Shown here in pieces: positions 1 through 64,000 of a DNA stretch of 64,000 nt. The position numbers were made by a program, and so were the translations under genes. The notes below the pieces were generated by a model that had not been told where the DNA came from, did no database searches, and worked only from the letters and a program-made list of their open reading frames with translations. The stretch is from the NCBI RefSeq assembly GCF_010389155.1, contig NC_057763.1, positions 10,416,649 to 10,480,648 of the forward strand, given 5' to 3'. Positions within the stretch are counted from its first letter, which is position 1, and each line of letters begins with the position of its first letter. This DNA comes from Erigeron canadensis. Its lineage: Eukaryota > Streptophyta > Magnoliopsida > Asterales > Asteraceae.

Positions 1-2013
1 GACACCGTTTCACATAACGATCAACTTCTTTCGTCATAGTAGGCCAGAAATAAGAAGCTTGCACTAACTGTAAAGTACGATCACGACCAACGTGTCCTTC
101 ACCATGTAACTCCTTGATGATCTTCAAGCGAAGACTGGAATCAGGAATACATAACTGATTGCCCTTGAAAAGAAAGCCATCATGTATCAAAAAATCTGAC
201 TTTCGCCCAGATTGCATATCCTGCACAATAACAGAAAAATATGAGTCAGTAATGAGCTACTCACAAATTTCATCCAGGCCCGACACATTAACTCTCATAG
301 AAACAAGCAAATTACTCCTCCTGCTCAGGGCATCAGCAACTCTATTAGAAACACCAGTTTTATGCTTAACCACAAAAGTAAACTTCTCAAGAAATGCCAG
401 CCAACAACCATGCCTATGAGATACTTTATCTTGTGTGCGTATATGTCTTAAAGAATCATGATCAGTGAACAAAAAAAACTCCTTATGGAACAAATAATGA
501 CGCCAATGCTTTACAACTTAGACCACTGAATAAAACTCCAGATCATAAGTGCTATAATTCAATTTTGGTCCAGTCAATTTTTCACTGAAATAAGCAATAG
601 GCCTACCACCCTGACTCAGAACCCCACCAATTCCAACTTTTGAAGCATCAGTATGAAGTTCAAAAACTTGAGTAAAAGTCAGGCAATACCAAAATTGGTG
701 GTGTAGTGAGCTTGCCTTTGATAGCTTGAACAGCCAACTCTGCCTCTTCATTCCATACAAGTGTCTTCCCCTTCATGCAATCTGTCATTGGAGCCATAAT
801 AGTACTGGAATGGGGAATGAACCGCCTATAAAACGAAGCAAGCCCATGAAAACTACGAACTTCAGTAATGGTAGTAGGATTTGGCCAGTTTTGAACTGCT
901 GCTACTTTAGATTCATCCACCTGTATCCCATCACCAGAGACAATATACCCCAGAAACAGGACTTTATGGGTTATGAACACACACTTTTTTATTGCTGCAT
1001 AAAATTTATCCCTGCGAAGTAAGGCCAAAACTTCCCTAACATGCATGACATGCTCACAAAAAAGCACTATAAATAAGAATATCATCAAAGTACACAACCA
1101 CAGACTTGCCAATAAAAGGCCTGAGCAACTGATTCATCACACGCATAAAAGTACTAGGTGCGGTGGATAAACCAAAAGGCATCACCAACCACTCATACAA
1201 TCCTTCACGAGTCTTGAAGGAAGTTTTCCATTCATCACCTGGTCTAATTCGAATTTGATAATACCCACTTTTCAAATCTAACTTTGTAAAAATTGTAGCA
1301 CCACTAATCTGATCAAGCAAATCAACAAGTCGAGGAATAGGAAATCTATACCTCACAGTAATCTTGTTGATGGCTCGACTATCAACACACATACGCCAAG
1401 TGCCATCTTTCTTTGGAGTTAACAAAGCAGGAACAACACAAGGACTCATACTTTCACGAACATGCCCTTTAGAAACCAACTCTTCAACCTGTCTACGCAA
1501 TTCTTCATGCTCACTTGGGCTCATCCTATAATGTGGCCTGTTAGGCAATTGTGAACCAGGCTCTAAATCAATGTGATGTTGGATGTCACGCAAAGGTGGC
1601 AACCCATCAGGCAACTCATCTGGAAAAACGTCAGAATATTCCTCAAGTAAGGGAACCATGGCATCAGGAACATTGCCATCCTCAACCACTTCTTTACCTA
1701 TCAACACAAAAATATCATCGCCCTCCTCCAACGCATCCTCAAACTGAGAAAGAGTTAACAGGGTACCAGTCGGTTTGGTGGCTACAACCTTAGGCTTACT
1801 AGGCAACAAAGTGATCTTCACATTATTAAACAGAAAAATATTAGTATTTTTTCGCCCATTATGTTCTACATCACGATCATATTCCCAAGGCCTACCCAAC
1901 AACAAATGACATGCATCCATGGGAACTACATCACACCAGACATCATCCATATATGTTTTACCAACAGAAAAAGGAACAAGAGAACGTTTAGATACTGTTA
2001 CCTCGCCTCCTTT
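1..2013 (-). pseudogene. Gypsy G pol remnant: RT, RNase H, integrase N-terminus
   Basis: This is the pol part of element G, which copies element RNA to DNA and integrates it. The segment 1950-1054 carries the post-protease region ([17 protein letters not shown]) and RT, ending in the catalytic YFDD at 1092-1081. A frameshift just after YFDD moves the RT thumb and connection to 1112-660 ([11 protein letters not shown], then [13 protein letters not shown]). RNase H follows in two frames ([18 protein letters not shown] near 650, then FTDHDSLRHI and VADALSRR). At 1-160 the minus strand reads ELHGEGHVGRDRTL, then YFWPTM: the zinc-binding N-terminus of integrase. At least three frame breaks make it non-functional. 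The family call is firm; the lineage within Gypsy is not. Confidence 0.9.
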
Positions 2014-3336
2014 CTAAAGCCATTGAAGTTTGCAGGGCTTAGGGCGATTTTCTGTTTTAAAAGACAACTTCTTGACAGCCTCGCCGGAAACCAAATTATC
2101 ACATCTTCCCGGATAAACAACAAAAGAGCAAACCTTCCCCAACACTGTACAAGTTGAATGGAAGATGTTGTGTCTAAGCCAGTTATCCTCATTAGCCATT
2201 GGTGTATAGCACGATCTCCTAACCACCAAGTTCACTCCCACATCTCCAGCCACCTCTTCTTCATCATATTCGGTCTCTTCGTCAAACACTAGGGCCTCGT
2301 CATAGTCTCCATCGACCTCCTCATCATTTTCCCCGTCATCCGGATCAACAAACAAGCGTCTCTTGCCAGGCTTTTTGCATTCTGAATTGCGGTGACCAGA
2401 TTCACCACAATTGAAGCATTTCAAGCCGCTAGAACTTGCCCCCTTTGAAACTGTACTAGAGGTTCCACCAACCTGTTTTGCTTGGTTAGGGGCAAAACGA
2501 GATGTCGTGGCGCTCGAACCTGAACATCCCCCCGTCATGGCAGAAGATGAACCACCAACCCGTCTGTTCTGTTTCTCATATGCTAGGGCACGTTGATGTG
2601 TTTCAGAAAGTTTTACATGATCAAACATGTTAACAAATTCCATAATCTGGACCCTCAACCCTCCAATGTAACGAGAGACAAATTGTTCTTCTGTCTCTTG
2701 AATTTCATTTCTTGCAATTAATTGATAGAATTCAGTAGTATAATCTTCAACAAATTTAGGACCCTGTTTTAGATTCTGCAACTGTTGGTACCTTAAACGT
2801 TGATAATTATGAAGTTGGACTCATACACTTCTTCATATTCTCCCAGGTTCTGACTTTTGACTTTCCAACCCTCATTCGTGTAAGTTTCAATTGTTGCCAC
2901 CAAGCAGATACCCTGCCACGAAGCCTAGTAGCAATTAGTGAAACTTTCTTGTCTTTCGGGACCCCCTTGAATTCGAAAACTTCTTCAACAACAGCAAGCC
3001 AATCAATGAAAATTTATGGGCTCAAAGTGTCACCATCAAACTCAGTAATACTGGTGCTTATTCCAGACTCCCAACGGTTGTTATTACCCTGTTGATTTGG
3101 CCCTAGATCTTCATCAGTTAATGAACCGTCACTCCCACCACCAAACGGATTTTCATCCTCTTCTTCATGATTATTACGATTACGACGTCCTCTTGGGAGG
3201 CATTCATTTGATTAATCAAATCATCAGCAAATTGATCCAACCGCTCCTCCAATCGCCCCTCCAATCTTTCTGTAATTCGCTCCTCCAGATCCTGCTCATG
3301 GACATCATTAACATTTCTTGTTCTCCTGGGAGGCAT
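2014..3336 (-). pseudogene. Gypsy G gag-protease remnant with CCHC knuckle
   Basis: I place the start at 3336 (MPPRRTRNVNDVHEQ), just inside the PBS, rather than at the ORF's first ATG at 3432, which lies in the LTR. A broken capsid part is followed in 2781-2014 by the end of the capsid (FVSRYIGGLRVQIMEFV), a Ser/Gly-rich linker, and a CX2CX4HX4C zinc knuckle CFNCGESGHRNSEC at 2418-2377. An acidic Asp/Glu-rich stretch leads into the protease. The protease active-site triplet, normally D-S/T-G, reads Y-P-G here (near 2115), so the catalytic aspartate is lost. The frame is broken before RT at about 2010-1950 and again in the capsid at about 2800-3100. Confidence 0.85.
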
Positions 3337-3352
3337 ATCGACCAGGATTTTA

Positions 3353-3365
3353 GGCTTTGATACCA
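3353..3365 (-). other. Primer binding site of Gypsy G
   Basis: The minus strand reads TGGTATCAAAGCC two bases inside the LTR end. This is one mismatch from the usual plant initiator-Met tRNA site (TGGTATCAGAGC). It fixes both the LTR boundary and the element's direction. Confidence 0.85.
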
Positions 3366-3367
3366 AT

Positions 3368-3893
3368 TGACGCAGACGGAAATTTAAGATAACTAATTGA
3401 TTCCGTTGATTCAAAGAATACCCGGAAAACAACTCTTCAAATTGTCGTTGATTCAGATTGAATACCGATAATCTGGATTCTCACACTAAACACACGTTGT
3501 GAATAGGAAAAAATGAAATTTTGATTTATGATAAACTGATGATTTCCCTAGGTTCTATTACTTATAAATAGAGAGGAGAATTTCGAATGGGCCCTAAAAT
3601 ACCAGTGGGCCGAAAGTTATAAGCAAAACAAAGTCCAGAAAAATCAAAAAAACATATAAAAATGTCCCAAACTCATAGAAAAAGGCCGTTTCAGGGCTCA
3701 AAGGCCGACCAAACCACCTTCGGCTATTTGCAACTTGATTCGTCTAGTTTCTGCGGTCGTTTTGACTGGTCATAGGACCAAGACGGAGTCCTGTAGCTCA
3801 AGTTATGCCCTTTTTAGTGAAGGCCTCTTTTTCATCATGTCTTGGTCTTCTAAATACAATAGGGCTTGGGCTTCTATACTAGGGCCTCCATCA
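3368..3893 (-). repeat. 5' LTR of Gypsy G
   Basis: On the minus strand it runs from TGATGGAGGCCC (3893) to CGTCTGCGTCA (3368), 526 bp with TG..CA ends. The inner end is fixed by the PBS. The outer end is inferred from the TG and the loss of LTR-like sequence, because the partner LTR is outside the window. A TATTTATAAG box near 3565 reads in the element's direction. The target duplication cannot be checked. Confidence 0.7.
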
Positions 3894-4087
3894 GTCACTA
3901 TCAAAAACGTGTAACTATTAACTTACATTTGTTAAATTCCTTTTAATAGCATGTATGTTTACTTTGTTGTGTTGCCGCATATAATGTTACATATGAAATT
4001 TTAAAGCTTTATCATATTATTGAGGTGTTGGTGGTGTAAAATCTTTTGATATGTGTATCCTTTTTCTATGTACTTGTTTTTACATTA

Positions 4088-4334
4088 TCTATACTATATT
4101 ATAATAAAAACACGTATTTGTTGAGGGTTACACGAAAAATGGTCTAAAATGTCCTTAATGATTAAGTTAAACTATCAGTCCTTTATCTTTTACAATATCT
4201 CCATTAACTCTTTACATCATACTTTTAAATTAGTTATCTGCACCACTCGACGTCGTTTCTACCACCAACGGTCGCCCTCATCATCACACCGTCGTCGTCA
4301 TGACCACCGCCATATTGTGCAAGTAGCATGCTGG
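4088..4334 (+). mobile_element. Short non-autonomous Helitron-like element, copy 1
   Basis: It starts TCTATACTATATTATAATAA after an A and ends GTAGCATGCTGG before a T. That fits Helitron structure (5' TC, 3' CTRR, insertion between A and T). A second copy at 19150-19396 aligns end to end and has the same length, 247 bp. Inside is a shared core (TTAACTCTTTACATCATACT-like and CCGTCGTC stretches). The usual GC-rich 3' hairpin is only partly kept (GTGCAAG/GTGCGGG beside GTAGCATGCTGG). It has no coding capacity. Confidence 0.65.
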
Positions 4335-4473
4335 TAGACTAAAATTATACATTCTTAAATCTTTACACTTTTTAGTTGAATATAGTTAGCGTGACAAACT
4401 TTTATAAATTATTCGCCCTAACTAAAAGTGTGAATAATTACAATATCATTTACAGTGTTATACATAGGAGGAA

Positions 4474-4676
4474 GTTATTTTTAGGACCACTCTTAGATTA
4501 GGACCATTAGGACCAAATCTCAATCATTTATTTTTTTTACCATCTCGGACCACCACCACCACCACAACCATCATCATCTCCGACCACTACCATGATCCTC
4601 CGGCAACAGCGATAACTGCTACTACAACTTACACATGGTCCAAATGGTCCTAATTTAAAACTTGTCCTAAGATAAC
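4474..4676. mobile_element. MITE-like element with about 42-bp inverted termini
   Basis: The left end GTTATTTTTAGGACC..., with TTAGGACCATTAGGACCA inside, is matched in inverse orientation by the right end (TGGTCCAAATGGTCCTAATTT ... GTCCTAAGATAAC). Arms of about 42 bp flank a non-coding centre rich in CCACCA and ATCATC. Size and structure fit a miniature inverted-repeat DNA transposon. No clear target duplication is seen, so the superfamily is open. Confidence 0.65.
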
Positions 4677-5174
4677 CCACTTCGTTATATATGTATATGT
4701 TTTGATAATTATATAAACATTTAATACTATTTTACCAATTTCAATCCAGATACAAAATTGTGTAAAAAGAATTTGGTAAGATAACAAACTTTATTACTAT
4801 CTTAATAGTTACATTCTTTGTTACGTAAAGTAATTAAGTTATGTAGCAAGCTTTATTACTTTTGGGACATGAATAGATTAACAAAAATTAATTTGGAAGA
4901 GTTGATTTTTATTCATATGTCGATTTGATGAATTGGGTGCATGGATTCGATTCCCGCCTGAGATTTTTATTTACAAAAATATTAGGAGACCTAAATATAA
5001 GGGTTATTTTCATATATATCCCTCCGCATTAAATATCATATTTAACCAAACCACTAAATAGATGACATTTTTCAAGTCTATTAAATATTTTACATTATCC
5101 CTATTATACCCTTGATTTATAGTTAAAGTAAATACGGAAATACGGAGTAATGATTTCCGTAAAAAAAAATTCTC

Positions 5175-5646
5175 TGTTGGAACCATGTTAGTGTGACCGT
5201 CACTGATCATGTATCATTCCTGATATGATAATTGCCGATAACTAAAGTCCCTATGTCTAGTAAATATATAATGGGCGCATTTACTCTTAAAGACGTAGTA
5301 TAGAGTTTCCTATTAGATGATTGAAATTATGAGGACTAATGTTACACACACTAAACACCAGAGGGTTTGAATGTGTAAATAATTTCATTATAAATACAGA
5401 GTCATTAATCCTAAATTAGGTTAATGGATAATCATATAAACACACCCTAATCCCTCCCAAATTCGTGTGTGTGTTCCTCATTAAATTCGTGCATCATGTT
5501 ACAGCCAAATTTATCATTCCATTATTACTCAATCATCTTGTTATGGGAACACGAAATGAATAACAATCATGCTTTATGTTCTTACAGGTTCCACAGGACG
5601 ATCTGGGATGTTTTATCACTCGAATCGAATTATGTTTATTCCAACA
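5175..5646 (+). repeat. 5' LTR of Copia F
   Basis: 472 bp, from TGTTGGAACCATG to TTTATTCCAACA. It matches 17912-18383 along its whole length with scattered substitutions (5 in the first 77 bases by eye). The PBS begins two bases after its end. Confidence 0.95.
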
Positions 5647-5648
5647 TG

Positions 5649-5660
5649 TGGTATCAGAGC
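5649..5660 (+). other. Primer binding site of Copia F
   Basis: TGGTATCAGAGC, the exact complement expected for the 3' end of plant initiator-Met tRNA, two bases after the 5' LTR. Confidence 0.95.
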
Positions 5661-5739
5661 AATGTGACGAACGATCAGTCATGATTTGGTTCAAATTTAA
5701 TGAATTTCACGATCTAAAAATCTGCAGAATAAGAAATTC

Positions 5740-6125
5740 TTGCTGACGTCATCACGAGTTCGCGCTGACGTCAACTTCGCGTTGACGTCATTATGTCTTT
5801 TGCTCATTTTCGCGCTTACGTCATCACCAATTCGTGCTTACATCATCGCGAATTTGTGCTTATGTTATCTCACGAGATTCAGCTCATCTTCGTACACGAA
5901 TCAGAAAGCTCGTGCTTACGTCGTCATGAGTTACTGACACCTTCGTGCTGACATCATCACAACTTTATGATATCTTCGTGCTTATGTCCTCACGACTTAA
6001 TGATATTTTCGTTCCATTGTCGTCACGACTTGTGATGTCCTCGTGCTTACATTATCACGAACTATTACCTAACTTCGTGCTTACTTGATCACAAGTTATT
6101 ACTTAAGTTTGTGTATACTGAAAAT
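5740..6125. repeat. Degenerate TGACGTCA/CGTGCTTACGTCATCACGA array in F leader
   Basis: About 15 imperfect copies of a roughly 25-bp motif of the type TTCGTGCTTACGTCATCACGA follow the PBS. The best copies hold the palindrome TGACGTCA (5744, 5765, 5783). The array degenerates rightwards. It is non-coding leader. Similar motifs occur in the LTRs and leaders of Copia B and in the solo LTR at 47943. Confidence 0.8.
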
Positions 6126-6175
6126 GATCTTGGTTGATGAATGAGCTCGATCCCAGCCAGGCGCTCTGCCCCTTA

Positions 6176-9100
6176 TGTAACAACCCTCAACTTCCGACTA
6201 GGATAACCTACTTATATTTATCTAGGTAACTATCCCTAGAGGTTTATTAAGAGAGTTGACCTTCTAGGCATTTAGGGTCTGGTGATATTTGCCCTCTAGT
6301 TCAATGGAAAGCCAAAAGGAAGTTAGTTGCCTTAGAAATGCCATAAACAATAACCATAATCATACAATACAATCTCAAGCTCTAAATTAGTTCTAACTGA
6401 ACTTGACGAAACGTCAATGGACCAAAAATATATATATATATACACATACATACATATACGGATCTAAATATATAAATGCATATGATCACACGAGTACTTT
6501 AAAAAGCCTACTAACCAATTAATTTGAAAGTCCATACATGTACTTATACATACAATACATATGCATACATGTTTTACCTACAAAACTAAATACCCTCTTC
6601 AAATTTAAAACAAAATTTCGGCCATATGCATGCACAAAGCCATGTGACCAATCAAAATTTAATTAGAAATTTTTCTTTACACATCCAAGACAAAAGTTGG
6701 ACTACCTTAAACACTTACACTCACTCCACTCTTACCTAACACTCCTTTTGTCTCATCTTTCTCTTAAAAATCTGCACTCCCTCCTCTCTCTCTCTTCTCT
6801 CACGTGAACAAGCTTGGGAACATCACACACTTCATTCATTTTTATCAAAGCAACACACACCCTCCCAAAAATGCTCTCAACTTTCACTTTCACTCTTCCT
6901 CCTCTCTTTCTTCTCCTCTTGGACGGTTTCAAGCAAAGAAAAAGGAACAAGACAAGCTTTGCTTTCATTATCACACCCTCTCTCATCACAAGAACTCTCA
7001 ACACTCTTTCTCTCCCTCTCTTTTTCTGATTTTCGAACAGCAAAAATAAGGGCAGAAAAACTGCCCCAAAACACCACTTAGAAGTATCAAATCTACATCT
7101 TTAGGTCACCATCTAGTAAGAGAACAATGAAAGGTCAAGCTCAAGGGTCTTGGAGGTCTCCAAGTGCACAAAAACAGCCCTCAACTGGGGCTGATCGGCA
7201 GCAGCAACAGGAGGAAGGAAAACAGCCCCATGCTTCTATTTTCTTTTGATTCTTGATCATCAAAGGGTACCCAACTTGTTCCTTTGATTGTTCTTCATAT
7301 TTTCCTTCACTTTGTAGCTTATTTCGTCTTCCTTTCAAGCTTGTTACAGCCATGAAACACTCCAAGGGCAGCCATGAAATGGAGACCCAACAATACTCTT
7401 GATCTTCTTGTTTTGATCTTCAAAGGTTGTTAGCTTGAACCCTCTTCACTAATCTTTGATTTCTTGAGCTAAACAAGTCTAGATCTACACATGCATGCAT
7501 ATTTGAATGATGGGTTAACTGGAAATAATCATTAACAAGTCATACACATAAAAGATGATAAGTAATCTTGTCTAAAAATGTTAGATCTTAACATGCATGC
7601 TTAGTTTTGGTTGATTTTGATTTGGGATATGAGATTGATGAATGATGACTTTTAATTTGATAAGAAATATGTGTATGTGGTGTTAAAATCATAGAAAAAG
7701 GAGTATCAAACATGTTAGAGGTGAAATAAAGTGTAAATTAAGCAAGAAAGCCTATTGGTGAGTTGATATAATCAATAACAATCTGACAGAAATAATCTTC
7801 TGTCTTGTAACGGGTAAACTGGGCATCTGAGTGCATTTTCAAGCAAAACTTTCAAAATAAAAGTTGTAGAGGAACGAGTTAAGAATAATCACCAACTGGA
7901 ATTACTCAAAAATACTGAACCAAATTAAAGATATGATTTTTCTACTGAAACTGGTCAAAACTGTAATTTTGTCTGAATATTTTGTGAACTTTGACAATTT
8001 TTATCTCCTTAACCAAAATGCTCTAGGAGGTCATACTTTGTGGAAAGTAATTTCAATGTGTCCATGACTTACAATAAATTTGTGGTATTTTTCTGAAGGT
8101 CATATCATTAAGAACTTTTATAAAACATTTCAAGTCGCACAACAGCAACCATTCTGACCAGTTTTAGTTTGGAAATTTTCTAGAGGTAACAAACAATGTC
8201 TAAAAAAAAATTTAAAAAATTATAAGACACATATAGGTTGCTACACAAAAATCAGGAAGGTTCAAATAATTCGTCTTGACCCCAAAATAGTAGCTAAAAT
8301 TTCGTAAAAATAAAGTATAAAACAGAAAATTTGTAAGTAATCTTATAAATGGGATAATGGGCTATGTAATGAACTAAGAACCATAATGGGCTAACCCGGC
8401 CCAAATAATGAACCCATAAGGAACACAAATCAGTAGGCCCACTTGGCCCAATAAGCCTTATAGCCCAATAACCACTATGACCCATTAAGCACCTAACCCA
8501 AATAAGGTAAAGCCCAATAACTAATGTAAGCATTTAAAAGCCCATGACACTTAAGGCCCAATAGATAATGGCCCATAACACTTAAACGAATTTCATGAAC
8601 CAAGTAATTGTAAGACAAATCAAGAAATATATGAGTTGAAGATAAGTGTAATCAAAATAAAACAAAGATAATTAAGTGAGATTGACATAAGTAATTATGT
8701 TAACCAAGTTATATATTGATATCACAAATGCTAATTCACGCTAAAATCGGTTACACAACAAATGATGAATAAGGATAACATAACTTAATATGGCATTTCT
8801 ATATGATAACCTAATATATCAAGTGAAACCACAAATGAAGCCATGTTACCGAAAATTTAACAACTTATAACTACGCATGTAATGAAAGTAACCTTTTACA
8901 CCATCAATCTCTAGAACCAAAATGATGCAAGTGTTACCAATATACTTGGATCCCACAATTTATAGCAACATAATGAAAGTGGCATTTCTAGGTAATGGCT
9001 TAAGATAGGAACTTATGTATATTAGTCCTCTCGTAGGGATAGTCTTGGCTTTGAAATGTGGATGAGGACTATGATGGAATATATGATCAAGGAAGCAATA

Positions 9101-10430
9101 GATGGGAAGTACCCATTATGGATAAAGGTGAGTCATAGCCCCCTTTCAAGCTATTTTATGTGTTTAACTATCGGGGTGAAAAACATGATATATAAATGAA
9201 ATTACTTTCTATATATTTATGAAATGATTCTTGATAATATGATTATGAGATGAAGCTATATCGTATGTTCAATGTGATAAATGTTTTATGATGAGCTTGA
9301 GTTCTGTCAACCCGTTTTCTTTCGGTACACTACTATTTACTCCGAAAGTGGAGGCCTGTAGTTAGATAGTTGTGCAACTAGGAGTCGTCTACCCACCCAG
9401 AGCGTAACGGTGGAAGGTTGGTTGACTTTGTGACGACCTTCACTTCCAATCCGGCCAGAGCGGTGTTCTAGCTACCTTAAATTTAAATTGTCATCTCCAT
9501 GGCACGACCCTACTTATAAATAAAGCACTTGATTGACAGCTTGTGCTATGAAATGAAATAATATATTGTTGGACATGAAAATGGTAGTAGTAGTGGCTCA
9601 AGCATATACTCATCAAAAATTATTTGAACTATGCCCCTGTGGCTAAAAGAATTGGATTATGAAAATTATGCCTTTGTGGCTAAATGAAGTTGATATTAAT
9701 ATTGTTGATAATTTGAAATTGTTTGAACATACAGTTTGGGTATCGTCCCTCATATGGAATCTTGAAAGTCGTTGAAATTGGAGATATTGAAAAAAAATTG
9801 ATAACCGAATGATTTTGGTATGGTATACGATTAATCGATTTATATACTTTTTCTTCTCATGATGACTTGACAAAATGAGAACTTTGAAATTTTACCATGG
9901 ATTCTTCCAAGTCTTGAAATGACATTATAGTATTTGGAAAGCTTGATGGTTGATATGGGAATTTTGTCGGTCTTATGGTTTGGGAATTTCGAAATGTAAC
10001 AATAATATACTTTCTAAGTGTTAAAATGGGCATGTACCAAGATATATAAAAACCTATGCACTCACCAACTACGTTTTCGTAGTTGACACTTTTTCTTCAT
10101 GCTTTTCAGGAAATAAGCTTAAGCATTGAGGATTTATATGCTTCATGATTATTTGCATTGTACTTTGGAGTCAAAGATCAAACCTTGTGATAGGCAATGG
10201 AATCCACCTTGATCATTGTAGTTTACTATTTCATGTGCTTGTTATTTGGTTCGTGGACTTAATATTCAAGTATGGTGGACGCATTTGTACTTGGAAATTG
10301 GTTCACATGCTTGTACATTTGTAAATTCTTTTTATCAAATAAAGCTATGGTGAATGTTATTTATAATCCTTTGTTTTGAATACTCGAATTTCTGTACATT
10401 TCATCGTTCTGACTTAGTTGGGGTGTTACA
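6176..10430 (+). mobile_element. 4.26-kb solo LTR of the H family inside Copia F
   Basis: The ends are TGTAACAACCC..GGGGTGTTACA, flanked by CCTTA (6171-6175) and CCTTG (10431-10435), a target duplication with one mismatch. It aligns through its length with the 5' LTR of element H (38209-42245). There a PBS follows directly, which proves both are LTRs. No internal sequence or second LTR is present, so unequal recombination probably removed them. CT-rich leader-like sequence (about 6720-6830), a GGTGAGT motif at 9127 and a pyrimidine-CAG at 10101-10109 recur in related LTRs. The short ORFs within have no protein features. Confidence 0.92.
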
Positions 10431-11538
10431 CCTTGGACATCGCCAAGGGCTGCCGCCCCTTAGACCCCACTCATAGGGGCGCTACCCCCGGACCCCCGTG
10501 ATGTGTGGGGGCTTCGCACTAATGTACATGGTTTCATCATTTGTGCCCAAAGGTCAAATGTGATTCTCATGGTGCTATCGTTCCTTTTTCCTTTTGCATA
10601 ATGAACACTAAGTATATTGATTCTGCCCAAAGGTGATTTAATATGCTTTGTGTGCTAAAAGGACTATCTTCATGCATAATATACACGATTCTTGATTTTG
10701 TGCCCAAAAGTCAAAAGATAAGCGTTGTGTTGCATGACCTATAGCTCATTTGTACTTATATATTAGTTACTTCTGCCCAAAGGTGATGTAAATTCTAAGT
10801 AGAGCCTTATGTTAACTTATTGTTTTGGTGTTTACAATAAGTTTACTTATCACTAGCTTCATTAATATAATGGTCCTAGTCTCGTTACTTTTAGGAACAA
10901 TATTATTAGCCTTTATGTATTTTAGGCATTACGTTAGTTCCATTATGTTTAGAGACATTACATAGTCTGCCTTAGTTATTTAATTATGTCATTATAAGGA
11001 ACATTATTATTAGGCCTACTTATTTTAGGCATTACTCTAGTTCCATTACTATTAGACATTAGTTAGTTCGCCTTAGATAGCTAATCATGTCACTATAACT
11101 TCATTACTATTAGGCCTACTTATTTTAGGCATTACTATTATAATCTTCTATTGCTTGTATCATAAATTGATATCCTCCTTATTTTTACTGTAGTACCTAA
11201 CTTAGGCATTGAGCCACTTATTCATGCAAACTTTGCTTCAAAAAAAAATAAATTAATTACCTCTAACTCTGAAGATGCTAGACCTTGACTATGTAAAATT
11301 TGTCATAATGAAACCACTTCTATTACTGCTAACTTTTCCACAGCTCGGAAAGCGAATTTTAAGAATGTGGGATAGGGCGAATCACTTGTCATTAATGATG
11401 GTCAAGAATTTCATCAATCATAGTATCTAAGGGAATGTATAAAGTGTATGCAAGTAGCTTAAGTACAAAGAAAATAACAGTATTTGTGAACACATAATGG
11501 ATATGACTGACATGACTCATAAGTTTAAGAGTCATAAA
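10431..11538 (+). other. Leader region of Copia F between two solo LTRs
   Basis: Non-coding. The first 80 bases are GC-rich (GCGCTACCCCCGGACCCCC). Next come several copies of TGCCCAAAGGT. About 10905-11135 holds three degenerate tandem copies of a roughly 100-bp unit with TAGGCCTACTTATTTTAGGC (11011 and 11111). No ORF was recognised. Confidence 0.6.
10905..11135. repeat. Degenerate tandem repeat, period about 100 bp
   Basis: The block TTATTTTAGGCATTAC followed by TAGTTCCATTA recurs at about 10915, 11020 and 11120, with diverged sequence between. It is non-coding. Confidence 0.6.
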
Positions 11539-14100
11539 TGTGACAACCATCATCTGAGTGTATTTTCCGATGTACTTTTCCGGTCATTTATAGTTCATTA
11601 CATTCATGTACGCGACTTATAGCTAGAAAATGTATTTTAAGGGCGTGAATGTCATTCATCTTTAAGACTTTATTAATGGAATATATGGATTTATGTTCTA
11701 TTCGGGCTTTATAAACATTTAGACTTTAGAAAAATTGTACGTGGACTCGAGAACATGAGAAATACTAGTTGTCTTGTGGAAATGCCAAATTAAGTAAAAT
11801 ACTTAAAATTAAATCAATTAAAGATTTATTAAATAAATATAGCCATGTTTATATTCGTTAGAAAGCTATTGAAAAGTTACATTTAAATATGTCGACAAAA
11901 TGTTTTAACGGGTGTCGGGTTTTCTTGAATGGTCGAGTCAAACAAGTTTTAGTGAGGTCAAAGATGAGTCAAAATCGGTCAAAACCCTAACCTAATCTCA
12001 CTTCTCACTTTCACTCTTCCCTCTCCTCCTCTCTTTCTCTCTATGGTCGCCGCTTCTCCTCCCTCTCTCTTTTCTCGTCCACCACGAACCACCATCCGGC
12101 CGTCGCTCAACCACCATCAATCATCTTCTTTTTCTTCTTTTCTTTTAGTTTTGAGTAAGATTTATATAGATTCATGTTTGTTCTTCTTCAAATCTCGAAT
12201 TTCTTATCTATTTATGTATAAATCGGCCTTAAACCGAAAATCCTTCTTATTTTTAAGTTTTTGGGTTTCATCTCAAATCCGATTTCCATGAACTTATATA
12301 AGTAAATAAATATAAAACGGTTTATATATGTATATATATATTTAAAATTGAGATTTTTGTATATTATATATATGTTTCCGGATGTATGTGTATGTATATG
12401 AAACCAAAATCCTTTAAATCCGAAAACATTGAACCGAAAATGTTTAGATCCGAGAAGTATGGTCCGAAAATCATTGAATCCGAGATGTTATACCCGAAAT
12501 CATTCAAATCCATGATGTATGAACCGAAATCCTTCAAGATCCAAAAATATAAACCCGAATTCTTGTCAAAATCCAATATCTTTTGATCCGAAAAGCTTCA
12601 TATTGTTGGTATTGTTCTTGTTCTTGTACATATAGAACCGAAATTAATTAAAACCGTGATTAAAAGTGATATTCATTGATTTTCGGTTAGATCTAATATG
12701 GATTAGAGTGGTACTCGTGTTTGTGACCTTGAAATCAAGTTGTAAGTTCATCCCCGTGTTTTGGATCTAGTGTTGTTCTTGAATTGTGACTCGGTCAAAG
12801 TTGGTCAACTATTGGTCAACGGCGGTCAAACCGGCTGGAAAAAGCTTTTGGTTCAAAAATTAGGTTTTTAGTGTATTTGGGGCTTATTTGGACTTTTGAA
12901 TGGTCAAAATTAGGGTTTGGATCTTATTTGGTTAAATTGGATTCTTTGGGTCAAAATTGGTTAAGGATTGGCAAAGTCAAAATTAGGGTTTTGGTCAAAG
13001 TCAAAATTAAACATTCTTGGTCAAAACTCAGATTTATTATGGACATATATATATGTATATATACATATACATACATATAAGAATTAAATTGACATGGACA
13101 TATGTATATATATAACGGTTAATCTAATATGGACATATGACTAAATAAAAGACACTAGAATAGGACATAGACTTGTGCAATTAAGTGAGTACTTACTGGG
13201 TGACTTGTGGATAATGTAGGACTTTTGGACAGAAGTGAGCTTATTTTAGGTGTATCTGACTGTACGGGTTCTTGTTCAGTGAACTAGGGTACTTATACTT
13301 GTGCGGCTTTCAGGTGAGTTTCGTAGCCCCTCTTTTTACGTGCTTTGGGGTGGAAAGTATACTGCTACTTTTTAAAACAGTTTGTCGATATTTATTTATG
13401 TTCAATATAGAGCTGGTTCTTATAGAGTTACTGATGCCATGTGACGTGCTTGTTTTTGTTTGTATGTGTGATTATGTGCTTAATGATTGTGCTTATTGAG
13501 ACGTACTTATTGTGTGCATTGGAGACTTATATTAGGGCAAGTTGTTTAACTATAAGGCCACCAAGGCAAGTTGTTGAACTGTAAGGCCATATATCATTAT
13601 CTAAGGCAGGTACCGTAAGGCCACACTTTGAGTACCTTGGACTTTACGTGCTTTGAGACTTGAGTACCTTGACTTATGGCGTAACTCTGCTCTTTATATA
13701 TTGAACAACTACTTCATTTGTACTTAAAGAATCGACATAAAACCTATTTCACTACTGTGCTTTTTGACTAAAACCTACGAACTCACCAACCTTTGTGTTG
13801 ACACGTTTTAGTATACTTTTCAGGTACTCAGACTATTAAGGGATAAAGACTTTTATGCTAGGACTGGACTTCGGAGATTTATACTGCATTGCTTATTGTC
13901 AGACTTCAAGGCACATGCCTTGGACTATCCTGTTGATGAACTTATTGTATTAAGCTGTTCTAGCATCGTTATGACTCTGAACTCATGTTTTGGGAATATA
14001 TTTATTATATTCCATGTCATTTTAGCAGTATCTATGTAATTCCATGTCGTGCTATACTTTTCATGACACCTCATGTTTCTGCCACTGGTGGGATGTTACA
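11539..14100 (+). mobile_element. 2.56-kb solo LTR E inside Copia F, TSD ATAAA
   Basis: It starts TGTGACAACCATC and ends GGTGGGATGTTACA. Both flanks are ATAAA (11534-11538 and 14101-14105), a perfect 5-bp duplication. There is no internal region. It belongs to the same broad Gypsy LTR class as the LTRs of D and H: shared CTCACCAAC block, CTTTTCAGGT, AGGTGAGTTTCGTAGCCCC and GGTCAA-rich stretches. A minisatellite at 12405-12590 sits inside. Confidence 0.93.
12405..12590. repeat. Minisatellite in solo LTR E
   Basis: Seven or so imperfect units of 24-30 bp with the core AACCGAAATCATTCAAATCC-type sequence. Because unit lengths keep one frame open, both strands show ORFs of about 65-70 codons with repetitive peptides. 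I regard those as by-products of the repeat. Confidence 0.75.
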
Positions 14101-14450
14101 ATAAAATGGAAGTCTTTGACAATTTTCTTGTGCATCTTAATGATATCATTGCATGCTCATTTCGACTCCTTCAAAATTAAATATAGCGCTATGAAGGATA
14201 AATGGTCGATGAGTGAACTAATAGCAATATGTGTAAAATGGTCGCCTTAAGTTGGGTCAACCTAAAGTTGTTCACCTTACTACCACTGTAATTCCATTAA
14301 GAGGAAAGATATAACAGTAATAAGACTGCAAATAATGTTCCAAAGGCTAATCATGGTGTTTTTGCCTCTAGCTTTAAGTCCTTGACGAGCAATTATAACT
14401 GGAAATTCTGATTGTGCCCAAATTGCCCTATAAATGAGGAGTAGCTAGCT
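14101..14450 (+). pseudogene. Copia F gag fragment
   Basis: Straight after solo LTR E the plus strand reads HAHFDSFKIKYSAMKDKWSM, then SELIAICV. This is the conserved late capsid part of Copia gag (UBN2-type), known from intact plant elements. The frame breaks soon after (14250) and no intact CCHC knuckle remains. The N-terminal gag is not recognisable upstream of the solo LTR, so the gene is truncated or badly decayed. Confidence 0.65.
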
Positions 14451-14519
14451 AAAAAAGGTAACTTATTTCATGTAATATTTGATTTATTTATATTTGATGT
14501 GCTTATTAATACATGTGTA

Positions 14520-17500
14520 AGTGATTCTAGTCATCAACTCTATACGAGAGTTCCATACAATCCAGAAGCTATCAAATGACCAAAGAAAGCCTAGAGTTGG
14601 AAGGGTTGATCTCTTATATGCTGTCGACACCATGGAGACTTATGATTTACATATAAACACTGGAAAGTGTATTAAACTAATAGATACCTTATATGTGTAC
14701 CGAGAATTTCTCAAAACCATGTATCTATTTCTCTAGTCTAAGACCTTGAAAGTTATGTAATAATTCTTGATTACGACAAGATTGCCATTACTCATGATAA
14801 TGGATTCCTTGGTCCTAGTTTCTTAGATGAGTTTTTGTATAAGTTAGAACTAGATCATAATGTGTCACAGTTTTTGTTGTCTCCTAATATTGATGACATA
14901 ACTAAAACAAAGACAAAATCACCTAAATAACTAGAGAATTCTTCCATGTTGTGGCATGAACATCTTAGTCACGTCTCACAAGTTCGCATGATACGACTCA
15001 TAAAAGATGGAATATTACATTATCTTGACTTTTGTGATTTTGAAACATGTAATCAATGGCTTAAGGGATTAAGAAATGAGTCACTAGAAGTTCTAACTTG
15101 TTGGAAATAATTCACTCTGATGTTAGTGGCCCCTATCCCGCATCCATGCATCATTTATTAGAATCATTAACGATTATTCACATTATATGCACGTATATTT
15201 GATCTGAACCTTTAGAGACTTTTATTGATCTTAAAACTTTGGTTAACCAACTTGATCATAAAATAAAAGTTGTGAGATCAGATAGAGGAGGTGAGTATTA
15301 TGGTTGACATACTGATATTGGTTAAGCTCCTAATCCTTTCCATAATTTTTGAAAGAAACAAGACATAAATAACCAATACACCATGCAAGTTCTCCTCCAT
15401 GAAATCCTATTGCTAAAAGGAGAAAATAGAACCTTATTGGACATGGTGAAAAGTATGTTTGTCAACACTAACTTACCTACTCTCTTTTGGACTGAGGCTT
15501 TACGCACAACTGTTCATATACTTAATAAGAGTTCCATTAGAATTTGTCCTTAAGACTCCCGGATAGAAAGGAAACTGAGTCTGAATTATATGAACGTATG
15601 AGGCTGTACTGCCAAAGCATAATTCTATAACCCTAACTTAAGAAAACTAGATCCTAAATCCCTTACTTGTTTCTCTATTGGTTATTAGTCTTATTGTCTT
15701 TCCTACACTACTAGCATTATTAATAAATAGCATGTCACATTTTTTGAGAACTAAGAGATCAGTGGGAGCATGACAAATCATAACTTAGGATTTGCAATAA
15801 GTACAAGAAGCGGGGGGAACCACTCATCGGTTATTATTACTCCTCCGATAGCTCCTCTTGTTCCCAACGCTGCTCCTAATATCACTGATCCACCTTCTCC
15901 TAATCAAAATCCTAATCCTCCTTATGATACTACTAATGATAAAGCATCTTATTATTAATGCTAAAGCATCTTCCTTTCTAAACCTGAAAATCAACTTAGG
16001 AGATCATCTAGGTCAAGCAAGGCCATAATTTTGATGATTTCATAACTTATTTAACTGAAGTTGAGGACATTGGAAAGCTTACTGATCCTATTCCTTATTA
16101 AGAAGCCATGAATAGCGAATGAAGCCATAATTTGAGAGCTTAATTCCATATAGCATAATGACGTTTGGGACTTGGTTGAATTTCCTGAAGAATCCAAACC
16201 TATAGGTTGTAAATGGATCTTCAAAACCAAATTAGACCCAAATGGGAACGTCAAACGCTATAAGGCCATAACTAGTTACGAAGGGCTTTACTCAAAAGGA
16301 AGGAATCAATTATCAAGAGACCTTATCTCCTGTCTTATAAAGATTCCTTAAGGATCATTATGGCATTCGTAGCTCATTATGATTTAGAGTTACATTAAAT
16401 GGATGTCAATACCACTTTCCTAAATGGAAACTTGCAATAAGACGTATACATGTAAACCTGAAATTCAAGAAGGTAAATAGCACATGGTCTGCGAGTTAAA
16501 TAAGTCCATATACAGGTTGAAGAAAGCATCACTAAAATGGTACATTAAGTTTAATTAAGTCATAAGAGGACAAGACTTCCTAAAAGATTCAAGTGGACTA
16601 ATGCACCTATGTCAAGATCAGTGCGAGTAAATTTACAATCCTTGTTTTGCACGTGAATGATATTATACTTGCAAGTAACAACTTGGATATGTTGCGTAAG
16701 TCGAAGCGTTTATTTTTCACAGAATGTCGACATGAAAGATCTCGATGAAACCTCTTATGTTAAAGGTATCGAAATATATCGAGATAGGTGTAATGATGTT
16801 CTAGTTCTTTCTCAAAAGACTTATATTGAACACATCTTAGAACGCCATAACATGCAATATTACAAACCCACTATAGATCTATTAGAAAAGGAGACGTATG
16901 TGATTGTTTCCGAAGTCCAATTATTGAGATTAAAGAAGGAGCAAATGAGGATGATACCTTACTCATAAGTAGTTGGGAGCATTATGTATGCTCAAGTCCG
17001 TACTCGTTCAGATATCACTTATATTATTGGTATGCTTGGGAGTTAACTATTTAATCCCATAATAGCACAATGAAAAGCGGCTAAAAGGTTCTATGATATC
17101 TACAAAGGATCAAAGACTACATACTAACTTATAGAAGAGGTGACAACTTAGAAGTAGTGGGTTGTTCTAATTCCAATAAGAAATCTACTTCTGGATGTAT
17201 ATTTATGATTAGCTGGCAAACCTATCTTTTGACGGAGTCATAAATAGAAACTGACTACAACCTCTACCATGATGGCTGAACGTTCATAATTTCATGTCAT
17301 GGGAACCTGGTCAGTGGACTCAAAAGTCGTCAACTTTATTATTAGACCATTGAAGCTTTACTGTGATAACTCAACTACCATAATTCTTTGAACAGTAACA
17401 GTTCAACTGGTGCTGAGATGTATCTCGATACAAAGTTTATGTTTTACGTTAACAGAATGAGGAAAATGTTCTTTGTATTGAGTACATAAGTACACATAAT

Positions 17501-17580
17501 ATGCTACTGGATCCAATGGCCGAAGGTCTTCCTCCTAAAGTCTTCGTAGGACACATGTTGAAGATGAGGCTTACTTAAAG
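14520..17580 (+). pseudogene. Copia F pol remnant: protease end, integrase, RT, RNase H
   Basis: The remnant reads in order. At 14521-14736 is the region after the protease active site (KPRVGRVDLLYAVDTMETYD). At 14955-15090 is the gag-pre-integrase zinc region (LWHEHLSHVSQVRMIRLIKDG). At 15110-15300 is the integrase core (LEIIHSDVSGPYP, then VRSDRGGEYYG). RT and RNase H follow, with VGSIMYAQVRTRSDI near 16980. The catalytic YVDD appears as HVND at about 16650, so the first aspartate is Asn. About twenty stops and frameshifts scatter through it. Integrase before RT makes it Copia. Confidence 0.85.
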
Positions 17581-17898
17581 ACATATTATGATAGCATGTT
17601 GTACTTATTGGTCATTATTATTATGTTAATGAAACTTTTCCTCCTTATTCAAGTTTTGTTTGTCTATTAGTTACACTTCGAGCTCATAACAGTGTATAGA
17701 CATTACATAACAAAATTTGTCTTAGTCAATTGATCATTACTTATTAATTTTAAATTTAAGTTATAGTTTGACTAGTGGGGGTCCTGAGTTGATATTCTTC
17801 TCTACGACTGTACTTATTGGCTATGATTTCGGTTTAAATCAAAATGAGTATTATCCAGGCCGGACTTACTAAATAGTCATAGATAAATGATCGTTTAG

Positions 17899-17911
17899 TC
17901 AAGTGGGAGAA
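17899..17911 (+). other. Polypurine tract of Copia F
   Basis: CAAGTGGGAGAA lies immediately before the 3' LTR, the expected position of the plus-strand DNA primer. Confidence 0.8.
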
Positions 17912-18383
17912 TGTTGGAACCACGTTAGTCTGACCGTCACTGATCATGTATCATTCCTGATATGATAATTGACGATAACTGAAATCCCTATGTCTAGTAA
18001 ATATATAATGGACGTATTTACTCTTAAAGACGTAGTATAGGGTTTCCCATTAGATTATTGGAATTATGAGGACTAATGTTACACACATTAAACACCAGAG
18101 GGGTTGAATGTGTAATTACTTTCATTATAAATAGAGAGTCATTAACCCTAAATTAGGTTAATGGAGAATTACATAAACACACCCTAATCCCTCATAAATT
18201 CGTGTGTGTCTTCCTCATTAAATGCATGCATCATGTTACAGGCGAATTTATCATCCCATTATTACTCAATCATCTTGTCATGGGAACCCAAAATCAATAG
18301 CAATCATGCTTTATGTTCTTACATGTTACACAGGATGATCTGAGATGTTTTATCACTCGAATCGAATAATGTTTGTTCCAACA
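17912..18383 (+). repeat. 3' LTR of Copia F
   Basis: 472 bp, TGTTGGAACCACG to TTTGTTCCAACA, the same length as the 5' LTR. The spacer starts TAACC right after it. Confidence 0.95.
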
Positions 18384-19149
18384 TAACCTACCACTGTTTC
18401 GTTGATCATCATCTAAAATTTTGGTTAATTTTTGTCTCTCTTTTTACCATCATCTATGCACTGTTTCTTTGATCCCTTTCAAAGAAAAATCTTGTACTTT
18501 GATCAATTCCAACATTTATTTCTTCTCAAAAGAAACAGTAAAGTTTGGCCACATATACAGAGGGTGTGTGATTAAACGAAACGAAATTTGTGACGACATA
18601 ACGAAATGTAAGGTAAACTTTTTTTTTTCTTCCCATTTCAACATTTATTGGTGGAAGATATTCGAGACATGGAGGAGATGGGTGGTGTTCATTGGTGTTA
18701 TGGGGTTGAATGTGGCGGGTGGGTAGCGGATCGGAAGAGATATAAAAGAGATCGATATGGCTGTCAAATAAGTATCACATTTGTCATTTGTCAAAAAGAT
18801 ATAAAAAAGATATTACCGTCAAAAAAAAATAGTAAAAGATTAAAAAAAAAAAAAATAGTATATTAGTGTGTATTTTATGGAGGGTTTTATTGAAAGAAAA
18901 GTATATAAGATTGTATTTTTGAAATCACAATAAGATATGTTGGTTAGGTCTCTTGGTAGGCCTATTTAGTAGGTCTCTCTATCAACACTCTTTTATTTAT
19001 TTTTAATAACAATAACAAAGATGATATAAATATAACATGCATAGATGCCAGCTTAGAGATATTGGTAGATATTCCATAGAGTCACAAACATTTCATTTAA
19101 CTACTAGTTGCTTAATTTAGACATCATGATGTTTTTATTATTATTTTAT

Positions 19150-19396
19150 AATATACTATATTATAATAAAAACACTTCTTTGTTGAGAGTTACATGAAAA
19201 ATTGTCTAAAATTCCATAATGATTAAGTTATACTATCAGTCATTTATCTTTTAAAATATCTCCAATAACTCTTTACATCATACTTTTAAATCAATTATCT
19301 GCACCACTCCACGTCGCCTCTATTCACCAACAGTCACCCTCACCATTAGACTGTCGTTATCATGACTATTGTTGTATTGTGCGGGTAGCATGCTGG
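19150..19396 (+). mobile_element. Short non-autonomous Helitron-like element, copy 2
   Basis: It aligns with 4088-4334 from TATACTATATTATAATAA through GCGGGTAGCATGCTGG and also spans 247 bp. The 3' end CTGG is followed by T as in copy 1. The 5' TC is changed to AA here, so the left end is decayed. The GTGCGGG next to the end is closer to a typical plant Helitron 3' terminus than copy 1. Confidence 0.6.
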
Positions 19397-19527
19397 TATC
19401 CTATATTAGTATTTGCTCTCACATATATGGTTTTTTAATGTTAGAAACATTGGATATAATAATTCGTTTAGATTATATTCTATTGGAAAAAATGATGAAT
19501 ACGTGGGAAAGAGGGAGTCCCTTTATT

Positions 19528-19741
19528 TTTTTTGTTTTTTTTTATTGAAATATCATGACAGTGTATGGGGAGGTTAAGATATAGACAGCCTTACTATTAC
19601 CACGATAGTGTAAAGAAGCTGCTTTCAGGTTCTATCTAAAGATAGAAAAAGACCTCCGACCTTGCAAGGGATGAGGATAGAACCCATGACCTCTGTCTCG
19701 AGAGGCAAGGATATTAACCACTTGATCCAACATTGCTGCTT
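19528..19741 (-). mobile_element. tRNA-derived SINE, 214 bp, with 16-bp TSD
   Basis: Flanks are identical: AGGGAGTCCCTTTATT at 19512-19527 and 19742-19757. Read on the minus strand, the element starts AGCAGCAATG. It has a polymerase III A-box-like TGGATCAAGTGGTTAA, then a B-box-like GGTCATGGGTTCTATCC about 35 bases on, and ends in an A-rich tail (AATAAAAAAAAACAAAAAAA). Box order, A-tail and a long duplication are the marks of a SINE mobilised by a LINE. It has no ORF, and the B box differs from a functional tRNA gene (GGTTCTATCC). Confidence 0.85.
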
Positions 19742-20937
19742 AGGGAGTCCCTTTATTAAGTACTATTATTATATATATTAATACTCCACAAACATTCCAT
19801 TTTACTACTAGTTGCTTAATTTAGACATCATGATATTTTTACTATTATTATAATATAAGGGTTTTGCTAAAAAAAGCCCTAAGAGCTTTTGTTAAGGTAT
19901 ATTAAATAGTTATATAATTATCATAAAAATCAGAAGGTGTGTATTTAATATGGAAACGTACAACCTTTTTATGCACGTTAAGTGAAGCGGGTTCATTTAA
20001 CATTTTCCATAATATAATAATGTAATAAAATATATTTATGGACTGATAGTGAGATCCACAAGTTGAATAGTATCTTTTGAAATCATGATTTAGCCATCTT
20101 AAATTCTTAATAGAAACTTTCATCTCGGAAAAATAATGTTTAGCTATCTTAGTTTAATACTAATAGTGATATATGCTAGCTGCATTAGTTTAGACATCAT
20201 ATTAACTTTTCTACTATCATAATCAATTGAATTAAATTCTTACCAAATCATTTTTCATTATTATATTTGCAAATCTTACTATATATATAATAAAAAAATT
20301 ATTCTAGTAACTTATTAACAATTGCAATTTTTTTAATTGAATTTTGTTTATGTCATAATCTATTTATCAAGAGAATCATTTTCAGATCGAAGAAGTTAGA
20401 TATTTTGCAAATCATGAGCCGTTAAAAATTGAAGTTGATCATTTTCTAGATCATAAGAATTTTGCTTGAGTTCCCAAGTCATTCTCGAGGATCTTTCTTT
20501 TAAAACAGGCTTGATTTTAGTCACTTCTCAATAATTTAGTAGAGAATTCTTCGATTCTATCACTCAAACCCATGTTTACCTTCAAAATAAAGTTGTATTT
20601 AGTAGAAAATTCTTTGTTCACTGGATGTCCAAAAATCAAAAGCATTGACGTTAAGTCTAATATTTTAGATTTTAGAATATCATTTAAGCTTGATAATTTT
20701 CATTTTGCTCCTGACGTCCATGATTACTATTTTGGGTTTTGCTAAACGCAGTTCTAAGTGCTATAAATATGATGAAATAAACAGCTGTATACTTACTATA
20801 AACTTAAAGGGTAAACTTTTAATATGAAAGATACAAGTTTTTTATGCACGTCAAATACAACCAAAAAAAAGTTGTATTTAGTATATTTCCCTTGCTATTT
20901 AAAGCAAGAGCATTTGTTGATTTGAGTTGATCATATT

Positions 20938-21170
20938 AACACACCCAACTATGGCGGAAACTTGAAATGTCACGATATCACAATATGACATAGATATTAG
21001 GTATAGATTTCAAAATGAACAAATATCAATCACATAAACATGGATAAACGTGATAAACTTACAATTTATGTTCAAATTTCCACTAAAAAGAATGAAAGAT
21101 AACATACATAATATATAAAGTGATGTAACTATGAATATAATATATAAGATATAGGCATCATAAGTATAAA
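20938..21170 (-). repeat. Fragment of a D-type Gypsy LTR (terminal part)
   Basis: AACACACCCAACTATGGCGG, followed later by CATAGATATTA, matches the low-coordinate end of the LTR of element D (ATCACACCCCGACTAAGGCGG at 49318). It is a truncated LTR end in the same orientation. The right boundary with the mariner remnant, near 21170, is approximate. Confidence 0.6.
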
Positions 21171-21781
21171 CTACAACAAGCGTTTGATTCTTTGTTGAAT
21201 GAAATTGGACCCGTACGACCTTATGGCCATCTATCCTAATAGCCGGTAGTATTTTATCAATTAGCCATGACCTCGTTACTTCTTTAGTTACCAATAAAAT
21301 AAGATTAGTTTCCGAAGTTCCCGCAACACGATTCTTACTTGGCCGTTTTGCGGGTTCTAATTTGGTCAAAGGAAAGATACCTATCTTGCCCAAAAAAATT
21401 TCATTACCCGACGCATCAAATCTTGGTCGTGCAACAACAGCTAGAAACATGACCTTTGTGATAAATTTTTTGGATTTACATGTAATTAATGGCTCATCCT
21501 CACCGGGTACAAGGTGGTAACATTTTCATGGTTTTGACATGTAAAACCATTTTTCACCAATGTGAACAATGTTATACATAGATAAACAGTATTATAACCT
21601 AGCTTTTTAATTTTCATCTATCAAATTCGGTTTAATATCGTTTGTGTGCGGTTGAAGTTCACCTTCTTTTATTAATCTATGCACTGTGGATTTTCAAACG
21701 TTGATTGCTTTTGCAATTGATCGATCGGATATTGGTTCGACGACGTAGTGGTATTTGTGCAACTTCATCGAAATTGAGTTA
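21170..21781 (-). pseudogene. Mariner-like transposase remnant, middle part
   Basis: The minus strand continues the transposase split by Copia A. After the junction (21781) comes a helix-turn-helix region (RRRTNIRSIA, STVHRLIKEGELQPH). The catalytic region follows (NIVHIGEKWFYMSKP), then MFLAVVARPRFDASGNEIF, GKIGIFP and EVTRSWLIDKILPAI. In plant mariner-like (DD39D) transposases the first motif reads HIDEKWF. Here the codon at 21558-21556 gives Gly, so the first catalytic aspartate is lost. The second catalytic motif (normally QQDNA) reads QQRIK in a shifted frame near 21195. The C-terminus is cut by the LTR fragment at about 21170. Confidence 0.85.
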
Positions 21782-21786
21782 TATCC

Positions 21787-22705
21787 TGTGGGTCCCAAGT
21801 AACGATGACTAACAATTATATCGAATAAACCCGACTGTCAAGCAATACTAAACTGGAGATTGACCAGTAGAGAGTGCGATCCAGATTATGGATATGAAAC
21901 AATAAAGTAACAACTGAAGGTAAATACAAGTAACTAAAAGTGCTGAAACTATATAATTAATATATATAATCAAGTATTTGACATTGAGATACGATGTATT
22001 TTTTCAATGTATTTGATTTATTGATATAAACAAATATAAAGGTTGTTGCGGAACAAAGATACTAACAAGTGTGAAAATATCTAAACAACCTTGAAATACA
22101 AGTGATCTAATAACTTGGAAACACTCGTAAGAATTACTTAGATTATATCTCACAAGTTGCAATGTCGAAAGTTCCAACATTTTGAAACTTGTAAGAAGAC
22201 TTGTATTTATAGACAAAGTCCATGCTGATGTGGACTTGTCCGTACAATACGTGGTTGGGACACATTTAAGGAAATCAACAAGATTCTTTAAATCGTGTAT
22301 TTTAAGGTTAAGTGTAAAAGTCACTTTGATGTGACTGTTCACACTTTATTCCCAACCATTCGACTTAACCAAAAAGCTTTCCTGGATAATGTTATTTTCC
22401 TGGTAAAGAATGGTAAAGTAAAAGGCTTCCTCGTAATCAGTGTAAAAGTGTTGTAAGTACTTTTACACTGAGATGCTTCAGTCTTTGATCTGGTAGAATC
22501 GTCTCTGAGCTTTGCTTCTGAGATGATTCTCTTCCTTCAGTCTTCAGTCTTTGACTTCAGAATGAATGCTTTCAGATTGTGTTGATCTTGAACTGAAGTG
22601 AAGCTTCAGTGAACTAATTCTGAATGACTTCAGAATTCTGTAAACTCTTCACTGAACTTCAACTATTTCTGAATAAATCTTACTTGGTTGATTTTCAACC
22701 TAACA
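21787..22705 (-). repeat. 3' LTR of Copia A
   Basis: 919 bp. In plus-strand reading it goes from TGTGGGTCCCAAG to TTTTCAACCTAACA and matches 47215-48638 outside the nested insertion. TATCC precedes it. A TATTTATAGAC box lies near 22205 on the plus strand. Confidence 0.93.
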
Positions 22706-22720
22706 AATTCCCCCTATTTG
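22706..22720 (-). other. Polypurine tract of Copia A
   Basis: The minus strand reads AAATAGGGGGAATT directly before the LTR start TGTTAGG, the expected plus-strand primer. Confidence 0.85.
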
Positions 22721-22984
22721 TTCTGAAATATTACATGCATCTTAGACTTCTATCTATACATGTTTGTAAGTCTGAAATGCAAGTTTTGTTTAAGTTGTAA
22801 AAATTTTTCCAAGGATAACTTATAGATCATTGATGTCTCGGAATTTTACTTTGTTTTTCTAACTTAAACCTATCATCTACTTGTAAAATGCTACTTGCAA
22901 CATATATACAATACTGAAATGAGAAGTTTGTTACAAGTACAAAAATTAGGAAATATATACAAGTACATAGTAAACTGAATAAGG

Positions 22985-24058
22985 AAGACTACTTCTTTGC
23001 AGTCCTCAAACCAGTAGGTGCTTCAGTAGCTTTCCTTTTCAGTGGAGAGTGATCCTTCTTCCCAAACAATCTTTCTTGCATCTCAACTTTGGCCTTCATC
23101 TTTTGTTGTATTCTTGACATCCAAGCACCATTTAAGTGAGATTTAGGCTTCGCCTTTAGAATTGGGATCATCTCTCTGTGTTCTGATATGCAAAACTCAG
23201 GAACTGAAACCTGATTGTACTCTTCAGCTGCTCTCCCTTCTCTTTTTATCACCAAGTCAAACAATTTCAATCCATCCTCCTTAAGGATCAGAGTGACATC
23301 TTCAGACATTGGTTTGAATGTGGAGAGATCAGCATCACGATTGTTTTTCCTTGATGATCTTGGTCCAGTCACTTTGGCTTTTGATGATGGTGGTGGTAGC
23401 CTGGTTAGTTATTTCTCAACCTTCTGAACAGCCAGAATCTCCTTCTTATTTTTTTCCATTTTCTTTTCTCTATTTTTCTTCAAGTCCTTAGTGCACATCT
23501 TGAAGGTGAGACTTTCTAACTTCTGTTCCAAAGGCGAGTACTTATTTCCATATTCATAATCAACCATATCAGTTTTGGCCTTCTGCACTCTTGGGTCTTG
23601 TTTAATTTTCAAGTATCGTTCCAATGATAGACCAAGAGTTGCAGCATCAATGTGATCAAGGGTTCTCATCGAAAGATGTCGTGCCCTTTCTCTTTCCTTG
23701 TTTTCCCTTCAGGCTATGAACAGATTTGAAACCCTTTTCTGAAGTTCAAGGAGTTTCCTTTCATTAGCCTTCATGTCCTTCAGAGCTTCCCAACTCTGTT
23801 GTTCGAGGCAATCTGAAATGCCTTTGGCCATTGTAGAGAACTGAGCCCTTAATCTGAAGGACGAGTTAAGGTTCAGTGCCTCTTGATCTTTGAGATCCTT
23901 CGGCATCTTTCTATCTTCATCAGTGAATGAGGAGGAAATAGGAGCAACAACTTTCTCTTTCATGAAAATTGTCAAGATTTCATCTAACTGTTTGGATTGG
24001 TGCTGAACAGACTGTTCTAGACTGGACACAGAGGTTTTGACTTCATTTATCGCCTTGC
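22985..24058 (-). pseudogene. Copia A third ORF (env-like), C-terminal half
   Basis: This protein follows pol in Copia A. It starts inside the reading frame because Copia B is inserted at 24058; the upstream half is missing. Successive segments are 24058-23709 (coiled-coil-like: VSSLEQSVQHQSKQLDEIL, then SWEALKDMKANERKLLELQ), 23669-23409 (Lys-rich, KKNREKKMEKNKKE) and about 23405-22985 (FKPMSEDVTLILKEDGLKLF, ending TGLRTAKK). They are separated by a stop or a short frame break. Position and coiled coil fit the env-like ORFs of Sire elements, whose function is unknown. No transmembrane segment or signal peptide is visible in this half. Confidence 0.7.
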
Positions 24059-24742
24059 TGTAAGGTACCATATTGTTGCGTGGATCGTAACAAGATGTGA
24101 TTAATTATGTCAAGAGTGCGGAATCCTCTTGAGATAACTAGATTGCTATTGCCTTTCGTCGATTAATGAGCAATTAACCAACCCAAGGAGATGCACAAGG
24201 CTTGTGGTTCGTGTAGGAGATCACACGAAGGAACAATTAACCTTAATTCGTAGATTTACCAAACGATTAACCAAGATTCAAAACAATTAACCTAATTCCG
24301 TAGATTAGGTCTTGTATTTATACTAGAAGATTATTGGGTTGTGTGGGCTTCGGCCTTAATTACGTATTAGGCCCGAAATAAGCATCAATCGATCTCCCTC
24401 GTGCTGAAGTCAGCACGAGGTCAGTCCTTCATGCTGATGACGTCAGCACGAGGTTTGACCCCTTGGTGCTTTGTTTGGCTTCGTTTAGCTCGTACATAAC
24501 ATTCAATCACTGTTTAAGTGTTCTACGACACTTATAAACCTTGATTCTATGCTCTTGTACCTACAAAACAATATATAACACACAAACACAATATAAAACA
24601 CAAACAGATATAATATTGAAGTTCAACTGTAATCATTAAATATCAACACAAGTTCTTATTTAAATGATTACAAACATAGTTTCTAAAACATAAACGATAA
24701 TCAAATCTATGTTGTGATTGTCACAACGAATCTGCATCTACA
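24059..24742 (-). repeat. 3' LTR of Copia B
   Basis: 684 bp. In plus-strand reading it goes from TGTAAGGTACC to AATCTGCATCTACA. The first part matches 37800-38208. For minus-strand transcription a TATAAATA box lies at 24323-24316. About 75-120 bp upstream of it are the palindromes CTCGTGCTGA/TCAGCACGAG (24398-24420) and GATGACGTCAGC (24436-24447). Confidence 0.93.
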
Positions 24743-24757
24743 GACCCCCCCTTGACG
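24743..24757 (-). other. Polypurine tract of Copia B
   Basis: The minus strand reads CGTCAAGGGGGGGTC immediately before the LTR start TGTAGATGCAG. Confidence 0.88.
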
Positions 24758-24802
24758 ATTGCAACTAGATTTCTTTAAAGTCTTCGAACTTTAACTTCAA
24801 AG

Positions 24803-27800
24803 CTATCCATTAAACAAAAGTCTTGTGCTATTCGCATGAATTCTCTCTTGCAAACAATGTGCGAGAATGTTGCGATAGCGCCTTTCTTCAACTCTCCAAA
24901 AGTCCACTGCTGAACAAGGTGTATCCAAAAGTCTTCTCTGATCACCTCTTGACAAGTTGACAACCTGCATTGGATCATACATGCGTAGCAACATTTGTTC
25001 ATGTGAATCATCAACAAATTTCCGTGCTTCGCCTGACTTGATATCTATTTGCCAAAATGTCATTGCCGTCAGCATATCTTGATCCCATCTGATAGCGGGA
25101 ACCTTCTTAACACATTTAATCCGTCTCTGGACAAACCGAAATGTACCATCTGGTTTCTTAATCTTCTTCTTCGGTGTAGGTTTAATCAACCTATCTCCAG
25201 GCTTCAAACCTCTATCACTGAAATTCCAAATTCTTTCACTTCGGAATCTATTCCAATAGAAATCTGCAAGTCCATTTTGTTGAAGATTAACAAACCATCT
25301 TCTTCCCAAATCTAACATATCGGAATCAATAAGAGAGTGGAAATGTCTTTGACTCATTGACATATACTGGCATCCTTTTTTTCTCTTGATAACAAATAAC
25401 TCGATTCTTTGATCATAATACCAACTTTGTATCACTGAGAAATATTTAGGTGCATCCTTGTCTGAGACAAACTCCCAAAACATCGATAGCTTATATGTAT
25501 CACGTATTACCAGTATGTCCTCTATAACCTGGAATCAGTCTATTAATAATAAACTCAGGATCTTGCTGCACCGGAGGTATATTAAATCTTCCAAGATCAA
25601 CCTCTTGCGTAGCATCTATATTCTAGAATAGATCAAATACATTATCATGTCCTTCATCTACTATATTTGCATATACAGCAAACCTCAAACTTGTTGCATT
25701 CTTGGGTTCATCTGGACTTTCTCTGATTGGATTAAGATTGAGATGTTCTACTTCAGCTATTGGTTCAACTTGAATGAATTCATCTTCATTAAAGACACGA
25801 TCAAAGTCATAAGGTATATCAAGCAACCTTTTTCTATCAGCTTCTGAACTAATGAACTCTCTTTCTTCCATATCTTCATCATTGATACTTTTTAAGTCTT
25901 TTTCAGCATCAAGATCGTCCAATGCACCTATCCTTTGAAGCTTATCTGCAATTCAAACAATTTACATATACAAAGATAAAGAACATAAATCATAAGTCAA
26001 GACATAATAGTATAAATACATAAAAGAAATTAAAATAAATAATACTATATCATAAATATAATGCAATAATTACATTAATATTTATCTTATAATCTTTATC
26101 TATTTTAACTAGCAACAATAATATTATATCATAAATATAATGTAACAAATACATTCATATTTATCTTATAATTATTACAAAAACAAAAATCATTAGCACT
26201 AAGGTTCATAATCCGAATCTGAATTCGAATCTGACTCTGACTTTGAAGATGTATGAGTTAACCCTGACTGTTCTTTCATTTGATCCCTAAGTGATCCTGG
26301 ATCATAATAGTCATCATAATCCATAATCTCTGCTCTAGCTCTCATATGAGCTTGTGGATCATAACCCAATCTCTTTTCTAGTCTATGCACAATTAAGGGG
26401 TGCAAATCTGACTCTATAGAAGCATTGGTAGTAGAATCAGTCTTAGTTGACTCACTATCCTGAGTAGATTTTCCTTTGCTAAGATTTTCTTTTTCAATAT
26501 GATTATGAGGATCATTCATTATCTTTTCTCGATTCTCCCTTTCTATTCTATTAGAATTAGAATCGGAGTTACCTGAATTGGAATCTTCCTCATCATCATT
26601 GTTAGGATCATCAGGATCTGCATCTGGAGCAGCCATCACAACTTTACCTTTATCTTGAGTCCTAGAAGTACTAGCACCAGCTGTACCAGCAATCTCCGAT
26701 TCAGTTTGTCTTGGCGACTCCGCCTGAATTTCTGCAGTCTCTGTATCCATAGCATCATCAGCAGCATCTTGATCTTGACCTCTATTCTCTGGCTCACCAT
26801 CTGTTTGTCGTTGATTTGGATCTTGAGCTTGATCTTGATCTTGATCTTCATGATCATCATCTCTTGTCTTTTTAGCAAGCTCGTCATCCTTACAACCACT
26901 TTTATCTCCCCCTTGAGCTAAGAATTGGTCAAGTCTAGAACCAAGAGACTAAACAAGAGCTGTCATCAAGTCCATCTCTTCTTGATGCTTGTCAGCTTGG
27001 AGCTGTAGCTTATTCTCCAAAGCTTGAACCCTCATCTCGAGCATTTTCTTCTCAAAAAATAAATGACTCAACTGCACTTGAACAGGTACAGGTGGACGTG
27101 AAGTAGAAGCAACATCAGATGTAGAAGCATGGGGTGGCATCGTAGTTTCAAATGAAGGCATACGAGCACTAAAAGTTCTTGTGGGAGGCATCTGAGGGCG
27201 TTGCAAAAGAGCCAACAGATGTCCCATTATGGTAGAAACAGGAACTGTCGCCTGAATAGGAGCAGACGAAGGCCTAGCAGCAACTGTCGGCTCTGGCTCT
27301 TGACGAACTATAGACTCCAGAGCAGTAGGAATCATAACAGTTGTAGCCTCAGTGACAACTTGTGCACGAGAACCAATTCCTCTTATAATAAACTTTGGTC
27401 TTGACCTTCTCTCCCCAATAACAATACCAGCAGAAGTAGTAGACACAGAAACAGGAACATCAACAACTGAAGCTCTTAAAGCAGCAATTGATGGAGTAGC
27501 TTGAGATCTCTCCATAACGGCTTGATATGCATCAAATTCTCTATCAACTTCAGCTTGAGATCGCTGAGAAGTTGGAAATCTTTCCACAGCGTCAACACCT
27601 TTTCCTTGTCTTCTTTTTCGCTTCAGCAATCTCTCTGCCTCTCCTTCATCATTTTCCGAATCATCACCAGCATTAACAGTAACTAGTAATTTAGATTGTC
27701 CAACATCATCACCAACTGGAGCAGAGGTAGAAGTAGAAACTCCAGAAGTTGGTAGAACAAGATTTGCAGGATCATCAATATCCTCCATAAGAGCATCCAT

Positions 27801-28259
27801 ATTTGAATCATGCTCCAGATTTCCAGCATATAAAGGAACATCATTGAGTCCCTCAAAAGCTCGCTCTTCCTGAGGATTATCTTGAGCCTGATTATCACCA
27901 GCAGCAGCAGCAGCAACGGGTTCTTCATCTTCCCAACCTTGTCTAGGAGCAACATAGTCAGGATTTATGAGATGTCCGAACAATGATGGATTGGCAACAT
28001 TATCAGGAACACCATGACCTGCAAAGCGTTTCATACTCTCAACAAACACCTTGTGAGTCAGAAGACCCAAATTGAAAGTAGGTCCATCAAAAGGCAAATC
28101 TGCTATTCTGTGTCGAATGATTATCATCACAAATCTTGGAAACAAAAAGAATTTTTCTAAGTCACACGATATGCTTCGTGGTGACGTCAGCACGAGGCAA
28201 AGCGTCTTCGTGATGATGTCATCACGAACCTTCATGCAAATCCAGAATACGAAGAACAA
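24803..28259 (-). pseudogene. Copia B env-like ORF
   Basis: A long protein after pol. 28259-26949 holds a globular region (FFLFPRFVMIIIRHRIADLP, then GLLTHKVFVESMKR), an acidic/Ala-rich linker, a basic patch (RLLKRKRRQGK) and a coiled coil (KKMLEMRVQALENKLQLQ). After one stop the same frame runs on through a Gln/Asp/Ser-rich part to 26199. An AT-rich interruption follows (26198-25923), then 25922-25623, and, after a stop and a frameshift, 25483-24803 (WYYDQRIELFVIKRKKGCQY). The last segment resembles the C-terminal region of ORF2 in element C (RVLELFVPLMSHNM, VRRADGCMYMVQEE), so both belong to one env-like family. Compared with C, about 200 N-terminal residues are missing. Function unknown. 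Confidence 0.75.
25923..26198 (-). other. AT-rich interruption of the B env-like ORF, intron-like
   Basis: About 276 bp of AT-rich DNA separate two same-frame coding segments. It contains two copies of a roughly 75-bp unit (TCATAAATATAATG near 26055 and 26132). At its downstream side the minus strand reads TTTGAATTGCAG before ATAAGCTTC, a good 3' splice-site shape. No convincing GT donor is seen at the other end, so an unspliced insertion or decay is equally possible. Confidence 0.4.
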
Positions 28260-28260
28260 A
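28140..28260. repeat. TGACGTCA-type palindromes at start of B env-like ORF
   Basis: CTTCGTGGTGACGTCAGCACGAGG and CTTCGTGATGATGTCATCACGAA-type motifs lie at about 28166-28230. They are the same motif family as in the B LTR, the B leader and the solo LTR at 47943. The open frame reads through them, which may be accidental. Confidence 0.7.
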
Positions 28261-28461
28261 ACATCTCCATATGATAAAATAATCGATCAAATTCAATCTT
28301 TTATATCATCTTGGACATGTTTTGATTCGTAGTATGCCCACAAACAATGTATCGAAACGAATTAGATGAACACGAAGTGGTTCGTGTTCTTCCTGTGAAT
28401 AGTGACCAAAACACAAATTTTTTCAATAAATCTTGATTTGACACTTGTTTACTTAAATTAT

Positions 28462-29066
28462 TGTTAGATCTAACATGTATAAACATCAATTAATTAAGTC
28501 CATAACATCAAAAATTGAAGATCTAATTATTGGTTCGTCCGAGTTACTGTTCACGCGAAGAAGATTCAAAATATTGGGCATTATAATGACTTGTAATCGT
28601 TAATTTTCATAGTCAAAACATCAATAATCTATCCTAGATTGGAAATATACCAACAAATCTGGATTAGAAACACGAAAAGTAGATGAAATCGATCGAAAAG
28701 GGAACGGATGAATAGTGTACACGAGGAAGACGAAGTTCGTGTGGTTATTTAGGGTTAATTTTCGATTAAAGATAATTAATGAAAGGTTAAAACCAATATT
28801 TATATTCGGAGCTTCGTGGGCCGGGCCGAACACTTAGTTCGTGGCTTCGTGATGACGTCAGCGCAAGGCATGCTGATGTTAGCACGAACGAAGTCGAATT
28901 TTCAGTTTTTAAATTTTCCAGAAAACTTATTAAGGAAAACTACAAAAATTCCAGAAACATAAACCTGTAGATACTCGTTACAAAAAACCTGTATCTACTC
29001 GAATATGCAATCATAGATCATCCGTACTAACTTGTCATCACAATAATGTATCAAATAAATCTTACA
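28462..29066 (-). promoter_or_regulatory. LTR-like promoter upstream of the B env-like ORF (candidate solo LTR)
   Basis: On the minus strand the palindrome TGACGTCA (within 28846-28868) lies about 40-60 bp upstream of GAATATAAATATTGG (28809-28795), which points transcription towards the env-like ORF. The B LTR and the solo LTR at 47943 have the same layout. Possible termini are TGTTAGATCTAACA at 28462 and CTTACA at 29066, with TTAT on both sides. That would make this a 605-bp solo LTR, but a 4-bp duplication is weak. Either way, promoter-like sequence sits before the third ORF. Confidence 0.45.
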
Positions 29067-30870
29067 TTATTATCTTGACATAAAATCGATCATTTCTTCA
29101 TTGATGTTTAGCTTTAAACAAATGCAAACTTACATCAAAACATATTTAATGTATAATGCATTACAAATACATCAAAATATCATATCAACAACCTATCACA
29201 TTACATCTTAGGTTGTGATCTTAATAATACTATTATAACCTATCACACGAAGTCTTAGGTTAATAAATACAAAGCAATCCATCCTTGTAGCACAGTTCTT
29301 GTAATTTCTGAGCACCTTTTATTGTCAATCGCAATGCAATTCTAAAAGTAAGCGAAAACAATTTTGCCTTCAATCACAATCTGAAATTTTTTTTATGCCA
29401 ATTTCATGTAAAATGAGTTTATTATTTGTAACCTGCACACTTAACAAACTTCATCAATGCATCAAAAACAATAAAAATAGCATAAATATGCAAAACAACC
29501 AAAATCTTAACCTAGCAATCTTTACAAGATTTAAGGCAAGTCCAATCTTTGTCAAGCATACTTATCAACCAAAAACAATTGAAATTTCAAAAATTTACTT
29601 GAAACACATTCAAAAATATTTTGACTTTTCAATTTTTAAAATCATTTCATTTTCTAAATTAAACAACTTATGTCCATATATATATTAGAAAATCCATCTT
29701 TTAAAACATACTTACCATAAGCAACAAGACTCATATAATTCACTAAGAATCATATAACTTTCTACAGAATCATTAGATGCTTATCAAATCTAACGTGCAA
29801 TAAAAACTAGTTTGACACACAAACTGACACTTATTAGTACAAAAATAAAAATAAAAATAAAAACAAAAATAACTAAAATAAAAACTAAACTACTTTATTT
29901 ATTTACAAGAAATTCTAAGTTTTTGCAGATTAGATTAGATTAGCATTTACATAAGTCTGCAAGTGAGAAATAATTCTCTTATTATTAGTTATGAACAGTG
30001 ACTCAACCACGATTACCGGTATAGTTGTCCTCTTAAACACTCGGTACTTCCAGTTTCCTTTGAGTTATGACACTTTCGACATACCCTGGCCAAGGATAGT
30101 CACCATGTAACCCGAGTAGCCTAATATGCCATTGAATAGTTTGCGAACTTATGTGACCCACATTCAGATATACTTCCGTAATCGATACAAGCACTAAGAT
30201 AACAAATACTCAATATATATTCAAAAAAATCCTTAAACAAATCATGAGACACTTTTTAAATAACAAAATTTAATTACTTTATGATTTAACTTATTTGCTT
30301 TTGCATTTCAATATTTATAAGGAACCCGTGATTTTCTATGAGACACATGTAGCGAACTTTCTAACAACCTATCCCAAGTTGGAAGCTTTAGGTAGGCTAG
30401 GTATACAAAGACACCCCGAGGACATACTTGTCCGAATCTCAAAGACTACATTAGCCCCTTAATTTACCTTCATTACATTTGCATAAACAATATCACATTT
30501 AACTTTCATGCTCATGAGTTGTAGATGTTTTTCCCTATATTTTGAACAAATCCTATAGTAATGCTAGATCTTTCACAAAATTTAAGGACTAGATCAATTC
30601 ATTACTGAAAAGCAAGCATTCTCAGCCATATATCTGAATATGTTTCCCACAAGAACATTGTATAAATTAAGTTCAGATTAAGGAAACCTCGCCACTTTGT
30701 GTCTACCAATATATCCCAAATTGTAATCACTGAACTAAGCAGTTATATTACAATTAATCAGACTTAAAAGCTAAGTATCCTCACTTCTAACCATCTGACA
30801 ACATTAACTTAAATCTCTTCATATTTTTGTCATTTTCAAATTTTCCATATTTTTATGGTTTTTATGACAC
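29067..30870. other. Non-coding stretch between B pol and env-like region
   Basis: About 1.8 kb of AT-rich sequence without recognisable coding. An (AAAAT)n-like run lies near 29840-29880. This space lies between the pol stop and the third-ORF leader and parallels the 2.2-kb gap between the two ORFs of element C. Confidence 0.55.
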
Positions 30871-33800
30871 TAAGAACTCTTCATATCGAGCCTTATCAAA
30901 TGCTTTGGTATACAGATCAGCTAAATTATCATCAGTTATAACCTTTTCCAAATGAATTAACTTTTTTTGGGCACAATCACGCAAAAAATGATGTCTAATA
31001 TCAATATGCTTGGTGACCTTATGCATGACAGGATTATTTGTAATGTCTATATAGCTGACTTATTGTCTATTCTAATAGGAGTATCAAGAAAATCCATACT
31101 GTAGTCACGAAGTTGTTGCTGAATCCATAATACTTGGGAACAACAGCTACCAGCAGCCATATACTCTGCCTCACATGAAGACTGAGCAACACATGTCTGC
31201 TTCTAACACTACCACGATACTAATCTTCCTCCTAACAACTGACAACCTCCACTCGTAGACTTTCTGTCATTGTTACAAGCGCCAAAGTCCGAATCAGTAT
31301 ATGCAACAAAATGAAACGTTCCTCAAGCCCTTGGTTTCCCTTAAGATAACGTAGAATACGTTTTGCTGCAACCAAATGTGACTCTTTCAGACTAGCTTGA
31401 AATCTAGCGCAAAGACAAACAACGAACATAATATCCGGACACGAAGCAGTCAGATACATCAATGAGCCAATAGTAGCACGATAATAAGTTGCATCCACAA
31501 GTTGATCTTTCGGATCAAGAACTCCTAAACCATGATTTTGCTTAATAGAAGTACCATATGTCTTGGACTCTAACATTTGAAAACTCTCCAAGATGTCATC
31601 GACATACTTAGACTAGTGAATAAAGAATCCATCTTTCCTTTGATCGACTTGCAGTCCGAGGAAAAATTGAAGTTCCCCCATAGCACTCATTTTAAATTCA
31701 TTTTTCTTGCTCATTTCAAACTCTTTGCACATCTTTATATTAGATGAACCAAAAATGATATCATCCATGTAAACTTGTACAATTAGATAATCTCGCTTCT
31801 TCCACTTGATAAACAATGTGCTGTCTATCGATACTCTTATAAATCCATTTGTCAACAAATGTGTCGACAACTTTTCATACCACACTCTGGGTGCTTGATG
31901 CAATCCATAAAGAGCCTTATCCAGTCGATATGCTCTTCTTGGATAATTCGGATCTTCAAACCCCGGTGGTTGGTGAACATACACTTCTTATTTGACTTCA
32001 CCGTATAAGAAGGCACTCTTAACGTCTAACTGATACACCTTTATACCTTTGAAACTTGCATAGGCTAAAAATAACCTTATAGCTTTAATCCTAGCAACTG
32101 GCGCAAAAGTTTCGTTATAGTCATATCCTTCTTGTTGTGCAAACCCCTGAACAACCAAACGTGCTTTATTTCTAGTAACGATCCCTTTGTCATCTCGTTT
32201 GCATTTATATACCCAACAAGTTCCAATCCGTTCTTTACCTCTAGGAACATCTACTAACTCCCAAACTCCAAGTTTTTCAAATTGAGCTAATTCTTCTTGC
32301 ATAGCCTCAACCCAACATGGATCTTGAAGTGCTGTCTTAACATTTTTAGGTTCTACTTGTAAAATGAAACCAGAATATAAACACTCAGTTATCAATCCAG
32401 TGTCTTTCAGTTCACAAAACAAATTAGTCAGGTCCTTATTCAACTAATTTATAGTTCAAACAGGTTCTGTAGCATTACCAAGAATATTTTCAACTGGATG
32501 ATCCTTATTAACTCGATATTGAGGAACCTAATCAACATTCAGACTTTCTCCTAAATTTGTTTTAATCTGAAACTCAGGAGAGCTAAAATCATCTTTCGAT
32601 TCTTCAGAAATAAGATTATCATCAGGCAGTGAAACCTTTGATGGAGTAAGTGGTGTAATGTTCTCGGGTTCACTATTATCTGAATCTGGTGTCTTATTCT
32701 TGTCCTTACCACTTTCATCAACATCAGTAGTAGACTGAACTTTTGTTGGAGTAGTATCGACATTTCGAGTAGGCGGAGATGTAGAAGTATTATCCATGTG
32801 ATCTCTTAAAATAATCACATCATCAACTGTCTCAGGATCTGAATAAGAATCAGGACCATGTAGTGAACTAAACACACTATCGTAATCGAAGTTTTTGCCA
32901 CTTCCAGAATGAATAGCGGGCTTATGACTGACAATCTTGACATTTGTTCCCAAATCAACTTTGCCGGTTTGTTTATTGTAAACCCGTCGAATTGATGTTC
33001 CCAATTTATAACCCATGAAAAATCCCTCTTCAACCTTTGGATCGAACTTTGACCGAGGTAGATACTTCAAGAAAGTACACGGTTCACCAAATGGTTCAAC
33101 ATTCTGTAAATTCGGTTTCTTCTTATGTAGAAGCTCATAACACGTCTTATAATGACGCTTAATTACAGTAACCCTATTTAAAATATGACAAGCTGTATTC
33201 ACAGCCTCCGCCCAAAACATAGTAGGAAGCCCTGAATCTGCAAGCATAGTTCTGGCTGTCTCGATTAGAGTCCTATTCTTTCTTTCAGCAACTCCATTCT
33301 GTTGTGGTTCATACGGAGAACTGTATTGATGTTGGATTCCCTTTGACAAACAAAAGACATCCATCACATTATTCTTGAATTCAGTTCCGTTGTCACTCCT
33401 GATTCTCTTAACATTAACTCCATAAATGTTTTCAGTTTCGACAAAGAAATTTATCAAAATCTGCGGAGTTTCATCTTTCGATTTAAGAAAGAATACCCAT
33501 GAGAATCTCGAGTAATCATCAATAACCACCAAACAGTAATACATCCCACCGATACTTCTTACATTCAATGGACCAAATAAATGCATGTGAAGTAACTCAA
33601 AAGGATTGGCAATAGAATTTTCTTGTTTCGGTTTATGTGAAGACTTTTGCTGTTTACCTTTCAAACAAGGTACACATTTGTCTTCCATTCCAAACCGTTT
33701 CATGGGAACGCCGTCAACCAAACCATGTTTGACAATGTCATTCATCTTTCGAAAATTGATATGTCCCATTCTTCTATGCCATAGTAAAGATTCAGATTCG

Positions 33801-34440
33801 TTTGCTTTCAATAACAAGCAAACAGACTCCTTTGGATCATCAACACCTAACACAAGGCCATAGATGTCTCGCTTCCTAGGAGCTTTCAGCAGGATCCAGT
33901 CTTCAGGAATAACATATCCTGGTTTCAATATAAGTGCTTCTTTCTCAATAAAATGGACATTGTTTCCCTTGTCACAAATCTGAGAAACACTTAATAAATT
34001 ATGTGCTAACTGTTCCACATAATTGACTTTCTCCAACGTAATCTTCCCATTGACAACATCACCTTGGCCCGAGATGTTGCCGCCCTTGGGACCTGCGAAA
34101 CTAACATACGAACCATTTAAATCTTCATAAAGACTGATAGGCTTCCTTGGTTCTCCCTGCACATCAGACAATAAGATGGTCAGTTTCTGAAGGGAACCCA
34201 AACCTTTTGAGGTTTAGGTTTTCCGAATTCATCTCTAATGATCAATTTGGTCCAATATCCATCGCTATGTAAAGGAGCCTTGGATGAAGATGGTGTCATT
34301 GACTGTTTCTTAGGTGAAGTGAAACGAGTCTTAGGAGGTGAATTCCTTGGAGAGTGAGTACCAAATCTAGGTTGACTCCCTAATCGATCATAGAATTTAG
34401 ACGAACTATTAATTCTAGAGGGAGGAGATCAATTTTGTTG
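30870..34440 (-). pseudogene. Copia B pol: protease remnant, integrase, RT, RNase H
   Basis: The segment 34201-32528 contains the end of protease, the zinc region (LWHRRMGHINFRKMNDIVKHG, then CVPCLKGKQQ) and the integrase core with all three acidic positions in context (VVIDDYSRFSWVFFL; IRSDNGTEFKN; PQQNGVAERKNRT). RT runs 32443-31613, with LDVKSAFLYGEV and the catalytic VYMDDIIFG intact. RNase H continues to about 30870 (DNLADLYTKAFDKARYEE). Breaks: stops around 32525-32450, 31985 and 31610, plus shifts in RNase H. The protease D-S-G motif is absent: the sequence passes from KPQKVWVP directly into SLQKLTILLSDVQG. The mainly open frame suggests moderate age. Confidence 0.9.
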
Positions 34441-36021
34441 AGCCATCTTCCTAGGTGAATAACTCCTTTGAGGTGTACGAGAACGACTCGGACATACACT
34501 ACTAGAAGTAGTATTCTGTGAAGGTCCCCGTCGTTTTGAAGTCTTAGATCTATTGTCATGAGCAACAATATCTAAGTCACTAGATCCTCCAGAGGACATA
34601 CCCTTTTCTGGACATCTTCGTTTCCTATTTGGACGACAACTATAAACATGTCCTACTTCATAACAATAGAAACAAGATTTTTTAGCTCTTGCTTTCTTAG
34701 CTTTAACATCAAACTCAGCTGGAGTCATGCCTAAACATTCATTAAGTTCAATTGTGGCTGACTCATCTTTTGATAAACCAGTTAACTCATTTTTATCAGA
34801 AAAATGTACCTTCTTTTTAGAATTCTTATGAGTCGTATATGGAGTTAATGGAATTCCACTAGACGTAGATTCATCCTTATTCCATACTTTATCAATCTTG
34901 TCGTGATCTATCTTTTCAAAATCAATTTCATTGGATGTAAAAACAGTATCACATGCCTTCATCATAAAACATTTAATGTTTTTATTGACAGGACAAGTTG
35001 AATTCACTTGACTAGATCTTATAGGAACACTAGCATCATACACTCCATTTTTAGGATTTACTGGTTTAACAAAAGAACTTTCAAGCTTATGTTTCTTGTT
35101 TAGCTCTTTTATCTTATCAATCGAGCTTTTAGAGCTTTTAGGGGTCTTAGGATCAACATTTTGTTTTCCTGAAATGATCGGACCAATTTCACCAATATCG
35201 ACCTTTTCAGTAAGCTGTGTTCGAGACTCGGTATAATTATCATTGAATGGACCTCTAACTTCATTATAACTCATACCCAAACCACTTTTGTCTTTTGCAT
35301 CCCGTGGTACAGGTTTTTGCATCTGCATTGATCTTATTAAATCAGATCCCCTAATTTGATCTAGTCTTGTATTAAGCTTAACTATCTCCAACTTTGCATC
35401 AACCAATTCTTTCTCTTTCTTAGAAAAATTCTCAGTTAGTTGAGCATATTGTTCATTTCCAACTTTTTCCATTAATACTCACTCTTTTATTTTTTCTTTC
35501 AAAGCAAGAATATCCTTATCAGATGCACAAATCTTATCTTGATAAAGACTTTCCTGTTTCACCAAACCAGAATTTTTGGCAAACAAAGAGTCGTTTTCTT
35601 TCTTGAACATGGAGTTTTGACTAGTCAAGTTAATAAAAGATTTATTCAGAATAAACACCTCAAGTTTCAAATCTGACACCATTTTACAAACGTCAACTAT
35701 AGAATACAAAGAACAAGATATCTTCTGATCTGCAGCCTTGCAATCTGTCATGTATGCAACAAAGTCTTCAGTTGTCATACCTTCAGGTATCAAGAAGTTC
35801 TTCATTTGTTCTTCAATGCTCTTCGTAGAAATGTCATCAGCAGGACTCGATGACTCTTCCTTTTCGTCAGATGCTTTCACTGTTGTCACGGGTTCACTCT
35901 CAGATCTCACAGTCTCAGCAACATTACATATATTCTGCTTAACTATCTCAGATGCACTTTCTTCACTTGAGTATACAACATAATCAATTGTTGCAGCTAC
36001 CTCATCATATAATTCCATCAT
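34429..36021 (-). pseudogene. Copia B gag linker with second zinc knuckle
   Basis: Two segments, 36021-35479 and 35472-34429, form a long hydrophilic linker between gag and protease. It has coiled-coil-like stretches (EKELVDAKLEIVKLNTRLDQ) and then a second CX2CX4HX4C knuckle (CFYCYEVGHVYSC near 34675), followed by a basic Arg/Ser-rich tail. It ends near KPKPQKVWVP where protease should begin. The long linker with an extra knuckle is unusual for Copia elements in general but fits large Sire-type gags. Stops separate the segments. Confidence 0.75.
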
Positions 36022-36099
36022 GTAGGCATGATTCGAGGTATCATCGGATTGTGTATCCCATTGATAAGTACCATCCGGATTCTGAACAACAACAGCCTT

Positions 36100-37448
36100 T
36101 TACTTTGAAAATGGTGACGAAACTGGCTGTTGTGGAGTAGCAGGATATGTAATAATTGCTTGAGTTTTCTGATTACTTAGAGTAATACCGCCTTGATTGT
36201 AATTTTGACGACTAGCAACGGTATTCTCAATCCTCTTAGGTCGCTGACACTCTCTTGCAAAGTGACCAAATCCATTGCAGTTATAACATTTCACCTTGGA
36301 TTTGTCAAAGCCTTTAGTGCCATTACCTATAGGTCTCCCAGTTCTCTGAGTGAATCTTCTGGCCTTAATAGTGAGCATAGCTAGCTGCCATTGTAGATCC
36401 ATTTCTTCCAAATCATCAGGATCTATCTGATTGTAATCCTCATAAATTATTGCAGGATCAGTAATCTTTCCTCCGATAAACGCTTCATGAGCATTACAAA
36501 AGGCTGAGTAAACACTCATTCTACCTTCTGCAGAACTCATACTCATTGGCATAGAGTGACAAGATTGTACATTGCTCTTGACATTCGTATGTGCATTGTC
36601 ATAAGCAACATATCCAGCAATACCTTCAGCATCTACTATTGGTGTAGCTTCTGCACCACTTGGAAATGCATTATTCCCCGAGCTAGAACTTGCTAATTGA
36701 ACAGACTTAGCATGATACAATGATGGATCTTGAGTGAAATCCGAGTGAGTATCTTTAATTCTTCTCTTCATGTCTCTGTTCTTCATCTTGGAAATTACCT
36801 TTTCAAAGTCCAATGTACTATATTCCTGATCATCTTGAAGTTGATGAACATAATCAGTCCATGTCTTCAATGTACTTATCGACTAGCTCAGTTTGAGGAT
36901 AAACAACCTCAAAATATGACAACTCGGTAGTCAAATGACTGAATCGAATAATAATCTCTTTAAGAGATTCTCCTTTCAGTCCATTGAAGGCTTCATACTG
37001 GCGCTTCAGAAGTTTGATATGATTCTTCTTCAAGGTTACATCGCCCTCACAATATCTTTCAAGAGCGTCCCATAAATCCTTTGAAGTAGTGTATTTTTTG
37101 AACAAGTGTACAATATCTAGAGGTAAGGCCATAGTAAGAGTGGACAAGGCCTTTCCCTCAATTGCATACCTTTTTCGTTCTTCAATCGGCATATCAGCAT
37201 AAGTATAGCTACCGATCACTCAATTCTTCTCATACGAAGGCCAATCAAAACCTTGAGTTATCACAAGCCACATGTCCATGTCAGTGAGATGAATGTAGTC
37301 TTCAAAACGTCTCTTCCACATCCAGTAGTTTTCCATACGGAACAACTTTGGAGGTGTGTTTTCCACGACCAACCTCATGATCGTACATGATCATCTGACT
37401 GATAAGTAAGGCATTTGGTGAGTTTGCGACAGCTGGTATGGTAGTCAT
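36100..37448 (-). pseudogene. Copia B gag with CCHC knuckle
   Basis: The start ATG is at 37448 (MTTIPAVANSPNAL), about 340 bp inside the PBS. One frameshift (about 37360) and one stop (just before 37219) interrupt the N-terminal region. The capsid follows (MALPLDIVHLFKKYTTSKDLW, RYCEGDVTLKKNHIKLLKRQ), then the zinc knuckle CYNCNGFGHFAREC near 36280 with basic residues after it. It ends at 36100 with a stop. Gag packages the element RNA into particles in the cytoplasm. Confidence 0.88.
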
Positions 37449-37786
37449 TTCGAATATTTTGAAATCAATTCAAAGGAAATAACACAAAAAGGATGCGTGG
37501 CACGAAGTCACATGAGGATCGCATGTAGTGCACGTGACACAAAGTAGACACGAAGTACACTTGTCACGAACCGTAGCACGAAGAGCAGTTCGTGCAGACG
37601 TGGCACGAAGTGAACACGAAGTCACTGGATGACATAAGCACGAAGACGAAGTACACCTCGTGCTGACGTAAGCACGAAGTGACACGAACAAGGTCACGGA
37701 AATGGTAAATAACACGAATTTCGAATCGAATTTGCCATCAATAGCAAATCAAACGATCTTACACCTTCTGGTAATCAACCTTAGGG
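37449..37786 (-). repeat. Palindrome-rich 5' leader of Copia B
   Basis: Between PBS and gag start. At 37490-37690 there are about twelve imperfect units built on GCACGAAGT / CACGAACAC and TCGTGCTGACGTAAGCACGAAG. The motif family is that of the B LTR, but the array is in the transcribed leader, as in Copia F. Confidence 0.75.
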
Positions 37787-37797
37787 CTTTGATACCA
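37787..37797 (-). other. Primer binding site of Copia B
   Basis: The minus strand reads TGGTATCAAAG two bases after the LTR end, initiator-Met-like with one mismatch. Confidence 0.88.
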
Positions 37798-37799
37798 CT

Positions 37800-38208
37800 T
37801 GTAAGGTACCCTATTGTTGCGTGGATCGTAATAAGATGTGATTCATTATGTCAAGAGTGCGGAATCCTCTTGAGATAACTAGATTGCTATTGCCTTCCGT
37901 CGATTAATGAGCAATTAACCAACCCAAGGAGATGCACAAGGCTTGTAGTTCGTGTAGGAGATCACAAGTAGGAACAATTAACCTTAATTCGTAGATTTAC
38001 CAAACGATTAACCAGGATTCAAAACAATTAACCTAATTTCGTAGATTAGGTCTTGTATTTATACTAGAAGATTATTGGGTTGTGTGGGCTTCGGCCTTAA
38101 TTACGTATTAGGCCCGAAATAAGCATCAATCGATCTCCCTCGTGATGACATCAGCACGAGGTCAGTCCTACATGCTGATGATGTTAGCACGAGGTTCGAC
38201 CCCTTGGT
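37800..38208 (-). repeat. 5' LTR of Copia B, interrupted by element H
   Basis: It matches 24059-24468 closely and stops at CCCCTTGGT, where the H LTR begins. The remaining 275 bp or so are not found on the far side of H. Confidence 0.92.
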
Positions 38209-41200
38209 TGTAACAACCCTGAATTTCCAATTAGGATAATTTACTTGGACTTATCTAGGTCCTTATCCCTAAAGGTTTATTAAGAGAATCGACCTTCTAC
38301 ACATTCAAAGCATAGCGATAATTGCCTCCTAGTACAGTGAAATGCCTTAAAAATGCCATAAACAATAACTATAATCATTCAATACGATCTGAAGCTATAA
38401 ATTAGTTCTAATCAAACTTGGTGAAATGTCAATGAACCAAAAATTTTATTTCGAGAAGTTGAGTAACATAAATAATTGTACAAGTTGTGATAACAACCAA
38501 AAATCTCTATAAATGTCCAACAATTCAAACACAAAGCTAATTAAAGTACATTTGAATACAAAAATATAATGACCATCTTGAAAATAGATTTATAAACTAT
38601 TATGTACATAATAGTAAGCTTGAATAATAATAAGTACATAAATATATTGCAACATTTGAATAAGTTTTCAAATTAAAAGATATGCATACAACTTAAACTT
38701 ATTTTAAATATAAACTCTTATAAAATCCACCAATTAACATACAACTAACCCACTTATTCTTACACTCATACATAAATATACACCACATATACTTACACTC
38801 ATGTATATATATCATGAACCTAGACATATGTTGGACTCCATACACATCAAATTCAAACTACACACCACTCACAACTTCATCTAGCCAATCCATGCCTCTC
38901 CACCACTCCAACTCCCCAATGAGCTTGCCCCCAACCTCTTTTCTTCCCCTAAATCATGTTCTCCCCTTCCCCCACACTCTCTCTAACTTCTTTCACACAC
39001 ACACACACAAGTATTCTCTCTCATTTTTCCTCTCAAAAATCTGCACACTCTCTTTTCCCCTCTCTTCAAATTTTCGGTTCATACACCACTCAAATAAAGG
39101 GTTTAATCTTAAGTAAATCAACCATAATAATAAGGGTTTATGCTAGATCATTCAAGGGTGTGTTGAACCAAGTTATGGAGCTCATTTTGGTGCATCTTAG
39201 TCGAAGTTTTCTGCCCCAAAACAGCCGTAAATCACAGCCCCTTTCCAGCCATTTTCGTAAATCACAGCCCCAAAACAACCATACAAAGGTTGTTAACAAC
39301 ATCCCTTTACCTAATAAATCTCTAGTTAATCTTGTTCTTTCAAAACCAAAATGTTTCCTCATCTTTTATTATCATTTTCTTCTTGATTTAAACTCAATGA
39401 GGGCAAAGTTGATAGATCTTTATCTCACATGTTCATGCATGTAAAGATCTAGAGGAAGGATTCAATGATTCAACTTAAATAAGACCCAAGAGTTAGTAGT
39501 TGTAAGATTTGTTGTAGATTGTTAAATGGGTCACATAAAAATGGTCTTCTATGAAATAAAATGCACATATACTTCTGGAAATTTTCACAAAAAGGATGTT
39601 TTCAAAAGGAAGATTAAAGGTTATAGCTTACTTATATGTTTAATGGTTAGATCTTAACATGATTTGTACTAGATTGATCTTGTTAGGAGTTTGGATTTGA
39701 AATGGATCTTTGGATGATGATTAATAGAATTGAAAGGATTAGAATCAGTAATATTGATGTTAAAAGTAATACAAAAAGGAGTGATAATCTTGTAAGTGAT
39801 AAATTAAGGTGTTAATCAAGCAAAAAGGCCATTGGTTGGTTGTTTTAATCAAGAACAAATCTGACAGAAATCATCTTCTGTCTTAGAACGGGTAAACCGG
39901 GCATGTGAGGTCATTTTCAAGAAAAACTTTCAAAATAAAAGTTGTAGAGGAACGAGCTAAGAATACCCACCAACTGGAATTACTCAAAAATAGTAAACGG
40001 AACGAAAGATATGAATTTTCTACTGAAACTAGTCAAAGTTGTTATTTTGTCTGAATATTTTATAAAATTTAACAATTTTTATCTCCTAAACCAAAAGGCT
40101 CCAGGAGTTCATACTTGGCGGAAAGTAATTTCAATGTGACCTGAACTTAAAATAAAATCATGCGATTTTTCCAACAGTCAAAACTCCAAGAACATTTATA
40201 AAACTTCTGATTTCGCAAGCAGTGCCCATTCGGGACAGTTTGTGTTTGGATAATTTTTAAGGACACCAAAAATCATCTAGAAATTAACCAAAAATTCACA
40301 AAAATACTAGATACATATAAGTCACTGTGTAAAAATCATGAAGGTCCAAATAATTGGGCTTGACCCCAAAATAGTAGCCAACATTACATAAAAATCTGAA
40401 TTAAAAACAGAAAATTTGAAAGGAAACTAACCATTTGTATAATGGGCTAAAAGATGCACTAAAGACCATGATGGGCTAGCCCCGCCCAAATAATGAGCCC
40501 ATTGAGCCATATATCAGTAGGCCCACCTGGCCCAATAACATAAATAGCCCAATAACCAATATGACTCATTAAGCACATAACCCAAATAAGGTTAAGCCCA
40601 ATAACTAAATTAAGCCCAAAACATTTAAAAGCCCATGACACTTTAGGCCCAATTGATAATGGCCCATAACACTTAAATGAATTTCATAAACCCAAGTAAT
40701 TATACGGCATATCGAGAAAAATGTGAGTTAAAGGATAAGCGTAAACATAGTAACGCGAAATATAACTAAGCGGAATGAACATAAGTAAATACGTTAACCA
40801 ATCTATAAATTGATATCACAAATGCTAATTCATCCTAAAATCGGTTACACATCAAATGATGAATAAGGTTAATATAACTTAATATGACATTAGCATATGA
40901 TAACCTAAGATGCCAAACGAAACCACAAATGAAGACAAGTTACCGAAATTCTAACAACTTATAACTACATGTATACTGAAAGTGACCTTTTACACCATCA
41001 ATCTCTATGATTAAAAAGATGTGAATATTAGCAATACACTTGGATTCCATAATTGGTGACAACTTAATAAAAGTGGCATTTTTAAGTAATGGCTTAAGAA
41101 AGGAACCTATGTATATTAGTCCTCTCGTAGGGATAGTCTTGGGTTTGAAATGTGGATGAGGACCATGATGGAATATATGATCAAGGAAGCAATAGATGGG

Positions 41201-42245
41201 AAGTACCCATTTTGGATAAGTATATATAATGCTTTGCATATCAAGGTGAGTCATAGCCCCCTTTCAAACTCTTTTATGTGTTTTACTTTCGAGGTGAAAA
41301 GCATGATAAATAAAATTGCTTTCTATATATATATGAAATGATTCTTGAAACAATGTTTATGATTTGGGATATATATTGTATATTCAACGTGATATATGCT
41401 ATATGATGACCTTGAGTACTGTCAAACCTTGGTCCCGGGTCACACTACTATTAACTCATTGAGGCCTGTAGTTAGAGGGTTGCAAAACTAGGATTCGTCC
41501 CCTCACTCACATTAGCGGTGACAGGTTGATTGGCCGCCTACGTGGCCGCCTTCAACGGTGTCGGTCGTGGGGTGCTCTAATCTACTTTATATATATTATT
41601 GGTCGTCTTCATGGCACGAACCCCTTTATTATTATTATCACACATGATTGACAACATGTGCTTCTATTATCATTTTTTTATGGGACATGCCATCATCATT
41701 ATTATTATATGGACGTGAAAGGGTCTTAGTAGTGGCTCAAGCACAAACTCATCTTATTATGCCTTTGGCTAAATCATATTGATATTGTATATGGATGAAA
41801 ATATTGCCGTACATATGGTTTGGGTATGTTAATATCTAATAATATGGTTTCTAAGTGTTTAAAATGGTTATAAAACGAGATTTACTTAAAAACCTATGCA
41901 CTCACCAACTACGTTTTCGTAGTTGACTATATGCATAAGCTTTGAGGAATTATATGCATCATGATTTTTTGCATTGCACTTTGGAGTCAAAGATTAAATC
42001 TTGTGATAGGCAATGGAATCCGCCTTGATCATTGTAGTTTACTATTTCATGTGCTTGTTATTTGGTTTGTGGACTTAATATCCAAGTATGGTGGACGCAT
42101 TTGTACTTGAAAAGTGGTTTACATGTTTGTACATTGTAAATTCTTTTTATCAAATAAAGCTATGGTGAATGTTATTTATAATCCTTTGTTTTGAATACTC
42201 GACTTTCTGTACATCTCATTGTTTCGCCTTAGTTGGGGTGTTACA
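38209..42245 (+). repeat. 4.0-kb 5' LTR of element H
   Basis: It aligns along its length with the solo LTR 6176-10430. A CT-rich tract with (CA)n (about 38920-39090), GGTGAGT at 41245 and an ACTCACCAACTACG block at 41901 are shared. The TTCTTCATGCTTTTCAGG stretch present in the solo copy is missing here. Short ORFs inside are not conserved as proteins between the two copies. Confidence 0.92.
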
Positions 42246-42250
42246 GAAAA

Positions 42251-42263
42251 TGGTATCAGAGCC
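42251..42263 (+). other. Primer binding site of element H
   Basis: TGGTATCAGAGCC, an exact initiator-Met match, five bases after the LTR. Confidence 0.93.
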
Positions 42264-42439
42264 AAGGTTATAGAGAACATTGGAGTTCCTTTGGGAATTT
42301 CAAAACTATTCCATTTACTCTATGTATAATAAAAGTGATTTTGATCGGGTTTGAAATCCAAAAATAATTTTTGGGTATACTTCCGCATTTAATGCAAAGA
42401 TGGTTAGAGACTCCACATCTTCAAAGAGTCTTTCCATTT

Positions 42440-42707
42440 TTCAACAAAAAATAATCATTACTATTCCATTTACGGCGCCACTTGTGTGACACGTCAGCAA
42501 AAAGGTATCGTTATACAGTAAAAATAACGTGGTCACACAATAACCAAGTATCCACTAGACATTAAAAAGGTTTTAAGTGACTTCAGGTTTTAAGTCTCTC
42601 ATATTCTGAACCATTTCAGACAAAATATTTTCTGAGGCAAAAGTTCCCCCTTAGAAAAAAATTTCTTTTAAGAGTAAAAAATATTTTTGTCAACTCCCCC
42701 TGAAATG
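42440..42707 (-). other. Post-pol region of Copia A with two polypurine motifs
   Basis: Downstream of the RNase H stop the minus strand reads TCAGGGGGAGTTG (42703-42691) and CTAAGGGGGAAC (42654-42643), both like PPTs but far from any LTR. The left end is the deletion junction with H. Confidence 0.5.
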
Positions 42708-45700
42708 CTACACTGGATTTAGCATTCCTAACTCACTAATGAGATGTTTAAAAGTTTTGACAACCAAAGGTTTTGTAAAAACATCATCGAGTTGTTTATC
42801 AGTGGGAATGAAATGAATTTCAATATCACCTTTTATAATATGATCACAAATGAAATGATACCTGAGGTCGATGTGCTTGGTTTTGGAGTGCATAACAGGA
42901 TTGTGAGATATGGCAATGGCACTTGCGTTATCACAGAAAATTAGAGTCATTGTATACTTAACACCATAATCAGTTAGTTGATTTTTCATCAACAAGATCT
43001 GAGCACAACAGCTTGCTGCATAAATGTATTCAGCCTCAGCTGTGGAAAGAGATACTGTAGTCTGCTTCTTGCTCGTCCAACTAACTAATTTGCCACCAAG
43101 GAAATGACAACCACCTGTGGTACTTTTCCTATCTATCTTACAACCTGCATGATCAGAATCTGAATAACCTATTAGATCTAGACTTGAGCCTTTGGGATAC
43201 TAAAGACCAAGTCTAGGGACACCTTTAAGGTATCTGAAGATCCTTTTCACAGCATTCTAATGTGCTTCCATGGGATCAGATTGAAATCTTGCACAAAGGC
43301 ATGTTGCAAACATTATGTCAGGTCTACTTGCAGTTAAGTACATGAGAGATCCCACCATACCACGATATTTTGTAGGATCAACTGGTTTTCCATTAGGATC
43401 TGAGTCTAAAGTTAATGATGCAGAAATAGGAGTATCTTTGGATGAAACTAAGTCAAATTGATATTTCTTTAATAAATTTCTGACATATTTTTCTTGATTT
43501 ATAAAAATACAATATTTGGTTTGTTTTACTTGAAGACCCAGAAAGTATGTCAGTTCGCCCATCATACTCATCTCATACTCAAAAGACATTATTTCAGAAA
43601 ACTGTTTACACATTTTATCATTGGCAGAACCAAACACAATATCATCAACTTAAATTTGTACAAGCAAGATATCGCCTTTATCATGCAATATGAATAAGGT
43701 GTTATTTATTGCACCTCTTTTAAAAACATGTTTCAGAAGATGTTTAGTAAGAGTATCATACCAGGCTCTAGGTGCTTATCTCAGACCATATAATGCTTTG
43801 TTTAGTCTGTACACCAAGTGAGGCATTTCTTCATTTATAAATCTTGGTGGCTGATGTACATAAACAACTTCTTCTAATTCACCATTCAGAAAGACACTTT
43901 TGACATCCATTTGATAGACTTTGAATTCATGATGAACTGCAAAAGCTAAGAAAATCCTGATAGCTTCAAGTCTAGCAACTGGTGCAAAAGTTTCATCAAA
44001 GTCGACTCCTTCTGCTTAAGAGTAACCCTTGGCAACTAATCTTGCCTTGTTTCTAATTACATGTCCATCTTCATCCATCTTGTTTCTAAAGACCCATCTT
44101 GTCCCTATCAACTCCTTCCTCAGATTGTTAGGGCATGGAACAAGTTCCCATACATCGTTCCTTTTAAACTGGTTAAGCTCATCTTTCATAGCTTCAACCC
44201 AGCTTGGGTTCTTCATAGCCTCGTCAATCTTTTTCAGTTCTATCAGTGATAAGAAACTGACATTTAAGCATTGATAGCTTGTGGCTCTTCTGGTCTGAAC
44301 CCCTTTACTAGGATCTCCAATAATTTGTTAGATTGGATGTGATTGTGTCCATTTAGAGTAATGACCAGGATGAACAATGATATCAGTGCAAGAACTTCTC
44401 TGATTTACTTCAGAAGGAGCTTCAGAAGAGACTTTTCCAGTCTCATCATCTTCCTCTTGTAGATCATGATTTGCATCATGAAATTCTTTATTCTGAGGTA
44501 GTTCAGTTGAAACTGATATCTGGGAGAGGCAACACGTACATTTGATCCAATAGTTAGTTCAGAAGGTAGTTTAAAATTAACTCAAGGATAAAATGGAATG
44601 TTACTTGGTGCAATTTTAACTGGTTCTGAACTCAGGCGTTCAAAAGCATATTCTGGTGACTGATCAGATTGAACTGTTGGATCAGATTCACCAAAACTGA
44701 TTGGATTTTCTGAGGGTGGTGCAGAGACTGGTTTCTTGAAGATTGCAGAATTGGATTCATCAAAGGTAACATGAATTGACTCATCAACCTTGTCAAATCT
44801 TTTGTTGTAGACTCTAAAGGCTTTGTGAATGGTTGAATATCCTAAGAAGTAACCCTCATCAGCTTTTGCATCAAATTTTCCAAGCTGACTGGAATCATTC
44901 AGAATGTATGCTGGACATCCAAATACATGGAAATATCCAATATTGGGCTTTAGATTTCTATGGACTTCATAGGCAGTCTTCTTGTATCTTTTAATATACA
45001 CAGATCTGTTCTGAGTGAGCTTCAGCCCAGAAACTCTTTGGAAGACCGGATTCATTGAGCATACTTCTATCAGCGTACGATTCTTTCTTTCAAAAACACC
45101 ATTCTACTTTGGTGTGTGAGCTGAGGAAAAGTTCTGAGATATGCCAGTTTCAGTGCAGAAGGACTCCAGAGTAACATTTCTGAATTCAGTGCCATTGTCA
45201 CTTTTGAGCTGACAAACCTTTCACTTGTGTTTGAGTTCAATTTGCTTGATGAGGGCAATAATTTCAGCAGCAGCTTCACTCTTGGATCTAAGGAAGATCA
45301 CCTAACAATATCTTGAATATTCATCAACAACTACAAGGGTGTACTTCTTTCCTGCTCTGGTCTGAACATTCACAGGACCAAAGAGATCCATGTGAAGCAT
45401 ATGAAGAGGTTCAGTGATACTGAAATTTTGCTTGGTCTTAAAAGATGCTCTCTTCTTCTTTCCCATTTCACAACCTAAGCATGGCTTATCTTTATTGAAA
45501 GATAATGGAGGGATCCCATCAGCAAGTTGTTTTCTTTACAACTTATTAATGTTTTTGAAGTTCAGATGGGATAACCTTTTATCCCACAACCAGTTTGTGT
45601 CATCAGCTGCCTTTGTATAGAAGCATTGTTCACTTGGTGAACTTTCCATATCAATAACATAAATATTTCCTTTTCTTAAACTTTCTGAACGCACAGTCTC

Positions 45701-46068
45701 CACAAATGAAATATATGCTTCCAAAAGAACTAAACGATCCAGTTTTTGTTCTTCATTACTTTCAAAACCAAAATTACTAACCTTCTTCATGATTATGTCC
45801 ACCCAACGACCAAATGACCTTGATCCTCATGAGCCATGAAACACATGTCTCTTATTTCTTCTTCTTCATCTGAAGACTCATTATAATCTTCCCATTTTTC
45901 ATCAGCAACTATGCAGCTATTGTTGTTGGAATTTTCTTGAGCCATGAAAGCTATGTGAGCTTTCAACTTCTTGTACTTTGCCTTATAGCTTTCATCAGAT
46001 TTCTGAAAAATAGAATGGTTAGGGGTAGAATGTGATGATGAGGGTTGACTAGATCTGTAATCCTTCAT
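42708..46068 (-). pseudogene. Copia A pol remnant: integrase, RT, RNase H
   Basis: The end of gag (46068-45793) is followed by integrase with the zinc region (WLWDKRLSHLNFKNINKL) and core (LKSDNGTEFRNVTLESF; NGVFERKNRTLIE), then a linker (45055-44582). RT follows (WVEAMKDELNQFKRNDVWEL, 44216-44016) with the catalytic motif at about 43650. RNase H ends the frame (HIDLRYHFICDHIIKGDIEI) at 42708. The codon for the Tyr of YVDD is a stop (TAA), and many other stops and shifts occur. The protease D-S-G motif is not found. Integrase before RT makes it Copia. Confidence 0.88.
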
Positions 46069-46074
46069 AAAATG

Positions 46075-47165
46075 TCATTTCTTTCCACACTGAAAGCATT
46101 TAATATTGGACTTATCAATGGAAGTGCCAGAAGCAAACTGTTTTCCATATCGATTGGATTTGGCCTTAAAACGATTGAACGTTTTGGCCAACATGGCAAC
46201 AAGATCATCATTTTCATCTTCATCACATTCATTCGATGCAAAATCAGAAATACCAGTTTTCATTAATTCAACCACCATCTTCTTCACTAAGTCAGATTTC
46301 TCACTCTCAGAAGACAGTAAGGCAGTTCCATGTGGCTCAGAATACTGAACAACACCAGAACTGGTAGAGGCATGATTTTTAGCATCTTGCTCAGCCATAG
46401 CCCTCTCAACTTTATTCTCTTCAGTGTACATGAAGGCTCCATATAAGGAAGCAAGAGTGTGACTATGCAAGGTTTTTCCATGTCTTAAAACCAAAATCAA
46501 GTTTTCCCATTTTGAAGGTGAAATGTCACAAAATTTCTCCAACAAGATTTCTTTATCTTTTTCAACACCCAAAGCTTTCAGTTGATTAACCAAATTTGTA
46601 AATCTGATATAAGTTTGAGTTAAAGTTTCATTTGGAAATGCAAAGAAAGCTTCACATTTCTTGTTTAAAGCAACTTTTCTTGTAACAACAGTTTCTTTGG
46701 TTCCTTCAAACTATGTCATTAGTTCCTCCCACATTAATTTAAAGTTTTCAAGAAGAACAAGAGTGGATTTTAAGTCTTCAGGAGCTGCGAAGAGAATCAT
46801 ATTTTGAAGCTTAGTATCAAGATCTACCAGCCTATGATCCTCTTCGGACCAATGATACTTCTCCTTAGGTGTCTGCCTAGGAGTCCCATCAGCATTTCTG
46901 ACCATAGTTGAAGCATTCATAAGAACAAAGGGGCCTTCTTTTAGAATGGTGGTCAAGTGTCTTTCTACAGCAGCAATATATTTTAACATGCACGCCTTCC
47001 ATGTTATGAAGGTATCACTGTCCCCATCAAATTTTGAAACAAGATTGTTTGGAAAATGGACATGGACATTGTGTAGAGGTATATTGTTGTTGATATTGGG
47101 GGTAGGTTGTTGTTATTAGGGTTAGAGTTAGGGTTAGATCCTTCATTGTTTTCAGAGTCAGCCAT
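46075..47165 (-). pseudogene. Copia A gag remnant
   Basis: The start ATG is at 47165 (MADSENNEGSNPNSNPNNNN). A frameshift lies near 47090. The capsid follows: MLKYIAAVERHLTTILKEGP, then YHWSEEDHRLVDLD; a stop lies near 46710, then LVNQLKALGVEKDKEILLEKF. The knuckle reads CFQCGKK-stop-HFMKDY: a stop at 46074-46072 replaces one residue and the last Cys is Tyr. The Asn/Pro-rich N-terminus is encoded by GGGTTAG-like repeats on the plus strand, which mimic telomere sequence but are coding. Confidence 0.82.
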
Positions 47166-47200
47166 CATAACATATCTAGGTTCGATAGTGCAAACCTTCT

Positions 47201-47212
47201 ACTCTGATACCA
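47201..47212 (-). other. Primer binding site of Copia A
   Basis: The minus strand reads TGGTATCAGAGT two bases after the LTR, initiator-Met-like with one mismatch at the end. Confidence 0.9.
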
Positions 47213-47214
47213 AA

Positions 47215-48638
47215 TGTTAGTCCCAAGTAACAATTACAAACAATTATATCGAATAAACCCGACTGGCAAGCAACACTAAACTGAAGATTGACCAGTAGAG
47301 AGTGCGATCCAGATTATGGATATGAAACAATAAAGTAACAACTGAAGGTAAATACAAGTAACTAAAAGTGCTGAAACTATATAAATAATATATATAATCA
47401 AGTATTTGACATTGAGACACGATGTACTTTTTCAATGTATTTGATTTATTGATATAAACAAATACAAAGGTTGTTGTCGAACAAAGATAATCACAAGTGT
47501 GAAAATATGTAAACAACCCTTTAAATATAAGTGATCTAATAACTTGAAAATACCCGCAATAATTACTTAGAGTATATCTCACAAGTTGCAATGTCGAAAG
47601 TTCCAACATTTGGCAATTTGTGAGAAGCCTTGTATTTATAGACAAAGTCCATGCTGATGTGGACTTGTCCATACAATACGTGGTTGGGACACATTTAAGG
47701 AAATCAACAAGATTCCTTAAATCGTGTATTTTAAGGTTAAGTGTAAAAGTCACTTTGATGTGACTGTTCACACTTTATTCCCAACCATTCGACTTACCAA
47801 AAAGCTTTCCTAGATAATGTTATTATCCAGGTAAAGAATGGTAAAGTAAAAGGTTTCCTCGTAATCAGTGTAAAAGTATTGTAAGTACTTTTACACTTAG
47901 ATGCTTCAGTCTTTGATCTGGTAGAATCTTCTCTGAGCTCTGTGTTGAAACAAGTAAGACCGTTCAAATCGCGACCAATTCGACTATCAAAGTGCAGAAT
48001 CCATTCATAATCGACTTTGAGGTTTCTGTATAATTAATCGACATATATACACGAATTGACCAAGAACAAAAGATAAAACAAATGCAAAACTGTAATATAT
48101 CATTAATCATATGAACATTACACCAAATTGAGTATACATCTGTCTGAAACGGGGTATAGATCTCTACCCCGTGCGAGATGAATAGTTTTTGCTGCAACTC
48201 AAAACCATTAACCCTAAATTGTAACCTAAGTCTTGTATATATAGGCTGCTACATGGGCTGGGCTTCTATCACGTTCGTCGGCTTCGAGTTCCTTCGCACG
48301 AACTAGTTGACTCTTGCTGACGTCATCACGAGGTGATGATGACGTCATCACGACCTTGATGATGCCTTCTCTTCACCATAGTCAGCACTTGGATATGCAT
48401 TGCAACGGACAATAATCCATGCACGAAACGTGCATCTACACTCTGCTTTTGAGATGATTCTCTTACTTCAGTCTTTAGTCTTTGACTTTAGAATGAATGC
48501 TTTTAGATTGTGTTGATGTTGAACTGAAGTTAAGCTTCAGTGAACTAATTCTGAATGACTTCAGAATTCTGTAAAGTATCTTCACTGAACTTCAACTATT
48601 TCTGAACAAATCTTACTTGGTCGATTTTTGACCTAACA
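47215..48638 (-). repeat. 5' LTR of Copia A, with nested solo LTR
   Basis: In plus-strand reading it goes from TGTTAGTCCCAAG to TTTTTGACCTAACA. It matches 21787-22705 on both sides of the insertion at 47943-48440. Target duplication TATCC follows. Confidence 0.93.
47943..48440 (-). mobile_element. 498-bp solo LTR nested in the A 5' LTR, TSD CTCTG
   Basis: The ends are TGTTGAAACAAG and CGTGCATCTACA in plus-strand reading, flanked by CTCTG at 47938-47942 and 48441-48445. The LTR of A at the same site (about 22515) lacks it, which shows the empty site. I choose minus orientation because CTATATATACAAGA (48247-48234) with TGACGTCA palindromes 75-110 bp upstream matches the B LTR promoter layout. 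The end GCATCTACA is also shared with B. Confidence 0.93.
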
Positions 48639-49299
48639 TATCCTTTTTTGTTTAACTATATATGGTTTCAATGAAGACACATTGACCATGATTCTATGAG
48701 AGACTTGAAATCTAGCTCGATGCCAAAAACGACTTATGGTGCGGGTAGATACGAAAAAATGTGATGCCACATCACTTATGGATCCATATTTATGTTTCCC
48801 GTCGATACTTTGTTGCAATAAGGCTTCATATATGGCTGGACGTTAGGCATCAGTTAAGTTGGGTTTAGCTAGTTGATATGGTTATCCATTCATGTTAAAG
48901 ATAGGGAATAGAAAAGCTAGTTTAGTAAAGGATTACTCTGACATTTTGTACTTAATTTGGAACTTGAAAGACTAATTTATCTATACACTTATTTGGGCGA
49001 CAAGAATATCAAAAGATAAGTTTTGGCTCTCAATTATCAATCTCACAAAAAATTGTTTTGGCGGGGAACAATGAAACGAAAAGTATGAGAGACTTCTAAT
49101 AGTTGATTTTTTAAAAGAAGTTTAGTGTCAAAGTTTAGTAGGGTCATAGACATTTCTTTACATTTTAACTTGATGGATACTATGGGTTTGTTAAGGGTAA
49201 CATTGTCATATGACAAAAAAAAAAAAAAAGAACAATCATTCAGTCTACCTAAAAATATGTGTTTTTCAAACTAGGACAATTGTGAAAGAACGGAGGGAG
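48639..49299 (-). pseudogene. Mariner-like element: 5' end and transposase N-terminus
   Basis: The minus strand at about 48893-48639 encodes the N-terminal DNA-binding part: AIYEALLQQSIDGK, YGSISDVASHF, VSTRTISRFWHRARFQVSH, then VNVSSLK. It breaks off at the Copia A insertion and resumes at 21781. At 49282-49299 the plus strand ends GAACGGAGGGAG followed by TA, matching the CTCCCTCCGTTC terminus and TA target of plant mariner/Stowaway elements. So 48894-49299 is the element's 5' untranslated part. The other terminus is not found. Confidence 0.8.
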
Positions 49300-50429
49300 T
49301 AAAAATTCACAAATCTATCACACCCCGACTAAGGCGGAAAACTCGGGATGCGACGCATAGTACTTGCGTCATAGATATTACATAGGAAGACTAAATGAAT
49401 CTACAAATATAGATAGTCTTATCATAGATTATCACAAACATTTAACATAAATCCAAACACAAATAAAACATAATCCAACTCCCACGCAGGGGATCAAAGT
49501 TTAGGCATAATGCCATACTAATACGAAGAGAACATAAGATGTCATAGCAGCAACAAGGAATCCTAGAGTCCAAAGTGTGCTATAAAGGCTCCATGCTACT
49601 CTCCTTAACCACCTCTAACGTGTGCACCTGAAAGGATACTTAAAAGCGTCACCACAATAGTTGGTGAGTTCGTAGAGTCGTAGTCTAGGTTGTCAGGTTA
49701 ACGTGATGCATTTCATGTATAGTCAAAGAGGTCACGTCACAATGTTGCCTTAATCACAAGGTTGCCAATGTCTCAAGGTCGTCATAAGCACAAGGTTGCC
49801 ATGGACTTATCAAGTTTAGTCTGGACTTACGGTTCAACAACCAGCCAATGCATTTAGTTTAGTCAGGACTTACGGTTCAACAACCAGTCGCTGCATCTAG
49901 TTTAGTCAAATGTCAAGCCTTACAGTTCAACATCCAGCCGTGCTCAACAACATATATCCAACGCATTTAAATGTATCCATAATGTAAATCAACAAGTATC
50001 CAAGTCATGAAATCATATACGTATCCAAATCACGTTACCAAAACGTATCCACAATACGTTATCAAAATGTATCCAAAATAGGCTATCAATCATGTAGTCA
50101 AACTAGGTTATCAATCGTGCAGTCAAATTAGGTTGTCACAATATCATATCAAATAAATACAGTTTTACAAGAAAACATTTTGTATCCTTTCGGCCCCGAG
50201 AAATCATGTAAAAAAAAGGGGACTACGAAGCTGACCTGAACGCTACCAACAAGATTAAGCTACACAAGATATCAGAAAGCAAGTAACCGGCACGCAACAA
50301 TCTGTTTCAAGTTATCAATTAAGTATGTGTTTCATTCTAGGTAATCGTGTTTATAACATGCCGCCAAGCGTTGACTATGTTGTCCAAAAGCCTAGTAGTT
50401 AGTCTTTGACCAAATTTTACAAGTTTCAC

Positions 50430-50590
50430 CAATGTTGACCAAATTATGAGTTTGACTAAGTTGACCAAATCGACTAAAGTTGACTAAACCGACCAAAGTT
50501 GACTAAACTGACCAAAGTTGGCCAAAGTTGACTAAACTAACCAAAGTTGACCAAAGTTCACTAAACCGACCAAAGTTGACCAAATTGAGG
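50430..50590. repeat. GTTGACCAAA / GACTAAAC short tandem repeat in D LTR
   Basis: About ten units of roughly 12-16 bp on the theme AAAGTTGACTAAACCGACC. Related GGTCAAA-rich sequence occurs in LTR E (12785-13030). Confidence 0.7.
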
Positions 50591-50719
50591 TAGTAATCGA
50601 AGTCCGAGGTCTCAATTGAATATTGAGGTCTTAAATTGAATTTGGGGTCTTAATTTGACTAAAGGACAAATTTGCAATTGAGAGGCTAAAATTAACAGGC
50701 TAGTAAATCTAGGGTAGTA

Positions 50720-50965
50720 TTTCCAAATACGAGGTCACATTTGAAGTATGAGGTCACAAACTGAAATACGAGGTCACATTTGAAATACGAGTTCGCAAAC
50801 TGAAATACGAGGTCACATTTGAAATAAGAGGTCACAAACTGAAATACGGGGTCACATTTGAAATACGAGGTCGCAAACTGGAATACGAGGTCACATTTGA
50901 AATACGAGGTCATATTTGAAATACGAGGTCGCAAATGGGAATACGAGGTCGCATTTCGACGGGGT
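50720..50965. repeat. GAAATACGAGGTCACA minisatellite in D LTR
   Basis: About twelve copies of a 19-21-bp unit GAAATACGAGGTCACATTT / GAAATACGAGGTCGCAAACTG. Shortened versions (AATACGAGGC) recur at 51635-51700 just upstream of the TATA box. An ORF of repetitive peptides on the minus strand is a by-product. Confidence 0.8.
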
Positions 50966-51700
50966 CGCAAAGTGGGTTGTTCTTCCCCAAAATTCATTCT
51001 AATTAACCCTAATCGTTTCTTTCGATTTGGAAGGTGTTTTTATCATCAGATAGTACTTTTAGACTCCCTAATATGATGGGAAAACAATCCTAAAGTCGGA
51101 AACTCGAAAAACGGACTTAAACCCGAAAACCCATTTGAACAAAGTTTATAAAAAGTGTACAAAAGTTCTTATATCTCAAGATTGTGTTAACGAAATCACA
51201 CAAAACTTTGACAAAAGATGTAGTATGTGATTCTAAACGTTTTGGACGTAAAGTGTTTGATACTTGGCGGGTGTACTGTGTGTATTAAAAGAAAAACTGA
51301 AAAATACAAAAAGAAGAACATAAAAAGGGTTTTGTTTCTTACATTAAATCGGCCCAAAATGGATATTTGTGATGATGCTTAGAAGGTAGAAAAACAGTTT
51401 TTGACACTAAATCTAAATAAAAGTGAGGTTGGATTCATGAAAGCTTGGTTTATGGGGTAGCAAAGGTGAGATAGTAAGGATGGGGTAGTAAGGGAATATC
51501 GGGTAGCAGAAATGTGTGTGTGTTTTTGTTAGGAGGCTAAGGTGTTGGAAAATGAGAATGTGTGGAGAATGAGAGTATTTATAGGTAGGGTTTATTTAGG
51601 AGATTCAATACAAGGCCATATTATTAGGCGTCCAAATACGAGGCAGACACAGGAATACGTGGCTAACACCAAAAATACGAGGCCGACACAATTACGAGGC

Positions 51701-52471
51701 TAAACACTTCTTAAGGAACGTATGTCGTCTCGTCAGCTGAACACTTTCTTAAGGTTTGACATGTGGAACACATCATGTACATTACTAAGCTCTTGAGGAA
51801 GTCTCAAACGGTAAGCAACAATACCAACTCTCTCTCTAACCTCAAACGGTCCAATATATCTTGGAGCTAGTTTTCCTCTCTTGATGAATCTTACTACACA
51901 TTTCCAAGGCGACACTTTAAGCATGACTCGATCACCAACCTGAAACTCTAAAGGTTTCCTTCAGTTGTCAGCATACTTCTTTTGTCTATCTCTAGCCTTC
52001 ATGAGGTTTTCCTTGATTTGTGCAATCTTTTCTGTAGTTTCCACAATGATTTTTGGTCCTATCAACTGCATGTCTCCCACTTTGTGCCATGCAAGTGGAG
52101 ATCGACACTTCCTACCATACAAAGCCTCAAAAGGCGGACACCCAATAGTCGAATGATAACTATTGTTATACGAGAACTCTACTAGTGGGAGGTGAGTATC
52201 CCAACTTCCTCCAAAGTCGATAACACACGCTCTTAGCATGTCCTCTAAAGTCTGAATCGTCCTTTCACTCTGTCTGTCTGTCTGAGGATGATAAGCTGTA
52301 CTCATATCTATTCGCGTTCCCAAAGCCTGTTGCATTGATTTCAAGAATCGTGACGTAAATTGGCTATCTTTGTCACATATGATTGATACTGGAATGCCGT
52401 GCTTAGCTACAATCTCTTTCAAATATAGTTGCGCATATTGTACCATCTCATAATCTTCTCGGATGGGTATA
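51701..52471 (-). pseudogene. Gypsy D integrase, C-terminal part
   Basis: From the C insertion at 52471 downwards: [36 protein letters not shown] (second acidic residue), [20 protein letters not shown] (catalytic Glu) and [14 protein letters not shown] stop follows at ADN-stop-RKP, near 51962. Then come VMLKVSPWKCVVRF and KLAPRYIGPFEV, the module found at the end of Tekay/Del-type chromovirus integrases. After MSNLKK the frame shifts (KCSADETTYVP) and stops. No chromodomain is visible. The N-terminal part lies at 63721-64000. Confidence 0.9.
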
Positions 52472-52758
52472 TGTTACAGATACAAAAATAGTGCTTCGTT
52501 GTATTTATCTTTATGAACTATATGTAATAGTTATAAGGTTGAGAGAGAGCTTTTGTAAGTTTCCATAGAGTATATAAACCCCTCATACCTTCTTTTTCAT
52601 GTATGAACTTGTAACCAGAACACATTCACGTGATTTGAATGAAATCATCTTCCCACACACACATACCTTTCTCTCTCAAGAACACACACTTAAACACACT
52701 AACCACCATTGTTGAACACCTATCTTCCGCATCAAAACACGAATAATTAACATTTATC
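52472..52758 (+). repeat. 5' LTR of element C
   Basis: 287 bp starting TGTTACAGATACAAAAATAG, with a TATA box GAGTATATAAACCCC at 52568-52582. It matches 63433-63720 with a few percent of differences (about 9 in the first 140 bases by eye). The shared sequence ends CATTTATC rather than the usual CA. Confidence 0.92.
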
Positions 52759-52761
52759 TTT

Positions 52762-52773
52762 TGGTATCAGAGC
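52762..52773 (+). other. Primer binding site of element C
   Basis: TGGTATCAGAGC, an exact initiator-Met match, three bases after the LTR. Confidence 0.93.
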
Positions 52774-53737
52774 AAAACAACAATCTGTTGAAGATCCATA
52801 TCAAATTCTACACAGATTCGTGTTGATTTTGTACAAAAATTTGAATTTCGTGTATAAACATAACCGTCTCTGTTTTTCATCATTTCTACATCAATTTTCA
52901 CTCAATATTCCTGTTTTTGTTCACTAATCCATTCTAAATCACCTCAGAAAACATCGTGTTAAATTTCAGAATCCAATTCATTGTATTCATCATAATCCGA
53001 AATTGTGGGCAAACCATCAAAATTTTGGGTTTGAATTTGAGTTGATTTGAGCTATAATTTTGTTTCTAGGGTTGTGCGCGATCATATTCTTAACATTTTC
53101 ACTTTTGAATCAAGTTCTAACTCTCAAAAATGAGTGACAAAATAGAGATCTAGTGATTCTGCACGACTATTTTGTCTTATCTGCTGTTCTTGAGGAAAGT
53201 CTTATTCGCTAAGACCGTTTCACTTATTTGTTCTAAGACGATCTTCCTCAAGATCATCCTAGTGATATTTTGTTGTGGTGTTAAGACAATCTTGCCAAGA
53301 TCGTCCTAGCATCTGTTGGTTCTGTGTGAACTGTGTGTGGTGATTTGATGGTTCGAAGTTGTTGTGATTAGGAATCACACACTTCCTGGGTAACTAATCT
53401 CTTTGAGATTGGTTTTGCTCAAAAATCCTGAAATCCTAATCAAAATTATGTCCAAATTTCCAAAGTTTTCATACTTAGAATATTTTTTACTCAAAGTGTT
53501 CTAAGACGATCTCCCCAAGACCGTCTTACTTTATAACTTAAGACGATCTCTTTCAAGACCGTCTTACCTTCCTGTCTTCCATACTTAGAATTTTTTTTCC
53601 TTATTTCGTTCTAAGACGATCTTATTCAAGATCGTCCTAGCTTCCTTTCTTCAATACGATCTTTTCAAGATCGTCTTGTCTTCCAAACTTCAAAATAATA
53701 AAAAAAAAAGAATCCAAATCATTGTTCATTCATTTCA
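52774..53737 (+). promoter_or_regulatory. 5' leader of element C with GACGATCTT palindromes
   Basis: A 964-bp non-coding leader. At least six imperfect palindromes of the form AAGACGATCTT-n-AAGATCGTCCTA occur at 53224, 53284, 53503, 53541, 53614 and 53644. Between them 53330-53430 holds a block (GTGTGGTGATT ... TGGGTAACTAATCTC, ATTGGTTTTGCT) repeated in the second leader at 57562-57650. The hairpins could act in RNA packaging, dimerisation or translation; this is inference. Confidence 0.75.
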
Positions 53738-56368
53738 ATGACAACAACCAACATTGATCCAATGATGTCAATCATCAGACCCCCAATTCTTCACAAAAAT
53801 TCTTTTGTCCAATGGCAAAATGAATTCATGGATTTTCTTGATACAAAACCAAATGGTTTCTTCATTAAGCAATCAATTCTTGAAGGTCCAATTCAGTTCA
53901 AAGACCCCAATGGAGTTCTTCTTCCAACTGAGCAAATGACTGATGTTCAAAAAGCAAGAATCCAAGCTGACAAACAAGCCAAATCCTATATCTATCAATC
54001 TCTTTCAGATGAGATTTTCCCTGCTATCAATCATGATCATAATGCCAAAGAGATATGGGATGATTTACCAAAGTTTGCTGCTTCTGAAAATGTCAACTGC
54101 TTGATGACTTCAACAACCAGTTCTTCACAAACTACCTCACAAGCAACATCAAGTGTGGTAGATTTCATTTCTAAAGATGAGTTCTTGTCTGTCCAAACAA
54201 CTGCTAAAATTTTGACAAAGCAAAACCTTACTTTGAAAAACAATTTGAAAATGGCTAAACAAGAGTTTGATAAAATCAATGAAATTTTTTCAGAACTCTC
54301 AATAGCTCATGAAGCTCTCAAAGTGAATTATGATTCTTTAAAAGAAACGCATTTGTCAAGTACCAGTTCTCAAGTTGTTTCTGCCAATGCTCATTTAACT
54401 AACAAATGTCAAGACCTTGAAGAGACTGTCCATTCACTCAAGCAGACCATTGAGACTTTAAAGCTTGAGAAAACCAATGAGTGGATAAGAGCTAATGCAA
54501 GACAAGCTGATGTTGAGTTTTTCACAAATAAAATGAAAGATTTTAGACCCAACTGTGAAAAACATTAAAGACAGATTTTTGATTTAAATAGTACTCGTTT
54601 TCTCAAAGGAGTTGAAATTGAAACTCTTCAAAAACAGGTTGAGGAGTTGAAAGCAAATGTTTTGTTCTATCAGGAAAAAATCTATAAAATTGAACAAAAT
54701 CCTCTTCTGAATTTCACTGCTTATTATAACAAGTCAAAGATTGATAGATCAGAACTTCTTCTTGGTTTCGGTTATGATAACCCAGCACACTTGGAAAAAA
54801 TCCAAAAAGAAGACCTTGGTCGACTTTATGATGAAAAATGTCTTAGACTTGGCATGATTCAATAATTCATCAGACCATCTGAGGATGACTTTGAGTCAGA
54901 TGATGTTGAAAGACCAAAACAAATTCAGATTGATTATGTTGCTATTAATGACACATATAAGAAAACTCATAAAAGATCCATCTATGAGTTAGAAGAAATT
55001 GACAGCATTTCAATTCCTGAAAATGATTTTCAAAAAGTTTGTTTAAAACCAGTTTCAACAAGAACTTATATTCCAACTACCATATTGGAAAAAGAAATTG
55101 AAGGTTTAAAACAAAAAATTGAGTCTCAACAAAAGGTCATTGAACATTTGAAAACTCAAGATCATACTTCAAAGGTAAGTGAGACCACCCCTACCTAAAG
55201 GTTACATGATCTAACTTCTGTTGATTACTCCACTCAGTCCAAAGAGTGTGAGATTTCTAACAAAGCTGTGCAGGGTGAAAGAATCTCTCCTCAAGAGATT
55301 CATGATATGTCTTCTTCAATGTTCTCATCATTTCTCCAGATGGAAGAAAAAGTTCAAGCTTTGAAAGCCAATAATCTTTCTTCTGTGAAAAAGATACTTT
55401 CTTTTGATACTCCTGTGATCACCCCAGTTGACCAAAATAGAGTGAATTTAGAGCACAAGATTGAGATTTCTAAAGATCTTAAGGCTAAAGCAAAAGCATT
55501 AATTGAAAAGATGACAAACAAAACTGTTTCCAAATCTGAAGTTCAATCAACAGTTTTACCATTTTCTTTTCCAGATTTTTCTGTTAAAGAACTTGATAAG
55601 TTTTTAGAAACTGAACATGTTTTTGCATCAGAAGTTGAGAAAGAACTTGCAAAACTTTGACCCAAAAATCCTAAAATTGAAACAAAGAAAGAATCTAGGT
55701 CTAAGTTTGCTCCAAATTCATTTTATTCACCCAAAGGTTAGCATGCTTCAGCTGTCAAAGGTAAAAAGACCATTCCTTCTACTTCAAAGGTCAAGTTTGA
55801 TATTTCATCTGTTTCTAGAACTGCTGCTAATAATTCTATCTCTAAACCTAGTTCTTCATTTAAGCTATCTAGGTCTAGTCAAACTTTGCTAACCAAAGAC
55901 AAATCAAATGGTATGACTAGATATAGAGATCAATATGGTTGGTTCTCTGTTGCAACTCCAAAGAAACAGACTGTTAAATCTTCCATTAAACAAGGCAAAA
56001 TTCAGAATGTGTTTTTAGCTAGTAACTATAAATGGATTTCCAAATCATCATTGATAAAATCTACTAGCTACGTTCAAACACAAGGGTATACTAAATCATC
56101 AGTTAAAAGAAATTGGATAGCTAATGATTACAAGAAGAAAGTTCCTACTAGGAAACTTGATTCAAATTTGTGTAATTTAGCCAAATCATGGTCTGTAATA
56201 AATTCTAAATCTTCTACTGTGATTTCTAAACCTCTGATTACTGACGCAAATGGGATTGTCATAAATTTTGAGAATAAACCTCTTGTTCGAAAACCTCATT
56301 TGTATACATTTCCTTATTCCACTAACCTCAAAGGACCCATTCAAAAGTGGGCACCTAAAAAGAATTAA
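53738..56368 (+). pseudogene. Element C ORF1: gag N-terminal domain plus coiled-coil linker
   Basis: Reading frame 2 is continuous over 877 codons, interrupted only by in-frame stops at 54566, 54863, 55196, 55658 and 55739. Residues 1-110 resemble the N-terminal gag region of Copia elements (RPPILHKNSFVQWQNEFMDF; SLSDEIFPAINHD; KEIWDDL). The late capsid domain and the CCHC knuckle that should follow are absent. Instead come long coiled coils (LTLKNNLKMAKQEFDKINEI; LEETVHSLKQTIETLKLEK), a FGYDNPAHLEKIQ motif, further coiled coil and a basic C-terminus ending GPIQKWAPKKN. In Sire-type gag-pol such a phrase directly precedes protease. So ORF1 stops where pol would begin. Confidence 0.82.
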
Positions 56369-57409
56369 TTTTGTTTTGCAGGTAATAAAGGTCTGTGTTT
56401 AGCATTCCTATCCTGGATACTATTCAACACATGATCCTGGAATGAGTTTCTTTTCTAAGAGATAATCTCCAATAAGTGCTCATTACCAATGCACTTACTT
56501 GCCTTTGCATGTTTAGTAAAATTCCTTCATCTCTTTCTCTTTAATTCATTATCTGTCAAACATTCATGCTATGTTTATGCGCAATGTGCTTAAATATCAT
56601 GCAATGTTTGAGGGGGAGAAAAAGAATAATTCATGAATCTTGAATCTAGGGTAAGTTTGTGTATTAGCACTATTTGATGAGAAACTCATTGTTAATTAGA
56701 AAAACAAATAAAAATTGGAAAATGAAAAAAATTATAAAGAAGCCCAAGTTGAAAGCCCATTTGCAATTTATATGTCCAAACCCTTTTAATCCGGGTCAAA
56801 TACCCATGACCCGATCTGTATCTTGGTATACAAGGAGGGAAAGATTTTCTTCTTCTTTTATTCTATTACATTTTCCCGTAAAACACTTTCTAATCTCTTT
56901 CTCTCACAAATCATTCAAAAATCATCTTGGCCTGATCATTGAATCAAAACAAGGGTTGTGTTTCATTTTTCAAGCAGATCATTTCATTCCATGTAATCAT
57001 CATCTAAAAATTCCATATTCAAATAAGATTTCGAACTTTAAAGTATATCTCATTTATTCAATTTTGCTCGAAATTCTTGCTTCTGGTTATGTTTCTGTGT
57101 ATATGGTATGATTTAGAAGCATGTTTAGGATATATGTGTATGATTTTTACATGTTGAAATGCTTGGAATTGTGTTTTTGAAAATTCAAAAATAACCCCCC
57201 CTGTTTCAGTGGAGAAGATGACCTAAAACAGTCTTGATTTGGTTTAGTTCATTTGTTGATTATTTAGTGATTTGTGTTAGTAAGTAATGTTATAATATGC
57301 TTTAGTGATAATTTGAATCATTGTTCTGATATATTTGTTTGTGTTTTTAACTGCTTGGAATTAGAACGATCTAGGCAAAATATTCCCATTTTCTTGTCAG
57401 GGTTGGTTC

Positions 57410-58125
57410 TAGGACGATCTTGACTAAGATCGTCTTGGTTCCAAAACAACTTGGAAATGAGACGATCTTGCCAAGACCGTCTTAGTTCCACATACTTGTT
57501 TTTCTTTTGAAACCCCTGAGACCAAGACCAAGACGATCTTGTCAGGATCGTCTTAGGGTCTGTACGCTGTGTGGTGATTGGAAAATCTATTGATAACAAT
57601 TGAATGGGTAACTGATTTCGAAAGAAATTGGTTTTGCTTAATGCTAATACCTTCAAATACAAGGGGAAACTATGCTCAATTTTTTCCAGAAATTGACATA
57701 ATTTCAACTTATATTTCTAAAGTATTAGAATTTTTCAAAACTAAAGTGAAGTGTTTTGTCACTTGATTTCCAAAACGATCTTACCAAGATCGTCTCAATA
57801 TTCCTTCACTTCAAAAGGATTTTTAATAAGGTTCTTAAGACGATCTTCATCAAGATCATCTCTTTTTCTCATACTTAACCATTTTTCAAAGAATAAAACT
57901 TAAGACGATCTTCACCAAGATCGTCCCATTTCTTCTTTCTATACTTAAACCGTTTTCTTCTCATAAACCTTGATACGATCTTTACTAGATTGTCCCACTG
58001 CTTTTCAAGACTTAACATTCTTTTCAAAATGTTAAGATGATCTTCATCTAGATCGTCCCATAATCGCCTTTGTTTCATAACCTGAGTTGAAACTCAGGAC
58101 GATCTCCTCAAGATCGTCCTAGTTC
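57410..58125. repeat. Second array of GACGATCTT..AAGATCGTC palindromes
   Basis: Nine units at 57413, 57461, 57531, 57772, 57837, 57901, 57972, 58034 and 58097, spaced 30-240 bp apart with unrelated sequence between. Loops of 2-5 bases; arms 9-11 bases with occasional mismatches. Confidence 0.85.
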
Positions 58126-58234
58126 CCATACTTAGAATTTTTTTTCAGTTTTAACAATTTTTTTCCCGAAACCCTAATTTCTTGTGTGGTGTGACAAAGT
58201 GCTTTATATAGTCATATATTTGCAATATATTTGA

Positions 58235-58480
58235 AATACGAGGAATTGAACGCCTTTGTGTACTTCCATGCTATTCTCATGTATCTTGTACTTATATGAT
58301 TATATCTTATTTTCAAAGTTATATATATTTCTATATATAAAAATACGAGGAATTGAACGCCTTTGTGTACCTCCTTACTATGTTTATATATGGAAATATG
58401 TATCTAACTATTCTGTGTTTATTTTCTCATGTCAAATTATTTGTATGGAATACACTGAGTTGATCGCCATTGTGAACCTC
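58235..58480. repeat. Three-copy tandem repeat before ORF2
   Basis: AATACGAGGAATTGAACGCC recurs at 58235 and 58343, and a diverged GAATACACTGAGTTGATCGCC lies at 58447. Spacing is about 105 bp. The upstream extension of the ORF2 frame runs through it, but the peptide there is hydrophobic and low-complexity, so I take 58592 as the real start. Confidence 0.7.
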
Positions 58481-58591
58481 TTTGAGTTTTATATAAATAA
58501 TTTGTATGAAACTTGTTATTTGCTTTTCAAACATTGTTTTATGTGTGAGTTAATCTTGTTATTTCATAAATCAGAAAATCAAAAAATAAAA

Positions 58592-61500
58592 ATGGATCAT
58601 CAAGAAGAAATTCATCAAGATGAAGAGATTGCCTTAAATGAAACAATTGAAGAAATCCTCATTGTTGGCAACTCATCTAAAATGAAGAACAATAGAGCTC
58701 TTTCAGATCCATTCACTGCTCCGGGATTCCCAATTGTCCCGAGAATTCTTCATAATCATCCATTGTCATATGCTCTTACTGTTGAAAGAGAATTAGCAGA
58801 AGTTTATCTATATCAGATATGGAGAACCATAAGCTTTGTTCAACCACAAGATCCATCAAGTTCAAGAACCAAGCCAAAACATAAATCTCCAGAACTTCAC
58901 CGACAAGGCTTCTTTCAATATCAACTTAATTCTGGAGATAGAATATACGATTTTGAGTTCAACCTTGATGATTTCAGAAGACTTTTGAGACTTCCTGAAG
59001 CTAATTCTAATAATCATGCTAATTTTGATGAATTTGAGTCAAATGATATCATGTTTGCTCCCTTGATATCACTTGGGTATGAAGGTCCATTGACAAAGAC
59101 TAAAGATTTCAAGCTGAAAAACCTTCCCAAGATCTGGTACTATGTATACTCCATCCTAAGCAACTGCTTGACACCATACAACAGAGGAATGGATAATTTG
59201 ACTCAACCAATGTTGCATATCTTTTATGGAGTTGTCTTTGATAGACATTATGATATTGCTCAACTTCTGTGGGACCAGCTGATTATATTGGTTAATGGCA
59301 AGATCTCGGCTCCCAAGAAGTACATTCCATTCATTAGATTTCTGACAACAATTGTTCATGGAGCTGTCAGACTTGAGAAGAGCATCCCAAGACTCCTTAA
59401 TAGTACAAAAGTTGAACTTCAACAATATAAGTATGTTAGAGATTCTGGCATGGCATCTTATGCTTACTTGATTCCATCACATCTGTTGGATTTAGTTTCC
59501 GAAAATCATGTGGATTACCAAGCTTATCTGGACTGGATTAGAACAACTCTGGGACCGGCAAGCCTCCCGGTTCCTGCCCAAGTTGTGCATAGGACACCAA
59601 GTGAGGGGTCAAAGAGAAAAAGAAAAGAGCGTGAGGGTGTATCCAGTTCCAGTGAGCCTAAAAGAAGAAAGATTGTGAAAGGCCAAAAGTTTGAGTTAAG
59701 ATTAAGGAAACAAATGTTTCAGAGAAAGAAGAAGGGGAGCTTGTCAAAGAAATTGAAGAGAAAAGCTCCTGCTGAACCTTCTTCGCCTGCATCTTCTGTG
59801 GAGACAGTTTCTATTGCTGGGTCTCCAAAGCCGATTAGATCTCCACCACCAAACACATCCACTTTGAGATCATCTTCACCCAAAACTCCGTCACCTTAGA
59901 GATCATCAACTTCATCATCATCACCATCTTCACCAAAATCACCTCAAACACCACAAATGCCTATTCATCAATCTTCACCACTTCCTGAATTTACATCACC
60001 TATACAACCAACTATGGAACCATCACAATCTCAAACCGTCATATCTCAAATTCCTTCATCCTCATCATTCCCTCGATCACCTCACCCAACTTATTTTCAA
60101 GGAATAATGAAATCAATTCTTGTTAACATTCGCAAAAACTTTAAGAGATCAAGATTTGAATATGATCGTTTTCAAACCACTGCACCAGAAGATGCACATG
60201 ACTCTAGTGATAATGAGTCAGATTATGAGAATGCCAATAAATTTGCTGATGATGTCATGGACATCCCGGAGGGACAAGGTGGACATGAGGGAGGAGTTGA
60301 AATACCGGAGAGGTTGAGAGGTCAGGGCTAGGAGAAAGGCAAAAAGAAAATGTTGGCCTCCATTTAGTTCAAAACATCTATCAACGTCGGGTTCGCCCTA
60401 GGATAGAAGTCGAGAGCTCCCAACTCTCGCAAGGTCAAACCTCCGCTAGCCATTCGGAAGTCTCTCAACAGACTGACGTCTCATTAATACACGAGCAAAA
60501 TCCACGTACTCCATTCCATTCTCCTTCAGAGTCTGTGAATGTTGAAACACAAGAGACATCTGCTCCTCTCTTGGACTTCATTTCTGCACAATTGTCTAGT
60601 ACCCCACTGAGGACACCTTTTGCACCAATTGTGATCCCATATGCACATCTAGGTGATGTTGCCAGAAGAAACATAGAGAGATCGGCTATTGTGCCCTCTC
60701 GAGGATTGTTTGGAAGTCCTTCCATTGCTAACGTCACGCCAGCTTTGAACGAAGGCGCCTTAGTGGCTAGATTGGCTGTACGACAGTATGAGTTCCTTAG
60801 AACTCAATCTGTTGTGTCAGCTCTTCATGCCTTAGGCATAACGGCAAGTCTAAGTGATTCCGGAGTTATTCACCTCCATTTCCCACAAGATTCTAGTTGC
60901 AAAGCGGAATCATCAACTGTTGTTCATACTTTTGAACAAACAGGAAATCCTGAGATAATAATGATGTCTTCGGGTCACTCGGTAGACTCACTTGAGACTA
61001 CTAAAGTGCCAGATTCTGTTATTCCTCTTCCACTTGAAGCTCAAATGTTGGTATCTTAGTTAGTTGAAGGAATTGAGGAGGGTCAGTGAAGTGAACTCCT
61101 CGTGACAAGAAATGTGATTACCGGAAAACTCCCAGCCACCGATACAAGTTCACCATCACCAAGATTGCGTACTGGTGGTGCTTTAATCATTCGTAATCCA
61201 GTAGCATCTTCATTGTCTCCTCGTCAAATTACACCATCTCCATCAATTCATAGAACAACAACATTGCAAACAATACCAACAACTCCATCAAGTCAAACAA
61301 CAACACCCATTACAACTTCACCAATTCAAACAACCACAATAATTTCAACAATTCCACCAATAACTACAACAACACCAATCAATCAATCATTCCCCAATCC
61401 AAGTTCACCGCATCATTCTTCCAGTTCTTCTTCCGAATCTTCTGAGTCTGAGTACTTGAGTGATTATTCTCCAAACAGAATTGCCACAAGTGGTTTATCA

Positions 61501-63393
61501 ACCGACACTCTAATTCTTTCTCTCATGCATCGGTTAAGATCAGAAGAACCACATCTCACTTCCCACAAAAGATCAATCTTTCAATCACTTCTTGCTTATT
61601 TGTCACATCAAGAAACTCAACAAGCAAAGCAAGCTAAAGTAGAAGCACTTCAGAAACGAGTTCGTGAGCTTGACCAACAATGTAGACTGGCCGATATCTC
61701 CAGAAGTCGGGATGATCAAGATTCTGATGATCAACCCGAGGGGGAGAATATAAGAGATATTGGAGAGGGTCATGAAACACAAGGACAAGATGGTCAAGAA
61801 CCTAATCTACAAAATGTGAATCAAGATCAAACTAATCAAGATCAAACTAAAGCTCAAGCTTCTACATCTCATGTTAATGAATCGGATTCAGATGATCTAC
61901 CCCAACTTGATGTTCTACCTCCACTTGTTCAAGATATTTTTCATTATTACTCCACAACTTCTGACGAATCAAGTGATCATGATCCATTTCAAGCAGAAGA
62001 AAGTGAGTTTGAGTCATCTGATTCAAGTGATCCTGATAATGCTCCAACAAATGTACAATCTCAACCAGAAACATATGGGAAAAACATCTTTGAAGAGATT
62101 GTCTATCATTTGAGAAATCCAGAGAATCTTGAAACTCCGAGTGAGCTTGCACAAGGAGTCATACATCCAAGAATCTCAAGCAAAAGGATATGGCAGATCA
62201 ATGAAGGGTATTTTGTTGAAAACTATGAGCAAATTCTTGATTTAAGTACAAAACCCGATGATATTGTGTGCAGAGCTAGATATCTTGAAGAAAGAGCTTT
62301 CCAGATCTTCTGCACATCAGATGAAAGATTGAATATGACTTTGAATCGGTTGAGAGCATTCTTTATATTCCATTGTAATGATCAAAGAGACAAGTACATA
62401 GAGTTGATGAATGCTGTAAGTTCTGTGAGAGAAGAATGGTGGTATAGGCAGCTTGAAAGACCAATCACAAGAGTGCTAGAGTTGTTTGTTCCTTTGATGT
62501 CTCACAATATGAGACTTGTTCGATTCAAAGTTCGCAGAGCAGATGGTTGTATGTACATGGTTCAAGAAGAATCCTTTCAACATTTAAAGATCTCAGACAT
62601 TCTGTTCCTTTACAAACAATATGCTTATCTGATAATCAAGACTCCCGACCAACTCCAAGCATATGAAGCATTGAAAAGCCATTTACAAGCTGTGATTAGA
62701 TTTTATGAGTTCAATGATTTTCAAATTGGTTTGGAGAGAAGAACCAGAAGAATCAATCTCACAAGACCAAATCAAAGAGCTGGGGGTTATGAGCTTGATT
62801 CATATTAGATTGGTGATACAATTGAAGACTTAGATGGATTCGTCTTCATTAATCGTTTAAAGAGAAAGATCTTCATTCGTGCTTTAGATTTCCCTAAGTA
62901 TTCTGATGGTACTTTGAACTACTGCTTGTCCATTTTGAATGTATTGGATGAAGATGCTGGAAATGAGGAAGAGGATCACATCAAGTTGCAGAGGAGAAAT
63001 CATATTAGACGTATTAAAGCTGTTCTTGAAATACGTCAAAGAGTAAGAGATCTTATTGTTGAAAGGACTCCAAAAGCTCAAGAAGGAGTAAGGCATACCG
63101 AGACTGGCTCATGGGTTCTTTGGAATCCTAGTCACAAGCATGGTCCTTACAACATTCCTCCAATGAAGTTCCAAGATAATATCCGATTGCCAGATGATCG
63201 TCCTGAAGGTGATAATTGGCATTTCATTCCTAAGAAATATTGGAAAGACACTTGGAGTACTTACAAGAAAAGAGCTTTCTGGGGTTCTAAGATTGATAAG
63301 CCATCAACATCAACTGCTGCACAAAGTTATAAGAAGAAAAAGTACAGGAAAAGAAGAGCAAGCATGAGAAGAAGACATCAAAAGAAGAAGTAA
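58592..63393 (+). pseudogene. Element C ORF2: env-like protein, about 1600 codons
   Basis: I chose the ATG at 58592 (MDHQEEIHQDEEIALNE), after an A-rich leader. Frame 2 runs to about 60330 with one stop (59897). A frameshift at 60250-60340 moves it to frame 1, which runs to 63393 with stops at 61057, 61087 and 62806. Residues 40-320 form a globular domain (RELAEVYLYQIWRTISFV; PKIWYYVYSILSNCL; MLHIFYGVVFDRHYDIAQLL; KKYIPFIRFLTTIVHGAVRL). Next come a nuclear-signal-like basic tract (KRKRKEREG; EPKRRKIVK), Ser/Thr/Pro-rich linkers and a second globular domain (RVLELFVPLMSHNMRLVRFK; DGCMYMVQEESFQHLKISD). The end is very basic (KKKKYRKRRASMRRR). The second domain resembles the B env-like C-terminus. 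No obvious signal peptide or membrane helix is seen. Function unknown. Confidence 0.8.
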
Positions 63394-63419
63394 TGGACAA
63401 TCGAGCTTACAACCAAGCA

Positions 63420-63432
63420 CTAAGGGGGAGAA
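63420..63432 (+). other. Polypurine tract of element C
   Basis: CTAAGGGGGAGAA immediately precedes the 3' LTR. Confidence 0.9.
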
Positions 63433-63720
63433 TGTTAGAGATACAAAAATAGTGCTTAGTTGTATTTATCTTTATGAACTTTATGTAACAGCTATAAGGT
63501 TGAGGGGGAGCTTTTGTAAGTTTCCATAGAGTATATAAACCCCTCATATCTTCCTTTTCATGTATGAACTTGTAACCAGAACACATTCACATGATTTGAA
63601 TGAAATCATCTTCCCACACACGCATACCTTTCTCTCTCAAGAACACACACTTACACACACTAACCACCATTGTTGAACACCTATCTTCCACATGAAAACA
63701 CGAGTAACTACACATTTATC
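63433..63720 (+). repeat. 3' LTR of element C
   Basis: 288 bp starting TGTTAGAGATACAAAAATAG and ending CACATTTATC, followed by ATATAAAATG of the D integrase. If the next A is counted, the LTR ends in CA and the duplication is TATA. If not, it is GTATA/ATATA with one change. Confidence 0.92.
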
Positions 63721-64000
63721 ATATAAAATGTGCTGACTTGGTCAGTCGATCTACAACAACCCATATCGCATCCTTACCACTATTAGTTCTAGGTAACTTG
63801 ATGACAAAGTCAATGCTAATACTTTCCCATTTCCATTTGGGAATCTCTGGTTGCCTCAACAGACCTCCCGGTTTCTTGTGTTCTACTTTAACCTTCAGAC
63901 ATGTTATCGCAAGTCTTTATACTTTCCCAGGTAAACACTTGCTCACATAAATCGCCACATCATTTTTCATTCCTGGCCACCAAAATAGGTCTCGCAAGTC
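63721..64000 (-). pseudogene. Gypsy D integrase, N-terminal part, cut by window edge
   Basis: On the minus strand: DLFWWPGMKNDVAIYV (zinc-binding end), a damaged CxxC region with a stop, VEHKKPGGLLRQPEIPKWKW, then ESISIDFVIKLPRTNSGKD and IWVVVDRLTKSAHF, the start of the core with its first aspartate. It then meets element C. The frame resumes with IPIRED at 52471, so one gene is split by C. RT, RNase H, gag and the 5' LTR of D are right of the window. Confidence 0.9.

What the first reader, a model, noticed from the sequence alone, without database searches (positions are those of the whole stretch)
52472..63720. An 11-kb LTR retrotransposon that carries gag-like and env-like genes but no pol
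Seen: matched LTRs, PBS, PPT, a nearly exact insertion site, and two long ORFs with no protease, integrase, RT or RNase H motif. Known: Sire-lineage Copia elements carry gag, pol and a third env-like ORF; non-autonomous elements usually keep either nothing or gag alone. Inference: pol has been lost cleanly, because ORF1 ends at a phrase (GPIQKWAPKKN) that normally precedes protease, while the env-like gene was kept at about 1600 codons. Keeping the env-like gene without pol suggests the two proteins do something useful to the element, with a helper supplying enzymes. This is the best candidate here for an undescribed system.
Basis: partly seen in the sequence, partly recalled or inferred. Interest (0 to 1): 0.88.

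Follow-up and report, generated by a model that had tools for sequence, protein, structure and literature searches.

The report
Pol-less retrotransposon that keeps two proteins
A plant jumping element that lacks the enzymes needed to copy itself exists in many related copies that have kept two large proteins of their own under natural selection, which suggests that those proteins help the element in a way still to be tested.

Summary
In detail: an 11.25-kb LTR element inside an integrase gene, with PBS, PPT, a gag-derived ORF1, a 1,600-codon ORF2 and no pol. In this copy both ORFs are broken. It is not a private deletion: a 27-base 3'-end pattern has 242 genome matches (control 0), and 78 of 89 ORF1-ORF2 pairs lie 1.9-2.6 kb apart, too close for pol, with homologous spacers in the subfamilies read. 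dN/dS is about 0.14-0.16 for the two ends of ORF2 (shifted frames 1.2-1.5; its middle 0.3-0.85) and about 0.4 for ORF1. No pol-bearing partner was seen, but only a small, best-scoring part of the candidates could be examined. ORF1 is not a full Gag (no zinc knuckle). ORF2 shows no transmembrane stretch; part of it matches the region after pol in a Tanacetum Copia polyprotein. Palindromic boxes cluster in the 5' UTR and before ORF2, as known before the env gene of Sireviruses; the one B copy scanned has mostly another box form. Best reading: a long-lived, trans-mobilised Sirevirus derivative whose proteins act on its own nucleic acid, perhaps through the boxes. Helper and binding are inferred. 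New variant of a known kind.

The parts
52468..52471 (.). left copy of the 4-bp target repeat TATA (right copy 63722-63725)
   Evidence: five of seven A elements compared have a perfect 5-bp repeat, this one only 4 bp
52472..52759 (+). 5' LTR
52765..52773 (+). PBS TATCAGAGC (Met-tRNA type)
   Evidence: Sirevirus PBS as given in PMC2829016
53235..53678 (+). cluster of palindromic boxes (AAGACGATCTT...AAGATCGTC type) in the 5' UTR
   Evidence: 13 of 14 readable 5' UTRs in fetched LTR loci have at least two (looser criterion)
53738..56368 (+). ORF1, gag-derived: partial Retrotran_gag_2 domain, coiled coil, ends GPIQKWAPKKN; broken by stops in this copy
   Evidence: dN/dS
56369..58591 (+). spacer between ORF1 and ORF2, where pol would lie; no pol match; homologous in the subfamilies read
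56611..56618 (+). extra copy of the PPT octamer AGGGGGAG, about 240 bp after the ORF1 stop
57411..58121 (+). second cluster of palindromic boxes, within 1.2 kb upstream of ORF2
   Evidence: 29 of 30 fetched copies have at least two upstream, 0 of 30 in the fetched ORF2 part
58234..58498 (+). three repeats at ~107-bp steps just before ORF2; three similar ones at the same place in one B copy
   Evidence: D3; D4
58592..63393 (+). ORF2, third (env-like) ORF; broken by stops and a frame change in this copy
59051..59602 (+). ORF2 stretch matching the region after pol of a Tanacetum Copia polyprotein (26%, E 2e-12)
63409..63422 (+). left arm of the inverted repeat around the PPT/3' LTR junction (right arm 63450-63463, 13 of 14 paired by my count)
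   Evidence: sequence printed, read against PMC2829016
63423..63430 (+). PPT AGGGGGAG, start 10 bp before the 3' LTR
63433..63721 (+). 3' LTR

Best explanation
This is one decayed copy of a large, long-lived family of Copia (Sirevirus-like) LTR retrotransposons that lack pol. The family is copied by enzymes and capsid made by other elements. It kept two non-enzymatic proteins, a coiled-coil Gag remnant (ORF1) and the third ORF of Sirevirus type (ORF2). Shown: the shared pol-less layout in the copies examined, the many copies, purifying selection on both ORFs, recent insertions, and the two clusters of palindromic boxes. Inferred: the enzymes come in trans; ORF1 and ORF2 were kept because they act preferentially on the element's own DNA or RNA; the most likely route is recognition of the palindromic boxes by ORF2, either as a transcription or anti-silencing factor or to mark the RNA for uptake into a helper's particles.
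For: Layout: 40 of 48 ORF1-ORF2 pairs in the A set and 38 of 41 in the B set lie 1.9-2.6 kb apart; the spacer is homologous over most of its length in A, A' and B, and over much of the 1.2 kb before ORF2 in one A'' and one B' copy. 3' ends: 242 matches to a 27-base PPT/LTR pattern at up to 2 mismatches, 0 for the reversed control; of the 100 listed, 55 have a listed ORF2 hit within 12 kb upstream, and 17 of the 45 others were fetched, 17 of 17 carrying ORF2 sequence (one, L076, only 46-47 residues). Selection: ORF2 first 435 codons A vs A' 0.161 (125 pairs), A vs B 0.157 (5), A' vs B 0.165 (25); frames +1 and +2 of the A-A' pairs give 1.18 and 1.54; ORF2 C-part, from loci chosen by the PPT pattern and not by protein, 0.137 in 36 pairs; ORF1 A' vs B 0.40, coiled-coil part 0.19-0.28. 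Recent activity: LTR K 0.007-0.058 in seven A elements, 5 of 7 with perfect 5-bp repeats; one B element K=0.014 with a 5-bp repeat. Boxes.
Against: No helper was identified. Each search scored only a small part of its first-look candidates (ORF2 97 of 1,901 and 97 of 1,751; RT 150 of 9,154; integrase 120 of 10,157), so a rare pol-bearing master could be hidden, and the finding that 0 of 270 RT or integrase hits follow an ORF1 end has little power. Eleven of 89 pairs do not have the short spacing; one (6.5 kb) proved to hold a non-coding insert, the other ten were not read. ORF1 and ORF2 differ in divergence (dS 0.46 against 1.2-1.4), so the family is mosaic and the shared layout may in part have spread by recombination. 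Constraint is uneven: the C-terminal third of ORF1 gives 0.53-0.68, pieces of the window's ORF1 0.17-0.74 against A' and 0.11-0.76 against B, the ORF2 middle 0.31-0.85; ORF1 has no shifted-frame control. Nothing shows that ORF2 binds the boxes.
Confidence: 0.6

Rival explanations
1. A few pol-bearing master elements with the same ORF1 and ORF2 carry the selection; the pol-less copies are dead-end by-products of deletions.
For: The scans scored only the best part of the candidates, and single decayed copies look like by-products.
Against: Subfamilies up to dS 1.3 apart share a homologous spacer; 78 of 89 pairs are pol-less; 17 of 17 extra 3' ends carry ORF2; young copies of A and B are pol-less (K 0.025 with 2.4-kb spacing; K 0.014). 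Weak: 0 of 270 RT or integrase hits follow an ORF1 end.
Confidence: 0.17
2. A private deletion of pol in this one copy.
For: The copy is decayed.
Against: The same layout in dozens of copies of at least two subfamilies.
Confidence: 0.01
3. Trans-mobilised pol-less family as in the best explanation, but ORF2 acts as a chaperone, movement or particle protein and the boxes are promoter elements read by host factors.
For: For the palindromic motifs of known Sireviruses mainly stress-related host factor sites were recovered (PMC2829016 section 9); the env-like role is open (passages of PMC7264820).
Against: The boxes lie before ORF2 and in the 5' UTR, none of this type in the LTR, and in the one B copy scanned 11 of 12 boxes of both clusters share a different arm.
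Confidence: 0.2

Closest known systems
Sirevirus genus of Copia elements (SIRE lineage), env-bearing members
   Same: PPT octamer at the same place, PBS, inverted repeat around the PPT/3' LTR junction, coiled-coil Gag, a third ORF, palindromic repeat boxes before that ORF (PMC2829016, passages and sections 7 and 9)
   Different: no pol; LTR of 287 bp against 0.8-1.7 kb in the rows of Table 2 that I saw; attachment site AA/TG instead of AT/TG; no zinc knuckle; boxes in the 5' UTR instead of the LTR and with another core
TR-GAG non-autonomous elements
   Same: LTRs, gag-type ORF, no pol, one seen to move (passages of PMC8704663)
   Different: TR-GAGs have a single ORF for GAG; here there are two ORFs and ORF1 is an incomplete Gag
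Domain-deficient Retand elements
   Same: recently active elements that lack some domains yet keep extra ORFs (passages of PMC11963269)
   Different: Gypsy; extra ORFs mostly antisense; the ten deficient clusters lack GAG (7), GAG and AP (2) or RH and INT (1)
VANC anti-silencing proteins of VANDAL elements
   Same: a protein of a transposable element that reads short repeated motifs in the element's non-coding parts, with motifs evolving together (passages of PMC5735166)
   Different: DNA transposons; sequence similarity not tested here beyond Pfam scans without a match; only an analogy of working

Membership tests
Sirevirus (Copia, SIRE lineage) | PPT AGGGGGAG starting 10 bp before the 3' LTR | tested here: met
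   definition from PMC2829016
Sirevirus (Copia, SIRE lineage) | PBS TATCAGAGC after CA/ATTGG | tested here: met
   PBS met; intervening bases TTTGG in A copies and TGTGG in B, 1-2 bases off
Sirevirus (Copia, SIRE lineage) | inverted repeat around the PPT/3' LTR junction | tested here: met
   13 of 14 bases paired, my count on the sequence printed
Sirevirus (Copia, SIRE lineage) | attachment site AT/TG | tested here: not met
   AA/TG in A and B
Sirevirus (Copia, SIRE lineage) | several PPT copies near the 3' LTR | tested here: not met
   octamers at 56611, 61739 and 63423 in the internal part, only one within 0.5 kb of the LTR; one more inside the LTR at 63503
Sirevirus (Copia, SIRE lineage) | palindromic repeat boxes before the env-like ORF | tested here: met
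Sirevirus (Copia, SIRE lineage) | palindromic boxes in the LTR, CGG-CCG core | tested here: not met
   core differs; no box of this type in the LTRs (other palindromes in the LTR not scanned)
Sirevirus (Copia, SIRE lineage) | Gag with zinc knuckle and coiled coil | tested here: not met
   coiled-coil matches, no zinc knuckle in Pfam scans
Sirevirus (Copia, SIRE lineage) | place in the RT tree | not testable with these tools
   the element has no RT
TR-GAG | LTR element without pol | tested here: met
TR-GAG | single ORF encoding GAG | tested here: not met
   two ORFs; ORF1 incomplete
Retroviral envelope | transmembrane segment | tested here: not met
   highest 19-residue mean hydropathy 1.29 in the intact B ORF2; no dedicated predictor was run
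VANC-like factor | binds the element's own repeated motifs | not testable with these tools
   needs a binding assay

The most novel reading that the evidence does not exclude
A retrotransposon lineage that gave up capsid and all enzymes and lives as a parasite of other elements, kept going by two proteins of its own, one of which reads a self-specific palindromic code placed in its 5' UTR and before its gene; the code and its reader change together, so that each subfamily promotes only its own copies.
Probability: 0.25. Interest if true: 0.82.

Novelty: new variant of a known kind. Interest (0 to 1): 0.62.

Why it matters
Non-autonomous LTR elements are usually thought to need few or no proteins of their own (general knowledge), and the role of the plant env-like ORF is unsettled. 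Here the enzymes are gone and the third ORF is still under strong selection at both ends, so it must do something for its own element that is separate from replication chemistry. With subfamilies that carry different palindromic boxes and with intact ORF2s, that question becomes testable by simple binding assays.

Tried and rejected
Private deletion: rejected. True envelope: no transmembrane stretch; no Pfam, NCBIfam or PDB match of ORF2 above chance or cut-off. Pol hidden in the 6.5-kb spacer: a 4.2-kb non-coding insert. Pol after two A copies without a listed ORF2: the C1 copy carries a nested Copia element, the C7 copy no open stretch of 90 residues in the 5 kb read. Window ORF 26949-28259 as a relative of ORF2: no similarity. 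Helper by gag, PPT, RT family and Tanacetum integrase: none seen within the capped lists. Relatives of ORF2 elsewhere: N-part one weak hit in Tanacetum, C-part none, N-part none in phages, whole ORF2 none in viral contigs.

Rows dropped before counts: rows that do not reach the ORF1 C-terminus and the six array rows on C6 were left out (109 rows used); for, 70 of 81 ORF1 rows (ends of shorter ones projected) and 76 of 99 ORF2 rows (mainly A-type rows already counted and fragments were left out), second pieces of integrase hits were left out; for the ORF2 C-part dN/dS, L074, L076, L079, L080, L081 and L082 of the 17 loci were left out as truncated or out of frame, and stops in the others were skipped. 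Nei-Gojobori with Jukes-Cantor saturates at dS above 1; two blocks gave no value.
Full report
What is there. The window lies in a genome of 426 Mb in 356 contigs, nine of them (C1-C9) of 38-61 Mb. The finding is an LTR element from 52472 to 63721 on the + strand. It sits inside a minus-strand integrase gene; taking out the element and one copy of a 4-bp TATA repeat restores a 233-residue open frame, whose left part matches the integrase core weakly. LTRs are 287-289 nt with 16 differences. PBS and PPT are present. ORF1 (53738-56368) and ORF2 (58592-63393) are both broken in this copy. Between them lie 2.2 kb without a recognisable gene; the longest open stretch there is 147 codons and was not tested against families.

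No pol. In ten pieces tested, the only transposon match in Pfam is a partial Copia gag domain in ORF1 (27 bits, at the cut-off, positions 27-80 of 172). A Copia polyprotein of Tanacetum cinerariifolium (P0002), used as a tblastn query, finds pol in two other regions of the window (31-34 and 43-46 kb), which serves as a positive control, and in this element only ORF2 (59051-59602, 26% identity, E 2e-12). In P0002 that stretch lies after the integrase domain and, by my reading, after RT and RNase H. This is the ground for calling ORF2 the third, env-like ORF of a Copia element. That P0002 itself is of the SIRE lineage is my reading, not a test.

A family, not an accident. The LTR, ORF1 and ORF2 all find many relatives in the genome; every list holds only the best-scored part of the candidates. 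Two main groups appear: A with its relatives A' and A'' (this window; ORF2 73-100% alike), and B (ORF2 about 68-70% like A), with a B' copy at 76% to B. In the three B copies read, ORF1 has no gag N-domain but starts and ends alike. I paired ORF1 ends with ORF2 starts on the same strand. In the A set 48 of 97 ORF2 hits found a partner within 20 kb among 109 ORF1 ends, and 40 of the 48 lie 2.04-2.59 kb apart. In the B set 41 of 76 found a partner within 25 kb among 70, and 38 of the 41 lie 1.87-2.49 kb apart. Of the 11 exceptions one was read: a 6.5-kb spacing that holds a non-coding insert. The spacer is homologous over most of its length between this window, A' (L065) and B (L061-L063), and over much of the 1.2 kb before ORF2 in one A'' (L086) and one B' copy (L087).

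The 3' end. A 27-base pattern spanning the PPT and the LTR start has 242 matches at up to 2 mismatches and none for the reversed control. Of the 100 listed places 55 have a listed ORF2 hit within 12 kb upstream. Of the 45 others I fetched 17, chosen by hand as lacking a listed ORF1 hit near; all 17 carry ORF2 sequence next to the PPT, one of them (L076) only 46-47 residues. The other 28 of the 45 and the 142 unlisted matches were not read. Among 150 RT hits and 120 integrase hits none lies within 7 kb after any of 156 ORF1 ends, and one lies within 7 kb before one; these are 150 of 9,154 and 120 of 10,157 first-look candidates, so this test is weak and a rare pol-bearing element is not excluded.

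Selection. I computed dN/dS by Nei-Gojobori on codon alignments. ORF2, first 435 codons, 5 A, 25 A' and 1 B copies: within A 0.29, within A' 0.175, A against A' 0.161 (dS 0.58), A against B 0.157 (dS 1.36), A' against B 0.165; the A-A' pairs read in frames +1 and +2 give 1.18 and 1.54. These copies were picked by protein similarity, which can bias dN down. The C-terminal part was therefore tested on loci picked by the PPT pattern, 11 of 17 usable, with the window and one B copy: A-type against B 0.137 in 36 pairs, within B 0.157. Along ORF2 the middle is less constrained: blocks of 0.31-0.34 and one of 0.85. ORF1, one A' against two B copies: 0.40, with 0.19-0.28 in the coiled-coil part and 0.53-0.68 further on; five open pieces of the window's ORF1 give 0.17-0.74 against A' and 0.11-0.76 against B. 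ORF2 values rise in the youngest comparison (within A), as expected if copies drift after insertion. ORF1 and ORF2 have very different dS, so the family is mosaic.

Age and activity. Seven A elements have LTR divergence K of 0.007-0.058; five of the seven have perfect 5-bp target repeats, the window copy (4 bp) and one other do not. Of these seven, ORF2 hits confirm five (window, C5:14.12M, C4:12.59M, C4:15.18M, C7:17.03M), and the other two fit by the distance from ORF1 end to 3' LTR only. One B element has K 0.014, a 5-bp repeat, and both ORFs open. The pol-less form has thus been moving until recently.

The proteins. ORF1 of one A' copy (about 856 codons, 854 used) has a fragment of the capsid domain (21.5 bits, below the cut-off), a long coiled coil (matches to SMC and HAUS1 models are of that kind, all below cut-off) and ends in GPIQKWVPK, much like the ISRWVPKSN end of another Copia gag in L067. 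No zinc knuckle was found. ORF2 of one B copy (1,587 codons) has conserved N- and C-terminal parts and a serine- and proline-rich middle; no 19-residue stretch has mean hydropathy above 1.29, so it does not look like an envelope protein. Pfam, NCBIfam and PDB sequence searches give it no name.

The boxes. In the window element palindromes of the form AAGACGATCTT-spacer-AAGATCGTC occur in two clusters, in the 5' UTR and at 57.4-58.1 kb before ORF2, and not in the ORFs or LTRs. Of 30 ORF2 copies 29 have two or more such boxes in the 1.5 kb upstream, the exception (L034) having lost most of the spacer, and none of 30 has one in the fetched ORF2 part. Of 14 readable 5' UTRs 13 have at least two by a looser criterion, three of the 14 being duplicates of one insertion. 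The one B copy scanned has boxes in the same two places; 11 of its 12 have the arm AACGATCT, most often within AACGATCTAAATTTAGATCGTT. One A'' and one B' copy have the A form, so the B form is probably the newer. Sixty first-order Markov sequences gave no such box in either spacer. Bousios and others describe palindromic repeat motifs, different from element to element, in Sirevirus LTRs and, in elements with an env gene, before that gene (PMC2829016, sections 7 and 9 and passages). The boxes here look like that class, but sit in the 5' UTR instead of the LTR.

How it most likely works. The element's RNA is made from its LTR, and reverse transcriptase, integrase and capsid come from another element; PBS, PPT and LTR ends are what a Copia helper would need. 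That is inference. A protein that helped all elements alike would hardly be kept in an element that cannot profit more than its neighbours; selection on ORF1 and ORF2 implies that they favour their own kind. Boxes that lie only in the non-coding parts, before ORF2 and in the leader, and that have changed almost together in the B copy, are the natural target. The VANC proteins of VANDAL elements work in this way on DNA (PMC5735166, passages). Whether ORF2 reads DNA (against silencing) or RNA (for packing), or neither, cannot be told here.

Compared with what is known. TR-GAG elements keep one ORF for GAG and lack pol; one has been seen to move (PMC8704663, passages). Retand clusters can lack GAG, AP or RH and INT and keep antisense ORFs (PMC11963269, passages). 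A review of extra ORFs in plant elements, of which I saw passages, places them relative to gag and pol (PMC7264820). My searches of the held library around pol-less elements with an env-like ORF (I saw listings of at most 20 papers each) showed no such family by title or abstract, which is not proof that none is in print; most subscription papers are not held.

Host. One ORF1 relative is a database protein of Erigeron canadensis named flocculation protein FLO11-like, which by my reading is a gene model made of ORF1 and ORF2 parts of this family.

Noticed in passing
G000:C6:17190438-17196368: Six ORF1 C-terminal matches at exact 1,128-bp steps: apparently a tandem array made from part of this element.
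   Followed up: no
P0004: A database protein of Erigeron canadensis, 'flocculation protein FLO11-like', reads like a gene model stitched from ORF1 and ORF2 of this family; annotation built on a transposon.
   Followed up: partly
P0003: A 690-residue ORF1 relative (72% identity) from an unnamed 2.7-kb ENA contig, also without the gag N-domain.
   Followed up: no
G000:C7:30106837, C7:30268093, C252:12987: One insertion present three times with the same flank: a segmental duplication, inverted on C7, or a haplotype contig.
   Followed up: no
window 26949-35472, minus strand: Another Copia element with gag_pre-integrase, integrase and SH3 domains and a 436-residue ORF without any family match.
   Followed up: partly
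L067:337-5000: A nested Copia element with a gag that has a zinc knuckle and ends ISRWVPKSN, inserted in an A copy.
   Followed up: partly
window 58234-58498 and L062:106-356: Three repeats at ~107-bp steps directly before ORF2 in the window and in one B copy, function unknown.
   Followed up: no
ORF1 against ORF2: Synonymous divergence between A' and B is 0.46 in ORF1 but about 1.2 in ORF2, with a change of identity inside the spacer (about 80% before, 69% after 56.8 kb): exchange between subfamilies.
   Followed up: partly
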